In this document: piece by piece, positions 1 to 64,000 of the stretch | Position numbering within the stretch: position 1 is the first letter of the stretch | How the letters are laid out: every line of letters starts with the position of its first letter | Source of the DNA: Paraglaciecola sp. MB-3u-78 | Lineage (GTDB): Bacteria; Pseudomonadota; Gammaproteobacteria; Enterobacterales; Alteromonadaceae | Direction of reading: 5' to 3' | NCBI RefSeq assembly: GCF_002835935.1 | Contig: NZ_PJCF01000086.1 | Location: 1 to 64,000, forward strand | DNA length: 64,000 nt | Position numbers and translations under genes: made by a program | The notes under the pieces: model-generated | Told to the model about the DNA's origin: nothing | Databases searched by the model: none | Seen by the model: the letters and a program-made list of their open reading frames with translations, nothing else

Positions 1-1338
1 TGCTGCTTTAAACAAGAAGTGAGCTTTTGCCTTACCCTGTCTGTCTTTGCCAATGGCAAAGAAATTCCAGCGGCTAAGAAGACCCACAGTTGTAAAGTAG
101 CGCCGGTGTTTCCAATTATGATTCTTTTGTGGATGTCGACGATCTATCCATTTCATAAGCATCTGAAATATCTGACTGTCTACATACGAAAAAATTTTCT
201 TGGAAACAGCATGACGAAAATAATTTGTCCAGCCCCGGATAATCGGGTTTAATTGCCGAATTAAATTTTCTGTCTTCGCCGTGGGGTGCGATTTTATGAT
301 CACCCTGACTTTATCCAACACACTTTTTACGCTTGATTTGTCGGGTTTGATTAACAGCTTGCCTTTGTATTTCCTGATGTTAAATCCAAGAAATTTAAAG
401 CCGGTGTCGATGTGCGTGATGTGGGTCTTCTCCTGAGCTAGCGAGAGTCCACGTGCTTGCAAGAATGCTTCTACAGAAGGTTTCACCCGTTCTTCCAATA
501 TTTCGGGTGTTTCTGCCGTGACGATGAAATCATCTGCGTAACGTATAACATTTATCTTGGTGAGTCCTCTTGTTGCTTCTCTTGTCACTGCTTCCAAACC
601 ATCTAGTACCATATTCGCATATATTGGTGAGATGACCCCGCCTTGCGGCGTGCCGGAGCTGGTCGAGTGAAACAAGTCGTTCTCCATAAATCCACATTTT
701 AGCCATTGGGCCAACATGTGCTTGTCTGTTTGAACATTCTCCATTAACCAATCATGACTTATGTTATCAAAACAGCCTTTTATATCCGCTTCCAATACCC
801 ATTGAGCCGAAACGTTCCTGCACAGTGTATTAAAGCACTGTGCAATGGCATCGGCTGCGCTTCTTTTGGGCCTAAACCCGTAAGAATTGGGATCGCCTAG
901 GGTTTCAGCCACAGGGGACAAGGCCAGTGCATAAAGTGCTTGCATCGCTCTGTCTCTCATAGTCGGAATTCCTAACGGACGTTTTTTGCCATTTTTCTTT
1001 GGAATATAAATCCGCCTTAACGGTTGAGCTTTATATCCTTTTCGCATCAGACTTTTCGTCATCGCATATTTTATGGCTGGTGTTTTCCAGCATATGCCAT
1101 CAATACCGGGCGTGTTCTTGCCCTTATTCTGAGTCACTTTCATCACTGCCAAATACTTGGCCGCAAATGAGTGGGCGAGTAACCATTGCAAAGCTTTCGC
1201 CTTGCTATAACGACCTGCCTTTATTGCCTTCGCAATACGCGTTTGCAGTCGAAAGACCTGTTGTTCCATGACGTGACTATTAATGTCATGCCATTGTTGA
1301 CCTGCCGAGGAGGCACCAGCATAAACTTCAGCCGTCAT
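1..1338 (-). CDS. ltrA: Group II intron reverse transcriptase/maturase (3' end missing)
   Basis: This is the intron-encoded protein that aids splicing and retrohoming by target-primed reverse transcription. The frame is open without interruption from the ATG at 1338 to the window edge (446 codons). In order it shows the RT N-terminus (NKGKNTPGIDG), RT blocks with GFRPKRSA and GTPQGGVISP, the catalytic YADD around residue 260, and the maturase X domain (LNPIIRGWTNYFRH). The end may carry an HNH domain, which cannot be seen. GAGGA lies just upstream of the ATG. An overlapping ATG seven codons earlier in another frame stops at once. No frameshift was found, so the protein may be functional. Confidence 0.9.
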   Translation of the reverse strand, partial: MTAEVYAGASSAGQQWHDINSHVMEQQVFRLQTRIAKAIKAGRYSKAKALQWLLAHSFAAKYLAVMKVTQNKGKNTPGIDGICWKTPAIKYAMTKSLMRKGYKAQPLRRIYIPKKNGKKRPLGIPTMRDRAMQALYALALSPVAETLGDPNSYGFRPKRSAADAIAQCFNTLCRNVSAQWVLEADIKGCFDNISHDWLMENVQTDKHMLAQWLKCGFMENDLFHSTSSGTPQGGVISPIYANMVLDGLEAVTREATRGLTKINVIRYADDFIVTAETPEILEERVKPSVEAFLQARGLSLAQEKTHITHIDTGFKFLGFNIRKYKGKLLIKPDKSSVKSVLDKVRVIIKSHPTAKTENLIRQLNPIIRGWTNYFRHAVSKKIFSYVDSQIFQMLMKWIDRRHPQKNHNWKHRRYFTTVGLLSRWNFFAIGKDRQGKAKAHFLFKAA

Positions 1339-1778
1339 TTGCGTTTCCTCATTATTTCGATTCTCCAAACTCTCTCACGATTTTAGACCAAATGGACGTC
1401 TGCTCACTTTCGTACCAGATAACGTTTAAACCCGTATCCACGCGATTACAGCATGGCATTCGCTTGTTCCATTCTCCCAATCTGCACTTCCATAGGCTCA
1501 CTTTGCAGTAAACTGTCCCTTTCGGGGGTTGTAAAGGGTTACCACGTTCCGCCTTTGAAGTACGTCGGGTTAGGTGCCCGCTATCGACCGGTCAGGATTG
1601 TTGGCTATGCGTGTCCACCCAAAAATGACACGCCTCCCGACATTGCCTTTTGGCTCAGGTGTATCAACCATTTTCACTTGTTTGTCGTAACGGTCTTTAT
1701 CACGGATTCAGCTAACTTCACCATACCAACTGTCTAGCACTCACCCGAACATGGTTATCAGGAGGGTGCTTGTCTCAC
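1..1778 (-). mobile_element. Group II intron, 5' part (truncated by window edge)
   Basis: The minus strand carries an open reverse transcriptase/maturase frame preceded by about 440 bases of non-coding, structured sequence, the normal layout of a bacterial group II intron (RNA domains I-III, then the protein inside domain IV). A plausible 5' end is GTGAG at 1774-1778, near the GUGYG consensus, but a GGGTGC/GCACCC pairing spans it, so the boundary could lie up to about 60 bases further right. Domains V and VI and the 3' exon lie beyond the window start. It adjoins an IS91-type transposase stump, as expected of an intron that landed in mobile DNA. Confidence 0.75.
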
Positions 1779-1839
1779 GATTTGCACCCCGGTTATGAAT
1801 TGCTAACCTTCGTTACGTTGTCTGGGCAGCTCTTTATTC

Positions 1840-2109
1840 ATGCCCGTAGATTCACCTGATGGCACAGGTGGTTTGATCAACATCCTATGTTATAAGTCAA
1901 ACAACTTCGCAGGCGACTTCGTGTCGCACTTTAACATCGACATTGAAACCTGTGAGCAATGCGGTGGTGCGGTTAAGGTTATAGCGAGCATCGAAGACCC
2001 ATTGGTGATCCAAAAGATACTCAGTCATCTGAATACAAAAAATGACGAAGTCGTCGAATTACTGCCCCAACAAAGTAGATCGCCGCCTCAGATAAGTCTG
2101 TTTGAATAA
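1840..2109 (+). pseudogene. IS91-family transposase, C-terminal stump
   Basis: The last about 65 residues match the C-terminus of IS91/ISCR-type transposases: an IDIETCEQCGG zinc-knuckle stretch followed by VIASIEDPLVIQKILSHL. The catalytic HUH and tyrosine regions are absent, so this is a fragment ending at its natural stop. The first about 20 codons (before GDFVSHFN) do not look like the family and are probably chance read-through from neighbouring DNA. It lies between the group II intron and the truncated rmlA, and an IS91-type event may have removed the upstream part of the sugar operon. Confidence 0.7.
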
Positions 2110-2279
2110 CAACAGTTCATCATCATAAACAAAACTGGTTTGCACAACAGCGGGAGGCGCTTGTCTTGAATTCTGAATTACGTGGAAACAGTTGATTAAT
2201 AGACGAAAAATCGCCGACTTTCACTCCCTTAAGGATATAAAAGAGAGGTGAATATAGAAAATATAAGGCATCATGTATT

Positions 2280-2975
2280 TTGATTTTAGGAAAAATGACG
2301 TTTTATTTTACCTATACTCAATATGCGATTCAGCCAAGTCCAGATGGATTAGCTCAAGCGTTTATTATTGGTGAAAAATTCATTGATAGGGATTCTTGTT
2401 GCCTAGTTTTGGGAGACAATATTTTTTATGGACAATCCTTTAGTCAGACTTTAAAAAATTCAGCCAGTCGAACAAAAAGTGCAACAGTCTTTGGTTCTCA
2501 GGTAAAAGACCCTGAACGTTTTGGTGTCATTGATTTTGATAAGAATATGAGAGCGCTTTCGATTGAAGAAAAGCCAGCTAAGCCAAAATCTAACTATGCG
2601 GTCACCGGGTTATATTTCTATGATAATCGCGTCGTTGATTTTGCTAAAAGAGTAAAACCTTCTCACCGTGATGAATTAGAAATCACCAGCATTAATCAAA
2701 TGTATCTTGATGATAATTGCTTGAATGTTGAATTGCTAGGACGCGGTTTTGCCTGGCTTGATACTGGAACTCATGAAAGCCTGCATGAAGCATCTTCTTT
2801 TGTGCAAACGATTGAAAATGTTCAAGGGTTAAAGGTTGCTTGCCTTGAAGAGATATCGTGGCGCAATGGTTGGTTAACGGATGAACAGGTTCTTGCACTT
2901 GCTAACCCTATGATGAAAAACGAATATGGGCAATACCTAAAACGTTTAATTAAAGAATCAAAAGCTAAGGCATAA
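2280..2975 (+). pseudogene. rmlA: Glucose-1-phosphate thymidylyltransferase, N-terminally truncated
   Basis: RmlA makes dTDP-glucose from glucose-1-phosphate and dTTP. From [14 protein letters not shown] onward the 231-aa frame is a clean RmlA, with [52 protein letters not shown] and WLDTGTH all in order. Normal enzymes have about 290 residues. The missing first about 70 residues contain the GGxGTRLxP nucleotide-binding loop, so this copy should be inactive. The first residues (MILGKMTF) come from a mobile-element junction. No rmlB is in the window; it normally precedes rmlA and was probably lost with the N-terminus or lies elsewhere. The stop is four bases before rmlD. Confidence 0.85.
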
Positions 2976-2979
2976 AGAT

Positions 2980-3861
2980 ATGCGTGTATTAATAACTGGA
3001 AGCAAAGGACAGGTTGGTCATTGCCTAACGGAACAGTTAAGAAATCATACTGATGCGCAAGTCTTAGCGTTAGATTCAAAAGGCTTAGATATCACTGATC
3101 AATCTGCTGTTCAGGCGACAGTGAATAAGTTTAAACCAAGCATCATTATTAATGCAGCCGCATATACAGCGGTTGATCGCGCAGAAAACAAGGTTGAGCT
3201 TGCTTATGCTATTAATAGAGCTGGCGCAAAGTATTTAGCGGAAGCTGCGAAAAATGTAGATGCAGCCATATTACATATTTCAACTGATTACGTTTTTTCT
3301 GGAGATAAAATTGGTCTATATGAAGAGACTGATATAACTGATCCTCAAAGTGTTTACGGTAAAAGTAAATTAGCAGGAGAGCAAGCGGTAATAAAAGCCT
3401 GTGATAAACACATTATACTGAGAACAGCTTGGGTATTTGCTGAATTGGGTAATAACTTTGTCAAAACCATGCTTAGGCTTGGTAAAGAGCGTGATCAATT
3501 AAGTATTGTTGGGGATCAGGTTGGTGGTCCTACTTATGCGGGTGATATTGCAAGTGCATTAATCGGCATAGCAACAGGAATTGATAATAACGAATCGGTA
3601 AAATATGGCTTATATCATTTTTCTGGTTTTCCTCATGTCAGCTGGTTTGAGTTCGCACAAGAAATTTTCAAAAAGGCTAAAGAGCAAAACGTCTTGGATA
3701 ACATTCCCGCATTAACTGCGATCACAACCGCTGAGTATCCTACACCTGCAAAACGGCCCGCAAATTCAACGTTAGCTACGAATAAAATAACCGATACCTT
3801 TGCTATTGAAGCAAGCGATTGGAAACTAGCCATCAGACATCTTGAGCCCTATACAAAATAA
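2980..3861 (+). CDS. rmlD: dTDP-4-dehydrorhamnose reductase
   Basis: RmlD performs the last step of dTDP-L-rhamnose synthesis, NAD(P)H-dependent reduction of dTDP-4-dehydro-L-rhamnose, in the cytoplasm. The 293-aa length is normal. It begins with the Rossmann motif ITGSKGQVG, has the short-chain dehydrogenase signature STDYVF and the YGKSKLAGE catalytic Tyr-xxx-Lys, then the substrate region RTAWVFAELGNNFVKTML and VGDQVGGPTYAGD. It starts four bases after the truncated rmlA and is followed 23 bases later by rmlC. The frame is intact, but with rmlA beheaded it can act only if dTDP-sugar precursors are made elsewhere. Confidence 0.93.
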   Translation: MRVLITGSKGQVGHCLTEQLRNHTDAQVLALDSKGLDITDQSAVQATVNKFKPSIIINAAAYTAVDRAENKVELAYAINRAGAKYLAEAAKNVDAAILHISTDYVFSGDKIGLYEETDITDPQSVYGKSKLAGEQAVIKACDKHIILRTAWVFAELGNNFVKTMLRLGKERDQLSIVGDQVGGPTYAGDIASALIGIATGIDNNESVKYGLYHFSGFPHVSWFEFAQEIFKKAKEQNVLDNIPALTAITTAEYPTPAKRPANSTLATNKITDTFAIEASDWKLAIRHLEPYTK

Positions 3862-3884
3862 TTAAATCAGAAGAGTGATAACGA

Positions 3885-4436
3885 ATGAAAGTCATTGATA
3901 CGAACATCCCCGATGTAAAAATCATTGAACCAGATGTGTTTGGTGATGAACGCGGTTTTTTTATGGAAACATGGTATCAGAAAGAGTTTGAAGAAAAGGT
4001 AACAAAAGGTCCTTGCCAGTTTGTGCAAGATAACCATTCAAAATCGAAGAAAGGTATCTTACGCGGTCTTCATTATCAAACTGAAAACATCCAAGGCAAA
4101 CTTGTCAGGGTTATCTCTGGTGAAGTGTTTGATGTTGCCGTTGATATTCGTAAGGGATCAACTACGTTTGGTCAGTGGGTGGGAGAATATCTCTCTGCAG
4201 AAAATAAAAAACAAATGTGGGTGCCAGAAGGTTTTGCACACGGTTTTTATGTAACCAGCGATGAAGCTGAATTTGTGTATAAATGCACTGATTATTATAA
4301 CCCCAAGGCGGAACTATCTATTGCGTGGAATGATCCCACGTTAGCCATTAATTGGCCAATAAATGAAAATGGAAATCCAAGTGTCTCAGAAAAAGACTCA
4401 AAAGCTTCCCCATTTACTAATAAGGTGAATTTATAA
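3885..4436 (+). CDS. rmlC: dTDP-4-dehydrorhamnose 3,5-epimerase
   Basis: This cupin epimerase converts dTDP-4-keto-6-deoxy-glucose to its L-lyxo form for RmlD. Its 183 residues are the full family length. Diagnostic motifs are DERGFFMETW near the N-terminus, QDNHSKSKKGILRGLHYQ with the catalytic histidine, GKLVRVISGEVFDVAVDIR, the VPEGFAHGF loop, and a C-terminal tyrosine-rich TDYYNP segment. Its stop codon abuts the next start at 4437, so the two are probably translationally coupled. In other clusters close homologues act as 3,4-ketoisomerases or epimerases for other dTDP sugars, but the RmlC motifs are all present here. Confidence 0.93.
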   Translation: MKVIDTNIPDVKIIEPDVFGDERGFFMETWYQKEFEEKVTKGPCQFVQDNHSKSKKGILRGLHYQTENIQGKLVRVISGEVFDVAVDIRKGSTTFGQWVGEYLSAENKKQMWVPEGFAHGFYVTSDEAEFVYKCTDYYNPKAELSIAWNDPTLAINWPINENGNPSVSEKDSKASPFTNKVNL

Positions 4437-5513
4437 ATGATTGCTTTAAATTCCCCGTTAAAACCAAATCTTAAAAAATTGCAGGTTTATCTTGAAAAGA
4501 TAAATGATAATGGTTGGTACACAAATTTTGGCCCTATGCATAATGAACTGACATTAAGATTGGAAGATTATCTTGGCGTTAAAAATTTGTTATTGGTCAA
4601 TAATGGCACCACGGCTTTACAAGTGGCTGGCAAGACATTAGGGACTGAATCAATATTGTCGACACCTTTCAGCTTTGTGGCAACGGTGTGTGCCTTTAAG
4701 TGGCAAAAAGATGAAGTCGCATTTGCCGACATTGACAGGCAAAGTTATAACTTATGCCCCGAGGCTGTAAAGGCTGCTTACCGGAAAGGTTGTAAAGCAG
4801 ATACGATAGTGGCTACCCATGTGTATGGTAACCCTTGTGATGTTGGCGCATTTGATAATTTAAGTGAAGATAAAAATCTTAAGGTTATTTATGATGCAGC
4901 GCATGCCTTTGGGATCAAGATTGGCAATGAATCGGTACTTAACTATGGCGATGCGAGTACCTTAAGTTTTCATGCTACCAAAGTTTTTCATACGCTTGAA
5001 GGCGGTGGAATTGTTTTTAAAGAGAAAGCCAACTTTGAAAAAGCCAAAGACATTATTAATTTCGGTATTCACGCCGGACAAGGTGTTGCCAATGTTGGTT
5101 TAAATGCAAAATTAAATGAATACCAAGCTGCGGTAGGCTTAGTCAATTTAGATGAAATGGATAATGTATTAGAGCATCGAGCCGCTTTATTTCATGCCTA
5201 TCGAGAAGGCTTAAAGGATGTTGTTGAGCTCCCTACTTGGCATCCTGAAGCGAATCAAAATGGCGCATATATGCCTATTAAACTTGAAAATCCGGATCAG
5301 TTGGAAAAAGTTATCTGCGCTCTAAATAAAGAAAACATCCAAAATAGGCATTTCTTTTCTCCATCACTAGATCAAATATTTGTTGATAATTTTAATTACG
5401 GTACTCCGAACAGTTATCAAGTATCCGAGGGGGTTTTATGTTTGCCTATGCATGCGCATTTGACACTTGAGCAAGTAAGTGCAGTGATTAACAAAGTTAA
5501 AAGTAATGTATAA
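4437..5513 (+). CDS. DegT/DnrJ/EryC1-type dTDP-sugar aminotransferase
   Basis: This is a PLP-dependent fold-type I enzyme of 358 aa that transaminates a keto-sugar nucleotide, most likely a dTDP-keto-6-deoxyhexose, given the rml neighbours. Visible features are the cofactor region NNGTTALQVAGK, DAAHAFG with the PLP-binding aspartate, SFHATKVFHTLEGG with the Schiff-base lysine, and GLNAKLNEYQAAVG. The gene starts directly after the rmlC stop and overlaps the next gene by 8 bases. Together with the GNAT and WecF-like transferase it suggests a 4-amino-4,6-dideoxyhexose that is N-acylated (Fuc4NAc or Qui4NAc type). The exact ring position cannot be read from sequence. Confidence 0.88.
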   Translation: MIALNSPLKPNLKKLQVYLEKINDNGWYTNFGPMHNELTLRLEDYLGVKNLLLVNNGTTALQVAGKTLGTESILSTPFSFVATVCAFKWQKDEVAFADIDRQSYNLCPEAVKAAYRKGCKADTIVATHVYGNPCDVGAFDNLSEDKNLKVIYDAAHAFGIKIGNESVLNYGDASTLSFHATKVFHTLEGGGIVFKEKANFEKAKDIINFGIHAGQGVANVGLNAKLNEYQAAVGLVNLDEMDNVLEHRAALFHAYREGLKDVVELPTWHPEANQNGAYMPIKLENPDQLEKVICALNKENIQNRHFFSPSLDQIFVDNFNYGTPNSYQVSEGVLCLPMHAHLTLEQVSAVINKVKSNV

Positions 5514-5985
5514 CGATCATAAAACGGATGTGAATCATATTTATTCTTTTAAGAAAAATCTTAAAATGACAGAGACAGAAATATACAATTATCTGCAGTT
5601 AAGTAATTCTGATTTTGAACCCAGATTGACAAATAGAGTAACTCTAAGAGAATACGCAAAAAAACTTCAGGAGTATGCGGTATTTTCTGGTTATTTCTAT
5701 AAAGAGCAACTGATTTCATTGGTAGCAGTTTATGCGAATACCAATATTGTATTTGTACCGTATATACATGTGAAGAAAAATCATAGGGGAAAAAAACTTG
5801 CAGACAAACACTTAGATGAATTGATTTGTGAAATGAAGTTGGAAAAAAAAATATCAATTAAACTGACTGTGAGAGAAGATTCTGCAGCCCATAAATTGTA
5901 CCTTAAGCATGGTTTTTACACGATAAGGCATTTTAATTATGAAGGAACAGATATTTTAGGTTTGGAACTCGAGTTGATTTTATGA
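5506..5985 (+). CDS. GNAT-family N-acetyltransferase, probably aminosugar-specific
   Basis: The 159-aa protein has a GNAT fold: a central strand VFVPYIHVKKNHRGKKLADK containing the acetyl-CoA pyrophosphate loop (HRGKKLA, a variant of Q/RxxGxG/A), then KISIKLTVREDSAAHKLYLKHGF, the C-terminal signature. It overlaps the aminotransferase by 8 bases, so its likely job is to acylate the amino sugar made by that enzyme, as WecD does in the enterobacterial common antigen pathway. The start at 5506 is preferred because the overlap implies coupling and the extra 20 residues look like the family's IYSFKKN start. The ATG at 5566 is an alternative. The stop TGA overlaps the next reading frame at 5985. Confidence 0.8.
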   Translation: MYNDHKTDVNHIYSFKKNLKMTETEIYNYLQLSNSDFEPRLTNRVTLREYAKKLQEYAVFSGYFYKEQLISLVAVYANTNIVFVPYIHVKKNHRGKKLADKHLDELICEMKLEKKISIKLTVREDSAAHKLYLKHGFYTIRHFNYEGTDILGLELELIL

Positions 5986-6395
5986 TGTCGAATAAAATTG
6001 AAACTCCATTAGATTATGATAATACTCTTAGTTGTTTTTTAGTTGTTTTTTAGGTGTTAATTTATTTGTTAAGAGGGATGACCTATATCCAATTTCTGGT
6101 GGTGGTAACAAAGGTCGAAAAGCCGAATATATAATATCTCACGCCAAAAAAATTAATAGCACTGCTGTTGCCCAAGCAGCCAAAAGGTGTTCCCCATAAG
6201 TTTGACGTGGATAAACAAGCAGCGTTTATTGAGTATTATGAAGAGTTAAAAGACAACCTCAGCGAGAATGAGCCCTTGTTATTCATGGATGCAGTGCATC
6301 CTACTCAGGCGACCAAAATAACATCAGGATGGATAAAAAAAGGTGTTGATAAATCTATTGAGTCTATTGAAAAAATTAAGGAAGAATTAAAGTGA
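5985..6395 (+). pseudogene. Decayed first copy of a D-cysteine desulfhydrase-like PLP enzyme
   Basis: An ATG at 5985 opens a frame that meets an 11-base tandem duplication (AGTTGTTTTTT at 6030-6040 and again at 6041-6051). Removing one copy restores a reading frame with FVKRDDLYPISGGGNKGRK, the N-terminal PLP-lysine region of the ACC deaminase/D-cysteine desulfhydrase family, parallel to FVQDDSYYPSYGGGSKARK in the intact gene at 7095. About residue 60 the sequence passes into an IS630 transposase fragment. Only the last codons (SIESIEKIKEELK) could be the original C-terminus, overlapping the next gene start as in the intact copy. So it carries three kinds of damage: frameshift, internal loss and IS fossil. 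Confidence 0.75.
6160..6345 (+). mobile_element. IS630-family transposase fossil
   Basis: About 60 codons match the middle of IS630-type DDE transposases: KQAAFIEYYEELKDNL, then PLLFMDAVHPTQATKITSGW, whose Asp in the FMDAVHPTQ block is one of the catalytic acids. Nothing of the N- or C-terminal parts or terminal repeats is visible. The fragment replaces the centre of the first PLP-enzyme copy. Confidence 0.75.
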
Positions 6396-7102
6396 ATATA
6401 CTACTTACATCAGTTGGTCGTCGTTCGTACCTGGTAGATTACTTTCTGGAAGCTGTACTCGATACAGATCAGATTCATTGCTGCAATAGTGAATATACAA
6501 CTTCAGTGGCGAGAGGGGATGGCTACTTTTTGTCCCCTCTTATTTATTCTCCTGACTATGTTGATTCAATCATTCGTTACTGTAAAGAAAGAGATATAAC
6601 TGCTGTATTATCTTTATTTGATATAGATCTATTAGTTCTTTCGAAAAATGAGCAGAAGTTTAAGAATAATGGGATTGAGCTTATTTTAGCTCCATATGAA
6701 TCTGTTTACTTATGTAATGATAAATGGAAAACTTTTGAGTTTCTAAAAGAAGTTGGTTTGAAAACCCCCAGAACTTATTTATCTGTGGGTGATGCATTAC
6801 AAGCCATCGAATCGAGTGAATTGGAATATCCTTTAGTTATTAAACCTAGGTGGGGTATGGCTTCAATGGGGCTATATTTTGCAGATAACGAAAATGAATT
6901 GAAGGTTCTCTTTGAAAAATCTAAAAAAGACGTTTTCAGCTCATATCTTAAGTATGAGTCAGAGCTAACAAAAGAGAGTTCTATCATAATTCAAGAAAAG
7001 CTAATTGGCGCAGAGTACGGTGTCGATGTGGTTAATACTCTCGACTCTGAATACTTTGAGACTTTGGCTAAGCAAAAAGTCACGATGAGAGCGGGTGAGT
7101 AA
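6392..7102 (+). pseudogene. First copy of ATP-grasp enzyme, C-terminally truncated
   Basis: It starts with GTG at 6392, overlapping the TGA of the preceding pseudogene. Its first residues NILLTSVGRRSYLVDYF are almost the same as those of the intact gene at 8042. Alignment by eye continues through VLSLFDIDLLVLS, NDKWKTFEFLKEVG, PLVIKPRWGMASMGLY and LAKQKVTMRAGE. There it runs into the start of the second PLP gene and stops after 236 aa, whereas the intact paralogue has 336. The missing part contains the metal-binding EINARFGGG motif, so catalysis is unlikely. The break marks the junction of a tandem duplication. Confidence 0.82.
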
Positions 7103-8045
7103 CCGTGTTTATGGAAGCAGATTTATGAAAGGCATGAATTTATCTAAGCTCTCTACTGATTACCCAGTTGAAATATTTGTACAAGATGACTCCTATTATC
7201 CATCTTATGGAGGGGGATCCAAAGCTAGGAAAATTGCTCCCTTCTTAAAAGAGGCACAGCTTAACACTTGTGATTCAATTGTTACGGCGGGAGCTGCTAA
7301 TAGTAATCACGCTAAAGTTGTTGCACTTGCTTGTGCTGAGCGCGGATGGAAGTGCACTATCGTAGTTCATGACAAGGAGGATTATTCAAAAGGTAATTTA
7401 CTGCTAATGAAATTGGTCGGTGCGAAGCTTGTATTTACAGCGCTTGCTGAAGTCGGTTCAGTCATGGACTCAGAGATGGAAAGTTTTCGTTGCTCTGGTA
7501 ATAACCCTTACTATATTTATGGAGGGGGTCATGGTCTTCCAGGATATCTTGCATTTTATAATGCAGCTAAAGACTTTATGGCTTCTAATCCAGGATTTCA
7601 CCCAGATTATGTCGTTCATGCTTCTGGTACAGGAGGCACTCAGGCTGGGTTGACTGTGGGTTTTAATGAGTTTTCACCAAAAACCAAAGTGATTGGGATA
7701 TCAATTGCGCGTAATGAACAGCGTGGCTATGACATTGTCCGTCAGAGTTGCGAGAAGCTGAGTTTCCACTTAGGTATTGAAGCAGTTAGCTCAGGAAAAA
7801 TATCTTTTAAAGATGACTGGGTAGGTGAAGGATACGGTGCTACGTATCCTGAATTAATGCAAACAATCAAAGCCTTTGCTACTAATTGCGGCCTAGTTAC
7901 AGACCCAATCTATACAGGTAAAGCACTGCATGGCTTAAAGAGAATGATTGAAAACGGTGACATACCAGCCGGCAGCAATGTACTTTTTTGGCACACAGGG
8001 GGGTTGTTAAACTTCCTTGAGCATTCGAAGGAATTTATAGAATGA
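7095..8045 (+). CDS. PLP-dependent enzyme, ACC deaminase/D-cysteine desulfhydrase family
   Basis: This is a fold-type II PLP enzyme of 316 aa. Members act on small amino acids (D-cysteine desulfhydration, ACC deamination, racemisation or beta-elimination). Visible are GGGSKARKIAPFL with the cofactor lysine, TAGAANSNHAKVVALAC contacting the substrate carboxylate, and the HASGTGGTQAGLTVG phosphate cup. The start is GTG at 7095, overlapping the end of the truncated ATP-grasp gene; the ATG at 7125 (MKGMNL) is an alternative. Its end overlaps the following ATP-grasp start by 4 bases, and the pair was duplicated, so the two probably act together. I infer that it supplies an unusual amino acid for ligation. 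The substrate is unknown. Confidence 0.82.
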   Translation: MSNRVYGSRFMKGMNLSKLSTDYPVEIFVQDDSYYPSYGGGSKARKIAPFLKEAQLNTCDSIVTAGAANSNHAKVVALACAERGWKCTIVVHDKEDYSKGNLLLMKLVGAKLVFTALAEVGSVMDSEMESFRCSGNNPYYIYGGGHGLPGYLAFYNAAKDFMASNPGFHPDYVVHASGTGGTQAGLTVGFNEFSPKTKVIGISIARNEQRGYDIVRQSCEKLSFHLGIEAVSSGKISFKDDWVGEGYGATYPELMQTIKAFATNCGLVTDPIYTGKALHGLKRMIENGDIPAGSNVLFWHTGGLLNFLEHSKEFIE

Positions 8046-9052
8046 ATATACTACTCACAAGTGTAGGTCGAAGAAGTTATCTAGTAAATTACTTCAAACA
8101 GGCAGCTCAGCCGGACGGTAGAGTCTTTGCTGCTAATAGCGACGCACTTACCAGCGGTATGATTGCAGCCGATAAAGCATATGCAGTCCCACGCGTGGAT
8201 TCAGCAGAGTATATTCCTGCAATTTTGGAAATTTGTCAGTCTGAAGATATCGGCCTTGTAGTTTCTTTGTTTGATATCGACCTGCCTTATCTTGCTAATG
8301 CCCGTCAGCAGTTCATTGAAAAAGGAATTGAGTTGGTTGTGAGTGAACCTTGGGTTATTGATGTTGCTAATGACAAATGGGCAACTTGGGAATATCTAAA
8401 TGGTCATGGCATACCAACACCTCGCACATTTCTTGTTGTCGAAACTGTATTATCTGAAATAGAGGTTGGATCAATTGATTTTCCATTAATCATAAAGCCT
8501 CGCTGGGGTATGGGCTCGATGTCCATATTTCGCGCTGATGACAAAGATGAACTGGCTTTTTTTCATAACTATGCCAAGAGACAGATTGAAAAAAGCTATT
8601 TAAATATTTTAAGTCGTGAAAATATTAATAATTCAGTCGTCATTCAAAAGTTTATTGAAGGCAACGAATTTGGTCTGGATGTTTTTAACGACCTGCAAGG
8701 AAATCATTTGCAGACTATTGCTAAGCAAAAAATTGCAATGCGCTCTGGTGAAACAGATTCGGCTAAAACTGTTGATGATTCAAGACTCGTAGGATTAGGA
8801 GAGAAGCTTTCAGGTCTTTTCAAACACAGAGGCAATATTGATGTTGACGTGTTGGAAAATAAAGCGGGTGATTTGTTTGTACTAGAAATTAACGCGCGGT
8901 TTGGTGGAGGATATCCATTCAGTCACCTTGCTGGGGCAGATTATCCTGCTGCATTAATTGCAATGGCTGAAGGGAAGGCGGTTGAGATTAATGCAGTCGT
9001 AACTGGATGTGTAGGTCTCAAGGATATCACTCTAACAAAAGCATCGGCATAA
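8042..9052 (+). CDS. ATP-grasp ligase, CarB-like
   Basis: The 336-aa protein has a pre-ATP-grasp domain (NILLTSVGRRSYLVNYF at the N-terminus), an ATP-grasp core (IIKPRWGMGSM near residue 155, VIQKFIEGNEFGLDV near residue 200) and the Mg-binding end VLEINARFGGGYPFSHLAG. Such enzymes form amide or peptide bonds through an acyl-phosphate. In carbohydrate clusters they can attach amino acids to sugar acids or amino groups. It overlaps the PLP gene by 4 bases upstream, and its TAA overlaps the flippase ATG (TAATG). The operon position suggests modification of the polysaccharide repeat unit with an amino acid. This role is inference. Confidence 0.85.
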   Translation: MNILLTSVGRRSYLVNYFKQAAQPDGRVFAANSDALTSGMIAADKAYAVPRVDSAEYIPAILEICQSEDIGLVVSLFDIDLPYLANARQQFIEKGIELVVSEPWVIDVANDKWATWEYLNGHGIPTPRTFLVVETVLSEIEVGSIDFPLIIKPRWGMGSMSIFRADDKDELAFFHNYAKRQIEKSYLNILSRENINNSVVIQKFIEGNEFGLDVFNDLQGNHLQTIAKQKIAMRSGETDSAKTVDDSRLVGLGEKLSGLFKHRGNIDVDVLENKAGDLFVLEINARFGGGYPFSHLAGADYPAALIAMAEGKAVEINAVVTGCVGLKDITLTKASA

Positions 9053-10503
9053 TGTCTCTGACTGCTAAAACGACGACTGGTATTCTCTGGAACTTTGGCC
9101 AGCAATTGGCCACTCGTGGTGTTGGCGTACTTATTACGTTATTACTTGCCCGGTTTTTGGTACCTGAAGATTTCGGACTAGTCGCTATGATGGCTGTCTT
9201 TCTGGCGTTAGGTAGCTCATTGATGGAATCTGGGTTTCGAGAAGCATTGATCCGTCTAGAAAATGTTACTCAGCAAGACTATGACACCGCATTCTATGCA
9301 AATTTGTTGCTGGGCCTGTTTTCTTACGGTGTACTTTTTTTATCCGCCCCTGCTATCGCATATTTCTATGAAGAGCCCAAGTTGATAGAATTGATTAGGG
9401 TAGCATCCCTAACCATTATAATTATGTCTTTTCAGGTCGTTCAGGTTGCAAGCTTAAGCCGGAAACTCAATTTTAAGGCTCAGCTCAAGGCGAGTTTACC
9501 AGCAAGTATGATTTCTGGAACTACCTCGGTGTACCTTGCATATATTGACTATGGAGTATGGGCGATTGTCAGTCAGACTTTGTTGAATGCGTTTATTCAA
9601 ACCGCACTTCTGTGGAAAGTTGAAAGCTGGCGTCCGACTCTTGAGTTTAGCTGGTCTTCCGTTAAAGCGATGTATAATTTTGGTTACAAACTATTTTTTT
9701 CTGGTGTGTTAGATATAGTTTTCCAAAACCTCTATGTAATTGTAATTGCCAAGGTTTTCTCAACATATGTTGCCGGGCTATATTTCTTTGCAAATACTAT
9801 GAAAGAATTAATTGTACAGCAGTTGGTACGATCTATTCAGGCAGTAACCTATCCTGCATTAGCTTCTGTACAGCATGATAATGTTCGCCTAAAACAGGGA
9901 TATAAAAAGATAGTTATATTAATGACAATGATCTTGTTCTCTGGGGTTTTGTTCACTGCAGCTCTTGCAGAGCCAGTTTTTCAGATACTGCTGCCAGATA
10001 AATGGTCCCCGGCAATTCCGTTTTTTCAGTTATTGTGTATAGCTTCATTGATGATGCCTTTGCATTCAATTAGTCTAAATATATTGAAAGTCAAAGGCCG
10101 CTCTGATCTTTTTCTCTATCTGGAAGTAATTAAAAAAACAATTAACGGCTTAGTTCTTCTCGCTACATTTCGCTATGGTGTCTATGAGATATTGACTGGC
10201 CAAATAATTACTTCCTTTATTAACTTTATTCCGAATAGTTATTTTTCGAGTAAACTTTTAGGGTATGGCATAAAGGAACAAATTCGCGATTTCCTCCCGA
10301 TTTTAGTTATTACTGCAGTAGTGGCTAGCATGGGATGGAATGCATTTGCACTATTTTCTAGCAGTATGTTTGCTGGTGCCATTTTCTCTTCGATCTTAAT
10401 GGTTGTAGTTTATGTAATTAGTGTTTTTGTATTCCAGCGTGAAGCATTCGATTTATCGCTTTCTTTCTTAAAGCAGTTTTCAAATAGGAAAAAGGTTGTT
10501 TAA
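9052..10503 (+). CDS. Wzx-type polysaccharide flippase (MOP superfamily)
   Basis: This integral inner-membrane protein of 483 aa has about twelve to fourteen hydrophobic helices. The N-terminus MSLTAKTTTGILWNFGQQLA and LLARFLVPEDFGLVAMMAVF are typical of the WzxC/oligosaccharide flippase branch. It would move lipid-linked repeat units across the inner membrane. An in-frame ATG at 9007 exists, but the start at 9052 is preferred: it begins with the family's usual sequence and overlaps the TAA of the ATP-grasp gene, giving tight coupling. Its own stop overlaps the next start at 10503. No Wzy polymerase is in the window. Confidence 0.88.
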   Translation: MSLTAKTTTGILWNFGQQLATRGVGVLITLLLARFLVPEDFGLVAMMAVFLALGSSLMESGFREALIRLENVTQQDYDTAFYANLLLGLFSYGVLFLSAPAIAYFYEEPKLIELIRVASLTIIIMSFQVVQVASLSRKLNFKAQLKASLPASMISGTTSVYLAYIDYGVWAIVSQTLLNAFIQTALLWKVESWRPTLEFSWSSVKAMYNFGYKLFFSGVLDIVFQNLYVIVIAKVFSTYVAGLYFFANTMKELIVQQLVRSIQAVTYPALASVQHDNVRLKQGYKKIVILMTMILFSGVLFTAALAEPVFQILLPDKWSPAIPFFQLLCIASLMMPLHSISLNILKVKGRSDLFLYLEVIKKTINGLVLLATFRYGVYEILTGQIITSFINFIPNSYFSSKLLGYGIKEQIRDFLPILVITAVVASMGWNAFALFSSSMFAGAIFSSILMVVVYVISVFVFQREAFDLSLSFLKQFSNRKKVV

Positions 10504-11681
10504 TGGTTACATCTAAACCTAAGCTACTACATATAATTAGTGATGAAAAATTTCCTGATGCTGCTTATCGCCAGTTCGAGGTGGCCGCCCCTGGGTCAAG
10601 TACCTATTTGTTACCTGATACGAAAAATGAAATTAAATATTTGAAAGAGATAAATCCATTAAGAGTGTCTAAGTATTCATTTCTTAGTAAGAAATTTATT
10701 AAGTCCTTGGACCAGTATGATGCTGTTATATTGCATTCGATGAGTGATTTTGCTCTAGAGATAATAGGGCGGTCAAATTTAGATGTGCTATTTGTGTGGA
10801 TTGGGATGGGATCTGATTACTGTGATTTTATATATGGCGACGTTTCGGAAATATTGGAGCCGAAAACGACAGCTATTGTTAAAGAATATATGCCTAACAC
10901 AACTAACCAAAAAATCAAGAGGGCCTTAAAGAAACTAGTTTACCCTCATTCCATGAAAAAAAGAGAGCTTATTGAGCGTATTGCAATATTCTCTCCTGTT
11001 CTTCATTCAGAATACAAAGTTATTAAGCAGTCTTTAAAAGTCTTTCCGGCAGAATATGTGAAATGGAACTATGGGACGCAAACTGATCTCTTTGATAGTG
11101 ACGCAGAAGCTGGGTGGGCAAAAGGAAATAATATTATTGTTGGTAATAGTGCTAGCCCAAACAATAATCATATTGAGATATTTCATATAATTAATAAGAT
11201 CGGTCTTCCGCTGGATACTAAAATAATTGTACCTCTTAGTTATGGGGTACCTGATTACCGAGAACGTATTATTCAGGAAGGTAATGCAATTTTTGGTGAC
11301 AATTTTCAACCAATTACTGAGTTTCTTAATTTGAAAGAGTATGTTGCCCTACTAGCAAAATGCCCAGTAATGATAATGAATCACAAGCGTCAGCAAGGCG
11401 CGGGTAATATCGGTATCGCGTTATTCCTTGGAACCAAAATATTTATGAACCCTGAAAGTTTGCTATTAAGTGAATATTTAGCCCAAAAGCTTGCAGTGTT
11501 TAAAATAGATGATCTGAAAGGAGAGCTTGAATCTGGTATTAAAGGGCTGAGCCAAGAGGCTGCAACATTCAACCGTGAATACCTCAAGCGAGAGAAAGGA
11601 TTTGATACGCATGTTGAACAAACTCAAGCGTTTATAAAACGGATAGTAGAGTTGAGGTGTTCTCGAATAAAACCTTTTTAA
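10503..11681 (+). CDS. GT56-family 4-acetamido-4,6-dideoxyhexose transferase (WecF-like)
   Basis: The 392-aa protein resembles WecF, the TDP-Fuc4NAc:lipid II transferase, mainly in its C-terminal half: IIVGNSASPNNNH, KIIVPLSYGVPDYRE, EYVALLAKCPVMIMNHKRQQG and GNIGIALFLG correspond to the VGNS, VPMGYP, YLALLRQCDLG and RQQGIGTL blocks. It would add a dTDP-amino-deoxyhexose to a lipid-linked acceptor on the cytoplasmic face. This agrees with the aminotransferase and GNAT genes upstream. The start overlaps the flippase stop. It is the last gene before the IS1111-like element, which begins 8 bases after its stop, so further operon genes may have been cut off. Confidence 0.8.
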   Translation: MVTSKPKLLHIISDEKFPDAAYRQFEVAAPGSSTYLLPDTKNEIKYLKEINPLRVSKYSFLSKKFIKSLDQYDAVILHSMSDFALEIIGRSNLDVLFVWIGMGSDYCDFIYGDVSEILEPKTTAIVKEYMPNTTNQKIKRALKKLVYPHSMKKRELIERIAIFSPVLHSEYKVIKQSLKVFPAEYVKWNYGTQTDLFDSDAEAGWAKGNNIIVGNSASPNNNHIEIFHIINKIGLPLDTKIIVPLSYGVPDYRERIIQEGNAIFGDNFQPITEFLNLKEYVALLAKCPVMIMNHKRQQGAGNIGIALFLGTKIFMNPESLLLSEYLAQKLAVFKIDDLKGELESGIKGLSQEAATFNREYLKREKGFDTHVEQTQAFIKRIVELRCSRIKPF

Positions 11682-11701
11682 AGACATATATGGACGCTCC
11701 C

Positions 11702-12096
11702 GTGATGTCAACTTACTACTTGCCCCTTCGCGCTGATTTTTAGCATGAATGATTCTTTTAATCGTGTATTACCGCTAGTCCGTTGTGTTGAAGGCAGTCT
11801 AAAAGTGGTTAGTTCTGACATATATTCAGGCTCTTTATTAGCGTTGGTTTTATCAACACTGGCCTCTGATGAACTCCGAACCTTATCGCCTTTAAAACAC
11901 CCATTCGGATTATTATCCGTGTCCTGGTCTGGCTTTGATGAGGTAGGATAGACCGTTTTCTTCATCATTTTATGACTAGCGGGGTGGGTAAACTAGGTGT
12001 TATCCCGTGTCTTGCCTTCCACAACACCCAAACAGGCTTAAAGCCTTTGTCTTGATCGGAATTGAGCTAAACAGGGATAACGTAAAGGGTTTCATA
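11702..12096 (-). ncRNA. Candidate bridge/seeker RNA region downstream of the IS1111-group transposase
   Basis: There are 395 bases between the transposase stop (12097) and the element's left end. IS110-family recombinases use an element-encoded guide RNA, and in the IS1111 group it is placed 3' of the transposase gene. An unusually long 3' non-coding end with no convincing protein frame fits that. I could not fold it or identify the guide loops by eye. An 86-codon frame on the minus strand has no RBS and no recognisable family, and I take it to be chance. Confidence 0.4.
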
Positions 12097-12705
12097 TTAA
12101 GCACTGACCTCTAAAGAAGCCGGCATTGCGCGATAGTGCTCTTGACGTGTGAGCAATACCCATATCAGCCGGGCAAGGCGGTGGGCCATCGCGACTGCTA
12201 CTTTATTAAATGGTTTTGTGACGCGAAGTTTCATGGCCCATAGGGCTAACGGGTCGCTACTTTTAGGTGCACGACTGACCAGGGCTCTGGCACCGTGTAT
12301 CAGTTGCTTACGCAAGTAGCGGTCGCCTCGCTTGGTGATACCGCCCATTTTACTGATGTTGCCTGAGGCGTGTTGCTTGGGCGTGAGCCCTAACCACACC
12401 GCAAATTCTTTGGAGCTACTAAACGCCTGGCCTTTGTCAATAGAGGCTAAAAACGCTGAGGCATTAATGACGCCTATGCCGGGAATACTGAGCAATATCC
12501 TACCGCTTTCACAGCCGTCGACAAATTCGGTTAACTGTTTTTCAATACGCTTCAAGCGGTTAATTGTGGTTTTATATTCACTCAACATATCAATCACCAT
12601 ATCTTGTAATCGGTGGCTGTATTGAGGGTTATCAATGATACTGGTTAAGCCATGTAAGAATGCTGCGTGGCCACAAGGAAAGTAAGCGGCTAATCAACCC
12701 ACGTA

Positions 12706-14322
12706 TCAAACAGTCGTAATACTGCGCTTATAGTTCCACGGCAATAACGCTTCAAAATCTTCCACCGTTTCCGCATAGGGTATCGCTTTGAATATAGTAT
12801 TGAGATATGCGTATGGCTCAATGCCATGTAACCGAGCGGTTTCAATCAAGCTGTAATGTGCGGCACTGGCGTTTGCGCCAGCAGGTGTGTCGGCGAATAA
12901 CCATGCACGCCTCCCAACGGCAAAAGGGCGAATGGCGTTTTCAGCCATAATGTTACTGATGCGAAGCTGCCCATCTGTGCAATACACAGTGAGTTTATCC
13001 CACTGATTATGCAAGTAGGTCATGGCCTTGCCAGTTAAACTGTCGGTGGCCACGCGCGGTTTGTTTGCCGTGAGCCATGCCTGCAGTGTGTTTAATATCG
13101 GCATGCTCTTAGCTTGGCGAACGGCCAGTCTTTTCTCATTGCTAGCATGTTTGATGGTGCGCTCAATCCCATAGAGCTTGTTAATCAGGCTCAAGGCCAT
13201 GTCGGCTTTGCTGGCTTTTATTTTTTTCCCTTTAGGTTGTGATTGCTGTGCCTCGATGAATTTGCGGCGAGCGTGATCCATACAGCCTAATTGAATGAGC
13301 TGGTTTTTGCGGCACACTTCGTTGTAACCTGCATAACCGTCGGTTTGCAGGTAGCCATGAGTAAATCCATGTAGCAAGCGCATAGGCACATGGCGAGCAC
13401 GCGATGGGTCATAGTCAAACAGCACGCTTTGTTGGTCGGCTTTACCGCCGAGTGTCACCCACATAAATTTATCGCCCGTGGGCGCAAGCCCTGGCTCTTT
13501 TAATACCTGAATGCGGGTTTCATCCGCCATAATGAGTGAGCCGGCATGCTGAGTCTCCCTTAATAAGTTAATTAAGGGTTGGATTTGTTTGCCTAGCGCA
13601 ATGACATAGTTGGCGAGTGTTGTTCTTGATATGCTGCCCCCGTATCGTTCGATAATCCCCTCTAATCGATAAAGCGGCATGCCATCGGCGTATTTAGCAA
13701 TAATGATGTAGGTCATTAAGTTGATACTGCCCATGGCTTTGGGTACAGGGTGTTTAATGACCTCAGCCGCTTTCATGGTGGTTGTGCCTTGTTCGTCTTT
13801 AAACACCGCCTTTTCCTGCATGTACTCTAGTACCTGTACTTTGGCAGGGATAATATCTAGCTCTTCTCTGACTTTCACAAAGAAGGTATTGATTGCGCCT
13901 TCTTTTTCAGTATCTGACAAATACGCAAACACTTGGGTGCGTGGTAGGTTTTTAGCAAAGGGTTTGCGACCGGTTTTGGCTTTAGGCTCGCTTGTGGTCG
14001 GTAACTCAGGCTCAGTTTGTTCTGGCTCACTGGTCGCTTCGGCTTCGTTGAACAAGTTACCTTGCTCTGGCGGGGTTTGTTCAGAGCTGCTGCCAAAGCG
14101 TTTGCTATTAGATAAGCGTAAATACTCTTCGAGTAACTCAACGCGCTTTTTAAGTGAATCGATGACATCAGACTTCTTTTCGATGATGTCACTTTGCTCT
14201 GCAATCAGTGTTTCTTTTTCCCCAATCACCCCGTCTTTTTCAGACAGCATAGCTTGCAACCTTGACATGGTATCGGTGTCGCTAAAAGCCTTGTTTTTAT
14301 GGGTGTTGGGCGGTAATTTCAT
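12706..14322 (-). CDS. tnpC: IS66 transposase TnpC
   Basis: The DDE transposase has 538 aa, full length for the family. An N-terminal coiled coil (IAEQSDIIEKKSDVIDSLKK onward) is followed by LRLSNSKRFGSSSEQ, an IS66 zinc-binding region, the catalytic part with LIMADETRIQVLK (first Asp) and YLQTDGYAGYNEVC (second Asp), CMDHARRKF, and a C-terminal NIMAENAIRPFAVGRRAWLF with the catalytic Glu. It ends with the IS66 C-terminal helix region around LLPWNYK. It is translated from ATG at 14322, 35 bases after tnpB. Confidence 0.95.
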   Translation of the reverse strand: MKLPPNTHKNKAFSDTDTMSRLQAMLSEKDGVIGEKETLIAEQSDIIEKKSDVIDSLKKRVELLEEYLRLSNSKRFGSSSEQTPPEQGNLFNEAEATSEPEQTEPELPTTSEPKAKTGRKPFAKNLPRTQVFAYLSDTEKEGAINTFFVKVREELDIIPAKVQVLEYMQEKAVFKDEQGTTTMKAAEVIKHPVPKAMGSINLMTYIIIAKYADGMPLYRLEGIIERYGGSISRTTLANYVIALGKQIQPLINLLRETQHAGSLIMADETRIQVLKEPGLAPTGDKFMWVTLGGKADQQSVLFDYDPSRARHVPMRLLHGFTHGYLQTDGYAGYNEVCRKNQLIQLGCMDHARRKFIEAQQSQPKGKKIKASKADMALSLINKLYGIERTIKHASNEKRLAVRQAKSMPILNTLQAWLTANKPRVATDSLTGKAMTYLHNQWDKLTVYCTDGQLRISNIMAENAIRPFAVGRRAWLFADTPAGANASAAHYSLIETARLHGIEPYAYLNTIFKAIPYAETVEDFEALLPWNYKRSITTV

Positions 14323-14357
14323 GCCCGATATTATACTAAACTTGAGGCTAAAAAGCC

Positions 14358-14723
14358 CTAAAAAACACTGTCGAAATGCAACTTTTTATGGCCCTTCATG
14401 GCACTAATATCAAGACCATCAAGTAGCCAGTTTATTTGCTGGCCGTTGAGTGTTATCACCTCCTTTTCACACCTCGGCCAAATGAATCTATCTTCCTCTA
14501 GGCTTTTGTAATACAGCACGAAACCATTGTTTTCCCAGAACAGACATTTGATTTTAGTGCGCCGTTTATTGGTGAACACATACAAGTGACCCGAAAAAGG
14601 GTTGTGACCCAACTCACATTCGACAATGGCGCTAATGCCTCGAAATGACTTACGGAAGTCAATTGCCTGCGGATATAGATAAATATGCGTAAGCGACATG
14701 CACGGGCGCATCGCACTTGTCAT
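14358..14723 (-). CDS. tnpB: IS66 accessory protein TnpB
   Basis: This 121-aa IS66 Orf2 protein has the family hallmarks PQAIDFRKSFRGISAIVE, NPFSGHLYVFTNKRRTKIKCLFWENNGF and LEEDRFIWP. It is required with TnpA for transposition of the canonical IS66 group, though its biochemical role is unclear. It overlaps tnpA by 4 bases and ends 35 bases before tnpC. This IS66 TnpB is unrelated to the OMEGA/IS200 nuclease of the same name. Confidence 0.95.
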   Translation of the reverse strand: MTSAMRPCMSLTHIYLYPQAIDFRKSFRGISAIVECELGHNPFSGHLYVFTNKRRTKIKCLFWENNGFVLYYKSLEEDRFIWPRCEKEVITLNGQQINWLLDGLDISAMKGHKKLHFDSVF

Positions 14724-15022
14724 GACAATGCCGCCGTTAGCTGTTTCACCACATCGATATTATTGGGCGCAATACCCGATAACGACAGGCCATTGGCGAA
14801 GTGCAGCGTTAATAATTCTGGCTTGGGTAAATACTCTGGAATAGGCAATGCAATGAAACCCGTTTTGACCGGTGCTGTTTCTTGCGTTTCTAATCTACGC
14901 TTATGGTGACTTAGTCGCTGCGGGTTTAGTTGATGCTTTTTACAATACTGCGTTTGTGTTAATGCTGAATCCTTCCATTGGCTTACGTGTTGCTGCCAAA
15001 AGATGATGGGTTGTTTTGACAT
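14720..15022 (-). CDS. tnpA: IS66 accessory protein TnpA
   Basis: This 100-aa protein is encoded first in the element. The N-terminal FWQQHVSQWKDSALTQTQYCKKHQLNPQ is the helix-turn-helix stretch typical of IS66 Orf1, followed by SHHKRRLETQE and a hydrophobic beta segment LTLHFANGLSLSGIAP. It probably binds the terminal repeats. It starts about 60 bases inside the right terminal repeat and overlaps tnpB by 4 bases. Confidence 0.92.
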   Translation of the reverse strand: MSKQPIIFWQQHVSQWKDSALTQTQYCKKHQLNPQRLSHHKRRLETQETAPVKTGFIALPIPEYLPKPELLTLHFANGLSLSGIAPNNIDVVKQLTAALS

Positions 15023-15638
15023 GTCATTTCCTCACTTGATTTCAGTGACGAAATTATGCACCAGCGGTAATGGTAAAATAAGACCGTGGGTTTATTTGGC
15101 GCTTACCAAGGAAATACCACCCCAAACTCACTTAATAGCCCTCTGGATTGATTACTCAACGCGACTTTGTTTTTACCAAGCCGTTCACGAATACGGTGTA
15201 AACAGCAGATTTCTTGCTGGTGCTCGGTTTTAATCGGCACAAAACGGATAAATGGACGTTGACTGGCTTCTGCTATTGCAAACGCATCATTGTGGTCATT
15301 CTTGTTGCCCCGTACAAAAGGCGTAACGTGTTGAGCAGGGATAAGCTTTACATCATGGCCTAATTTAGCCATTTCGCGGCCCCAGTAATGGGATGAATAA
15401 CAGGCCTCCATCACCACCATCGTAAGCGCTTGCTGACGGATAAAGTCAAGCAACTGATCACGCTTTAAGCGCGTATTAAACTGCGGTTTCATACGCTCAT
15501 TCACGCCACAAGCCTGAAATACAGTCTTTGCTAAATCGATAGTAATTGTTCTAAGCTTCATCTTGGATGTTCCCTATGTAAATAGTCTGGTTGAAACTAC
15601 TATTTTGGCGCATTGACGCCGTAATAGGGAGCGTCCAT

Positions 15639-15936
15639 CTCATCATCCAACTTAATTTCGAATAAATTGCACACTGGGTGTATTATTAATTTCCATTCGT
15701 AATTTAAGCCCTTATCGCCAAACTTCAGCTGCAAGGTTAGAAGACAAGAGCAAAAGAATTTGCACCACAGAGTTCAAAGAGGCTTCGCTGCACAGAGGAA
15801 CTGATAATAAGCATTGAGTTTCTTTTCCTCTGCGCGCGGCACCCGGCGACCTCTTTTTCCTCGGTGGTAATTAAATGTCTTTTGTCTTTTAAGCCCTAAA
15901 AACGGTTTAATCCATCCAACAACAGATACAAATTCT
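15639..15936. other. Gene-free stretch between IS1111-like element and 187-bp repeats
   Basis: No coding frame with an RBS is seen in these 298 bases. The second half contains a 116-base segment with imperfect terminal inversion (listed separately). Confidence 0.6.
15757..15872. repeat. MITE-like segment with imperfect terminal inverted repeats
   Basis: The left end reads AATTTGCACCACAGAG and the right end, inverted, AATTACCACCGAGG, enclosing CTCTGTG-type repeats (CTGCACAGAGGAAC, TTCCTCTGCG). It is short and non-coding. A small dispersed intergenic repeat is the best guess, and other genomic copies would be needed to support it. Confidence 0.35.
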
Positions 15937-16684
15937 AGACACAATAAACCGACATATTGTCGGTTTATTGTTATTTGCAAAGTGGTACCAGTGGGTTAAG
16001 ACGAGGCTTTCTGGAGCATTGCTCCAGTCGTCTTAACAACGAGACAGGGAAGTCGAGTTTGGGTGCGGATCATCAGGGAAGTGTTATTGACCTGCCCAAA
16101 AGGTTTCAAAGTGCTCAAACCCCAGACACAAAAAAACCGACATAAGTCGGTTTATTGTTGTTTGCAAAGTGGTACCAGTGGGTTAAGACGAGGCTTTCTG
16201 GAGCATTGCTCCAGTCGTCTTAACAACGAGACAGGGAAGTCGAGTTTGGGTGCGGATCATCAGGGAAGTGTTATTGACCTGCCCAAAAGGTTTCAAAGTG
16301 CTCAAACCCCAGACACAAAAAAACCGACATAAGTCGGTTTATTGTTGTTTGCAAAGTGGTACCAGTGGGTTAAGACGAGGCTTTCTGGAGCATTGCTCCA
16401 GTCGTCTTAACAACGAGACAGGGAAGTCGAGTTTGGGTGCGGATCATCAGGGAAGTGTTATTGGCCTGCCCAAAAGGTTTCAAAGTGCTCAAACCCCAGA
16501 CACAATAAACCGACATATTGTCAGTTTATTGCTATTTGCAAAGTGGTACCAGTGGGTTAAGACGAGACTTTCTGGAGCATTGCTCCAGTCGTCTTAACAA
16601 CGAGACAGGGAAGTCGAGTTTGGGTGCGGATCATCAGGGAAGTGTTATTGACCTGCCCAAAAGGTTTCAAAGTGCTCAAACCCC
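15937..16684 (-). repeat. Four tandem 187-bp repeats with tRNA-Leu 3' tail, terminator and hairpin
   Basis: Units start at 15937, 16124, 16311 and 16498, exactly 187 bases apart and nearly identical. A fifth, partial unit starting at 16685 runs into the real tRNA-Leu 3' half. On the minus strand each unit contains a long hairpin (TTAAGACGA/TCGTCTTAA outer stem, TGGAGCA/TGCTCCA inner stem), then CCCACTGGTACCA (the last 13 bases of tRNA-Leu including CCA), then a copy of the tRNA terminator (AAACCGAC/GTCGGTTT plus T-run, slightly altered in two units). This is the same architecture as the 178-bp repeats downstream of E. coli tyrT, which include the 3' end of tRNA-Tyr and encode rtT RNA. Peptides readable across it change frame each unit and are not genes. 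Confidence 0.9.
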
Positions 16685-16694
16685 AGACACAAAA

Positions 16695-16718
16695 AAACCG
16701 ACATAAGTCGGTTTATTG
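16695..16718 (-). terminator. Rho-independent terminator of the original tRNA-Leu locus
   Basis: AAACCGAC-ATAA-GTCGGTTT forms an 8-bp stem (16695-16714), with an A-run to the left on the plus strand that reads as a T-run on the minus strand. It lies 17 bases beyond the tRNA CCA end. A related terminator follows the complete tRNA-Leu at 47843-47868. Confidence 0.8.
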
Positions 16719-16730
16719 TTATTTGCAAAT

Positions 16731-16785
16731 AATGGTACCAGTGGGCGGACTCGAACCGCCACTCCCGAAGAAACCAGATTTTGAA
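16731..16785 (-). other. Left junction of island: 3' half of the host tRNA-Leu
   Basis: These 55 bases are identical to 47886-47940, the 3' half of the complete tRNA-Leu(CAA). The match ends at TTTTGAA (16779-16785), which is the seven-base anticodon loop read on the plus strand. The DNA beyond (AAGAACG) is island sequence. The matching 5' half lies at 48100-48138. Confidence 0.9.
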
Positions 16786-16841
16786 AAGAACGTGGCTATA
16801 AATATCCATATACATCAATAGGATAAAACAACAAAAAGACA

Positions 16842-16859
16842 CTTTGCAAATTCTTTGCA
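16842..16859 (+). promoter_or_regulatory. Left arm-type integrase site (candidate)
   Basis: CTTTGCAAATTCTTTGCA contains two CTTTGCA units in direct orientation. The same pattern, CTTTGCAAATCTTTGCA, occurs at 48004-48020, just inside the other end. A further CTTTGCAA lies at 16983-16990 in front of the integrase. Paired arm sites at both ends of an integrated tyrosine-recombinase element are expected. The assignment rests on pattern only. Confidence 0.5.
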
Positions 16860-16999
16860 TGAAGCCAGTCACCAATAGTTAATATTAGCAGTCATTACCA
16901 TGGCCAAATCTACGTACAGTTTCTAAAACGATAGCGATTAAATTCAAATCAGTTACAATCAAAAGTAGACACTAAATGTTTTCTTTGCAAGGATCGTAA

Positions 17000-18280
17000 T
17001 TGAGTACACAAATTGACAGACATAGCATTGATGACGCGCTATACATTTATCTTCAGGACAACAGCAAGAAGTGGTACGCACGATTTCAATTGTTTGGTAA
17101 ATGGTATTGCAAATCGACCAAGGAAGTTGGAAAAGACCAAGCCATTGCCAAAGCACAGTTGCTGCGTATGGAATGGAAAATCAAAGCTGAAACAGGAACG
17201 CTAACAAAAAGTAAGCGTTTCCGAGATGTTGCCGAAAAAGCCATTGCCTGTATGGAGCTCGAATTGGCTAATGGTGGTGGCATAGCGAGCTACCGAGAAT
17301 ATATTCATGTTTTAAAAAGATACCATGTTACTTTTTTCGACCGCATTTACATCACCTCTATTGACCATCAAAAGCTTAGAGAGTTTGATGTCTGGCGTAC
17401 ACAACAAGCTAAAAGGGAGCTGACCAAGTCAACCATTCTGACTCACAACGCGGCAATGCAGATGGTCTTCAAGCAAGCGATAGAAAATCAATGGATGTTG
17501 CCTATACAAGTGCCTGTTCTTTCAAACAAAGGCGTCCAAGGTACTAGACGAGCATCATTCACACCGGATGAATATGAACACTTAGTATTTAGCAACGCTG
17601 AAATGATGAAGAACAGCAGAAAGCAAGTTACCGCAGACATTAGACAGCTACTGTTTTGTTACATGGAATTTGCTATCAACTCTGGACTAAGACCGGGAAC
17701 CGAACTAGACCATCTGACTTGGGGAGATATACAAGTTGAGTCACACGATCACAAGAGCCGGTTTTTCATCACCGTTAGAAAAGGAAAAACAACCAAACAT
17801 ACTGGAACGCGCCAAGTCGTTTGTAAGCAAGGTATATTTGATGTTATTCAACTTCTGATACTAAAACACAAGAACCGCAAAGCGACAGACTTATTGTTTC
17901 GACTACCAAACGGAGATACAACAAACGAACTCGGACCGACCTTTTCTCGGCTGCTCAAAGAATGCGATATGAAAGAGTCACCAAGTGGCACTCGTACGCT
18001 ATATTCACTGCGACACACCTATATTACCTGGGAATTAATGGCACAAAGTGTGTCTATAGACGTTCTGGCTAGACAGTGTGGCACCAGTATCCAAATGATT
18101 GAACAACACTACAGCCATGTTGTGCCGAAAATGTTCAGCAACCAATTGTCAGGTATGGATATGCCTGTTGAGGCCAAAGAGATTAAAGACCGATTCGATG
18201 TGCCTGATAAGACAAAAGAGTTGTTCGCCAAGAAAGCTAAGGCATGGGCTGACAATTATAGAAAACGTGGATGTATTTAA
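17000..18280 (+). CDS. int: Tyrosine recombinase (island integrase)
   Basis: This 426-aa integrase would catalyse integration and excision at tRNA-Leu. There is an N-terminal arm/core-binding region, then the catalytic domain with SGLRPGTELDHLTWGD (Arg231), VRKGKTTKHTGTR (the beta-hairpin lysine), LYSLRHTYITWEL (Arg338, with the first His of the box replaced by Tyr335, as in one integrase branch) and SIQMIEQHYSHV (nucleophile Tyr371). It starts with TTG at 17000, with AAGGAT six bases upstream; no ATG is better placed. It reads inward from the left junction. No excisionase gene was recognised nearby, though the micro-ORFs at 18.7-19.0 kb are of suitable size but not of xis type. Confidence 0.93.
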   Translation: MSTQIDRHSIDDALYIYLQDNSKKWYARFQLFGKWYCKSTKEVGKDQAIAKAQLLRMEWKIKAETGTLTKSKRFRDVAEKAIACMELELANGGGIASYREYIHVLKRYHVTFFDRIYITSIDHQKLREFDVWRTQQAKRELTKSTILTHNAAMQMVFKQAIENQWMLPIQVPVLSNKGVQGTRRASFTPDEYEHLVFSNAEMMKNSRKQVTADIRQLLFCYMEFAINSGLRPGTELDHLTWGDIQVESHDHKSRFFITVRKGKTTKHTGTRQVVCKQGIFDVIQLLILKHKNRKATDLLFRLPNGDTTNELGPTFSRLLKECDMKESPSGTRTLYSLRHTYITWELMAQSVSIDVLARQCGTSIQMIEQHYSHVVPKMFSNQLSGMDMPVEAKEIKDRFDVPDKTKELFAKKAKAWADNYRKRGCI

Positions 18281-18729
18281 CACCGCTAAGAATCCAATCA
18301 CACTAGACTGACTAGCACCTATGTGCCATACCCGTCGTTCGTCATTCATTTGTTGACTGACTCAATGGCAGTTACCGGCCTCTTTATTTCGCTTCGATTA
18401 CTAGCAAGTTAAACGAACAGTGCTCTCCATCGACTAGGAAGTAAACGACTGCAAAGCCCAAGTTTCCGGTCATAGCTTTTTTCTTCTTTTTAGTCTGACG
18501 TCGATCTAGTCTCAGTAATTCAATTATCACGTATGACGGCTTTTGGCTCTTGCCGTGAACCAGCAGTCAAAAGTTATTAAATCCCCCAGTATGAGCTTTT
18601 CCGTTGCAGTGGATACCCGACACTGAATTGTATAATCATAGTCAACCGCACATAATATGTATTTAAAAATGCTTGGTTGCTAATTTTCAAGTTTAAGGAA
18701 ACAGAGATGTCCCTCTGTTTCCTTTGAGC
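18281..18729. other. Gene-free stretch after the integrase
   Basis: About 450 bases with no supported gene. It ends in a strong hairpin, AAGGAAACAGAG/CTCTGTTTCCTT (18695-18724), listed separately. Confidence 0.6.
18695..18724 (-). terminator. Hairpin closing the micro-ORF pair
   Basis: A perfect 12-bp stem AAGGAAACAGAG/CTCTGTTTCCTT with a 6-base loop lies 5 bases past the stop of the second micro-ORF. There is no clear T-run on the minus side, so it may be a 3' stabilising hairpin and not a textbook intrinsic terminator. Confidence 0.55.
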
Positions 18730-18843
18730 TTACTTACCTTTTGGTGGGTTATTCCCTCTTCCGGACCCAGATGGATTCCCTTTACGGCTAGGCCAGTTTG
18801 GGTTTTGCCCCATATGTAGGTTTTGAACTAAGTTAATATCCAT
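18730..18843 (-). CDS. 37-aa micro-protein with WPS...NPSG.GR.NNPPK motif
   Basis: ATG at 18843 is preceded by AGGAGAG at good spacing. The frame of 37 codons ends TAA at 18730. The peptide is rich in Asn, Pro, Gly and basic residues, with NPNWPSRKGNPSGSGRGNN and NNPPKGK at the end, so it is probably unstructured and net positive. It starts two bases after the stop of the acidic micro-ORF upstream, so the pair is likely co-translated. The opposite charge of the two products suggests that they could bind each other. I do not recognise a named family. Possibilities are a small regulator, a toxin/antidote pair or a peptide substrate of a neighbouring protein; none is shown. Confidence 0.6.
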   Translation of the reverse strand: MDINLVQNLHMGQNPNWPSRKGNPSGSGRGNNPPKGK

Positions 18844-18845
18844 AT

Positions 18846-18980
18846 TTACTCTCCTAGGTAGTCATCATTGTTAGGATTGTGGCCATCAGACCAATCATCC
18901 ATATCTGCATCATTGTTTGGGTTGTTAATATCAGACCAAAGATCTAGTTCATCGTTTGACATGTCATTAGTATTTGCCAT
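18846..18980 (-). CDS. 44-aa acidic micro-protein with repeated WSD..NPNND motif
   Basis: ATG at 18980 has AGAGGAAC six bases upstream, a strong ribosome-binding site. The product (44 aa) contains two copies of one motif: LWSDINNPNNDADMDD and WSDGHNPNNDDY. It is strongly acidic, with no cysteine, no membrane segment and no signal peptide. It is first in a two-gene minus-strand unit, divergent from the 655-aa gene at 19232, with the shared control region between. The good RBS, the repeat and the coupling to the next frame argue that it is real despite the size. Function unknown. Confidence 0.6.
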   Translation of the reverse strand: MANTNDMSNDELDLWSDINNPNNDADMDDWSDGHNPNNDDYLGE

Positions 18981-19111
18981 GTTAAGTTCCTCTTTAATTG
19001 GAATTAAAAATTCCGGATTAATTATTCAAATAGTTAAGCTATTTGCTTGTCTCATTAGACCTATTGATCTTCTCGACAGTTGGAATATTAAAATTAGAGT
19101 CGGTCATAAAA

Positions 19112-19201
19112 CATGAAACTAGTTGTCCCCCCTTAAATTTTCTACTGTTATAGGGGGAGGTCATGATGTTTCATGGTAGAGTTTATTCCCTACGGGAATA
19201 A
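19112..19201. promoter_or_regulatory. Divergent control region with nested inverted repeats
   Basis: CATGAAAC (19112-19119) pairs with GTTTCATG (19168-19175). Inside, CCCCCCT (19127-19133) faces AGGGGG (19152-19157). A second palindrome, TTATTCCC-TAC-GGGAATAA, lies at 19183-19201, just before the 655-aa gene. These could be operators or leader hairpins controlling the plus-strand gene and the minus-strand micro-ORFs. Confidence 0.5.
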
Positions 19202-19231
19202 TTAAGGATAATTAACGAGTAAGGAAAACTT

Positions 19232-21199
19232 ATGAACGCCGCCCCATCAATTGAAGCAATTTTATTGCAAGTTCATCAAAGCCTCGAATTACCTCCATAC
19301 ACGACTAAACAAAAAGCTTCATTCGCGCAACTCAAGAGGCCTTTAAACAAACATTACGAACAACTGAATGAAATACTTGATGGAATATATCGCGCACTTG
19401 AAATTCATAACGATGAATCGGCTTGTGCAGATCTAAGTACCCACATTGTTAATTTCGCACTATTTCAGAAGGCACTAGAGCTCAAAACCTGGACCTTTAA
19501 TGCAGATGCAAAGCAGGTTATTTGGCAACTAATTAGTCACTCATACGTTCCTGGCATTGCAAGAGTTATGGCGTTTTGGCATCTTGATGATGTAACTGAC
19601 AAAGGAATGCCTGGAGGGCGTTTCTGGTATTTACCGACAGAAACAGAAGATCGTTTGAGAGTCATGATGCCTGTAGAACAAGTTTGTGCTTGGCTACTCG
19701 ACCTGATTGGTATTCCATTGGATAGAATTCGAGAAACCCGTTTAAATAACAACGATCCTGATAATTTAATTCGGAATATATACAACTGGAAGAGTGGTAA
19801 GGTCCCCCGATATGATACGATTAAAAACAGCTTTCCTGACAAAAGCGATATAGAATTTAAAGGCTGTTTATATGTTGACAGTTCAGCGGCTGTTGAAATC
19901 CAACTAGAAACAGTTGCCAAGTTTATTCAATTTAAAAATCTATCTTCGGAAGATTTAATCCACGAAATACCTATTAGAAACTCTAGTGAGATTGATAAAA
20001 TCATCGCTGGTAATGGTAAGTTAGAAAATATTAAAAACTTCATTAAATTGATGTCTATCCGATATGCTCAACCAACCTTTAAAACTATCAGGCAGAGGCT
20101 TCATATAGCTAAAGCAATACAAGATGGTTACAAGCGCTTAATTAAATATTTGTGTCCATGTGTTTCACCGAAAAATATGGATCTTGCACAAAACAAAGTT
20201 TTACAACTTTGCCATATTTATAAATATATCTATAACCTAACAATTGAAGCGCATCGGTTAAATCACGGAGAGTTAGCAGAAAATGAGTGGTTTGACGGCA
20301 AGCTTCCCTTAATAGATAAACACAGTTTGTTCTTATCTGTTGCACCTTCCATGTTTACTTGCTCGTCTTCATTACTTGGTGAAATACTTACAAAGCGATT
20401 TAATGGTATGAAATCAAGTGACCCGTTAATGGATCTTTTTGATGAAAATAAGGATACGACGATCGACTTATTTAAGTATAAAGTAGATGAGCAAGCTAGA
20501 TGGGCCAGTGAAACGATAGCCATAGATGTACTGCAAAAAAATGTTACGAAAGGCTCGCCGTGGAGATCATTTCAGAAAGAAGACCGTTACTGGGTATTGA
20601 CGCAAGTTATTCAAAGTTTAGCTCATAACCCCAAAGCTTTTAACGCTGGACTGAACCGTTTAAAAGAAGTAGCAACTAGCCTATTTGAGGAAGCAGGGAT
20701 TATTCAGCTTGAACTGAACTATTTGGTCGACATGGATACAAGCAAACGACCTAAGAACATTCAAGAAACAGTTGAGTATTTACTTGCAGAAATAGAGAAA
20801 AATGAAGGATATCAAATTTGGCAAGCACCGGCTTTGGCAGCCAAAGCAAAACACTGCATAGCCTTAAATGAGTTTAAATCTGCAAGTCGTTTTTTTAAGG
20901 AGGCACTAGATGCTTGCAGTGAGAGAAGTTATGGCCCACTAAGGGGGTTTATAGCCAGAGATACTTTGGCAACTTTACTACAAATTGAAAAACTCAACAA
21001 AAATAATCATGAACGGTATTTACGTGAAATGATGGCTAACGATGTTTTTGAAATAAAAAACCCTTTTATTGAAGTAAGGCTGGAAAGCGTCGCGCGTGAT
21101 TTAAATACTTACTTTTGGGATGAACTCTACAAGCCTTATCATAGAATCGCAAAGCTTAAGCCAGCGACAGATAGCCCCTTTTTGAGAAAAAACCACTGA
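19232..21199 (+). CDS. 655-aa protein of unknown function, possible HTH and TPR-like region
   Basis: I do not recognise this family. The start ATG at 19232 has AAGGAAA upstream. The protein is soluble with no signal peptide. Around residues 160-190, NLIRNIYNWKSGKVPRYDTI has the look of a Cro/XRE-type recognition helix region (NxxxGKxxP), suggesting DNA or regulatory binding. The C-terminal third (YQIWQAPALAAKAKHCIALN then EFKSASRFFKEALDACSER) resembles a tetratricopeptide pair. No nuclease, ATPase or transferase motif was seen. It is followed 80 bases later by the HEPN-like/LOTUS gene in the same direction, and divergently by two micro-ORFs. Its position at the edge of a defence cluster makes a defence or regulatory role plausible but unproven. 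Confidence 0.75.
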   Translation: MNAAPSIEAILLQVHQSLELPPYTTKQKASFAQLKRPLNKHYEQLNEILDGIYRALEIHNDESACADLSTHIVNFALFQKALELKTWTFNADAKQVIWQLISHSYVPGIARVMAFWHLDDVTDKGMPGGRFWYLPTETEDRLRVMMPVEQVCAWLLDLIGIPLDRIRETRLNNNDPDNLIRNIYNWKSGKVPRYDTIKNSFPDKSDIEFKGCLYVDSSAAVEIQLETVAKFIQFKNLSSEDLIHEIPIRNSSEIDKIIAGNGKLENIKNFIKLMSIRYAQPTFKTIRQRLHIAKAIQDGYKRLIKYLCPCVSPKNMDLAQNKVLQLCHIYKYIYNLTIEAHRLNHGELAENEWFDGKLPLIDKHSLFLSVAPSMFTCSSSLLGEILTKRFNGMKSSDPLMDLFDENKDTTIDLFKYKVDEQARWASETIAIDVLQKNVTKGSPWRSFQKEDRYWVLTQVIQSLAHNPKAFNAGLNRLKEVATSLFEEAGIIQLELNYLVDMDTSKRPKNIQETVEYLLAEIEKNEGYQIWQAPALAAKAKHCIALNEFKSASRFFKEALDACSERSYGPLRGFIARDTLATLLQIEKLNKNNHERYLREMMANDVFEIKNPFIEVRLESVARDLNTYFWDELYKPYHRIAKLKPATDSPFLRKNH

Positions 21200-21279
21200 T
21201 TAAATATTTAGGTTGAGCAAAGCGATTCATCTATAGTCAATAACATGAAAATTAGAAGAACGATAAAGGATTAACACAC

Positions 21280-22107
21280 GTGAAAAACGAAGAATTTGTG
21301 GATGAAGTACTAAGGAAAGTAGGAAGGAACGTGGTTCTTTTTCAACAGCTTGAGCAACTGTTTAAGTTTATTGTCGCTAATGGCAATCTCGCTGGATTTA
21401 CCAGTGAAATCAAAACACTAAAACAACAACAGGAAAACAAAGTAAATAAGCAAACGATGGGGACCTTGGTTGGGGAATATGTCGAAAGTTCAAACCCAAT
21501 GTTAGAGGCTGGCTCGCACGAGCCCGAGCAACTGGATGAAGCATATTTATCATTCAGTTTCAGGATTAAGTTTGATGAAGATTATTATCAAAGTCAGAAA
21601 GCAACTCTCGCCCAATTAGTCTCAGATAGAAATGATCTGATTCATCATCTATTACCTCGCTTTAATATAAATTCTGCTAAAAGTTGCGAAGCGCTAGGCC
21701 AAGAACTTGATGAACAGGCAGAAAAAATTAGGCTCGAAATCAAAAACGTACAATCAGTTGCTAAGGCTTTGCACAAAGGACGAGAGGAATTAGGTGATTA
21801 CTTGCAATCCGAGAAAGGCAGAAAAGAACTAGAATTATCTTTTTTAAGGCAAAGCCATTTAGTACTTATGCTTGGAGACATCGCCACTCAAATAAGTAGA
21901 GAAGACGGGTGGGCTTTAATTAGCTCAGCTGGCCACCTAATCAAGGAACATGCACCAGAAGAGCTTGAGAAAATGAAAGAAAAGCATGGATATAGCTCAC
22001 TAAAGAAACTTATCCAAGCCAGTAAAATTTTTGATATACACGAAGAAGCCACACCAAAAGGAGGAGCTAGAATTTTGTATAGATTGAAAGCGGAATGGGT
22101 AACTTGA
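21280..22107 (+). CDS. HEPN-like plus OST-HTH/LOTUS domain protein
   Basis: The 275-aa protein ends in an OST-HTH/LOTUS domain (residues about 207-275: DGWALISSAGHLIKEH, HGYSSLKKLIQASKIFDIHE, GARILYRLKAEW), a winged helix often bound to RNA or guanine-rich nucleic acid. Upstream, SDRNDLIHHLLPRF at residues 116-129 holds R117-N-D-L-I-H122, the Rx4H pattern of HEPN ribonucleases, in an all-helical region. A helical linker (EQAEKIRLEIKNVQS) joins the two. RNA cleavage guided by a LOTUS reader is a reasonable hypothesis. A pure structural role is the alternative. The start is GTG at 21280 with AAAGGA at about 10 bases. It may form a pair with the 655-aa gene. Confidence 0.75.
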   Translation: MKNEEFVDEVLRKVGRNVVLFQQLEQLFKFIVANGNLAGFTSEIKTLKQQQENKVNKQTMGTLVGEYVESSNPMLEAGSHEPEQLDEAYLSFSFRIKFDEDYYQSQKATLAQLVSDRNDLIHHLLPRFNINSAKSCEALGQELDEQAEKIRLEIKNVQSVAKALHKGREELGDYLQSEKGRKELELSFLRQSHLVLMLGDIATQISREDGWALISSAGHLIKEHAPEELEKMKEKHGYSSLKKLIQASKIFDIHEEATPKGGARILYRLKAEWVT

Positions 22108-22597
22108 GTCATTCAATATGCCAATTGCAAACAGTAGGAAATTGTTCACAACTGTCAATCACTATGGCTCACCTAACTTGCGGGCTATGGCACAAACGTC
22201 TCACATAATTTTGACCGGCGTATGACCGCTATTGCCGTGAACTTGTCATACGACTTAGCCAACACGTATGAACGTTGATCGCTCAACCCCCCTAGGCAGG
22301 TTATTGGCAGACCCGTATGTACAATGTTGGTAACAGCCTCGATTTTTCACTTCTTAATTACCAACAAAACTTGGTTATACCTTACCAATATTATTGCTTT
22401 TGTTAATACATATTAACACAAACTGGCTCTGATTTTGGCTAGCTAAAGTGCCAAAAGCTTGCTGCCAGCATAAGTTGACTATTCATTAGCTAGCTTGTTA
22501 TTTACGTCAAACAAATACGCGTTTTCTTTCATAACATCAATTATATTCGGCTCGCCGACCTGATCATCCGTATCCCCCCTTTCGGGATAATCAAAAC
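22108..22597. other. Gene-free stretch with possible decayed coding remnants
   Basis: About 490 bases with no intact gene. On the minus strand, 22479-22610 reads ERGDTDDQVGEPNIIDVM and KENAYLFDVNNKLANE before a stop. This looks protein-like and may be the C-terminal scrap of a lost gene, but I cannot assign it. Confidence 0.45.
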
Positions 22598-22891
22598 GGT
22601 CACGATAATGCCGCCAACTGGCAAGTAAAATTCGACAAAGCCAAGCAACAAGCCAACACGGCCCTAGCAAAACAACAGACCGATAACATCATCGAACTGG
22701 TACTGACCAGGCTATATAAGCTTCGTAATCAAATCATTTACGGCGGTGCTACTTAGAACAGACATGTGAACCGCAGCCAATTGAATGATGGAGTTAGTCT
22801 TCTGGGCAAACTGGTACCCATAATTATTGAAGTGATGATGGATAATCCCCAGGCATTGTGGGGCGAGGCGAATTATCCTGTGGTGGGTTAG
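22598..22891 (+). pseudogene. C-terminal remnant of a HEPN/Apea-like protein
   Basis: The frame reads RLYKLRNQIIYGGAT, a stop (TAG where the family usually has TGG, Trp), then VNRSQLNDGVSLLGKLVPI and MMDNPQALWGEANYPVV. This matches the well-conserved C-terminus of HEPN-type (Apea-like) proteins whose motif is RNxxxHGGATWNS. Here the catalytic His position is Tyr (RNQIIY). No upstream part is left. It lies directly before the promoter of the defence operon and shows turnover of defence genes at this spot. Confidence 0.7.
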
Positions 22892-22940
22892 GGCTTATAA
22901 AACCGAGAAAATAAGCCGACCGAACAAAGCACGTTTATGA

Positions 22941-22990
22941 TTGACAACAAGAGCCATGAGTCGTAGATTATCCGCTAATCAAAATGATTA
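22941..22990 (+). promoter_or_regulatory. Promoter and candidate operator of the WYL/helicase operon
   Basis: TTGACA (22941-22946), a 17-base spacer and TAGATT (22964-22969) form a near-consensus sigma-70 promoter. At 22976-22990 lies TAATCAAAATGATTA, a perfect 15-bp palindrome (TAATCA-AAA-TGATTA), sitting about where transcription would start. A repressor bound there would block the promoter, and the first gene of the operon is a WYL regulator. Confidence 0.65.
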
Positions 22991-23038
22991 CGTTTTGAAG
23001 TTAACGTTAGATGTCGCAGTCGTAGTAGATAAGGAAGT

Positions 23039-23953
23039 ATGCAGAATAACGAACTTGAACAGCTCAACTTTGCCCAGAAGCGCCGCCTGGCGTTTATCGA
23101 CTTTTTATTGTTGTTTAAAGGCTCCTTTTCCCGTGGTGACTTAACTAATAAATTTGAAATGGGTATGGCCAATGCTACGCGAGATATTGCGCTGTATCGT
23201 GAACTGGCACCAGATAACTGCGAGTTTGATAATCCAGGTAAACTCTATCGCCAAAGCAAGCTCTTTAGCCCTTTATTTGAGCATGACGCCCGCAAAACTC
23301 TGGTCAAGTTAGCCAATAACATTAGTGATGGTTTTGATGCCATCGGCGATATACAGTTTCCCGTCGAAGCCCCAAGCCAGCTTAACGTGCCGGATATTTT
23401 TATCGTCGCCCGTCTGGTGCAGGCCATACTCAATAAAAAAGCGGTTAGTGTAATTTATACCTCTTTAAGCAGTGGCTCAGCCAGCCGTGAACTGGTGCCC
23501 CATAGTATTATTGATAACGGATTGCGTTGGCATGTAAGAGCCTTCGATCGCAAATCCTCTTCGTTTCGCGATTTTGTGCTCACCCGTATCAGCAAGGTAA
23601 AACTACTCGACGACAGTGACGACAAAGCGCCCGAACAACATGAAGTCAAACTCGAAGATCATCAGTGGCAGCGAATTATGCCACTGCAACTGATACCACA
23701 CCCCAACAATGTGCAGTTTCCCACTGCTATAGAAATGGATTACGGCATGAGTGCTGGCGTGCTTAATCTAAACGTACGAGCCGCTTTGGCCGGTTATTTG
23801 TTAAGACGCTGGAACGTGGACTGCACCGAAGATGCCAGATTAATAGGCGGCGAATACCAGCTTTGGCTGCGCAACCAACAAAGTCTTTACGGCGCTGAGA
23901 ATTTGGCGATAGCGCCGGGATATAAAACAGATATGGAGGTCAATAATGGTTAA
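23039..23953 (+). CDS. WYL-domain transcriptional regulator (BrxR/CapW-like)
   Basis: The 304-aa protein has an N-terminal winged helix ([35 protein letters not shown]), a WYL domain ([20 protein letters not shown], residues about 160-180, with [12 protein letters not shown] after it) and a C-terminal WCX extension ([15 protein letters not shown]). Homodimeric regulators of this architecture repress BREX, CBASS and other defence operons and are thought to sense nucleic-acid signals of infection. ATG at 23039 has AAGGA upstream. The gene overlaps the helicase start by 8 bases and is first in a six-gene unit, so it probably autoregulates the whole operon through the palindrome at 22976-22990. 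Confidence 0.88.
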
Positions 23954-26900
23954 GTTAGAAGACATAAAAAAAGACGCACAAATCAGAGGTATTCAGGCTG
24001 AAGAGATTGTGCGAGTGGTGCAAGTGGAGGCGATTGGTGCCGATGCCATTACTGTTTATTACAAAGACAGTCAGGGTCAATTGGGCGAGCAGATGCTGTT
24101 TCGCACTGACGAAGTAAGGCTGGAACTCGCTAAAACCGGTCGCCCTTGGGCGTTTGATGCTCCTGGTGCAGAATTTAAGCTGGGCCTCGAAGCTTACCGT
24201 ATTACACAGGCAGCGCTGTTTGATCCAATGATGGCCGTTCATACCTCGAACGTTGACCCTTATCCTCATCAGATTTCCGCAGTCTATGAGCATATGTTAC
24301 CCAAACAGCCCCTGCGCTACGTCTTGGCAGACGACCCAGGTGCGGGTAAAACGATTATGGCGGGCTTACTCATTCGTGAGTTACTCATGCGAGCTGATGC
24401 TAAACGTATTCTAATCGTCTCGCCCGGCTCACTCACCGAGCAATGGCAAGATGAACTATTAGAAAAATTTGGGGTAACCTTTGATATTTTTAGTCGTGAA
24501 AAACAAGAGCAATGCGCATCAGGCAACTACTTTGATGAGACGGACCAGCTTATTTGTCGGCTCGATCAACTCTCCCGAAATGAAGACTTCCAGGAGAAGC
24601 TTAAAAATACCGAATGGGACTTAATCATTGTTGACGAGGCCCACAAACTATCCGCCAATTATTTCGGCAATAAGGTTAATAAAACCAAACGCTTCCTGTT
24701 AGGGGAATTGCTCGGCTCTATTACTCGCCACTACTTACTGATGACAGCAACACCGCATAACGGTAAAGAAGAAGACTTCCAAATTTGGCTATCGTTGCTC
24801 GATGGTGATCGCTTTTATGGTAAATTCCGTGAAGGTGCCCATAAGGTCGACGTAACAGACATGATGCGTCGCATGGTTAAAGAAGAGCTGCTCAAGTTTG
24901 ACGGTACGCCACTGTTTCCAGAGCGCAGTGCCTACACGGCTAACTATGCCTTATCGCCGCCAGAGGCATCACTTTACGAGCAAGTTACCACCTACGTGCG
25001 CGAAGAAATGAATCGTGCAGATAAACTCGACGGTAAAAAGAAGAATAATGTTGGTTTTGCCCTAACCATGCTGCAACGCAGATTGGCCTCTAGCCCTGAA
25101 GCAATCTATCAATCATTAAAAAGACGACGAAAACGTTTAGAAGCAAGGCTTGAAGAAACCAAATTATTAGCAAGGGGGCAGGCTGTTCAGCGAGAAGGTA
25201 TTGCTGAAACACTGGCTGAATATACCGCTAATAATAAAAACGGTTTGCCTGACAATTATGACGAGTTGGATGAAGATCTCAGTGCAGAGGAATACGAGTT
25301 ATATGCCGAGCAAGTTGTGGATCAAGCATCCGCGGCAGAAACTATTCCCGAACTTGAAGCCGAAATCCTGAGTCTTAAGGATCTTGAATACCAATCGCTC
25401 ACCGTTGTGCAATCTGGTAACGATAAAAAATGGGAAGAACTCTCTTGCCTGTTACAAGATAAGCCTGAAATGTTTACGGTGAGCGGAAGCAGAAGAAAGC
25501 TAATCATCTTTACCGAACACAAAGATACCCTCAATTACCTAGTAACCAGGATCGGCGACATGCTTGGCAATACCAATGCAGTGCGCACCATTTCTGGGGC
25601 TACTAATCGCGATGCCAGACGAAAAATTCAGGAAGAATTCCGTAACGACCCCGAAGTTGTGGTGCTGGTAGCAACCGACGCTGCAGGCGAAGGCGTTAAT
25701 TTACAAAACGCCAATTTAATGGTGAATTATGATTTACCCTGGAATCCAAATCGATTGGAGCAACGTTTTGGTCGTATTCACCGAATCGGCCAAACAGAGG
25801 TGTGCCACCTTTGGAACCTCGTAGCCAGTGAAACTCGTGAAGGGGAAGTTTTCCAAAAACTGTTCGACAAAATAGAAATCGAAAAGAAAGCGTTGGGTGG
25901 AAAAGTATTCGACATATTGGGTGAGGCCTTCGATAACATCTCCCTAAAAGAGCTATTAGTGCAAGCAATACGTTATGGGGAAGACCCTAAAACCAAAGCA
26001 AAAATGAATGAGGTAATTGAAGGCGCGCTCGACTCAGAACACCTGAAAGAAATCATCAAACGCAATGCACTGGTCGATCAGCATATGGGGCTAGATGAAC
26101 TTTATGCGGTAAAAGAAGAAATGGAAAAAGCTGAAGCACGTAAACTGCAACCCTATTTTATTCGTGCATTTTTTACCGAAGCCTTTCAAACCTTAGGTGG
26201 TGAAACCCGTGCGCGTGAAGCGGGTCGTTTTGAGGTGCGCTATGTACCCGCAGCCCTTCGTGAGCGGGATCGTATTATCGGCGAAAGTCGAACGCCTGTG
26301 CTCAAAAAATATGAACGCATCTGTTTTGAAAAACAACATGTTCGCCAGCCCGGCAAACCCATGGCAGATATGATCCATCCTAGTCATCCGCTGATGCATT
26401 CAGCAACCGATTTAGTCCTACAAGCACATAGGCCAAAGCTCAAACAAGGTGCCGTATTAGTCGACCCCAATGACGACAACACCGAACCCAAAGTTTTATT
26501 TATGGTAGACCACACTGTGCGAGAGAGTGGTCATGATGGTGTAGTGGCATCACGGCGTTTACAGTTTGTTGAAATTGATGAACAGGGTAAGGCCACCAAT
26601 GCAGGTTGGGCACCACACTTAGATTTGCAAGCCATTGACGATTACGATCACAAACTGGTGGCAGACATACTACAAGCAGACTGGCTCAATAATAATCTAG
26701 ACGCAATGGCACTTAACCATGCTTCTCAACAATTAGTGCCAGAGCATTATGCCGAAGTTAAAGACCGGCGAGAAAGGCAGGTGACTAAAATTCATGCAGC
26801 AGTGAGGGAACGCCTAGTAAAAGAAATCAATTACCAGCAGGATCGTGCAATTAAATTGCAACTTGATGTTGAAGCCGGAAAACAACCACGTGTCGCACCA

Positions 26901-27485
26901 GAACAATTTAAACGCAAGGCGGAAGAGCTGGCCGCCAGGTTGGAGCAAAGAGAAAGCGAATTGATAGCCAGAAAAAATGTGGTCTCCAGCACACCAGTGG
27001 TCATAGGCGGAGCATTGGTCATACCCCAGGGTTTATTGTCATTGCGCAAAGGTGATACGCCGTTTGCCATTGATGCCGCTGCCCGTGCACGGGTGGAACG
27101 AGTGGCCATGAATGCCGTCATGCAAGCAGAGCAAGCATTTGGTCATTGTGTTACCGATGTCGGCGCTGAAAAGTGTGGTTGGGACGTGACTTCGCGCCCA
27201 CCCGTTAATGCCGACGGCTCCATCAAGCCAGACCGCCATATTGAAGTAAAAGGCCGCTCCAAAGGCCAAAGCACCATTACCGTGAGTCGAAACGAAATAA
27301 TTTATGGCTTAAACCAAGCTGAAAAGTTTATTCTAGCCATTGTTGTAGTCGATGCAGACTCGCATGAAGGTCCGTATTACGTAAAAAATCCTTTTAATGT
27401 CGAACCTGATTTTGGCGTAGCCAGCATTAATTATGATCTCAGTGATCTGTTATCGAAGGCTGTAAAGCCGGAGCATAGTTTATGA
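23946..27485 (+). CDS. SNF2-type helicase with C-terminal DUF3883 nuclease-like domain
   Basis: This 1,179-aa superfamily 2 translocase has Walker A DPGAGKT near residues 130-137, DEAH at 230-233, [10 protein letters not shown] (motif III), [13 protein letters not shown] (motif V) and [12 protein letters not shown] (motif VI). A helical spacer follows. The end (residues about 1075-1160) is DUF3883: [15 protein letters not shown] and ITVSRNEI give a D...ExK pattern like PD-(D/E)xK nucleases. It resembles the helicases of DISARM-like and other methylation-linked defence systems. It overlaps the WYL gene by 8 bases and the PtuA-like gene by 4 bases. The likely role is DNA translocation and degradation of unmodified DNA. 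The nuclease activity is inferred from the motif. Confidence 0.9.
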
Positions 27486-28921
27486 AATTAGAAAAAATAA
27501 CGCTGGAAAATTTTCGCTGCTATCAGCATTTGGATATTGATCTCCACTCAAACATCACAGTATTGACTGCAAACAATGGTCAAGGTAAAACGTCAATTCT
27601 AGATGCAATTCGTATTGCGCTGTGGCCATTTATCAGTCAATTCGATTTAGCAAAAACAGCCTACGCTGACCCAGCCAACACCATTATCATTGATGATGTG
27701 AAAATCTCAAAATCCGCTGAGCAGAGATCACCAATATTCGGTGCATTGGATGAAATGGCGAGACAATTTCCTTCATCCATTACAGCAGTTGGTTGCTACA
27801 AAACAGGAATAAGTAGTTGGCAACGTTATCGTGATAGCGAGGCTAAAAAATCACAAACCAAAGATGATGTAGGTGCAAAGGCATTAAAAGATTCGGCTAG
27901 TGAACTTCAAAGTACAATAAGAAATTTAAGTTTGCCACCTAGAACTTTGCCGGTATTTGGATATTACGGAACAGGTCGCCTATGGCGGGAAAAGCGACTT
28001 ATGGATGGTAAGAAAGGTGCAAAAGAAAGAAATAACGAACAGATAAGAACCTTTGCTTATCGTGATTGCTTAGACCCAGCATCCAGTTTTAAACAGTTTC
28101 AAGATTGGTTTACTTCAGCGTACCTAAAAGTTATGGAGTATCAAATCAAACAGTTAGAGGATGGCGCAACGTTTATCGAAGTACCTAACGAGTTACGCCG
28201 TCCGGTAAAAGTAGTTCAAGATGCGGTAAACGAAGTGTTAAAACCGGTAGGTTGGCAGAACCTCCAATACAGCGAAAAATACGATAAATCGTTAGTCTTG
28301 AAACATCCAAATCATGGCGTGATGAAAATATCTCAATTAAGTGACGGCATTAAAAATATGTTAGCGATGATTGCTGATATCGCTTATCGCTGCGTATTAC
28401 TCAATGGGCATTTACAAGACCAGGCCGCTAAGCAATCCCCAGGTGTTGTTATGATTGATGAAGTGGATATGCATTTACACCCGCAATGGCAGCAAACAGT
28501 TATAGCCTCCCTGCGTCAGGCATTTCCAAATATTCAATTTATTGTAACGACTCACAGCCCCCAAGTTCTGTCTACAGTGCCGGCAGAAAGTATTCGCGTT
28601 ATCAAACACGAAGTTGATATCAATACAGATGAAATCATTTCGACAGCTAATCCACCAACAAAACAAAGCCGGGGGGTAGCCAGTGCAGATGTTATGGCAG
28701 AATTACAATTGGTCGACCCTATCCCAGATGTAGAAGAAGCTTACTGGCTAACTCAATACAAACAACTCGTTACCCAACACGGACATGAAAATGTTCAAGG
28801 AAACCTATTAAAAGAAAAAATCATTGAACACTTTGGTGAGTCTCATCAAGAATGGCTCGAATGCGAACGATTGATTCGCTTACAAGCCATGAAGGCCAAA
28901 CTGCCAAAGCGCAACAATTAA
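27482..28921 (+). CDS. ptuA: Septu-type PtuA ATPase (AAA/ABC-like)
   Basis: The 479-aa protein is a RecF/SMC-like ATPase: [11 protein letters not shown] at the N-terminus, Walker [10 protein letters not shown] (residues about 30-38), signature-like [10 protein letters not shown], Walker [17 protein letters not shown] and switch [10 protein letters not shown]. It is followed 9 bases later by a TIGR02646-type HNH protein. The pair is the composition of Septu (PtuA-PtuB), in which PtuA controls the PtuB nuclease and nucleotide loss triggers DNA cleavage. It is unusual that the start overlaps the helicase stop (ATGA), embedding the pair in a larger operon where free-standing Septu has only two genes. 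Confidence 0.85.
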
Positions 28922-28930
28922 GGGGCGAAG

Positions 28931-29575
28931 ATGCATAAACTAAATCGCCCTATACCGCCAACATGTTTGTGCCAGTATCAACATGGAAGAGATAATTGGG
29001 GCAATGTTACGCCAGAACACAAAAGTGAAATCTGGCTAAAGCTCGACGAAATGCAGCAGTATCGCTGCGCTTACTGTGAAGCTGAAATAAAAACAGACCG
29101 AGCTAACAGTAACTCACACATAGAGCATTTACGCCAGCGCAGAGCCAATAGTTATCCTCAAGGAACTTTTCTGTGGAGCAATATATTTGGCTCTTGCAAC
29201 CGTCAAGACAGTTGTGGCAAGCATAAAGACTACCTACCGCGATATATCCATGAAGACCTTATCAAGATAGACGACGAAGACCCTGAAGCGTTTCTTGAGT
29301 TTTTATCGGACGGCAATGTCGTACCAGTCAAAGGATTAAACCCTAATCAGAAACATCGTGCTGAGGAAACAATTCGCATATTTAATCTAAATGGTGCCTT
29401 ACGCAAAATTCGAGAATCAGCTGTAAAAGGCTATATGCAAACAGCAGAAGAACTTGCAAGCTATGCCGCAGAATTCGACGAAGCCGAATGGTTGCCACTG
29501 CTGCAAAACGAATTAGACAATATAAAAAAATTGCCTTTTACTACAGCCATTAAACATGTGTTGCTACCGGCATGA
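28931..29575 (+). CDS. ptuB: Septu-type PtuB HNH nuclease (TIGR02646 family)
   Basis: The 214-aa HNH endonuclease shows CAYCEAEI (first CxxC zinc pair), SHIEHLRQR with the catalytic His, FLWSNIFGSCNRQDSCGKHKD (second Cys pair and the Asn/His part of the fold) and a helical tail that probably contacts PtuA. This is the usual PtuB layout. The gene sits 9 bases after ptuA and 9 bases before the methyltransferase gene. The strong link to ptuA supports a joint function. Whether it also works with the DUF1156/DUF499 proteins is open. Confidence 0.85.
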   Translation: MHKLNRPIPPTCLCQYQHGRDNWGNVTPEHKSEIWLKLDEMQQYRCAYCEAEIKTDRANSNSHIEHLRQRRANSYPQGTFLWSNIFGSCNRQDSCGKHKDYLPRYIHEDLIKIDDEDPEAFLEFLSDGNVVPVKGLNPNQKHRAEETIRIFNLNGALRKIRESAVKGYMQTAEELASYAAEFDEAEWLPLLQNELDNIKKLPFTTAIKHVLLPA

Positions 29576-29584
29576 GAGAATTAA

Positions 29585-32518
29585 ATGACCAAAATTTATA
29601 GCCCAAAAAAACTGATCGAAGTGGCATTGCCGTTAGATGAAATTAATATTGCTTGCGCCCACGAAAAACAACCAGGTATAGGTGCTCACCCAAGAGGGTT
29701 GCATCTTTGGTGGGCTCGCAGGCCATTGCCTGCAGCTCGTGCAGTGATTTTCTCACAAATGGTTAACGACCCTGGCTACCAACAAGGTGATGGTTTTAAG
29801 TACGGCGTCAATAAAAATGAAGCCGAAATAAAGCGGGAAAAACTGTTTCAAATTATTCGCGATTTAGTCAAGTGGGAAAACACAAATAACGAAGAGGTGA
29901 TTAATCGTGCTCGCGAAGCCATTAAAGAGAGTTGGTGTGAAACCTGTTATTTAAACCGCAATCATCCTCAAGCGTCCGAATTGTTTAACCCTGACAAACT
30001 ACCAGCCTTTCACGATCCTTTTGCTGGTGGTGGTGCTATCCCATTAGAGGCACAACGCTTAGGACTAGAAAGTTATGCCAGTGATTTAAACCCTGTGGCA
30101 GTCATGATCAACAAAGCCATGATCGAAATTCCACCGAAGTTTGCAGGTCAGGCACCTGTTGGCCCAATACCAGACTCAGATAAGACTAACAAAAAGAAAG
30201 CAACCAAAGATGCTTTTGAAGATTGGAGTGGTGTAAAGGGCTTGGCCGAGGATGTTCGGCGTTATGGCCATTGGATGCGCGAAGAAGCCATGAAGCGTAT
30301 TGGACATTTGTACCCCAAGGTTCTGATCACCGATGAGATAATCGCTGAGCGGCCTGATTTAAAGGCCTATGCGGGAGAAGAGTTAACTGTAATCACTTGG
30401 ATATGGGCACGCACGGTCAAAAGTCCTAACCTAGCTTTTAATCATGTAGATGTTCCTTTAGCTTCGAGTTTTGTGCTTTCTAGTAAGAAAGGCAAAGAAG
30501 CTTATGTTCAGCCTGTTATTGCTGGTGATACCTATCATTTTGAAGTGAAAGTAGGGAACCTTCCAACTGAGGCAAAGTTAGGAACCAAAGTAGGAAATGG
30601 TGGAAACTTTAAGTGCCTAGTATCTGGAACTCCTATACCTGTTAAAGCGATTCGCGAACAGGGGCAGCAAGGTACATTTAGTAAGCGTTTAATGGCTGTA
30701 GTTGCAGCGGGGAAATCAGGGCGAGTTTATCTGGCACCAACATTAGCAATACAAAAGGTTGCGGATTCAGCCCATTCAAAATGGGGGCCAACTACACAGA
30801 TAAATCACAACCCTCGGGATATTAGAACTCAATTATACGGCTTGAATCAATATGGTGATCTTTTCACTCCGCGACAATTATTAGGGCTAACCACTTTTTC
30901 AGACTTAATTGATGAAGCTCGGATTAAGGCCATTAGTGATGCAAAAGCGGCTGGTATGAGAATAGATGAGTTAGGGATTGATCAAGGAGGAATGGGAACC
31001 ACCGCTTATGGCGAAGCACTATCCGTATATTTAGCTTTTGCATTAGATAGACTTGCTGACTACAACAGCAGTATTGCTACATGGAAGGCTTCTGGTGAGC
31101 AAGTAATGCAAACATATAAGAGACAGGCACTGCCTATGACATGGGATTTCCCTGAATCAAATATTATGGGAGATAAGTCGATATGCTGGCTCAAAGCGAT
31201 AAAGTATACATCTGACAATTTAAATGCTTGCACTAAGTTAAATTCGCTTGTACCAGGTATTGTATTACAAGCGGATGCTGCAACACAAAATGTTTCAACA
31301 AACAAGGTTATTTCGACCGACCCTCCTTACTACGATAATATTGGCTATGCGGACTTATCTGATTATTTCTATGTTTGGATGCGCCGTTCTTTAAAAACTG
31401 TATTTCCAAATTTGTTTGCGACATTGGCGGTACCTAAACTAGAAGAATTGGTTGCGACTCCTTATCGACATGGTAGTAAGGAAAAAGCCGAAACATTCTT
31501 TTTAGATGGTATGACAAAAGCCATTCATAGAATGGCTGAGCAAGGTCATCCAGCATTTCCGGTCTCAATTTACTATGCGTTCAAGCAATCCGAAACCAAA
31601 GAAGGTAGTACATCTAATACAGGTTGGGAAACATTTTTAGAGGCGATTATTTTGGCTGGATTTTCTATTGATGGTACCTGGCCAATGCGTACTGAATTAG
31701 CTAATCGTATGATTGCTGCTGGTACAAATGCTTTGGCTTCGTCGGTAGTGCTAGTTTGTAAAAGAAGGGCGGTTAAAGCTCCATCGATCTCTCGCCGAGA
31801 TTTTCAACGTGAACTGCGGGAGCAAATGCCCGACGCTTTGGAAGCCATGATTGGAAGCGAAACAGGCTCCACGCCCATCGCCCCGGTGGATTTAGCCCAG
31901 GCAGCCATTGGACCAGGTATGGCTATTTATTCTAAATACGCGGCGGTACTGAACCAGGATGGCAGTAATATGAGTGTACACGAAGCACTGATTTTAATTA
32001 ACCGCGCCATTACCGAATACTTAAACCCCGACAGCGGCAACTTTGATGCCGACACCCTCTTTTGTGACGACTGGTTTAGCCAATACGGCTGGAGTGAAGG
32101 CCAGTTTGGCGAGGCGGATACTCTGGCACGCGCCAAAGGCACTTCGGTAGAAGGTGTGCGTGATGCCGGTGTCATTGAAGCCGGTAGTGGTAAAGTACGT
32201 TTATTAAAGTGGAGCGAATATCCCAGTGATTGGGATCCTAAAACCGACTCCCGCACCCCTATTTGGGAAGCTTGCCACCAGTTAATTCGTGCTTTAAATC
32301 AACAAGGTGAAAGTGCAGCAGGTGCCTTATTGGCTCGTATGCCAGAGCGTGGTGAACCTATTCGCCAGTTAGCTTATCACTTATACACACTATGTGAGCG
32401 TAAAAAATGGACAGAGGAAGCCCGCGCCTATAACGAATTGATTGGGTCCTGGCATGGGATTGTAGCTGCCTCACACGAGGTTGGACATAAAGACGAACAA
32501 GCTGGATTTGGCTTTTAA
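29585..32518 (+). CDS. DUF1156 DNA (adenine) methyltransferase
   Basis: This 977-aa methylase starts with the DUF1156 signature ([36 protein letters not shown]). The AdoMet motif [19 protein letters not shown], lies near residue 140 and the catalytic [20 protein letters not shown] near residue 580, the order of amino-methyltransferases. The large intervening part probably reads the target. It lies between ptuB and the DUF499 gene with 9- and 12-base gaps. By analogy with related systems it would mark host DNA so that the helicase and nucleases spare it. The specificity cannot be predicted from sequence by eye. Confidence 0.9.
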
Positions 32519-32530
32519 GGGAGATTAGTA

Positions 32531-35365
32531 ATGAGTTTAAAACCATGGCGCGAAATTGCACGCCCACACAAAGACGTATTAGACGGTACATTTAAACAAT
32601 CTGAATTTGCCGCGGATATTACCCAGGTAGCCAATGGTACGGCACCGGCTGAATATCAGGACGCCAAAAAATTCTTTTCTCGGACGTTTATTACTGAAGG
32701 AATGCGATTACTGTTGATTTCAGTGTCTCAACGCTTGGCTGGTTTAGGCGGCGACCCGGTTATTCAACTACAAACTGCCTTTGGCGGTGGTAAAACCCAT
32801 ACTATGCTGGCGGTATTACATTTAGCCAGAAGAAGTGTGAGTACCAATGAATTGGAAGGTGTATCTCCTTTGTTGGATCAGGCAGGTATTCATGACTTGC
32901 CTGCAGCCAAAGTGGCGGTATTAGATGGGATCAACATGTCAGTCAGCCAGGGGAAGAGTCACGGGACTCTTGTAGCCAACACTTTATGGGGTGAAATGGC
33001 CTGGCAACTACTGGGTGATGAAGGTTACAACTTGGTGGCGGCCAGTGACCGTGATGCTACAGCGCCAGGCAAAGACGTATTGGTGGCCTTGCTAACTCAA
33101 GCAGCACCTTGCGTGGTGTTGGTTGACGAATTACAAAAATTCTTTAGCGATCTAACGCCCGGTAAGCAGCTCAATGCAGGCAGTTACGAAAGCAATTTGA
33201 AGTTTATCCAGGCCCTCACTGAAGCGTTTAAAGCGGTGCCCAATGCCATTTTGTTGGCATCTCTCCCCGAATCAGAAACAGAAGCTGGTGATGCTTTTGG
33301 GCAGAAAACATTGGTAGCACTTGAAAAACATTTTGGCAGGGTGGAAGCTGTTTGGAAGCCGGTAGCAACAGAGGAGGCCTTTGAAATTGTGCGCAGACGC
33401 CTGTTTGACCATGCGGGGGAACGGGCTCAGGTTGAAGGTATTAGCCGCCAGTTTTGTGACTATTATCGCCTGCATGCGCAGCACTTTCCCGTGGAAACTC
33501 AGTCGAACCAATATTTCGAGCGTATGTGTCATTCGTACCCCATCCATCCAGAGATTTTTGACCGTTTATATGAGGACTGGTCAACCCTGGATAAATTTCA
33601 AAGAACTCGCGGTGTGCTGCAATATATGGCAGTTATTATCAATCGCTTATGGAATGACAATAATCAGGACGCACTCATTTTGCCAGGGTCTGTGCCATTA
33701 GATGACAGTTTAGTTAGAAATAAAAGTATTCATTATTTACCTCAGGGGTGGGAGCCTGTTATTGAGCGTGAAGTCGACGGTACACGTTCTGAACCACATA
33801 GAATTGACGGTGATGATACGCGTTTTGGTAGCGTACAAGCAGCGCATAGAACGATGCGCACGATATTCTTAGGGAGCGCCCCTGCAGGAAAAGATCAGGT
33901 GGTTAAAGGTATCCAGCTTGAACGAGTATTGCTTGGTAGCACACAACCAGGCCAAACTGTAGGGGTGTTTGTAGATGTACTGAAAAGGTTGCGCGACCGC
34001 TTGCATTACCTCTATTCAGATCAGGACAGGTTTTGGTTGGATACTAAGCCTAATTTGCGTAAGGAGATGGAGAGCCGAAAACAAAATATTGATAAGTTGA
34101 TGTTAAAAGAAGAACTCAAAAAACGTGTGAGTAGCGTTTTCGCCCGTCAACATATATTTGCCGGGATCCATGTCTTTACCGATTCCAACGATGTACCCGA
34201 CGATTATGGGACAGGACCGAGATTAGTAGTGCTGGCACCTAACGAAGGGTATAGCCGCACGGACGCTACTGCTGCGGTTAATGCTGCCGAAAAGATTTTA
34301 CAATTCCGCGGAGAACAGCCACGCCAAAAACGTAATCGTTTAGTTTTCCTGGCCGCCGACTATGATGTTGTCAGCCGATTAAATGATAGCGGAAGAACGT
34401 ATTTGGCATGGAGGGAAATTGTATTAGACCTCCAGGAAGACAGGCTCAATCTTGATGCTTTTCAAGCAAAAATTGCAAAGAAAAGCGCGGAGGCAGCTGA
34501 AAGAGCATTGACACAAATGGTGCGAGAAACCTATAAGTGGATAATTTGTCCCCAACAATTTAAGCCTACCGACCAAAAAATTGACTGGGAGCCGGTCGCT
34601 GTATCAACCAACGCATTAAACCTAGTACAGGAAATTGAAAACAAACTGCGAGAGGAAGAGTGGCTAACCACAGAGTGGTCACCGATACATTTACGAAACT
34701 TGATGGCGCAGTGGTACATCAAAGACGGCCAAAAAGACGTAAGTGCATTAAAGATTTACCAAGACACTTGCCACTATCTTTATTTACCGAGACTGGTCAA
34801 TGACCAGGTTTACAAAAATGCACTGACTAAGGGCCTTGAAAACGAAGACTTCTTTGCGTATGCGGCAGGTAAGGACGGTGACCACTATCTGGGCTTCCGT
34901 TTTGGTAACAATGGTTTGCCAACCTTGGATGAATCCTGTTTGCTAATCGACCGAGACGCAGCCTTAGAATACCGAGAACGCACAAAACCAGCCCCACAAC
35001 CGGAGCCCACTCAAACTGTTGGCAGTGGGGATGCTTTTACACCTACGCCGATGAGTGGCCTAAATGGTGGACTACCTCAACCAACATCATTAGGCGAGCC
35101 ACCACAAACCGATTCAATCAAAACAGCTGTTAAGCGACAGTTCTATGGCAACATTGACCTAGACCCGGTTAAGGCCAAAATGGACTTTGCCACCATCGTT
35201 GATGAAGTGGTGCAGCAATTTACTGCCAAGCTTGGTGTTGATGTATCTATAACTGTTGAGATTCAAGCTAAGTCAAAAGATGGCTTTGATGAAGCGATGC
35301 AGCGCACTATAAAAGAAAATTGTAATGTGCTGCGTTTTAGTAGTGCTGAGTTTGAGGAAGATTAA
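32531..35365 (+). CDS. DUF499 P-loop ATPase
   Basis: The 944-aa protein has the DUF499 hallmarks: [18 protein letters not shown] at the N-terminus, Walker [13 protein letters not shown] (residues 82-93), Walker [13 protein letters not shown] near residue 200, and [21 protein letters not shown]499 ATPases are repeatedly found beside DUF1156 methyltransferases and SNF2 helicases in defence islands. Their exact role is unknown, and large multimeric DNA-associated ATPase is a reasonable guess. It is the last gene of the operon. The start is ATG at 32531, with GGGAGA at about 8 bases. Its C-terminal about 80 residues follow a Pro/Thr-rich linker ([12 protein letters not shown]). Confidence 0.88.
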
Positions 35366-35431
35366 TGTCAACTGGCGGTGTTGGCTGATTTAACAACCAA
35401 CACCTCCATAGATCCAGCGTTGTGTTAGTGC

Positions 35432-35734
35432 TCAAAGCCAATGCGCAGGTATGACTAACTCAAACGATTTAGCCGCATACTTAAGCCTTGAAATGATTTC
35501 CTGATGTTTGGCTTGATCATAGTTTTGATTCGCCTTGCGCTGCTCGAGTATTTTTTGAAGCAGCGGCAGGTTAAACATCTTAAGTAGGTGGAGGTTTTTC
35601 CAGCTTGGCTGACCAAAAAGGTTATAGATAACCTCGGTACCATCACGCTCACTGGCAAGACGTTTTTCACCAGTGATTAACGCTTCAGCCTTTTCGGCTT
35701 CGTCACGGTCGTCGTAGGTATTGAGTAGTTTCAT
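35432..35734 (-). CDS. Small hypothetical protein, 100 aa
   Basis: I do not recognise this family. The product starts MKLLNTYDDRDEAEKAEALI, is helical and charged, and has no signal peptide or cysteine pattern. It converges on the defence operon, ending 66 bases beyond the DUF499 stop. Codon use looks ordinary and the frame resembles a real protein. It could be a small accessory or an unrelated island gene. Confidence 0.55.
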   Translation of the reverse strand: MKLLNTYDDRDEAEKAEALITGEKRLASERDGTEVIYNLFGQPSWKNLHLLKMFNLPLLQKILEQRKANQNYDQAKHQEIISRLKYAAKSFELVIPAHWL

Positions 35735-36046
35735 TAAAAATAATAAGATTTTACTATAAGTAGCGTGATATTAACTTGGTTGAGATGCTAATGACAAATA
35801 ACGGATTACATTATTGGCTATAAAAGCCAAATCAGGATAAGTTTGGTGTAGGTTAAGCCCGAAAGATACTGGCAATACAATAAAGCGTGGCCAATATTAA
35901 TTGATCATTACACCATTATTCAGGTTGGCACAATATTGGGTAGCTTCCTTCACTCCAATATGAAGGGATAATCTCCACAACTTTTATACACTCAGTACAC
36001 TCAGGAAAACTGTTAACACGTTACCTGAGTGTTCTGAGTAGTAGTA
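35735..36046. other. Gene-free stretch with an ACACTCAGG inverted repeat
   Basis: About 310 bases without a supported gene. ACACTCAGG (35997-36005) faces CCTGAGTGT (36024-36032) just after the DUF3987 stop. This could terminate that minus-strand gene, although no T-run follows. Confidence 0.5.
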
Positions 36047-38245
36047 TTAAATATCTAACAACTTCGATTCATGCAGATACTCGTTTCGTCGCCAGCACTG
36101 AGTTTTAGATTTATCCGTTGTATCCTCATAAAGAAACCCACATTGAACCAACAATAGTATCCCCAACTCAGCGAGCTTGGAGTTCCTACCAATAATGATC
36201 CAACCTTTTTGAGCTACCTCCCTAACTGTGATTTTTTCGTCTAGCTTACTAATATTTTTTAGAATAACTTGAGCACACTCAGCAGCAATGTTGACATCAA
36301 CATCAAGAATTTTTAACGTATGACTCTCTAGATAAACAGCATAATTAATCGCCATTTTTATGTCGTTTTCTTCTAATGCTCTAGAGTCTTCAATTTCATC
36401 AGAATCGTAACTCTGAATCACTTTAAAAATCGTCGCAAGTGTTGGTACTATTGTCTCAAATCCTGAGTAGAAGTGGCGAGTTAAGTCTGGAAGATTCAGG
36501 TCGTTTGTCCTAGCTCGTACGTCTTTCAACCAATTTGAATACAAGTCCTCTGCCGATGGAGTCAAAACAATTTTCCGTTCAATATCGTCAGACTCGCGGT
36601 AGACTGCATCCGCAATTTCTAATAATTTTTTGATACTCACTTCAGCTAACTTACTTTCAGGTTCTTCATGCAGTGAAGGCTCAGCATCATTCTCACAATA
36701 GAAATTCATCTGAAACATTTTTAGACTGTCTATTGATGAGCTATCATTATCCAATGCAGACTGGATGGACTTTGCCAAAGTCCTGGGCTTACAAGCGCCA
36801 ACATATGATAAAGATCCAAATTTTGATGTACGGTTATTTCCTATGTCTTTTTCGAGTGCTATACCGCTGTCGCAGTGAAAAGACCCTGTAACAACAGTTT
36901 TAAGAACATCATCTTTGCCTTCCATTAAGTTAGCAAGAAAATTAGTAGAGTCACTCTCAAATACACATAATCCATTGGCATTTTTTAACACACACTTTTT
37001 TGTGGTACTTGGACTTGTGTTCTTGACGATCAATCTATTTTCATAACAATCCTCAGGAAAATAAACTGACTGCAAATAGTACTCAGCGGCTCCGTCAAAT
37101 TCGGAGTGCGAAGGTAACCTCATCTTCATTCGATGCGCAGCAGCTAATTCAGCCTTGTCGCGATTGAAGTTCAAACTTTTAATTTCATTGCTTAATAAAG
37201 TTTTCGAATACTCATCCATAAATTTTTTATTTGCATGGGATAAGAGGGGCTCAAATACTTTATATGTGATCTCGATGGCTTTGCTGGTGTTAGAGTGTGG
37301 TTGCGACACTATCAAACCCCAAATTCCAGTAAACAAATTATTGTACGGAAAATCATTCATTATAACTTTGGTGTCATTGCCAATGCATGCACGCAAAACC
37401 CCTAGCAAAATAGGTATTACAACTTCAACTCTACAATCCGCATGCTTTGCAATATAAGATGCTGATTCATAGATATAGCTTGGAACGAAATCAGGTTCAA
37501 ACTTCCGTAATTCAGCAGTTTGATTGGGAAAGCCCAGTGGAATTGGCATTGGCGTTAAGCCGTCACAATGTTCCAAAATAAATTTTTCTTCTGAATAAAC
37601 GAATAATTCCGTATTTTGAAGTCTTTTAGAGATGATTTTTGGTTGTTTTAAACCCGGCTTAAAACGCATTGTAAAAGTCCGGCGAAACTTGGCATATTCA
37701 CAACAACAATCATTGTCCAGGAAGATGTCGGTTATGTTGCTAAAGTTACAACTCCCATTGTCTTCAATGACAATGAACATGTTTAGTAACTGTTCATTGT
37801 CAAGCTTGAACAATGCAGGCCTGTACATTGTAATGAGTTCATTTATTTCTAATTTCTGCTCTTTTCCTTTTTGGTATAATTTAAATTTGACATTTAATAT
37901 TTTGTGCTTTTCATTATTATCTGGCCTTATCCTTAGCTGTAGATGTTGCCTACGATAACCGCTGTTAATAAGAAGGTTAGACGCTTCTTCTGGATTTTCA
38001 GCATTTTTGATAATACAAAATCCCCCAGTTGATTTTTTGTATCTAAAAATCATATTCCTGATTGGGATGCCAAGAATTATTGATGACCTTTCAATAAATG
38101 TTTTGACGTACGATAGTCGTTTATCAATATCCTTAACGGACTCAGCAGATAGACTCGCTGCCATTGGCAGTGGCGCATTTAGAATCGTTGCCATTGGCAC
38201 TGGTACATTGCTAGGTTTGTTTGTTTCAATTTTTATATTAATCAT
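36047..38245 (-). CDS. DUF3987 (YfjI-like) replication-associated protein
   Basis: In the 732-aa protein the centre matches DUF3987, found with primase/helicase genes of prophages and islands: FEPDFVPSYIYESASYIAKH, VIPILLGVLRACIG and NLFTGIWGLIVSQPHSNTSK. The last segment is the family's P-loop position, here degenerate (SQPHSNTSK in place of xGxxGxxKS), though the lysine and the hydroxyl before it remain. The N-terminal about 240 residues may correspond to the primase-like part of the family. The C-terminal end contains DLTRHFYSGFETIVPTLATI. It faces away from the AT-rich intergenic region at 38.25-38.57 kb. A role in island replication is inferred. Confidence 0.72.
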   Translation of the reverse strand: MINIKIETNKPSNVPVPMATILNAPLPMAASLSAESVKDIDKRLSYVKTFIERSSIILGIPIRNMIFRYKKSTGGFCIIKNAENPEEASNLLINSGYRRQHLQLRIRPDNNEKHKILNVKFKLYQKGKEQKLEINELITMYRPALFKLDNEQLLNMFIVIEDNGSCNFSNITDIFLDNDCCCEYAKFRRTFTMRFKPGLKQPKIISKRLQNTELFVYSEEKFILEHCDGLTPMPIPLGFPNQTAELRKFEPDFVPSYIYESASYIAKHADCRVEVVIPILLGVLRACIGNDTKVIMNDFPYNNLFTGIWGLIVSQPHSNTSKAIEITYKVFEPLLSHANKKFMDEYSKTLLSNEIKSLNFNRDKAELAAAHRMKMRLPSHSEFDGAAEYYLQSVYFPEDCYENRLIVKNTSPSTTKKCVLKNANGLCVFESDSTNFLANLMEGKDDVLKTVVTGSFHCDSGIALEKDIGNNRTSKFGSLSYVGACKPRTLAKSIQSALDNDSSSIDSLKMFQMNFYCENDAEPSLHEEPESKLAEVSIKKLLEIADAVYRESDDIERKIVLTPSAEDLYSNWLKDVRARTNDLNLPDLTRHFYSGFETIVPTLATIFKVIQSYDSDEIEDSRALEENDIKMAINYAVYLESHTLKILDVDVNIAAECAQVILKNISKLDEKITVREVAQKGWIIIGRNSKLAELGILLLVQCGFLYEDTTDKSKTQCWRRNEYLHESKLLDI

Positions 38246-38566
38246 TTTTTACCCCTAAATCATTATGTGTCGATTCGACAACACACATATTAAGGATTGA
38301 CGCGTTAACCGTTACCGTAATAAGCATCTATATTTAAATAAAACAAAATTGGATAAAAACCATTGTAAAACAATGATTTAAGAGTTTTTTTTCGGAGTTT
38401 TGTTACTTAAATTTTCAAAATTAATAAAGTTAGCAATTGTAATTCGTTTTATTATTAATAACGAAAATAAAATAACGCCTTATGCTATTGTTTTAACTGT
38501 ATTTTATTTCAATATTCTTATATATTTTGCAACTACATTTTATTTTTTAAAAAAGTCAAAAATTCG
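38246..38566. promoter_or_regulatory. Very AT-rich divergent region, possible operator or replication origin
   Basis: About 320 bases lie between divergent genes. It contains GTCGATTCGAC flanked by TGT/ACA (38268-38281, operator-like), CATTG-TAAAA-CAATG (about 38363-38377) and long A/T runs. Divergent promoters must lie here. The AT-richness next to a replication-type gene would also suit an origin. No iterons were found by eye. Confidence 0.45.
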
Positions 38567-38575
38567 GTGGACAGG

Positions 38576-39232
38576 ATGACAAAACTAGGAACGAAGAAAA
38601 AACCAATCCGGTTGCTACCTGACGGCTCACTTAGAACAAAGTTTGTTAAAAGCACATCACATGTTTTCAATAAAAATGAGCTTGTTACTGAGATGAGTAA
38701 AATGAAGTCACCTAAGTATGGCTTCGATCTCTATATAAAGAACCTTATTAGAAATCCATATCTTAAGGCGAAAGACATAAGGTTAGGTTTTTTGTTGTTT
38801 GATTTACTTACGAATAAGCAATTAGACCCCTTGTTTACTACATTGCCTAAAGAAGAATTTCGTATTTCGAGTATAGGCGAGCAAGGGATCCTTTATTTAG
38901 CGGCTTCAAGAGCAGTAAGCGACGGTTATGAGATGATATCAAAGCAGAGCCTATTCGACTTGGCCACACGAAGCAAAATGAGTCTAACGCAGTCAGAAAT
39001 CATAAAAATACTAAATAAACTTCACAGTTTTTTTTATATAACGTGTACAGAAATATGCAAAGAAAATCTAGCGAGCAATAGGATTGGCTTTAAGTACAAA
39101 TGCAATGAGTTGCCCTTGTCTATGCAAACTAAAGTAGTGCACATAAGACTAAATCAACGGTTTGAGAAACTTGACTTCACCAATCAGTGGAAAGCAATTA
39201 AACGTAAAAAATCAAAGGTGAAAGTTACCTAA
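38576..39232 (+). CDS. Hypothetical protein, 218 aa, basic
   Basis: I do not recognise this family. The product is lysine-rich (MTKLGTKKKPIRLLPDGSLR at the start, KAIKRKKSKVKVT at the end), with a central helical region including LFDLATRSKMSLTQSEIIKI that could be a winged helix or HTH. A DNA-binding or replication-accessory role is possible. The start ATG at 38576 is preferred over GTG at 38567 because GGTGG lies at RBS distance. It is divergent from the DUF3987 gene across the AT-rich region, so the two may be co-controlled. Confidence 0.6.
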   Translation: MTKLGTKKKPIRLLPDGSLRTKFVKSTSHVFNKNELVTEMSKMKSPKYGFDLYIKNLIRNPYLKAKDIRLGFLLFDLLTNKQLDPLFTTLPKEEFRISSIGEQGILYLAASRAVSDGYEMISKQSLFDLATRSKMSLTQSEIIKILNKLHSFFYITCTEICKENLASNRIGFKYKCNELPLSMQTKVVHIRLNQRFEKLDFTNQWKAIKRKKSKVKVT

Positions 39233-39356
39233 TAACCCAGGTCAAAAACAGCTCTATTCCTTCCTCAAAAGGCTTGCTAGTATATACATAGCAGTACTGC
39301 TAGCACGTCACTTTTCACTCAAATCTAATCAAAATACTCACCAAACTGGAGTTCAT

Positions 39357-40274
39357 ATGACTACAGCAAGTCCACTTGCGCTGTATCTAGGCAGGCTTGC
39401 GCCTAATAGTCGGCGCTCAATCAGATCTCAGCTATATAAAGTGGCTAATATTATGGAATGGCCACTGGATAAACGCGATGCCATGTTCCATCAAGTCGAT
39501 TATCAGATGGCATGTCAGATAAAAGTAGAGCTCATTCAGCACGGCTCATCTGCCAAATCGGTTAATCGCGCCATGTCAGCCATTCGAAACGTGGTTAAAG
39601 TCGGTGTACTAATGGGTTTAGTGGCGGAAAACCAGCTTATTCAACTCAGTGCCATCAAGCTGGAAAAGACCTCTCAGCATCAAGGTAATCCGCTTAACGC
39701 CACGCAAGTGAGTGAGCTATTTGCTTATTTAGCCAAAGACACCAGCATCATCGGCGTGCGTAACATCGCTATTTTCGCTGTGTTACTCGGTGCTGGTCTT
39801 CGTCGTAGTGAGTTGGTTGCGCTCAAGCTGAGTGATTTAACACTGTCCGAGAGCCATTTAGTCGTGCAAAAAGGCAAAGGCAACAAACGTCGAACGGCCT
39901 TTTTGCCTAAGTGGTGTGTTGAGCATATTCATGCATGGCTATTACTTCGAGACTATGACACTGGTTATGTGTTTAATCCGGTGAATAAGTCTAATCGCGT
40001 TAATGTTAATCGAGGTATCACAACCGAAATCGTCTATTTGTTGGTGCGTAACATGGCAAAGCATGTAGGTCTGGCCACGGTATCACCGCATGACTTACGT
40101 CGTACCTATATCACTCGCTTATTGGAGCAAAACATCGATTTGAATACGGTGCGCCTAATGGCTGGACACGAAAACATCAGCACCACCGTTGTTTATGACA
40201 AGCGTGACAATAAAGTCATGCAAAAAGCAGCGGCAACACTGAGTTACGGCGCATCCAACGTGGCAACATCATGA
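39357..40274 (+). CDS. XerC-like tyrosine recombinase (second recombinase)
   Basis: This 305-aa XerC/D-like recombinase has a SAM-like N-terminal domain and all catalytic residues visible: GLRRSEL (Arg I), VQKGKGNKRR (Lys), SPHDLRRTYITR (His-x-x-Arg), LMAGHENISTTVVYDK (His/Trp position and nucleophile Tyr). It has no arm-binding extension, so it differs from the island integrase at 17000. Its stop overlaps the start of the AAA ATPase by 4 bases, indicating joint action. An inverted sequence TGCTAG...CTAGCA lies upstream at about 39275-39304. It may resolve dimers or drive a separate mobile module. Confidence 0.9.
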   Translation: MTTASPLALYLGRLAPNSRRSIRSQLYKVANIMEWPLDKRDAMFHQVDYQMACQIKVELIQHGSSAKSVNRAMSAIRNVVKVGVLMGLVAENQLIQLSAIKLEKTSQHQGNPLNATQVSELFAYLAKDTSIIGVRNIAIFAVLLGAGLRRSELVALKLSDLTLSESHLVVQKGKGNKRRTAFLPKWCVEHIHAWLLLRDYDTGYVFNPVNKSNRVNVNRGITTEIVYLLVRNMAKHVGLATVSPHDLRRTYITRLLEQNIDLNTVRLMAGHENISTTVVYDKRDNKVMQKAAATLSYGASNVATS

Positions 40275-42265
40275 GTCGTCAGGCTATAACAGCGTTAGCG
40301 GCGCACTATGCCACAGCATTGATCACAAACGGTTTAACTGAACGCCAGTTCAAAGCACTGGATACGGACGCGCTGGCAAAGCTCGCTGGCATAACGGTAC
40401 ATCACAACAAACCATTGTCGTTAAAACAGGTTAAGACTGCGCTGGCTACCATCACAAGTGATAGCCTAAACGATGTGGTGTCACATAATGCGCGACTACT
40501 TTGTGATGTCTATCGAGTGCCTGTGGCTTGCATGGATATTATTGAATACATCATTGCAATCAGTGCATCGAGTGCGCTGCGGCAACTTATCGATGAGCTG
40601 TATTTTAGTGATTTAGCAGACGATATTCATCGGACTTTACTTAGCCAGTTTGGATTAGATGAAAGCACCTGTTTTGAGTATCTCGATAGCTTGACCTCAA
40701 GCGGATTTATTCGCTCTTCAACACTCACCGACACCAATGACGTGGTGCTACCAGATAACCAAGTTCGGTTATTAACTGTGTCTAAACTTGCCGATACAGA
40801 AGCTTATCTCGCGCACTTATTGGTAAAAAGCCCATCGCCTGTATTTAAAATGAAAGACTTTGCTCATCTGGATATCGATACGCTTTGTCGCTATCTAAAT
40901 AGTGCATCTAAGCAAGCGCTCAGCGGCGTTAACATTCTGATTTACGGTGATGCCGGAACAGGTAAAACAGAGCTGGCCAGAGCCCTTGCCAAGTCGATAT
41001 CCAAAAGCCTTTACGAGACACGCACCGCAAGTGATGGACTTAAACAGGCACAAGACAGGTATGACTTAATTGGTCATAGCCGATTGCGTTTGCAATACCT
41101 ATCTTCGATGCAATTACTGCTAAGCAGTAGCACCACTTCAATGTTTCTGGTGGATGAATGCGAGTCTATCTTTGCCGACAGTGATGAGTATTACGCCAAA
41201 GACACATTGCACCGACTGTTAGAAAGTAATCCGGTGCCGTGTATCTGGATAACCAACCATGTTCAATGCCTTGAGCCGAGCTTTATTCGCCGCTTTAAAC
41301 TGGTGCTTGAAGTCGGTGCCATCGAAGGCAAACACATCGAGCCATTGGCAAAACAGGCGTTTCGTGGTTTAGGTGTTAAGCAAGACTATATCGATACTCT
41401 ACTCACCACGCCGCATATCACACCAGCACATATAGGCAATGCAGTGCATGTGGCAAAAGCGATAAAGGTATCCGGCCAAGCCGCACAAAAGATGATATCG
41501 GATGTTGTTCACAACACGCTTAATGCATCTTCGTTATTGGACACACCACTTCGCTACAAACCAGAAATGCCGTTTGATGCAAGTCTATTAAACTTCAAAC
41601 AAGGTAATGACGTTACCAAGCAGATAGAAACGGCATTGTGGCATCAAGCACCGGTTCGCATTTTGTTATCTGGCGAGCCTGGCACAGGTAAAACAGCGTA
41701 TGCGCATTACTTAGCGCAGCAACATGACTTAGCGCTTGTGTCAGTGCGTTGCTCCGACGTTTTAAGCAAGTATGTTGGCGAAAGTGAGTCCAACATAGCC
41801 AGTATTTTTAATGACGCACAGCAGCGTGGTAGCGCGTTATTACTGGATGAAGTTGACAGTTTATTAGTGTCACGTGAGCGTGTTAGTGAGCACCATAACA
41901 TCCAGCTTATCAATGAGCTGTTAACACAAATTGAATGTTTTGAGCAGCCAGTGTTTGCCGCCACTAATTACGCCAAACTATTGGATAAAGCCGTACTGCG
42001 CAGATTTGATTTTAAACTCGAAGCGCAGTGCCTAAACGTTGAACAGGCATTCCGGTTATTCAAGCGAGTTTTATCACTTAGACAGATAAGCAAACAGGAA
42101 CGACAACAACTGTCTAGGTTAACCAATTTAACCGCAGGTGATTTCGCTATTGTGGCGCGTCGCATGCGGTTTCAACCCGATGGTGATTTTCGGCAACAGG
42201 CATTGACACTGCTTATCGAAGAAAACCGTCACAAGCAACCCAACCAACCTATCGGTTTCATCTAG
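40271..42265 (+). CDS. Double-AAA+ ATPase coupled to the recombinase
   Basis: The 664-aa protein carries two AAA+ modules. The first has Walker A GDAGTGKTE near residue 225 and Walker B SMFLVDECESIF. The second has GEPGTGKTA near residue 467, Walker B ALLLDEVDSLL, and RRFDFKL (arginine finger region). The second resembles Cdc48/FtsH-type AAA domains. The N-terminal about 200 residues have no recognised domain. The gene overlaps the recombinase by 4 bases and is followed by DUF6641 and DUF2787 genes, a set I associate with integrative elements and large plasmids of marine gammaproteobacteria. It may remodel recombinase or replication complexes; this is inference. Confidence 0.85.
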   Translation: MSRQAITALAAHYATALITNGLTERQFKALDTDALAKLAGITVHHNKPLSLKQVKTALATITSDSLNDVVSHNARLLCDVYRVPVACMDIIEYIIAISASSALRQLIDELYFSDLADDIHRTLLSQFGLDESTCFEYLDSLTSSGFIRSSTLTDTNDVVLPDNQVRLLTVSKLADTEAYLAHLLVKSPSPVFKMKDFAHLDIDTLCRYLNSASKQALSGVNILIYGDAGTGKTELARALAKSISKSLYETRTASDGLKQAQDRYDLIGHSRLRLQYLSSMQLLLSSSTTSMFLVDECESIFADSDEYYAKDTLHRLLESNPVPCIWITNHVQCLEPSFIRRFKLVLEVGAIEGKHIEPLAKQAFRGLGVKQDYIDTLLTTPHITPAHIGNAVHVAKAIKVSGQAAQKMISDVVHNTLNASSLLDTPLRYKPEMPFDASLLNFKQGNDVTKQIETALWHQAPVRILLSGEPGTGKTAYAHYLAQQHDLALVSVRCSDVLSKYVGESESNIASIFNDAQQRGSALLLDEVDSLLVSRERVSEHHNIQLINELLTQIECFEQPVFAATNYAKLLDKAVLRRFDFKLEAQCLNVEQAFRLFKRVLSLRQISKQERQQLSRLTNLTAGDFAIVARRMRFQPDGDFRQQALTLLIEENRHKQPNQPIGFI

Positions 42266-42294
42266 AAGCCACACTAACCCAAAAGGTAAACAAC

Positions 42295-42771
42295 ATGACT
42301 ACATCTTTATTGAGTTCTCTCAAGGTTACTGCTCGCCCTAAAATCGAGCCTAAACTACCGATTATCGGTAAACGTATGAAGCTGATTGAGAAACTAGAGC
42401 AACAACAGGAAATGGCAACCTGCATGCTGGAAAACAAACCGTTTGAAGCATTCAGAGAAAAGATGGTGAAAGATGCCGTTACCGGAGAGCGCACCAAACA
42501 AAGACGCGCCGTATCCATTAAGCCTTGGTATTACGATAGCGATGGTCACTACTTCTTAGAAGTCAAAGTGAACAACAAGCCTATTGATATTCAAACAGGT
42601 AAACCTGCCATCGATGTTGGCGATAAAGCAGACCTACCAAAAACCATCGAGACGATTATCCTTGCCGTCGAACAAGGTGAGCTGGATAGTTTCATCACGG
42701 CCAAAGTGGTAATAGGTAAAAAGGCCACACCAGCCAAGCCTGATACCGCTAAAACATCAGGTAAACCTTAA
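42295..42771 (+). CDS. DUF6641-like protein
   Basis: The 158-aa protein resembles DUF6641: TTSLLSSLKVTARPKIEP at the N-terminus, a helical middle, KRRAVSIKPWYYDSDG-like aromatic turn (here RRAVSIKPWYYDSDGHYFLE) and a flexible lysine/proline tail. It is found next to recombinase/AAA genes on mobile elements. Function unknown. It starts 29 bases after the AAA gene with AAAGG upstream. Confidence 0.6.
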   Translation: MTTSLLSSLKVTARPKIEPKLPIIGKRMKLIEKLEQQQEMATCMLENKPFEAFREKMVKDAVTGERTKQRRAVSIKPWYYDSDGHYFLEVKVNNKPIDIQTGKPAIDVGDKADLPKTIETIILAVEQGELDSFITAKVVIGKKATPAKPDTAKTSGKP

Positions 42772-43050
42772 TTTCTTAGTCGACTCAGTGAACAGCTGTT
42801 CATTGGGAATAGCTGCTTCTCTTTTAATTTTTCTATTCAACAAGATGTCGTGGAGCGCTTCAACGCTTATTGATGGCAATCCACTGTCAGGCATTACTTA
42901 CGACAAGTTTAGAAAGTCGAATGAATAGACATGCTCCATTTACTTGCATGCTAATAAATTAGTATTTGCAGCACATTGCCATCTGCAAGTGCCAACCAAT
43001 CAAGCACCCTTTTTTCTACAAAACCAATCTAACTTTAAAGAGAAATCATT

Positions 43051-43464
43051 ATGCACATTAACTATGACGGACTGGCGTTGCCTGTTTCTAAATCACTTGC
43101 CGATGCCTTAATAGCGATCATCGACCAAGACAAACTCACTGGCGAAGCGGTCACGATAAACTTTCGTGATCCGGATTACTCAGCCGAAAAAGGTGGTTTT
43201 CATCCGGTGGAGATAAGACTAGAGAAACGAAGTGATGCGTGGCAGTTCTGCTACATCACCGACTTTTGTTATGTAGGAAGTGGATACACCGCTGAACTGG
43301 CCAAAGACCTCGACTTCGATTTTCAGGCTGGTGTGTTTCAAAACCTGTTCGGTGTCTTTCCTATCGAGCAAGCAACAGATATGTATCAGATTTGGGAAAG
43401 CAACTTTTTGCATTACTGGCAGGAAATGGAAGTTTTTAACGTTGTTTTTAATAGTGCCGGTTAG
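43051..43464 (+). CDS. DUF2787 family protein
   Basis: The 137-aa protein matches DUF2787: VTINFRDPDYSAEKGGFHPV, EIRLEKRSDAWQFCYITDFC and YTAELAKDLDFDFQAGVFQ. These small proteins are common on integrative elements and plasmids of Vibrio and Shewanella; their function is unknown. ATG at 43051 is preceded by AAAGAGA. The 279-base gap before it contains a perfect palindrome GAACAGCTGTTC (about 42791-42802), a possible operator. Confidence 0.75.
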   Translation: MHINYDGLALPVSKSLADALIAIIDQDKLTGEAVTINFRDPDYSAEKGGFHPVEIRLEKRSDAWQFCYITDFCYVGSGYTAELAKDLDFDFQAGVFQNLFGVFPIEQATDMYQIWESNFLHYWQEMEVFNVVFNSAG

Positions 43465-43596
43465 AAGTGTCAAACTGCCGATCTAAGGATGATATGTAAT
43501 GAAGCGTCTACTTTAAATTGATAGAGTAGACTCTTCGTGGTGATGCAAGCCAATGATTAATATATACCAATAGCTTGAATTAATTAGGATTAAAGA

Positions 43597-44325
43597 ATGA
43601 GTCGGCAAGCAAGAGATATAGAAGACCAAAATCAACATGAAAGAATGGCTGAAGTCAGAAGTTACAAAAGGCGGCCAGAAGATATTTCTAATAAGATAAG
43701 ACGCTGTTCTCGCGATAAACAATTGGTGAAACATACCAATCAAGCTATCGAAAATATTAACAATGCGATTGATACACTCATGACAAATATTGATAGCATC
43801 AACAATGAGTCAGCATGGGCGCTTGAGTACAACACGACAGACGAGCTTTTTGACCAGCGAATCAAGTGTCCGCCACACATCTCAAACCATTTAAGAAAAT
43901 TGCAAAATTTCAAAAACTCAAAGCTCGGAGGCAGGGATATAGCTGATATCAGAGTCATTGATTTGTTCAGATTATTAAACGATTCAGATTTAATGGACAC
44001 TACGTTGAGAATAATTGACAAAAAAGATCGCCAGCCAACTCTTAAAATTGTTATTAAAACTATCAAGAAAATACATGTTAAAGGTCATGGAAACTATACA
44101 ATCCCCCCAAAAGTCTTGGATAGTTTCTGTAAAAACAGCTATGTAAAGCCAACTCGCGTTGTTACCGGTTTAATACTCACGTCAGACAGTATCCATGATA
44201 AGTTTGAACAAACACTTCCATCATATTCTGAATCGCAGAACAAACTCAGCAATCGTGGCTTTGGCCCAATCGACCCTTACCATAAAGATATGCGAGACAA
44301 AAAGAAAAGAAGCATTAAGAAATAA
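43597..44325 (+). CDS. Hypothetical protein, 242 aa, charged helical
   Basis: I do not recognise this family. The product starts SRQARDIEDQNQHERMAEVR, is helical and rich in Lys/Asn, and ends in a basic tail (MRDKKKRSIKK). No catalytic motif, signal peptide or membrane segment is seen. It begins 133 bases after the DUF2787 gene and is closed by a good intrinsic terminator, so it may be the last gene of the 39.4-44.3 kb unit. Confidence 0.6.
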   Translation: MSRQARDIEDQNQHERMAEVRSYKRRPEDISNKIRRCSRDKQLVKHTNQAIENINNAIDTLMTNIDSINNESAWALEYNTTDELFDQRIKCPPHISNHLRKLQNFKNSKLGGRDIADIRVIDLFRLLNDSDLMDTTLRIIDKKDRQPTLKIVIKTIKKIHVKGHGNYTIPPKVLDSFCKNSYVKPTRVVTGLILTSDSIHDKFEQTLPSYSESQNKLSNRGFGPIDPYHKDMRDKKKRSIKK

Positions 44326-44356
44326 GGGCTTCACTCCAATTAGTCCTTATTTTTTT
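44320..44356 (+). terminator. Intrinsic terminator
   Basis: AAATAAGG (44320-44327) pairs with CCTTATTT (44345-44352), followed by a T-run. It overlaps the last codons of the 242-aa gene and ends the plus-strand unit. Confidence 0.8.
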
Positions 44357-44475
44357 AGCACTATCATTAGCGAATATGCCACTTTACACATAACAGCTTG
44401 ATAATTATTTTCACCCAGCACTGCTGAATTGAACAGGCTCATTAGGTTAGCAACTAAGCATCAGGGTAATCATGA

Positions 44476-47184
44476 TTAGAATTCATGATATAAGTCAGCC
44501 CGTGATATTATAGTATCCAGTATATTAATGTCTTCGTCGGTTCCCTTTACATAATAGTGCGAAGTGCTTGGACTTTTAATAATAAGTAAATGTTTTCTTG
44601 GTCGAGTCAGTGCGGTGTATATTAGACGGCAATAATCCAGCCTTTCATCCATCTTCTGGCCCGCAAAACGCGGGTCAATAACTATACATGCATCACATTC
44701 CAGTCCTTTCGCTGCGTGCATAGTCATTACTTTCGTATTCTCATCAACATCGACTAGTTGGTCACTGATTGATTTTTTTTGAGCCTTGGTACGGACTAAT
44801 ATTAGAACGTCACTGGTGTTAAGAGTTTTTAGATATTGCCTGACATTTATCACTGCATCATCGATAGTATTAGCAATGGATAAATACGGTTTACAGCCAG
44901 CTTCAGGTTGAGTTGTTCGAAGTTCATGTGCAAATTTACCGGTATGCCGTCGAGCAAAGTTAGTCAGCCTAAGCAAATGGATACTTGCTCTGTGTTGCCG
45001 GCCTACTTTATATTCCTTAGCATATTCACAATCGCGAACTAGCTTGTCAATAAGCTCTGGACGGCCCCCACGGAATCGGTAAATTGCCTGAGAGGTATCT
45101 CCAACCATTGTCACTGATATATCACTTTCAAGGAGCCTCTTTATAATACGGATTTGCAATCGATTTGAATCCTGCATCTCATCTAACAGCATATGAGTGC
45201 AGCAAGATTTTAGTTTCGAAAGGAACTCGGCATCCTTTAGGTGTTTTTCCAACAGTATCAGTACGTCATCGAAATCCCATAACTTCATCTCACGCTTACG
45301 AAACTCATAGGCATTAATGACTTTGACCAACTGGTCAGTATGATCTGCTATATTCAGCGTTTCAGCCACTTGAGAAAGTGGTTTGACATCCCTGTTGGCA
45401 AGCACAATGGCCTGTTCAACAACTTTTTCTTTTAGACTAGAAAAACCAAGATCTTCGATTATTTTTCTAATAGTGTCCAGACGATAACTGCCGTCTTCGT
45501 CTTTGTCTTTGTCTCCGATAAATTGAAACTTTGCAAATAATGACGAGTGTTCGCGAAGACTATCACCGCACCACTTTGTAAAGGTAGAGATAGTCACGTT
45601 ATGATTGATTGAATGATCTAGTTCTTCAACAGCTCTTAGCTGAAGATCTTCGACAGCATCATTAGTGAATGCTAGACATACTAGCCACTCTTGCTTGCTA
45701 CTTTGTTGCTCTTGAAGAAATTTCATCCGTTCTAAAAGCAAGCTTGTTTTTCCAGTTCCTGCGCCGCCATATATGACTGTAAGCTTTGCCAGTGAATGCT
45801 TGGCTTTATCCCACGAACGGTATACGCCTGTGGCTATGGAAGGGCTCGGCGCATTTGAAATAAGTGGATTTTTCTCAATCTCGCCTAGCCATTCATTATT
45901 AAACGACTCAAGCTCACTACTGCTAAATGATTTGGGCTTTCTGATAGTATCAAGCAGCGATTGAGCCAACTCTTTCTTAGCATTATCAAACCATTGAGAA
46001 TTTAATGTTATAGACGTTTTCTTCTCCTTTCTAGATGTCTTAGTCAGCGGTTGGTAATGAGGTTTACCTGCATAACTACCAGTAATACTTTTATCCTTCA
46101 ATAGGCGCTTTAATTCCTTATCTGATAAAAATGGTAGTATTTTAGGGTTAAAAAAAGCTAACGGTTTAAAGCTGATATTAACGTCTGGTAGACTGCTAAT
46201 AGGTAGTGCTTTCTTATTCCCATCACGTCTAGGTCGATAGCGACGCTCAACACGACTCGTCACCGCCAGTTTTTCTACGAATGACTTTTTTTCCGCCAAT
46301 GGGCTGCCATGTCTTCTATGATGGAATTTTGCTTCTTTTAAAATCTTGTCGTAGAGAATAAAGAAGTTGCTTCGAATTCTGTCACCAAGATAGGTAGTTT
46401 CTGCTAGACAGTTTTCAGGTAAAGACTCTCCTGATGTAACTCGCTTATTTTTTTTATGGTTTGGATAAAGAAATAGCTGTGACAAGCCAGGCAGATTAAA
46501 GCCTATATCTACACGGCTAAAGGTTGCTTTGTTCATCAGTTGTTCAAATGGACGAGCACCAACGTTGGATTTGATGTGGCTGAAAAAGATTTGCAGTTCA
46601 AAGTCAGTAAATTTACTTGGAATAAGGTCGATTCTGAACTCGATACTACCGTTACCTTTTGAACCGTCAGATATGTAAAGTTGAATACGTTTATAAAGAT
46701 TCCCAAACAATGCTAATGAAAACCTATGAGTGTAAATAACGCCTGTTTCCTTGTCAGTGTTGACATTGACATGACCAACACCTGACTCACAAGAAACTTT
46801 AAGTACCTTCGCTTCAGCCTTGTTTCTTGCTTTTACGAGCCCACGTGCTGACAGCAACTTTTCAACGGCTGCGTTATTATTGCAATCAAAGTTTAGAGAT
46901 AGGTAATCCACATCCAGATCAAGATGTTTTTCTGGCTCCCTAAAATAGCACGCTAAAAGCGCTGATTGGTAAGCACAGATATCCTTATTACGAAGTAAAT
47001 GTATGAGTGCTTGCTGATTCTTTTTGTAGCTGAAATCATTAACATCTATCCGCGCCCGAATAGCCTGATTAAAATCATGATGGATCAGTGTATTATTTTC
47101 AGTTGAAAATCTGTTACTCCAATAGTAATTAACAATCTGTTCGAATGGCGTTTTGGCGCTTAAAGATGTCATGGTTATACTCAC
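44476..47184 (-). CDS. Rep_trans-like initiator fused to UvrD/Rep-type helicase
   Basis: The 902-aa protein has a C-terminal SF1 helicase (residues about 465-900): Walker A YGGAGTGKTSLL (472-483), LAFTNDAVEDL, Walker B LLDEMQDSNRLQ, GDTSQAIYRFRGG and VMTMHAAKGLECDACIVID, all UvrD/PcrA motifs in order. The N-terminal 350 residues resemble the Rep_trans rolling-circle initiator family: FSRVDIGFNLPG (222-233), TTYLGDRIRSNFFILYDK (263-280) and TSRVERRYRP (309-318). In pT181-type plasmids such an initiator recruits PcrA, so this would be a built-in version. The catalytic tyrosine was not pinned down. It faces the right end of the island and may drive its replication or transfer. The helicase is certain; the Rep assignment is moderate. 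Confidence 0.8.
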   Translation of the reverse strand: MSITMTSLSAKTPFEQIVNYYWSNRFSTENNTLIHHDFNQAIRARIDVNDFSYKKNQQALIHLLRNKDICAYQSALLACYFREPEKHLDLDVDYLSLNFDCNNNAAVEKLLSARGLVKARNKAEAKVLKVSCESGVGHVNVNTDKETGVIYTHRFSLALFGNLYKRIQLYISDGSKGNGSIEFRIDLIPSKFTDFELQIFFSHIKSNVGARPFEQLMNKATFSRVDIGFNLPGLSQLFLYPNHKKNKRVTSGESLPENCLAETTYLGDRIRSNFFILYDKILKEAKFHHRRHGSPLAEKKSFVEKLAVTSRVERRYRPRRDGNKKALPISSLPDVNISFKPLAFFNPKILPFLSDKELKRLLKDKSITGSYAGKPHYQPLTKTSRKEKKTSITLNSQWFDNAKKELAQSLLDTIRKPKSFSSSELESFNNEWLGEIEKNPLISNAPSPSIATGVYRSWDKAKHSLAKLTVIYGGAGTGKTSLLLERMKFLQEQQSSKQEWLVCLAFTNDAVEDLQLRAVEELDHSINHNVTISTFTKWCGDSLREHSSLFAKFQFIGDKDKDEDGSYRLDTIRKIIEDLGFSSLKEKVVEQAIVLANRDVKPLSQVAETLNIADHTDQLVKVINAYEFRKREMKLWDFDDVLILLEKHLKDAEFLSKLKSCCTHMLLDEMQDSNRLQIRIIKRLLESDISVTMVGDTSQAIYRFRGGRPELIDKLVRDCEYAKEYKVGRQHRASIHLLRLTNFARRHTGKFAHELRTTQPEAGCKPYLSIANTIDDAVINVRQYLKTLNTSDVLILVRTKAQKKSISDQLVDVDENTKVMTMHAAKGLECDACIVIDPRFAGQKMDERLDYCRLIYTALTRPRKHLLIIKSPSTSHYYVKGTDEDINILDTIISRADLYHEF

Positions 47185-47502
47185 AGATAGCTTATAACAG
47201 TAAAATCAGAAAATGGCACTTATCATGGGTTATAGTACTATTTTAAAGCCCTTAGAAAAGCAAGTTTGCGTGCGTAAAAGACCAATATCCTACCACACGT
47301 CACCAATCCTCAAATTCAAAGTGAGTCATGATATCAGCAGCGTTGCGCAATGCATAAAATCACCTAAATTAGTCCGGAGCATAATTGATAAGCTCATCGA
47401 CAAGCCTATTTTTTCACTTTGGTACGCCGAGTATTGATTTGAGTTTAGATAATTGCGCGTTGTCTGCGTCCATAAGCACGGCAATTTTTTGTTAGAAATA
47501 TT
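47185..47502. other. Gene-free stretch between Rep-UvrD and the right-end remnant
   Basis: About 320 bases. A 74-codon plus-strand frame beginning at 47213 has no RBS and unremarkable composition, so I do not call it. The region must contain the promoter of the minus-strand Rep-UvrD gene and could contain its nick site. No clear nick-type hairpin was recognised. Confidence 0.5.
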
Positions 47503-47754
47503 TTACTTAAATGCCTTATTTAATATTTTTGTTAATTTATAGAATTCAGAATAATCTTCTGTATTAGGCTGTGCATTATCTTTAAAATCAGCTAAATAAA
47601 GTGATTTTAGACGGTTTTTAGCGAACTTTTGCTCTTCTTTAGTTCCGTGTATACCTTGTTGAACCAACTCAGGATTACCTGTGTTTACACGGTTTTTGTA
47701 GAGGTCCGGAATTAGTCCTTCAATACTTCTAGACCCTGCTTTGTTAACACCCAC
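47503..47754 (-). pseudogene. C-terminal remnant, possibly of an ATPase/TOPRIM (OLD-like) protein
   Basis: Reading from 47754 the frame gives GSRSIEGLIPDLYKNRV, EEQKFAKNRLKSLYLADF and DYSEFYKLTKILNKAFK, then a stop. RSIEGLIPD followed by a charged helix resembles the tail of OLD/AbiL-type ATP-dependent nucleases. The 83-aa frame starts at an internal GTG with no RBS, so the body of the gene seems to have been lost near the island end. The family assignment is weak. Confidence 0.45.
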
Positions 47755-47842
47755 CAGTCAGATCTGATTTCGACTGCGGAAATGCCTGAGATCCTCAACT
47801 TAAGTGGCGCTCGTAACTACTGTGTCTTGAGGCTTTTTACGC

Positions 47843-47868
47843 ACAAAAAAACCGACATAAGCCGGCTT
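47843..47868 (-). terminator. Terminator of the complete tRNA-Leu
   Basis: On the minus strand AAGCCG...CGGTTT (one G-T pair) is followed by a run of seven Ts. It lies 20 bases past the CCA end and is a diverged relative of the terminators in the 187-bp repeats. Confidence 0.7.
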
Positions 47869-47887
47869 AATGTTTTCTTGCAAAGAA

Positions 47888-47972
47888 TGGTACCAGTGGG
47901 CGGACTCGAACCGCCACTCCCGAAGAAACCAGATTTTGAATCTAGCGTGTCTACCAATTCCACCACACTGGC
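47888..47972 (-). tRNA. tRNA-Leu (anticodon CAA), complete, island-borne
   Basis: The 85-base gene has encoded CCA. The acceptor GCCAGTG pairs with CACTGGT. The D-arm contains TGGTAGACAC. The anticodon stem CTAGA/TCTGG encloses the loop TTCAAAA, giving anticodon CAA for UUG codons. The long variable arm (TTTCTTCGGGAGT region) is typical of tRNA-Leu, and the T-arm has GGTTCGAGTCC. It sits inside the island's right junction, downstream of the split host 5' half and the native promoter, so it probably replaces the interrupted host gene by co-transcription and RNase P processing. Confidence 0.95.
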
Positions 47973-48003
47973 ATCGTTTACTCAACTTACTTAAGTTAAA
48001 AAA

Positions 48004-48020
48004 CTTTGCAAATCTTTGCA
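48004..48020 (+). promoter_or_regulatory. Right arm-type integrase site (candidate)
   Basis: CTTTGCAAATCTTTGCA is the counterpart of the left arm at 16842-16859, differing by one base in spacer length. It lies between the complete tRNA-Leu and the right junction, so it is outside the island if one assumes the classical boundary at 47886 but inside it if the boundary is 48099. Confidence 0.5.
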
Positions 48021-48099
48021 AGCATTTTTTTACTTGTTATAGTCAAAAGGTACTTACCTTTCAATGACTTACCAGTTAGCTTCCACTAGGCACACTGTG

Positions 48100-48138
48100 T
48101 TTTGAATCTAGCGTGTCTACCAATTCCACCACACTGGC
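48100..48138 (-). other. Right junction of island: 5' half of the host tRNA-Leu
   Basis: From TTTTGAA (48100-48106) to the acceptor end GGC (48138) the sequence equals the 5' half of the complete tRNA-Leu at 47934-47972. The break point is the same seven bases as at 16779-16785. A consensus promoter lies 48 bases upstream, marking this as the original host locus. Confidence 0.88.
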
Positions 48139-48185
48139 TTCGCAAATACTTGAAGGTTGCTTCAGCCAATCTCCAAGAGGCAGGC

Positions 48186-48213
48186 ATTATAGCCATAGAG
48201 GCTTTGCTTGCAA
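48186..48213 (-). promoter_or_regulatory. Native tRNA-Leu promoter
   Basis: On the minus strand TTGCAA (48213-48208), a 16-base spacer and a perfect TATAAT (48191-48186) are followed by a GC-rich discriminator (GCCTGCC), as in stringently controlled stable-RNA promoters. It now transcribes the split 5' half first and the complete island-borne tRNA-Leu next. Confidence 0.8.
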
Positions 48214-48405
48214 GTTTTTTGTGAATTATCCCGATAGTCTGCCGACTTTTTAATCAACAGACTATAAGGCTTATCCATATTGCACCTAAATCAGAAATTC
48301 GCTCAACTACAGCATTTATGTTTTTTTGGCATGATTGAATTGAATATGAGCCATTAATAACGGGGGAGGGGAGAAAATAAAGTACCGACCGTTTTTAGTT
48401 CCTTG

Positions 48406-48443
48406 CCTGATTTTCAAATAATCGGTATTATTTGAAAATCAGG
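48406..48443. terminator. Perfect 16-bp inverted repeat
   Basis: CCTGATTTTCAAATAA (48406-48421) and its exact inverse (48428-48443) are separated by TCGGTA. It sits between the tRNA promoter and the PAS remnant, and may be a bidirectional terminator or an operator. The rest of 48214-48598 holds no gene. Confidence 0.55.
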
Positions 48444-48598
48444 TTATTCATAGCATTAAACTTAAACTGTTTTTTTGTTGTGTGTTGATAAAAAAATTAG
48501 CAAACAACTTAGCAGCCAGATTTGCAAATATTAAAGGAATTAAGTCATGGGTAAGCGCTAGTTCAAGATGTTAAATGAGCAGTTGAAAGGTAAATATT

Positions 48599-49070
48599 TT
48601 GGCAAATACAAACGAAGTAACGTTACATGACTTTGAGAAAATATTTAACATATCCACATACATGCAGTGCATAGTAGGAACAGACGGCTACTTCAAGACA
48701 ATCAATCCTGCGTTTTCCCAGAATCTGGGTTTCAATTATGAAACCCTTCTCAATCAGCCTTTTCTCAATTTTGAGCATCCCGATGATGTTGAGTTGACAC
48801 AACTAGAAATCGCAAAAATAGAGCAAGGTATTGTTTTTTATTGATTATAAATTGCCAAACATGACAGGCAGCGACGTCGCTTTTGCGATAGATTCATCTA
48901 TTGAAAAAATACTGGTAACCTGTGAACTATCGGTAAATTGTAATTATAATTTTAAAAAAATCATTTCAAAACCTTACAAGTTTGATCTTATAGCAAAACT
49001 GATAGATGAACATCTGACCCAACTACCCCTTAAGCATGCAAGCAAGCAATTAAAAGATCCAAGGGTTTGA
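48599..49070 (+). pseudogene. Scar of a PAS/REC hybrid sensor kinase
   Basis: The first frame (81 aa, TTG start at 48599) is a PAS domain start: CIVGTDGYFKTINPAFSQNL then FEHPDDVELTQ. It breaks at about 48840. A second frame (48831-49070) is the end of a receiver domain: FFIDYKLPNMTGSDVA (phosphoacceptor Asp region) and FKKIISKPYKFDLIAKLIDE. The HisKA and HATPase parts between are missing. A large internal deletion of a hybrid kinase is the simplest explanation. Confidence 0.75.
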
Positions 49071-49177
49071 TTCCACTAACTGGCCATTTTGATTTTACAC
49101 ACTCAGCCATTAATATCGACTGGGTGTGCAAAGGATTAACAGTCCGTTGCAGTTGCACATAAATTAAAGAAGAAAGC

Positions 49178-50086
49178 ATGAAAACCCTAATAATCCTTAT
49201 TGTGATATTTTGTTCATTTACGGGGGCAGCAAAAGATAATGCAATACCACTGCTCTCGATATCGGGTGCTAACTGGTCTAGTGATGAAATCACCTTTATT
49301 AAGGCATTACATAAAAAAGGCAGTTTAAAAATAGCCACAAGAATTAGCCCCCCCATTTATCAACGGCATAAAGATGATTCGATAACTGGCTTTCATTACA
49401 ACGTATTAAAAGCGTTTACTGACCTGACAAAAATAAATATCGAAATAGAGGTCGTTACTTGGGAACATTATTTTTATCGAAAAGGCAAAGACCTTAGAAA
49501 AGCTCAGTACGACCCAAGTTACTCTTATATTCCCTCTCTGATTGGAAATGTAGACATTTACCTTGATACTATCACTGCATTACCTTGGCGTGAAAAAATG
49601 TTTGATATCATCCAATATATCCCCTCACGACAGATGATTATCTCCAGAAAGAACAACATACCGAATAATGTATCTGATTTAGACAACAAGTATTTTGCCA
49701 TGATGAAACATACGTCAATGGAAAATAATCTTGAACTACTGGTCAAAAACAATAATATCAATATCATCTACAAATATTTCGATAACTTTGATGATATGGA
49801 TAAGATGGTGTCCGAGGGTGAGGTGGACTTTACTGTTTATGATAGTGATCGGGCATTTTTTACTGTAAAAAAACGCGATAACCTGACCATAGTATGGCCT
49901 ATCAGCGATATTCAAATGATGGGTTGGGGCATAAACAAAAACAATCAGTTACTTAAAGGTATTTTAGAAAAGTATCTCAAATATGCTCAAGAAACAGGGT
50001 TGCTGGACAAATACTGGAAAATTTATTACGGCGTAACCTTTGTGGAATATCTTAATATATTAAACTTGGGAGTAACAAAACATTAA
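49178..50086 (+). CDS. Periplasmic solute-binding protein, family 3-like
   Basis: The 302-aa protein begins with a signal peptide (KTLIILIVIFCSFTGAA, cleavage about residue 18). The rest is a PBP2-type fold: LKIATRISPPIYQ, ITGFHYNVLKAFTDLTKI, DIYLDTITALPWREKMFDI, EGEVDFTVYDSDRAFF and LDKYWKIYYG. Such proteins bind amino acids or similar ligands for transport or sensing. No permease or ATPase follows. A hybrid histidine kinase overlaps its stop, so it is more likely a ligand sensor for that kinase. Confidence 0.82.
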   Translation: MKTLIILIVIFCSFTGAAKDNAIPLLSISGANWSSDEITFIKALHKKGSLKIATRISPPIYQRHKDDSITGFHYNVLKAFTDLTKINIEIEVVTWEHYFYRKGKDLRKAQYDPSYSYIPSLIGNVDIYLDTITALPWREKMFDIIQYIPSRQMIISRKNNIPNNVSDLDNKYFAMMKHTSMENNLELLVKNNNINIIYKYFDNFDDMDKMVSEGEVDFTVYDSDRAFFTVKKRDNLTIVWPISDIQMMGWGINKNNQLLKGILEKYLKYAQETGLLDKYWKIYYGVTFVEYLNILNLGVTKH

Positions 50087-52433
50087 ATTAAAAAACAAAT
50101 TACTGGCTTTCATTATCCCTTCAATTGTTATTCCAGTAGTAGTCATTATTTCCTTAAATTTTTTTATAGCCCATGACAGAATAATGGCATTGCAATATAA
50201 AATGTTAGTAAACAATGTCAGTAATATCCTTGTAGCGAGTCAGGCTGACTATAAAACCATCAGTGCATTAAATATGACAGATGTGGTGTTTTATCGTGAG
50301 GCCACTCAGAAAGGTATTTTCCTTAATATTGTCAAAAATCTGGCTCCAGGCACATCCATTGCAATTTTTGATACTCAATCTAATGATGTCATTTATTCTT
50401 ATCCAGAGGATGCTAATAAATTTCTCCTTAGTAAAAATCACTTGCAGTCTATGGTCATGGATAAAAGTGGGCAAGGTGAATTTAATGGTATTACAGTGTC
50501 AAACAAAAAAAGCACAACTATCGCCGCATTTGACATCGAACCTAACTGGAACTGGCTGATTATCAGTTATGTTGATAAAGACCGTTTAGTCACCATTGTC
50601 TATGACTCAATCGCCATATCGTCATTGCTAGCGGCAATATTTCTGATAATAATATTTATTGTTGTTTTTAGAATATCTAGGGGCATCACTAGGTCAGTTG
50701 AAGCACTAGAATTCGGCGCTCAGCAACTTTCTGCCAATAACCTAGATGTGGAACTTGTTATAAAAGGAAATAATGAATTTAGCCGCCTTGCAAGTAGTTT
50801 CAACCAAATGGCTCGGGAAATAAAACTCACTCAAAACCAACTAAAACATGCTGTTTTAGAAAGCCAACAAACCAACTCATCGTTGTTGGACAGTCGCCAG
50901 CAGTATCAGGATTTAGTTGAAAACACCCTAGACCTGATTACCAAAGTTGATGCTGATGGTCGGATTTTATTTGTGAACCATATGGCCAACAAAATCTATG
51001 GTTTATGCCCTGAGGATTGTATTGGTCGACAATTCTCTGATTTTATTCACCCTGACGATAAAGAACAAACCAGACAAGAATTTGCTCTTTGGTTAAAGGA
51101 CAACAATAACGCCTTCACCCATGAAAATCGTCAAGTAAGTGCTACCGGGGAGGTATTTCATATGTCATGGTTATCGAATCGCCATGATAGTAAAAATGGC
51201 AAAGGAATGATATTCACAAGCACAGCCAGAGATAACACAGAACAAAAGCTCATTTTTGCTGAACGCAAAAAACTCGAAAAACAACTGTTTCAAAGCCAAA
51301 AAATGGAAGCAGTTGGTCAGCTTGCTGGCGGCATGGCCCATGATATTAATAATATGTTGGTCGTGATACTAGGTAATGCCGAATTATCCTTGTTAAAGAC
51401 AGACCGCGCAGAGTCAATTGTGTCGAATATGCAAAGTATTATTCAGGCCTGTACACATTCATCTGAGCTTATTCGGCAACTACTCACCTTTGCCCGTAAA
51501 CAGGAAATCACTCCTGAAATAATAAACCTAAATGAATCAGTAATGGCAATGTTGGCTATGTTGAAACGGCTTATTGGCGAAAATATACATCTTAGCGTTG
51601 AGAAAGAAACAAGTATTTGGCCTGTTAAAGTGGACCCTACTCAGGTCGATCAAATTATTGTGAATTTGTGTGTTAATTCCCGGGATGCAATTGCAAACAT
51701 TGGCTCAATAACAATTAATATTACGAACTTGAGCGTTGACGAAAATACTAAAATTGGTCTAGATTCGATTCCAGCGTTTGTTCTTCCAAAAGGGGATTAC
51801 GTTCAAATTTCCGTTGCCGACGATGGTTGTGGTATGAGTGAGTCGCTGTTGGAACATATATTTGAACCCTTTTATACGACCAAGGAACTTGGCAAGGGAA
51901 CAGGATTGGGCCTATCCACAGTGTTTGGGGCAATTAAGCAGAACAAGGGATTTGTTGAGGTGTTAAGTCAGCCAAGACAAGGCACAACCGTTAATATTTA
52001 TTTCCCTAGGGAACATGAATCAGTGCGGATAGCAAAACCTGCTGTGGTAAAAGCATCCCATAGAGGCACTGAAACGGTGCTAATAGTTGAAGATGAACAA
52101 GCTTTATTAGAAATTGAAACCATTATGCTCGAGCAGAAAGGGTACAAGGTATTAGCAGCCTCTACCGTCGCTATTGCCGAATCCCTGACTAAAGAGCATG
52201 CTGGCCAGATTGACCTACTACTTACCGATGTGATCATGCCAAATATGAACGGTAAAGACCTTGCTATTAAGTTATTAACTATTAGTCCCAATATGAAAGT
52301 GCTTTTTATGTCAGGTTATTCAGCAGATATTATTTCAACCAAAGGCGTGCTGCAAAATGACGTCCCATTTCTACAAAAACCCTTTTCGATGGAAGCATTA
52401 ACCTCCAAAGTGAATGAAATATTAGATAATTAA
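50082..52433 (+). CDS. Membrane hybrid histidine kinase, apparent ATT start
   Basis: The 783-aa protein has TM1 (about residues 6-28: LLAFIIPSIVIPVVVIISLN), a periplasmic sensor, TM2 (about 180-205: SSLLAAIFLIIIFIVVF), HAMP, PAS (DLVENTLDLITKVDADGRI), HisKA with GGMAHDINNML (phosphorylated His), HATPase with NLCVNSRDAI, DDGCGMS and GKGTGLGL, and REC with LLLTDVIMPNM. The first ATG (50184) would delete TM1. The frame stays open to an ATT at 50082 with GGGAG nine bases upstream, overlapping the previous stop. No ATG, GTG or TTG occurs between the upstream in-frame stop and this TM region, so ATT is the likely start. It probably responds to the adjacent binding protein. Confidence 0.85.
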   Translation: MKLKNKLLAFIIPSIVIPVVVIISLNFFIAHDRIMALQYKMLVNNVSNILVASQADYKTISALNMTDVVFYREATQKGIFLNIVKNLAPGTSIAIFDTQSNDVIYSYPEDANKFLLSKNHLQSMVMDKSGQGEFNGITVSNKKSTTIAAFDIEPNWNWLIISYVDKDRLVTIVYDSIAISSLLAAIFLIIIFIVVFRISRGITRSVEALEFGAQQLSANNLDVELVIKGNNEFSRLASSFNQMAREIKLTQNQLKHAVLESQQTNSSLLDSRQQYQDLVENTLDLITKVDADGRILFVNHMANKIYGLCPEDCIGRQFSDFIHPDDKEQTRQEFALWLKDNNNAFTHENRQVSATGEVFHMSWLSNRHDSKNGKGMIFTSTARDNTEQKLIFAERKKLEKQLFQSQKMEAVGQLAGGMAHDINNMLVVILGNAELSLLKTDRAESIVSNMQSIIQACTHSSELIRQLLTFARKQEITPEIINLNESVMAMLAMLKRLIGENIHLSVEKETSIWPVKVDPTQVDQIIVNLCVNSRDAIANIGSITINITNLSVDENTKIGLDSIPAFVLPKGDYVQISVADDGCGMSESLLEHIFEPFYTTKELGKGTGLGLSTVFGAIKQNKGFVEVLSQPRQGTTVNIYFPREHESVRIAKPAVVKASHRGTETVLIVEDEQALLEIETIMLEQKGYKVLAASTVAIAESLTKEHAGQIDLLLTDVIMPNMNGKDLAIKLLTISPNMKVLFMSGYSADIISTKGVLQNDVPFLQKPFSMEALTSKVNEILDN

Positions 52434-52579
52434 GACTAACTTAGGGTTAGATATTTCGATTGATATGGGAGAGCACAAATTTAAGCGTTAGTCCCCCAGC
52501 AACTCAATGCATCTATGGTGTAATATCGACCATTTCGCCTAATACCCTATTTAAGTAGTGTCATTAACAAGGAGCACTT

Positions 52580-53206
52580 TTATAGATATTTTATGGGTCC
52601 TAAACACATATCCACATCACCACTTTTGGACGTTTGTCTAATGCGCATTCTATACTCACTCTCTCGGTCCATAATGGTGCTATTGTGCAGAGATTTAATT
52701 TTTCTGATATTAACGTCTCCAGAGTCTGCTGAAAAATAGACTTTACGGGGATAGTTATCAAGTAAGTCGTTAGCCAAAATAGGGATCTGTTGAGTCTGCA
52801 AATAATCCAATATAAATTCAGCATTGCGGTCACCCACACTATTCCCTACAACCCCTTTCAGTAAATTTGCCCCTCCGAATACCTTGGCCTCCAATCTGGA
52901 TTTATCTGCACCGAGCTTTAACATTTGATTAATCAGTAGTTCCATCGCATATACACCATAACGAGTAGATTCTGAAATAGGTGAAAAGGGGGGTGAATTG
53001 TCGCTAGGTAATAAAAAATGATTCATACCACCAATGCGCGCTTTAGGGTCACGCAAACAGACCGCGACACACGATCCAAGAACAGTCACAATAATAGTGT
53101 TGTCGGTGGTAGCAAAATATTCTCCAGGCAATATTTTGACCACATCACATTGGAAATGTTGGTCATAATAGCTGTTGGGAGCAAAACTCTGATTTTCAAA
53201 CTCCAC
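52580..53206 (-). CDS. cheD: Chemoreceptor glutamine deamidase CheD, second copy
   Basis: This 208-aa CheD has the catalytic Cys in VTVLGSCVAVCLRDP and His in GGMNHFLLP, then YGVYAMELLINQMLKLGADK, AKVFGGANLL and a C-terminal RKIKSLHNSTIMDRESEYR. CheD deamidates receptor glutamines. It is a paralogue of the gene at 57724, about two-thirds identical by eye, and ends a second, decaying copy of the cheW-mcp-cheR-cheD block. Upstream lies a cheR remnant. The C-terminus differs from the other copy (DVDMCLGPIKYL). The catalytic residues are kept, so it may be functional. Confidence 0.92.
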   Translation of the reverse strand: MEFENQSFAPNSYYDQHFQCDVVKILPGEYFATTDNTIIVTVLGSCVAVCLRDPKARIGGMNHFLLPSDNSPPFSPISESTRYGVYAMELLINQMLKLGADKSRLEAKVFGGANLLKGVVGNSVGDRNAEFILDYLQTQQIPILANDLLDNYPRKVYFSADSGDVNIRKIKSLHNSTIMDRESEYRMRIRQTSKSGDVDMCLGPIKYL

Positions 53207-53208
53207 TA

Positions 53209-53580
53209 CTATTTATCCTTTACAGGTCGATAAAGGGTTTTTCCCTTGGCGTGGTTAAGGGCAGTATGTTTGAAGTGCATCATTTCACTCATCTCGGGTA
53301 GAACCATATCTTCATTGTTACCTATTCCGTGATGGAAAAGCTAGGTTGAATTTGTGGTCAACATGGTGAAAGCCTGCTTTTGAGAGCGATGCACTCCACC
53401 TTATTGAAGATACTCTGTAGCAATGGCTATTTAGTTGTTGTTTAGTCGCTTACCTAGTCAAGGATACAGCTTCGATTCTTTACTTTCAGCCAACTGAATT
53501 CAAACGCCTTTGTACAAATCCCTGCGTACAACAACGAAATCCAGCTGACTAGATATACATGTTCGTCCTGCTTCCAGTTC
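53209..53580 (-). pseudogene. cheR: cheR remnant
   Basis: The left part (about 53209-53260) matches the 3' end of the intact cheR (TTTACAGGTCG and the following KTLYRPV codons). The right part (about 53440-53580) matches its 5' end, including the region encoding the first about 40 residues. The central SAM-binding part is gone and frames are broken. Position between mcp and cheD is the same as in the intact operon. Confidence 0.8.
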
Positions 53581-53598
53581 AGGCAAAATCCAATCTAT

Positions 53599-55884
53599 TT
53601 AAAAGCTTTCCCACTCATCTTCTTGGGGTAATGCTGGTTTGACTTTCTTCTGGGCCATGGTTGCTTTTTGTTTGGGTTTACTTGCCTTAGGTGCGGGCGG
53701 GCTTAATGTTTTGCGCGGCGCGGCACTTTGTTGATGTGCGACTTGGGTGTCATCCATTTTAAAGGATGCAACACGTTCGGTCAGTTGTATTGCCTGAGAC
53801 TGAAGACTTTCAGCCGCTGCTGCGGCTTGCTCCACTAACGCAGCGTTTTGTTGTGTCACTTCATCCATTTGGGTGATGGCTTTGCCAACTTCATCAATCC
53901 CAGTCGCTTGTTCGGCTGAGGCTGCTGCAATCTCTGACATAATATCGTTAACCCGTTTAATCGAAGTCACTACTTTTTCCATGGTTTCGCCAGATTGATT
54001 AACCAGTACATTACCATTTTCAATTTTAGTTACGGAGTCAGAAATTAGTCCTTTGATATCTTTTGCTGCATCAGCTGAGCGTTGTGCCAAAGACCTGACT
54101 TCAGATGCCACCACAGCAAACCCCCGCCCCTGCTCACCCGCCCTAGCTGCCTCTACCGCAGCATTAAGCGCCAAAATATTGGTTTGAAAAGCAATGCCAT
54201 CAATGACGCCAATAATATCTGATATTTTTCGAGCCGATTCATTAATGGAAGCCATAGTAGCGACAACTTTCTGAATAGTTTCGCCCCCTTCTATAGCCAC
54301 TGTTGAGGATTCTGAGGCCAAACTATTCGCTTGATTTGCATTTTCTGAATTCAACCTGACCGTACCTGTGAGTTCTTCCATACTCGAAGCGGTTTCTTCC
54401 AGACTGGAAGCCTGCTCTTCGGTTCGACTGGATAAATCTGCATTGCCCTCTGCGATTTCGGTTGATGCTTCGTTGATAGTACTTGCGGCGCTATTTATTT
54501 GCGAGATGGTATCGCGAAGTTCACTCACAAAACTGTTGATAGCATCCCCTAACTCTTGAAATTCTCCTTCAAATGTTTCTTCAATAGACGTGGTTAAGTC
54601 TCCGTCAGATAAACATAACAAGACCCGTTTAATTTCATTAATAGCGTTTTTACGCCCCGTAATATCGGTGGCATATTTTGCCACTTTAAAAGGCTTGCCA
54701 TTTAAGTCCATGATCGGATTATACGAGGCTTGGATCCAAACAACTTTGCCACCTTTACCAATACGTTTGTATTCTGCAGCTTGGTATTCCCCGCGATTTA
54801 AGGTTTCCCAGAACTGTCGATATTCAGGGCTTTTTTTGTATTCTTTGTCAGCAAACATACTATGATGCTTGCCTTTCACTTCGTCTGCATTATATCCCAT
54901 GGTGTTGAGAAAATTATCATTGGCTTGGATGATAGTGCCATCCATATTAAACTCGATAACCGCCTGGGATTTTCCGATGGCTGCTATCTGGCCTGCGTAG
55001 TCGGCGGCCTGCATCCTTGTCGCTGTGATGTCGGTAGCAATTTTCACAATCTTGAAAACGCGACCCATTTCATCCTTCACTGGCGCATAAACCGCCTGGA
55101 TCCAGACCTCTTTGCGAGATTTGGTAATACGTTTAAATACATCACTTTGTGCCTTACCGACATTGAGGTCGGTCCAAAATTGAGCATACTCTGGCAGGAC
55201 TGACTGAGCCGGGTCTACAAACATTCTGTGGTGTTTGCCCTCGACTTCGTCGATTTTGTATCCCATTAAATCAAGGAAATTTTTGTTCGCATTGAGAATA
55301 TTGCCGCTCAAGTCGAACTCGATATAACCATATGATTCATCAATGGCACCCAGAATGCCTGCGGCGTTTTGGCGTTCAAGCTCCTGTTCGGTGATGTCAT
55401 AGCGAACGCCTAAGTATTTTGTAGGCTTACCGTTTTCGCCAAGGAATGGGGCAATGACTGCATCCACGTAATATGGCGTTCCGTCTTTGGCGCGGTTTTT
55501 GATGACTCCGCGGAACGTGTCTCCGCTTTTGATAGTAGACCAGACTTGTTTAAACGTTTCTTTGGGCATGTCTGGGTGACGGGTAGTGTTATGGGGTTGA
55601 CCTATTAGTTCAGCTTTAGGGTATTTAGAGACTTCGATGAATTTGTCATTGACCGTGACAATATCACCCCTAAGGTCAGCAAAGGATACGATACTGGTCA
55701 GGTTCATAATATCGGTGCGGACGTTGAGCTCCTGCTGGGTATTCGCCATTTCATTTTGTAATGCAGCCATAGCGGCTGCTTGTTTATCCAGTTGAGCTGA
55801 CTTAGCCGCTAACTCTTGCGCCTGTGCATCCAGTTGTCTGCCACTGACCAGTTTCGAAATCCACGTTGTTTTGATTTTATTCAT
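53599..55884 (-). CDS. Soluble PAS-type methyl-accepting chemotaxis protein
   Basis: The 761-aa protein has no convincing membrane segment. A short coiled coil (about 15-50) is followed by three PAS domains, the first Aer-like (SFADLRGDIVTVNDKFIEVS, NTTRHPDMPKETF, about 60-170), the others near 180-290 and 300-410 (MGYNADEVKGKHHSMFAD). A short HAMP-like link precedes the signalling domain with [17 protein letters not shown] and the hairpin tip [20 protein letters not shown]. The C-terminus EWESF is a CheR/CheB docking pentapeptide (xWxxF type). The Aer-like PAS suggests redox or oxygen sensing. Its last about 300 residues are nearly identical to those of the receptor at 59190, pointing to duplication or gene conversion. 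Confidence 0.92.
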   Translation of the reverse strand: MNKIKTTWISKLVSGRQLDAQAQELAAKSAQLDKQAAAMAALQNEMANTQQELNVRTDIMNLTSIVSFADLRGDIVTVNDKFIEVSKYPKAELIGQPHNTTRHPDMPKETFKQVWSTIKSGDTFRGVIKNRAKDGTPYYVDAVIAPFLGENGKPTKYLGVRYDITEQELERQNAAGILGAIDESYGYIEFDLSGNILNANKNFLDLMGYKIDEVEGKHHRMFVDPAQSVLPEYAQFWTDLNVGKAQSDVFKRITKSRKEVWIQAVYAPVKDEMGRVFKIVKIATDITATRMQAADYAGQIAAIGKSQAVIEFNMDGTIIQANDNFLNTMGYNADEVKGKHHSMFADKEYKKSPEYRQFWETLNRGEYQAAEYKRIGKGGKVVWIQASYNPIMDLNGKPFKVAKYATDITGRKNAINEIKRVLLCLSDGDLTTSIEETFEGEFQELGDAINSFVSELRDTISQINSAASTINEASTEIAEGNADLSSRTEEQASSLEETASSMEELTGTVRLNSENANQANSLASESSTVAIEGGETIQKVVATMASINESARKISDIIGVIDGIAFQTNILALNAAVEAARAGEQGRGFAVVASEVRSLAQRSADAAKDIKGLISDSVTKIENGNVLVNQSGETMEKVVTSIKRVNDIMSEIAAASAEQATGIDEVGKAITQMDEVTQQNAALVEQAAAAAESLQSQAIQLTERVASFKMDDTQVAHQQSAAPRKTLSPPAPKASKPKQKATMAQKKVKPALPQEDEWESF

Positions 55885-55887
55885 TGT

Positions 55888-56400
55888 CTACTCCTGCGAA
55901 TGACTAAGTTGTGTGTCTACCAATCCGAGCTCATCGCTCAAAATCAGACTTTCTATATTGACTAAAATAACCATCTGATCATCAATCGGCACTAGGCCAA
56001 GCAAATAACGCGTATCGAAAGTCACACCAAATTCTGGTGGTGGACGTATTTGCTCGTCAGCTAAACGAATCACATCTGATACGCCATCCACCACAATGCC
56101 AAGAATGCGCTCCGCTACTTTTAGCATGATCACAATGGTAAATTCGTTGTAGGTCGCTTCGCCGACTGCAAACTTCAGTCGCAAGTCCACAATCGGAACA
56201 ATGTCCCCTCGCAGATTAATCACCCCTTTTATGAATGGGGGGGCATTAGCCACTTTGGTGACGGCCTCATACCCGCGGATCTCTTTAACCGACATAATGT
56301 CCAAAGCATATTGTTCTTCCCCTAAAACAAAACTTAGAAACTCCCGAGAGTCTGCATCTGTGTAGGATTGATTATCCTGAGTTGTTTGAGCATTAGTCAT
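55888..56400 (-). CDS. cheW: Chemotaxis coupling protein CheW, second copy
   Basis: The 170-aa CheW links CheA to receptors. It shows [45 protein letters not shown] and [10 protein letters not shown], all family hallmarks. It is about 90 percent identical by eye to the copy at 61548. It lies three bases before the mcp gene of its block. Upstream is a short remnant of the cheA 3' end, showing where the duplication began. Confidence 0.94.
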   Translation of the reverse strand: MTNAQTTQDNQSYTDADSREFLSFVLGEEQYALDIMSVKEIRGYEAVTKVANAPPFIKGVINLRGDIVPIVDLRLKFAVGEATYNEFTIVIMLKVAERILGIVVDGVSDVIRLADEQIRPPPEFGVTFDTRYLLGLVPIDDQMVILVNIESLILSDELGLVDTQLSHSQE

Positions 56401-56480
56401 GTTTTTTACTCTATTTACTGGGTGGTCTAACCACCCCGGTCAAAAATTCAACTTCAAGGGTCATGACGACCCCGGCCCGA
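56401..56480 (-). pseudogene. cheA: Remnant of the 3' end of cheA
   Basis: The stretch ATTCAACTTCAAGGGTCATG and its surroundings match ATTCAACGTCAAGGATCATG at the same distance from the intact cheW (62100-62126), within the cheA 3' end. Homology stops near 56480. Between there and cheB (56673) lies about 190 bases with no gene. Confidence 0.7.
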
Positions 56481-56672
56481 TAAATCGATCACTGCAGTTG
56501 CTGTTGAAAAATCACTGATAAAATGATCATTTAAAAACTGTAAAGGTATAACAACTGATAATAAATTAGACCTGAAATGCACAGGTCCGAATATTGGTAA
56601 AAATACCTAAATTGAGGGGAAATTAAGGTTCTAGCCTAAAATGAATTTCATACTTCGTGATAGCCTTTAAAA

Positions 56673-57719
56673 TTATAAACGAGAGCCGGCATTGACTGAG
56701 TGTAAATATTTAATCACTGCTCCCGCCATGGCATTTAAGGGTAAAACTTTATCCACACCACCGAGATTAATGGCTTCTTTAGGCATACCAAACACCACAC
56801 AGCTAGCCTCATCCTGAGCTAAGGTATAAGACCCCTGCTGATGTAAGGAAAACATACCGGCTGCGCCATCTTTACCCATTCCCGTTAATATCACGGCCAC
56901 GGTGTTCTGCGCTGCGCATTGAGCCAAAGAATTAAACATCACATCTACTGAAGGTTTATGACCACTGACTAAAGGCGTATCCGCCAGTCGCAGACGATAA
57001 TCCGCACCACTGCGCTCTATGAGTAAATGGTAACTACCTGGCGCAAGGTAAGCGTTGCCGGGAAGAATACGTTCTCCCCCTTTAACCTCGATGACGTTTA
57101 TTTTACACAATGAGTCTAAGCGTTTGGCATAGCTTGTAGTAAAACCTGGGGGCATATGTTGGGTGATCACCACACCGGGACTGTTAGAAGGTAAGTCTAA
57201 TAAAAATTCTTTTATGGCTTCAGTGCCGCCGGTAGAAGCCCCCACAGCGATTATTTTTTCGGTACCAGTATAATTTAACGTTGCGGTGTTAGCTGACTTT
57301 TGTTTTGTTGCGGGCTTCACCTTAGATTTAGCGGCGATCCTTATTTTATCGATAATTAATTGCCTGTATTCCTCAATACCTTGGGCTACGCCTAACTTGG
57401 GTTTAGCAATATAATCTATGGCTCCGAGCTCTAAGGCGCGAAGTGTTGCATTGGCGCCCTGTTCGGTTAAAGTTGATATCATTAATACTGGCGTAGGGTG
57501 AGCTTTCATTAACTTTTCAAGGAAGGTTAGCCCATCTACTTTGGGCATCTCAATATCCAAGGTGATCACATCTGGCGAAAACCTATTCACCAAATCTCTT
57601 GCCACATAGGCATCGGGTGCGGCGCCAACTAAAAACATATCTTTTGCTGACTTAACAATTTCACTGAGCAAACTCCTAATAAGGGCGGAGTCATCTACAA
57701 TTAACACTTTTATCGTCAT
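56673..57719 (-). CDS. cheB: Chemotaxis methylesterase CheB
   Basis: This 348-aa response regulator-esterase removes receptor methyl groups or deamidates receptor glutamines. Receiver domain: VLIVDDSALIRSLL, DVITLDIEMPKVDGLTFLEKL with the phosphoacceptor Asp near residue 56, and YIAKPKLG. Esterase domain: IAVGASTGGTEAIKEFL (catalytic Ser), VVITQHMPPGFT (His) and TGMGKDGAAGMF (Asp). It lies four bases after cheD in the minus-strand operon and is the single cheB in the window, between the intact and duplicated blocks. Confidence 0.96.
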   Translation of the reverse strand: MTIKVLIVDDSALIRSLLSEIVKSAKDMFLVGAAPDAYVARDLVNRFSPDVITLDIEMPKVDGLTFLEKLMKAHPTPVLMISTLTEQGANATLRALELGAIDYIAKPKLGVAQGIEEYRQLIIDKIRIAAKSKVKPATKQKSANTATLNYTGTEKIIAVGASTGGTEAIKEFLLDLPSNSPGVVITQHMPPGFTTSYAKRLDSLCKINVIEVKGGERILPGNAYLAPGSYHLLIERSGADYRLRLADTPLVSGHKPSVDVMFNSLAQCAAQNTVAVILTGMGKDGAAGMFSLHQQGSYTLAQDEASCVVFGMPKEAINLGGVDKVLPLNAMAGAVIKYLHSVNAGSRL

Positions 57720-57723
57720 TTAC

Positions 57724-58347
57724 TTAATCCTCAAACAAGTCAATTTCACCACTTTTTAATGCGCCACGGATGAGCATTTTATATTCGCTTTCCCTGTCTA
57801 AAATAGTGCTGTTATGGAGAGATTTAATTTTTCTCACATTCACAATGCCTGAACTGGGAGAAAAATATACTTTACGGGGATAGACATCTAGCAGGTCACT
57901 GGCCAACACCGGAATATGCTCAGCACTGAGATACTCCATGGTAAATTCTGCATTACGCTCACCTACATTAAAACCGGTGAAACCTTTTAAGACATTGCCC
58001 CCACCAAATATTTTGGCCTCTAAGCGTCGTCTATCAGCCCCAAGTTTTAACATCTGGTTGATTAAAAGCTCCATCGCATACACCCCATAACGGGCAGACT
58101 CTGAAACAGACGATATGTTAGAGGCACCATCGTTTGGCAACAAAAAATGGTTCATGCCGCCAATACGTTTTTGAGGGTCACGTAAACACACTGCCACACA
58201 GGAACCAAGCACAGTGACAATAACGGTATCTTCGGTCGTAGCGTAATATTCACCTGGTAATATTTTGACGACTTCACTTTCAAAGTGTCTGTCATAATAT
58301 CGATTCGGAAAAGTCCCCGGCTCATTTTCATAATTTTCCATTACCAT
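57724..58347 (-). CDS. cheD: Chemoreceptor glutamine deamidase CheD
   Basis: The 207-aa CheD carries the catalytic Cys/His motifs VTVLGSCVAVCLRDP and GGMNHFLLP and the AKIFGGGNVLKGF segment. The start overlaps the cheR stop by one base, showing coupling. It is followed by cheB after four bases. An upstream duplicate partner is at 52580. With CheR and CheB it sets the modification state of the two PAS-type receptors of this operon. Confidence 0.95.
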   Translation of the reverse strand: MVMENYENEPGTFPNRYYDRHFESEVVKILPGEYYATTEDTVIVTVLGSCVAVCLRDPQKRIGGMNHFLLPNDGASNISSVSESARYGVYAMELLINQMLKLGADRRRLEAKIFGGGNVLKGFTGFNVGERNAEFTMEYLSAEHIPVLASDLLDVYPRKVYFSPSSGIVNVRKIKSLHNSTILDRESEYKMLIRGALKSGEIDLFED

Positions 58348-59177
58348 TAAGGTTTGCCCTTTACAGGTCGGTATAGGGTTTTACCTAAAGGGGCCACTAA
58401 GTGACCCGCATTAGAGAACGATTCAGAATGACCGGCAAAATACAGTCCAGTTGCGGGCATTAAATCAATCATTTGGCTGAGAATTTTAACTTGAGTGTCT
58501 TTATCAAAATAAATCATCACGTTACGGCAAAAAATAACATCAATCAGCGGTTTAATATCCCATTTGGAATGGGTGAGATTATTTTGTCTGAAATCGACCA
58601 TTTTTCGCAGTTCTGGTACTACCCTTATCTTGCCGTGATTCAAGCCTATGCCACGATGAAAAAATTCTTTTAGCTGTTCTTGGCTTAAGTCGGTGACATT
58701 ATTTTGGGTATAAATACCCGCTTTGGCTTTATCAAGAACCGCGCTATCAATATCCGATGCAATGATTTCCACTGGCGTGGTGAAACTACCAAAGGTTTCA
58801 GCTACTGTCATGGCGATAGAATAGGGTTCTTCACCGGTGCTGCTGGCTGCGCACCAAATACGTTTTTTACCTGGGTGTTTTTCCAGATAATCACGTAACG
58901 CCGGAAAATGGTGTTTTTCCCGAAAAAACGAGGTGAGGTTTGTGGTTAACGCATTGATAAAAGCTTGGTCTTCTGAGCGATTAGCTTCAAGATATTTAAG
59001 ATACTCTGCCACGCTGGTGATTTTTAAGGCGCGCAGACGCCTAGCCAGACGACTGTACACCATGGAATCTTTACTATCAGCCAGCTGAATGCCTGCTTTT
59101 TTGTACAAAATCCTGCGTACATTATCAAAATCCAACCGGCTGAATTGAAACTCCCGTCCTGCTTCTAGCTCTGCCAT
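58347..59177 (-). CDS. cheR: Chemotaxis methyltransferase CheR
   Basis: The 276-aa CheR methylates receptor glutamates using AdoMet. The N-terminal helical domain (FDNVRRILYKKAGIQL) is followed by LTTNLTSFFREKHHF, the AdoMet motif IWCAASSTGEEPYSIAM, IIASDIDSAVLDKA and DVIFCRNVMIYFDKDTQ. It begins 12 bases after the mcp stop and overlaps cheD. The receptors next to it end in EWESF, the tether that would dock CheR. Confidence 0.96.
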   Translation of the reverse strand: MAELEAGREFQFSRLDFDNVRRILYKKAGIQLADSKDSMVYSRLARRLRALKITSVAEYLKYLEANRSEDQAFINALTTNLTSFFREKHHFPALRDYLEKHPGKKRIWCAASSTGEEPYSIAMTVAETFGSFTTPVEIIASDIDSAVLDKAKAGIYTQNNVTDLSQEQLKEFFHRGIGLNHGKIRVVPELRKMVDFRQNNLTHSKWDIKPLIDVIFCRNVMIYFDKDTQVKILSQMIDLMPATGLYFAGHSESFSNAGHLVAPLGKTLYRPVKGKP

Positions 59178-59189
59178 AACTCAGCCTAC

Positions 59190-61544
59190 TTAGAAGCTTT
59201 CCCACTCATCGTCTTTTGGTGAGGCTGGTTTTATTTTCTTCTGAGCCTTAGGTGTAGGTGCCCTTTCCTTTGGTTTGCTTGCTCTGGGTGCCGGCGAGCT
59301 TAATGCTTTACGTGGCGCGGCGCTTTGTTGAAGCTCTTGTGAGTCACTCATTTTAAAGGATGCAACACGTTCGGTCAGTTGTATTGCTTGAGACTGCAGA
59401 CTTTCGGCTGCTGCTGCCGCTTCTTCCACTAACGCAGCGTTTTGTTGTGTCACTTCATCCATCTGGCTGATGGCTTTGCCGACTTCATCAATCCCAGTCG
59501 CTTGCTCGGCTGAGGCTGCTGCAATCTCTGACATGATATCGTTAACCCGTTTAATCGATGTCACCACTTTATCCATGGTTTCGCCTGATTGGTTCACCAA
59601 CACATTACCGTTTTCTATTTTGCTGACCGAGTCAGAAATTAGCTCTTTGATATCTTTAGCCGCATTGGCTGAGCGTTGCGCTAAGGTTCTTACCTCAGAT
59701 GCAACAACCGCAAAACCACGTCCTTGCTCACCGGCTCTTGCTGCTTCGACGGCGGCATTCAAGGCAAGAATATTGGTCTGGAAAGCGATGCCATCTATGA
59801 CACCTATAATATCCGATATCTTATTGGCAGATTCATTGATGGAAGCCATAGTAGCGACGACCTTCTGAATCGTTTCGCCCCCTTCCATAGCCACTGTTGA
59901 GGCTTCTGACGCCAAACTATTGGCTTGATTAGCATTTTCAGAATTTAATCTGACTGTGCCTGTGAGCTCTTCCATACTGGAAGCGGTTTCTTCCAAACTG
60001 GAAGCCTGCTCTTCAGTTCGACTGGATAAATCTGAATTACCCTCTGCTATTTCTGATGAGGCATTATTAATCACTCCAGCTGCCTGACGAATTTCACCGA
60101 TCATATTACTTAAATTACCGGTAGTGGTATTGCAATAGTTAGCCAGTTGTTCATAGGTGCCCTGGTATTCACTATCAATGCGTTCGGTTAGGTCGCCTTT
60201 GGCTAAGGCATTAAGTACTCGGGCAATATCTGTCAGGCCTGCATCGGTCACCTCAATCATGCTATTGAGGCCTTCGGCCACATTTAACATAAAGCCCTGT
60301 TTACCCTCTGTGGTGGCTTTTTCATTAAAATCACCACTGGCCGCAGCTTTAACTATGTTCGATATTTCTTGTTCAGCAAACACCTCCTCTGTTCGGTCAA
60401 GCCACTCCACAACTGTGCCCAAACGCTCATTGTCTTTACCGAAAATAGGGCTGGCAATCAAACGGAAATACAGTTCACCGACTTTAATCTGTGACTCATA
60501 AGGTGTTTGTAGACCCTCTAATAAACCTTTCTGGTGAGCAGGGTTTTTATGAAAAATATCAATGTTAGAGCCCACAACTTTATCAACCACAAAATTGGGT
60601 AATGACTTACGCAGCTCATTTTCATTGCGTCTGAGCATGGCTTCGACAGAGCGATTAATATAGATAATATTGCGATCCGGGTCGGCTATCATTAAGTTGG
60701 TAGAAGTACCATTAAGGGCTTCAAGAATACGCGTTGTACGATGTAATTCCTCTTGTACCTTAGTGGTATCTAACCACTCGACCACTGTGCCTAAACGTTC
60801 ACCTCCCTCTGCAAAAATCGGGCTAGCCGTTAAACGGAATTTTAGGTTTCCTACCTCGATATTGCCTTCATAACTACTTTTTAAATTTTCCAAAAGAGAT
60901 GATTGATGAGATGGGTTTTTATGAAAAATATCCATACTACTGTTCAACACTTTATCAACTGAAAAGTGAGGAAGTGCTTTTTGCAATTCAGACTCAACAC
61001 CCCGCAACATTTTTTCTACCGACTTATTCATGTAAATAATTTTTCTATCAGGGTCGGCTAACATTAAATTTGTGCTGGTTGAGTCCAATGAACCCAGCAT
61101 GCGCGCAGCAAACTTTTCAGTGATTAACAAGGTTGTTTGATTCAACCACTCTACTACGCTGCCTATATTATTACCTTCAGGGTCAAACAAGGGGTTAACC
61201 GTTAGTTTAAAATTCAGTGAGCCAACAGTGATGTCGGCAATATAGGTGCTTTTAAGATTACTTAACAACCCCATTTGATGGGATGGATTGGCATGAAACT
61301 GGTCGATACTTTGACCAATCAAATTATCTGCTGAAAACTGTGGCAAGCTCTTACGTAACTCGACCTCTGCCTCTTTAAGTAATTTTTTTACCGCCTTATT
61401 AGCATAAATTATCACTCGATTTTCATCAGCCATCATAAAGCAGCTTGAACTGGCCTCTAATGCCTGTGAATTTCTGTGTATTTTTAATGTATTTGCATTA
61501 TCTGCATCGGTGTTTTTATTTTTGAACCAGTCGAATATTTTCAT
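59190..61544 (-). CDS. Methyl-accepting chemotaxis protein with three tandem PAS-like repeats
   Basis: The 784-aa soluble receptor has three homologous about 120-residue PAS-like modules (residues about 25-140, 145-265, 270-385), each with an [17 protein letters not shown]-like core, [15 protein letters not shown] and a [10 protein letters not shown] ending. HAMP-like repeats follow ([20 protein letters not shown]), then the signalling domain with [17 protein letters not shown], the [20 protein letters not shown] tip and the terminal EWESF docking motif. No membrane span is seen. It sits 4 bases after cheW and 12 before cheR. Repeats of this kind may each bind a cofactor, but the ligand is unknown. 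The signalling domain is near identical to that at 53599. Confidence 0.93.
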
Positions 61545-61547
61545 GTG

Positions 61548-62060
61548 TTACTCCTGAGAAGCGCTAATTTGTTTGTCTACTAATCCAAGTTCATCGCTGG
61601 ATATAAGACTTTCTATATTGACTAAGATGACCATGTGATCTTCTATCGGTACCAGACCGAGTAAATAACGACTATCGAAGGCCACTCCAAATTCTGGTGG
61701 TGGACGTATTTGCTCATCCGTTAAACGAATGACATCGGATACGCCATCCACCACAATGCCAACAATGCGCTGGGCTACATTGAGCATAATGACTATGGTA
61801 AATTCGTTATAGGTCGCTTCGCCTACTTCAAATTTCAGACGTAAGTCCACAATTGGAACAATATCTCCTCGAAGGTTAATGACCCCTTTTATGAACGGGG
61901 GGGCATTGGCAATTTTGGTAACGGCCTCATACCCGCGGATCTCTTTAACCGACATGATATCCAGAGCATAATGCTCTTCACCCAGCACGAAACTCAGGAA
62001 TTCTCGAGAGTCTGCGTCTGTGTAGGATTGATTATCTTGACTCATCTGTGCGTTAGTCAT
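61548..62060 (-). CDS. cheW: Chemotaxis coupling protein CheW
   Basis: The 170-aa CheW has [42 protein letters not shown] and [19 protein letters not shown]. Its start overlaps the cheA stop by 4 bases and it precedes the triple-PAS receptor by 3 bases. It is the original of the copy at 55888. Confidence 0.95.
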
Positions 62061-63991
62061 GTTTTTTTACTCTCGGTACTAGGTGGTTTAACTAAGCCGG
62101 CCAAGGATTCAACGTCAAGGATCATGGCAACTCCACCGTCCCCCATAATGGTGGCTCCCGCCACACCTGTTACCCGCTTATAATGTTTTTCTAAACTTTT
62201 TATCACTACCTGCTGCTGGCCCACTAAAGCGTCCACCAACAATGCAAAACGTTTTTTACTACTTTCAATCAGCACCACTATGGCTTTATCAGGCTCACTA
62301 ATGGCATTCTCGATTTCCATGGTTTTATGCAACGGTATCAGTGGCCAATACTGTTCTCTTATCCATAAAAGGTTGTCATTTGAGATGACTTTTATTTGAT
62401 CTTTAGAGGGTTGAATCGACTCGACAATATTCACTAGGGGTACCACAAATATTTGGTCGCCCACTGACACACACATGCCATCCACTATGGCTAAGGTCAG
62501 CGGTAAATGAATACGAAACACCGAGCCCTTGCCAAAGGATGATTCAATTTCAATGCGCCCGCCAATGGCTTCTATATTTCGTCTCACCACATCCATACCC
62601 ACGCCGCGTCCTGAGACATCTGTTACTTCAACTGCCGTTGAAAAACCGGCTTCAAAAATCAGGTCCCACACTTGGCTATCAGGCATGTTTGAGTCGTGTT
62701 CTAGTCCATTCTCAACTGCTTTGGATAAAATTCTTTCGCGGTTCAGACCCGCACCATCGTCGGTGATACTAATCTCTATGCTGCCACCACGCTGTTCGGC
62801 GCGTAAGATAACAGTACCGGTTTCAGACTTACCCGAGGCTAAGCGCTGTTCTACTGTTTCAATCCCGTGGTCAATGCTGTTTCTAACTAAGTGGGTCAGA
62901 GGGTCAACCAATTTTTCAATCATGCCTTTGTCGATTTCGGTGGTTCCACCTTCTATTTGTAAATCGACTTTTTTACCTAATTTGCTAGACAAATCTCGAA
63001 CCACTCGAGGAAAACGATTAAAGGTTACGCTAATAGGTAACATTCGCATTGACATGACTGACTCTTGAATTTCTCGGGTATTACGTTGTAATTCGGCTAA
63101 TGCGGTCTGTAATTTATCTTCTATCTCTCCCGTCACTTCAGAACCAATCATGGCCAACATCGATTGGGTAATAACCAATTCACCTACCAGATTGACTAGT
63201 GAGTCAATTTTTCCAGTGTCCACTCTAATTGAGGCGGACTCAGCTACTTTTTTGGGTTGTTCAGATACTTTTTGGGACGGGTTGTTTTTACTGGGAGTAG
63301 CCCTTGCAGATGCGTCCGAAGTCTTATCTTTGGCATTGGGGTTTCCGACATTTTTATCATGAAAACCATATGCCTTGTTGTTGTCTTGAGGTTTCATAGG
63401 CATGGTTTCAAAAAAGCCAAAGCCATCCTCATCAGCAGCTGCTTTTGGCTGTTCGACAAGTCCAAAATCGTCGACTTCACCACTAACGTTATCAGTTATG
63501 CTCTCAGGGGAAGAGTCTGCTGTATCGACCGGTGGGTCAGATTCAAATAAACCAAAACCTTCTATGTCATCAGAGTCGTGATCCGTTGTTTCTGCAGATG
63601 CATCCAGTCCACTTTCGTCTGCCAGCACTAACTCAAGGGTTTGAATGCCCGCATCAATGCTTTGTTGGTCGACCTCTTCTTTATTTTTATAGGTATCCAG
63701 TGTTTTTTTGAGCAAATCAACAGTTTCAAGTAATACATTCACCATAGCTTCATTTAGCTGGGTGGTCCCCTGGCGGGCTTTATCTAACAGGTTTTCCATT
63801 ATATGGGTCAAACCGGTTAACGCATCGAAGCCAAATATGCCACTACCGCCCTTAATAGAATGAGCGGCACGAAAAATACTATTTAGCTGTTCTGGATCTG
63901 GATGATTTAAATCCAGTTCCATCAGCTGTTGTTCCATGCTATCTAGATGCTCCTGACTTTCATCAAAGAACACACCATGGAACTGCTCCAT
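62057..63991 (-). CDS. cheA: Chemotaxis histidine kinase CheA
   Basis: In the 644-aa kinase the N-terminal HPt domain has the phosphorylated His44 in [18 protein letters not shown] long acidic linker with repeated FGLFESDPP / FGLVEQPK / FGFFETMP motifs (residues about 145-205) replaces a classical P2 domain. Then come the dimerisation helices ([20 protein letters not shown]), HATPase with [19 protein letters not shown] and [11 protein letters not shown], and the CheW-like regulatory end. The short FGLF-type repeats may be docking sites for CheY or CheB. The start ATG at 63991 lies 10 bases from the window end, so the operon promoter is outside. Confidence 0.95.
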
Positions 63992-64000
63992 ATCAATAGA

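Follow-up and report, generated by a model that had tools for sequence, protein, structure and literature searches.

Hma (helicase-methylase-ATPase; Payne 2021) is the described defence system closest to the locus analysed here, and its authors report that their attention was drawn to it by its frequent company with type I Septu. The system has since been renamed as DUF499-centred BREX-related (BR), with a Type-1 BR consisting of just three genes, and dyads of an OLD-ABC ATPase and an HNH protein are counted among the auxiliary or back-up effectors of BR systems (Rakesh and Krishnan 2026, PMC12839542). Moreover, 'Septu in Hma systems' is given as an example of embedding in a 2025 paper (PMC12255303), and PADLOC-DB v2 includes families named 'HEC', for Hma embedded candidates (PMC10855318, PMC12988326). 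A Septu pair inside Hma is an arrangement already in print, and its kind is known.

The window, that is, the whole stretch of 64,000 nucleotides from Paraglaciecola sp. MB-3u-78 that was analysed, holds an operon of six genes, all on the + strand, in the order WYL/hmaA/ptuA/ptuB/hmaB/hmaC. The first gene (23039..23953, 304 aa) encodes a regulator with a Pfam WYL domain, of the BrxR/CapW kind. It is followed by hmaA (23946..27485, 1179 aa), encoding an SNF2/RapA-like helicase with a C-terminal NOV_C (PD-(D/E)XK-like) domain and the motifs GAGKT, DEAH, GWDV and EVKG; ptuA (27482..28921, 479 aa), for the ABC/OLD-type ATPase of Septu (PtuA1, 605 bits); ptuB (28931..29575, 214 aa), for its HNH-type nuclease (PtuB1, 305 bits; motifs CAYC and HIEH); hmaB (29585..32518, 977 aa), for a DUF1156 methylase; and hmaC (32531..35365, 944 aa), for a DUF499 AAA+ ATPase with the Walker A motif FGGGKTH. 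Pfam and PADLOC matches are near full length for five of the proteins, the WYL match being the exception. HmaA, HmaB and HmaC lie at full length in one operon, with PADLOC scores of 2213 (residues 1-1178), 1747 and 1551 bits, and PtuA is directly followed by PtuB, as in type I Septu. The operon can be named: it is Hma (Type-1 BR) with an inserted type I Septu pair, under a BrxR-like WYL regulator. The original prediction had known of no named system with exactly this set, which is Hma plus Septu and has been published.

Successive genes are joined by an 8-nt overlap, a 4-nt overlap and gaps of 9, 9 and 12 nt, so that the ORF coordinates agree with the six one-strand genes and the spacings first read from the DNA. 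The order of five of the genes recurs in other genomes, where a search had been advised, and the start of ptuA overlaps the stop codon of hmaA by these same 4 nt in 17 of the 24 embedded relatives examined; the gene order is therefore not a product of chance. Together with the family assignments, this bears out the view of a tightly coupled, WYL-headed defence operon. The overlap between hmaA and ptuA suggests that the two genes are translationally coupled and that inserts enter preferentially at this site.

Compared with Hma/Type-1 BR, the core trio is identical, full length and in the same order, whereas here ptuAB parts hmaA from hmaB and a WYL gene precedes the set. The C-terminal REase of the Hma helicase is recognizable by sequence as the NOV_C domain with GWD and EVKG. 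This nuclease motif is kept in 26 of 26 PtuA-bearing rows, on which count the idea that PtuAB replaces a lost helicase nuclease was rejected. The middle blocks of HmaB are hypervariable and resemble target-recognition segments, and its motif order, DPFAGGG before DPPYY, fits an amino-methylase, in agreement with the N6 assignment of the 2026 paper (PMC12839542) and not with the m5C methylase that Payne 2021 called it. The N-terminal HEPN domain found on the DUF499 ATPase of a subset of Type-1 BR systems is absent from HmaC, which has DUF499 alone, and the BREX partners PglZ and BrxA/B are missing among the six genes in Pfam and PADLOC searches.

On the other hand, the DISARM-like kinship that had been proposed is only distant. 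The SNF2 helicase does resemble DrmD and has a methylase nearby, but it scores 2213 bits with the HmaA model against 391 bits with the best DrmD model; the DrmA model also matches the helicase, far below HmaA. No DrmB or DrmC appears for the six genes among the best 25 PADLOC families per protein. Membership in DISARM was rejected, as neither protein was among these matches and the score of the helicase clearly favours HmaA.

The WYL protein finds its best solved match in 7qfz (289 bits), followed by CapW and BrxR chains. As in BrxR/CapW systems, the gene for the homologous WYL protein is the first of a defence operon, and by analogy with the account of BrxR (PMC9122601) it would control the operon. 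Upstream of it lies a promoter-like site, TTGACA-17-TAGATT (22941..22969, + strand), which agrees with the consensus at 10 of 12 positions and is graded as weak because shuffled versions of the scanned region hold more matches of this kind than the region itself (a mean of 26.7 versus 13). A short palindrome, ATCAAAATGAT (22978..22988, + strand), stands between the -10 element and the WYL start and represents a candidate operator. It is the sole 11-mer common to at least three of 13 WYL upstream regions (those of the window, L137 and L166), and such a shared 11-mer arose in 0 of 300 shuffled sets, a figure to be read for a motif chosen after looking. The operator of BrxR is an inverted repeat; scans over arm length and spacing returned none of the BrxR type within 200 nt before the WYL gene of the window, in a scan in which 14% of shuffled regions held one anyway. 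The WYL gene too has been exchanged: the WYL proteins of the window and Marinomonas share 48% identity where HmaA shares 89%, while those of Marinomonas and Maribrevibacterium are 96% identical.

PtuA of the window has its Walker A, signature, Walker B and H-loop motifs, and the motifs are retained across most PtuA and PtuB rows. Its nearest solved relative is the PtuA of 8ee4 (309 bits over residues 1-469, almost end to end), while PtuB is far from the PtuB of 8ee7 (36 bits) and nearest to the HNH protein of retron Ec78 (140 bits); the PtuAB of 8ee4/8ee7 comes from E. coli. The likeness to the PtuAB effector of Retron I-A (Ec78/Eco7) resides in PtuB and the C-terminal part of PtuA, and Pfam finds no reverse transcriptase of such a retron among the six genes. 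The PtuAB of retron Ec78 is reported to deplete tRNA-Tyr, whereas the Septu of E. coli ATCC 25922 is reported to act on DNA (PMC11555353). The resemblance of PtuB to the Ec78 protein weakly favours a tRNA target.

Our main reading, to which we give a probability of about 0.77, is that Hma forms a restriction-like first layer under a BrxR-type WYL regulator and that Septu is a co-regulated, swappable back-up cargo at the hmaA/hmaB junction. Going by their families, HmaB would methylate host DNA through its variable recognition segment, HmaC, as a BrxC-like AAA+ protein, would assemble or license the complex, and the attack on unmethylated DNA would fall to HmaA, a helicase that translocates and bears a nuclease of its own at the C-terminus. 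PtuAB would be a second layer, a self-contained ATPase-HNH effector. PtuA oligomers reportedly control PtuB, and they may here restrain the nuclease and free it when infection proceeds or Hma is blocked, with a putative target in tRNA, as in retron Ec78 and Septu EcB88, or in DNA. Of the roles originally predicted, a methylase that would mark self and a PtuAB that could act as back-up are in line with these findings, and the one of PtuAB as part of a single composite machine is unsupported.

The content of the junction was surveyed in 70 stretches from searches with the HmaA and HmaB families, with PtuA never the query. Five of these searches centred on genomes first reached via a PtuA search, and the loci of that PtuA search itself were excluded; ten lower-scoring or fragmentary matches lie outside the census (G053 C177, G101 two, G139, G603, G693 two, G723 C30, G1300 C33 and G1862). 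After removal of two duplicates and of 16 stretches with a contig end or a broken gene at the junction, 52 comparable junctions remained. Nine hold a PtuA relative, 30 another insert of more than 300 nt and 13 are empty, PtuA being recognized by its similarity to that of the window, so that divergent Septu pairs may hide among the 30. A recognizable PtuB is present in 7 of the 9. Where HmaA is at least 55% identical to that of the window (n = 20), seven junctions have PtuA, eight another insert and five none; where identity is below 55% or unmeasured (four loci; n = 32), the counts are 2, 22 and 8. For 13 of the 30 loci with other inserts, 20 insert proteins were compared with PADLOC families, and 17 have a match, in some cases a weak one; AbiL, HEC-01, HEC-07, HEC-08, HEC-09 and TmtA are among the families. 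The HEC families stand for extra defence genes within Hma, and HEC-01, -07, -08 and -09 are the best matches of cargo at this same junction in four relatives; the window differs in that its cargo is Septu. As expected of Hma-embedded cargo, its defence genes lie between core hma genes, at a place that is also used in relatives.

These counts bear on the prediction of one composite machine, in which PtuAB, as an integral subunit, would be called in to cleave once HmaABC has recognized unmethylated DNA. The tight coupling, with its conserved 4-nt overlap, speaks for such a machine, as does the tendency of PtuA to follow Hma in trees and distances (see below). However, 43 of the 52 comparable junctions lack a PtuA relative, related PtuAB pairs occur away from Hma (24 of 52 labelled PtuA rows), PtuA has been exchanged at near-constant HmaA and HmaC, a natural deletion of the pair in E. 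coli has left Hma conserved, and HmaA retains its own nuclease motif. We consider a composite machine improbable. PtuAB reads as exchangeable cargo and not as an obligate Hma subunit, because it is gained, exchanged and lost at the junction while hmaA and hmaC persist. That PtuAB is sporadic between these genes (9/52) and the arrangement already described is largely what the original prediction had named as speaking against itself. The question of the name is answered by Hma plus Septu, with the extra pair behaving as cargo.

Genome contigs searched with PtuA yielded 46 loci, and the PtuA tree comprises 53 proteins, of which 28 are encoded beside Hma genes, 24 are not and one is unlabelled. 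This tree requires at least 12 changes of label, 8 of them forced by well-supported branches, compared with a mean of 17.6 in shuffles, only 4 of 500 of which were as low as 12; the HmaA tree also has 12 changes, a value reached in 0 of 500 shuffles. Both are quick trees with several long branches, in which single placements are unsure. With fewer changes than the shuffle mean, PtuAB and Hma are linked, but the link has been broken again and again. Pairwise distances correlate at 0.97 between HmaA and HmaC, 0.84 between HmaA and the HmaB core, and 0.11 between HmaA and the HmaB middle. With HmaA, the correlation is 0.66 for PtuA (permutation p 0.001) and 0.57 for PtuB, and PtuAB tracks Hma above chance. 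A PtuA not beside Hma is not always alone, because at L035 and L040 the pair directly precedes an SbcC-type gene, in L035 after a DUF3375 gene, in what looks like a Wadjet-like operon; we take these genes to be jetC and jetA. At L042, PtuAB follows ccmF.

Exchange at the junction extends into ptuA itself. The locus of Ca. Endonucleobacter (L057) shares 88% of HmaA with the window and only 26-40% of PtuA residues 1-300, but the last PtuA blocks reach 72, 55 and 79% and PtuB 77%. Grimontia and Maribrevibacterium exhibit the reverse pattern: up to about residue 360, identity to the PtuA of the window is 58-90%, after which it falls to 53-58% and, in the final block, to 38-41%, with PtuB at 39-40%. 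The C-terminal part of PtuA correlates with PtuB at r 0.88, and the N- and C-terminal parts of PtuA with each other at r 0.48. These ptuA genes are mosaics, the C-terminal part of which travels with ptuB, and the solved relatives split likewise, PtuA going to 8ee4 and PtuB to the retron Ec78 protein. A swap between near-identical hmaA genes is seen in L046 (Halomonas alkaliantarctica) and L105, whose DNA is 94% identical over hmaA and into ptuA for about 150 nt. Apart from short matches, the two then diverge across ptuB and roughly 2 kb at the start of hmaB, after which identity returns to 88-93%.

PrrC guards EcoprrI, and by analogy PtuAB could be silenced by Hma or monitor it, firing once a phage anti-restriction protein disables Hma. 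Such a guard is one form of back-up cargo and overlaps with our main reading, so that the odds of the two are not exclusive. OLD-ABC and nuclease modules have been proposed as back-up effectors in BREX/BR systems (PMC12839542), and the solved protein nearest to PtuB belongs to a retron whose PtuAB depletes tRNA-Tyr (PMC11555353), both of which fit a guard. Nevertheless, the N-terminal parts of PtuA in L057 and L023 are 36% identical while HmaA is at 95% and HmaC at 96%, which argues against one conserved contact, and related PtuAB pairs exist without Hma; a guard is possible, but we regard it as unlikely.

Some junctions also hold traces of insertion. In L025-L027 (Maribrevibacterium, Woeseia and Grimontia), the space from ptuB to hmaB contains a truncated duplicate of the hmaA end, corresponding to its final ~55-65 codons, and direct repeats of 122-175 nt with 85-92% identity bracket ptuAB. 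L087, about 81% identical to L025 in hmaA DNA, has the empty form, and its hmaA end and hmaB start match the junction of scar and hmaB in L025. Among 56 junctions with an insert of more than 300 nt (39 from the PtuA-blind set and 17 from genomes of the PtuA search), the C-terminal 200 residues of the locus's own HmaA were matched inside the insert at seven loci (L025, L026, L027, L034, L053, L142 and L153), and the first 200 residues of its own HmaB at two (L053 and L132). Scars, i.e., copies of the hmaA 3' or hmaB 5' end, are thus present at 8 of the 56 loci, representing at most six separate events if L025-L027, with their closely related cargo, share one. Nine other control segments of HmaA and HmaB gave no matches, save in L153, whose split HmaA repeats its own. 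The other 48 junctions hold no scar, nor does the window, with its 9-nt gap before hmaB. In L034, further genes stand between the scar after ptuB and hmaB, which suggests stacking of cargo.

In some relatives, cargo may have entered together with a fresh hmaA 3' end, the old end being left as a scar. More generally, the hmaA/hmaB junction could be a recombinational cargo port, where cassettes bring an hmaA 3' end (~120-190 nt), rebuild hmaA and leave direct repeats flanking the cargo, allowing its replacement, stacking or excision with the operon intact, while recombination within ptuA reshuffles sensor parts against an effector part made of the ptuA tail and ptuB. We hold this proposal to be evenly balanced between true and false; if true, it would explain in concrete terms how 'guilt-by-embedding' comes about. 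The three scars of L025-L027 are each nearest to their own intact copy (85-87%, versus 71-78% between scars), which fits gene conversion or separate duplications. Simple donor parentage, which would place a scar closer to the sister with the empty site than to the intact copy in the same locus, is unsupported by these values.

No description of the insertion scars and their mechanism, of the mosaic ptuA or of the E. coli deletion came up among the titles and abstract openings listed by the literature searches; the Payne 2024 embedding preprint, which may contain one, lay outside that search. With the scars, the mosaics and E. coli lines that differ in the presence of PtuAB in otherwise similar Hma operons, two questions become directly testable in a laboratory species, namely how one defence system comes to be nested in another and whether the inner system relies on the outer one.

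In E. coli, relatives of the window's hmaB were found by DNA similarity in 17 of 5426 genomes. When the junction of one of these genomes served as the query, 14 were matched: in nine the match spanned the query completely, which is the remnant form, and in five it covered 57% and an HNH (PtuB) gene is annotated. Five of the nine remnant genomes (L169, L170 and L172-L174) and three of the five others (L171, L175 and L176) were inspected. The latter three have the full PtuAB pair, whereas the former have a single deletion of ~1.55 kb in common, which fuses residues 1-85 of PtuA to the C-terminal ~65-69 residues of PtuB (with a frameshift in three of the genomes) and takes out the bulk of the ATPase along with the HNH core. 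In all five, hmaA, hmaB and hmaC are annotated as full length. These remnants, and the scars of other taxa, would suit a neutral or selfish PtuAB that profits only by riding a maintained operon. Such a passenger is highly improbable, given that the motifs of PtuA and PtuB are conserved in most rows and that many junction inserts resemble defence families.

Between L169 and a strain with the pair, HmaA is 99.1%, HmaC 98.2% and HmaB 83% identical. The deletion lineages L169 and L170 give dN/dS values of 0.075 for HmaA, 0.12 for HmaB and 0.108 for HmaC, so that all three genes are under purifying selection between them; for HmaC of L169 and L173 the ratio is 0.29, with a dS value of 0.003. The plain reading of these comparisons is that Hma remains under selection without PtuAB in E. 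coli. For the 85 codons of the ptuA remnant, dN/dS is 3.8 between L169 and L170 (dN 0.068, dS 0.018), 0.11 between L169 and L172, and 0.11 to 0.45 or the same 3.8 in the remaining comparisons; the remnant is not uniformly relaxed. Synonymous divergence is unequal between genes (dS 0.11 for HmaA and 0.75 for HmaB), and alleles have therefore been exchanged. As a separate observation, hmaB is annotated in two pieces in L176, which keeps the pair.

The middle segment of HmaB, the methylase of the helicase-methylase-ATPase (Hma) system (window 29585-32518, residues about 290-600), exhibits between-locus protein distances that correlate with those of HmaA, PtuA, and PtuB at r values of 0.11, -0.02, and 0.00, respectively. 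By this measure, its evolution is independent of that of the three other proteins, as would be expected for a specificity segment.

The Septu pair PtuAB lies at the hmaA/hmaB junction, probably as cargo. The junction of locus L053 from another genome (8067-19088) spans 11 kb and holds, besides PtuAB, four related ORFs of 390–602 aa, together with an hmaA 3' scar (a second copy of that gene end) and hmaB 5' duplicates, and its sequence looks like the product of repeated cargo insertion. In loci L035 (7158-15540) and L040 (3723-9358), an SbcC-type gene lies directly 3' of a PtuA-partner pair, preceded in L035 by a DUF3375 gene, a gene order suggesting that the pair is embedded in a Wadjet-like operon.

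The operon is flanked by integrase-type ORFs on one side (window 17000-18280) and on the other (39357-40274), and an IS66 transposase gene on the minus strand (12706-14322) adjoins the island. Between the first integrase-type ORF and the operon, an ORF matching PADLOC 'Ankyrin' with 615 bits (19232-21199) is followed by one with an OST-HTH/LOTUS domain (21280-22107), possibly representing a further defence pair. Immediately 3' of the second integrase-type ORF lies a gene for an AAA protein with an IetA-like C-terminal half (40271-42265), and a UvrD-family helicase with similarity to GajB and DRT-helicase is encoded at 44476-47184. Past the operon and both integrase-type ORFs lies tRNA-Leu(caa) (47888-47972); a tRNA-Leu is also close to the end of the Hma region in two E. 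coli relatives (L170 and L174).

A candidate operator, ATCAAAATGAT/ATCATTTTGAT, located upstream of the WYL regulator gene (window 22978-22988), is common to the upstream regions of three such genes, those of the window and of loci L137 and L166. Across 1.9 Mb of unique loci, three occurrences lie beyond the window: the WYL upstream sites of L137 and L166, and one in L159.
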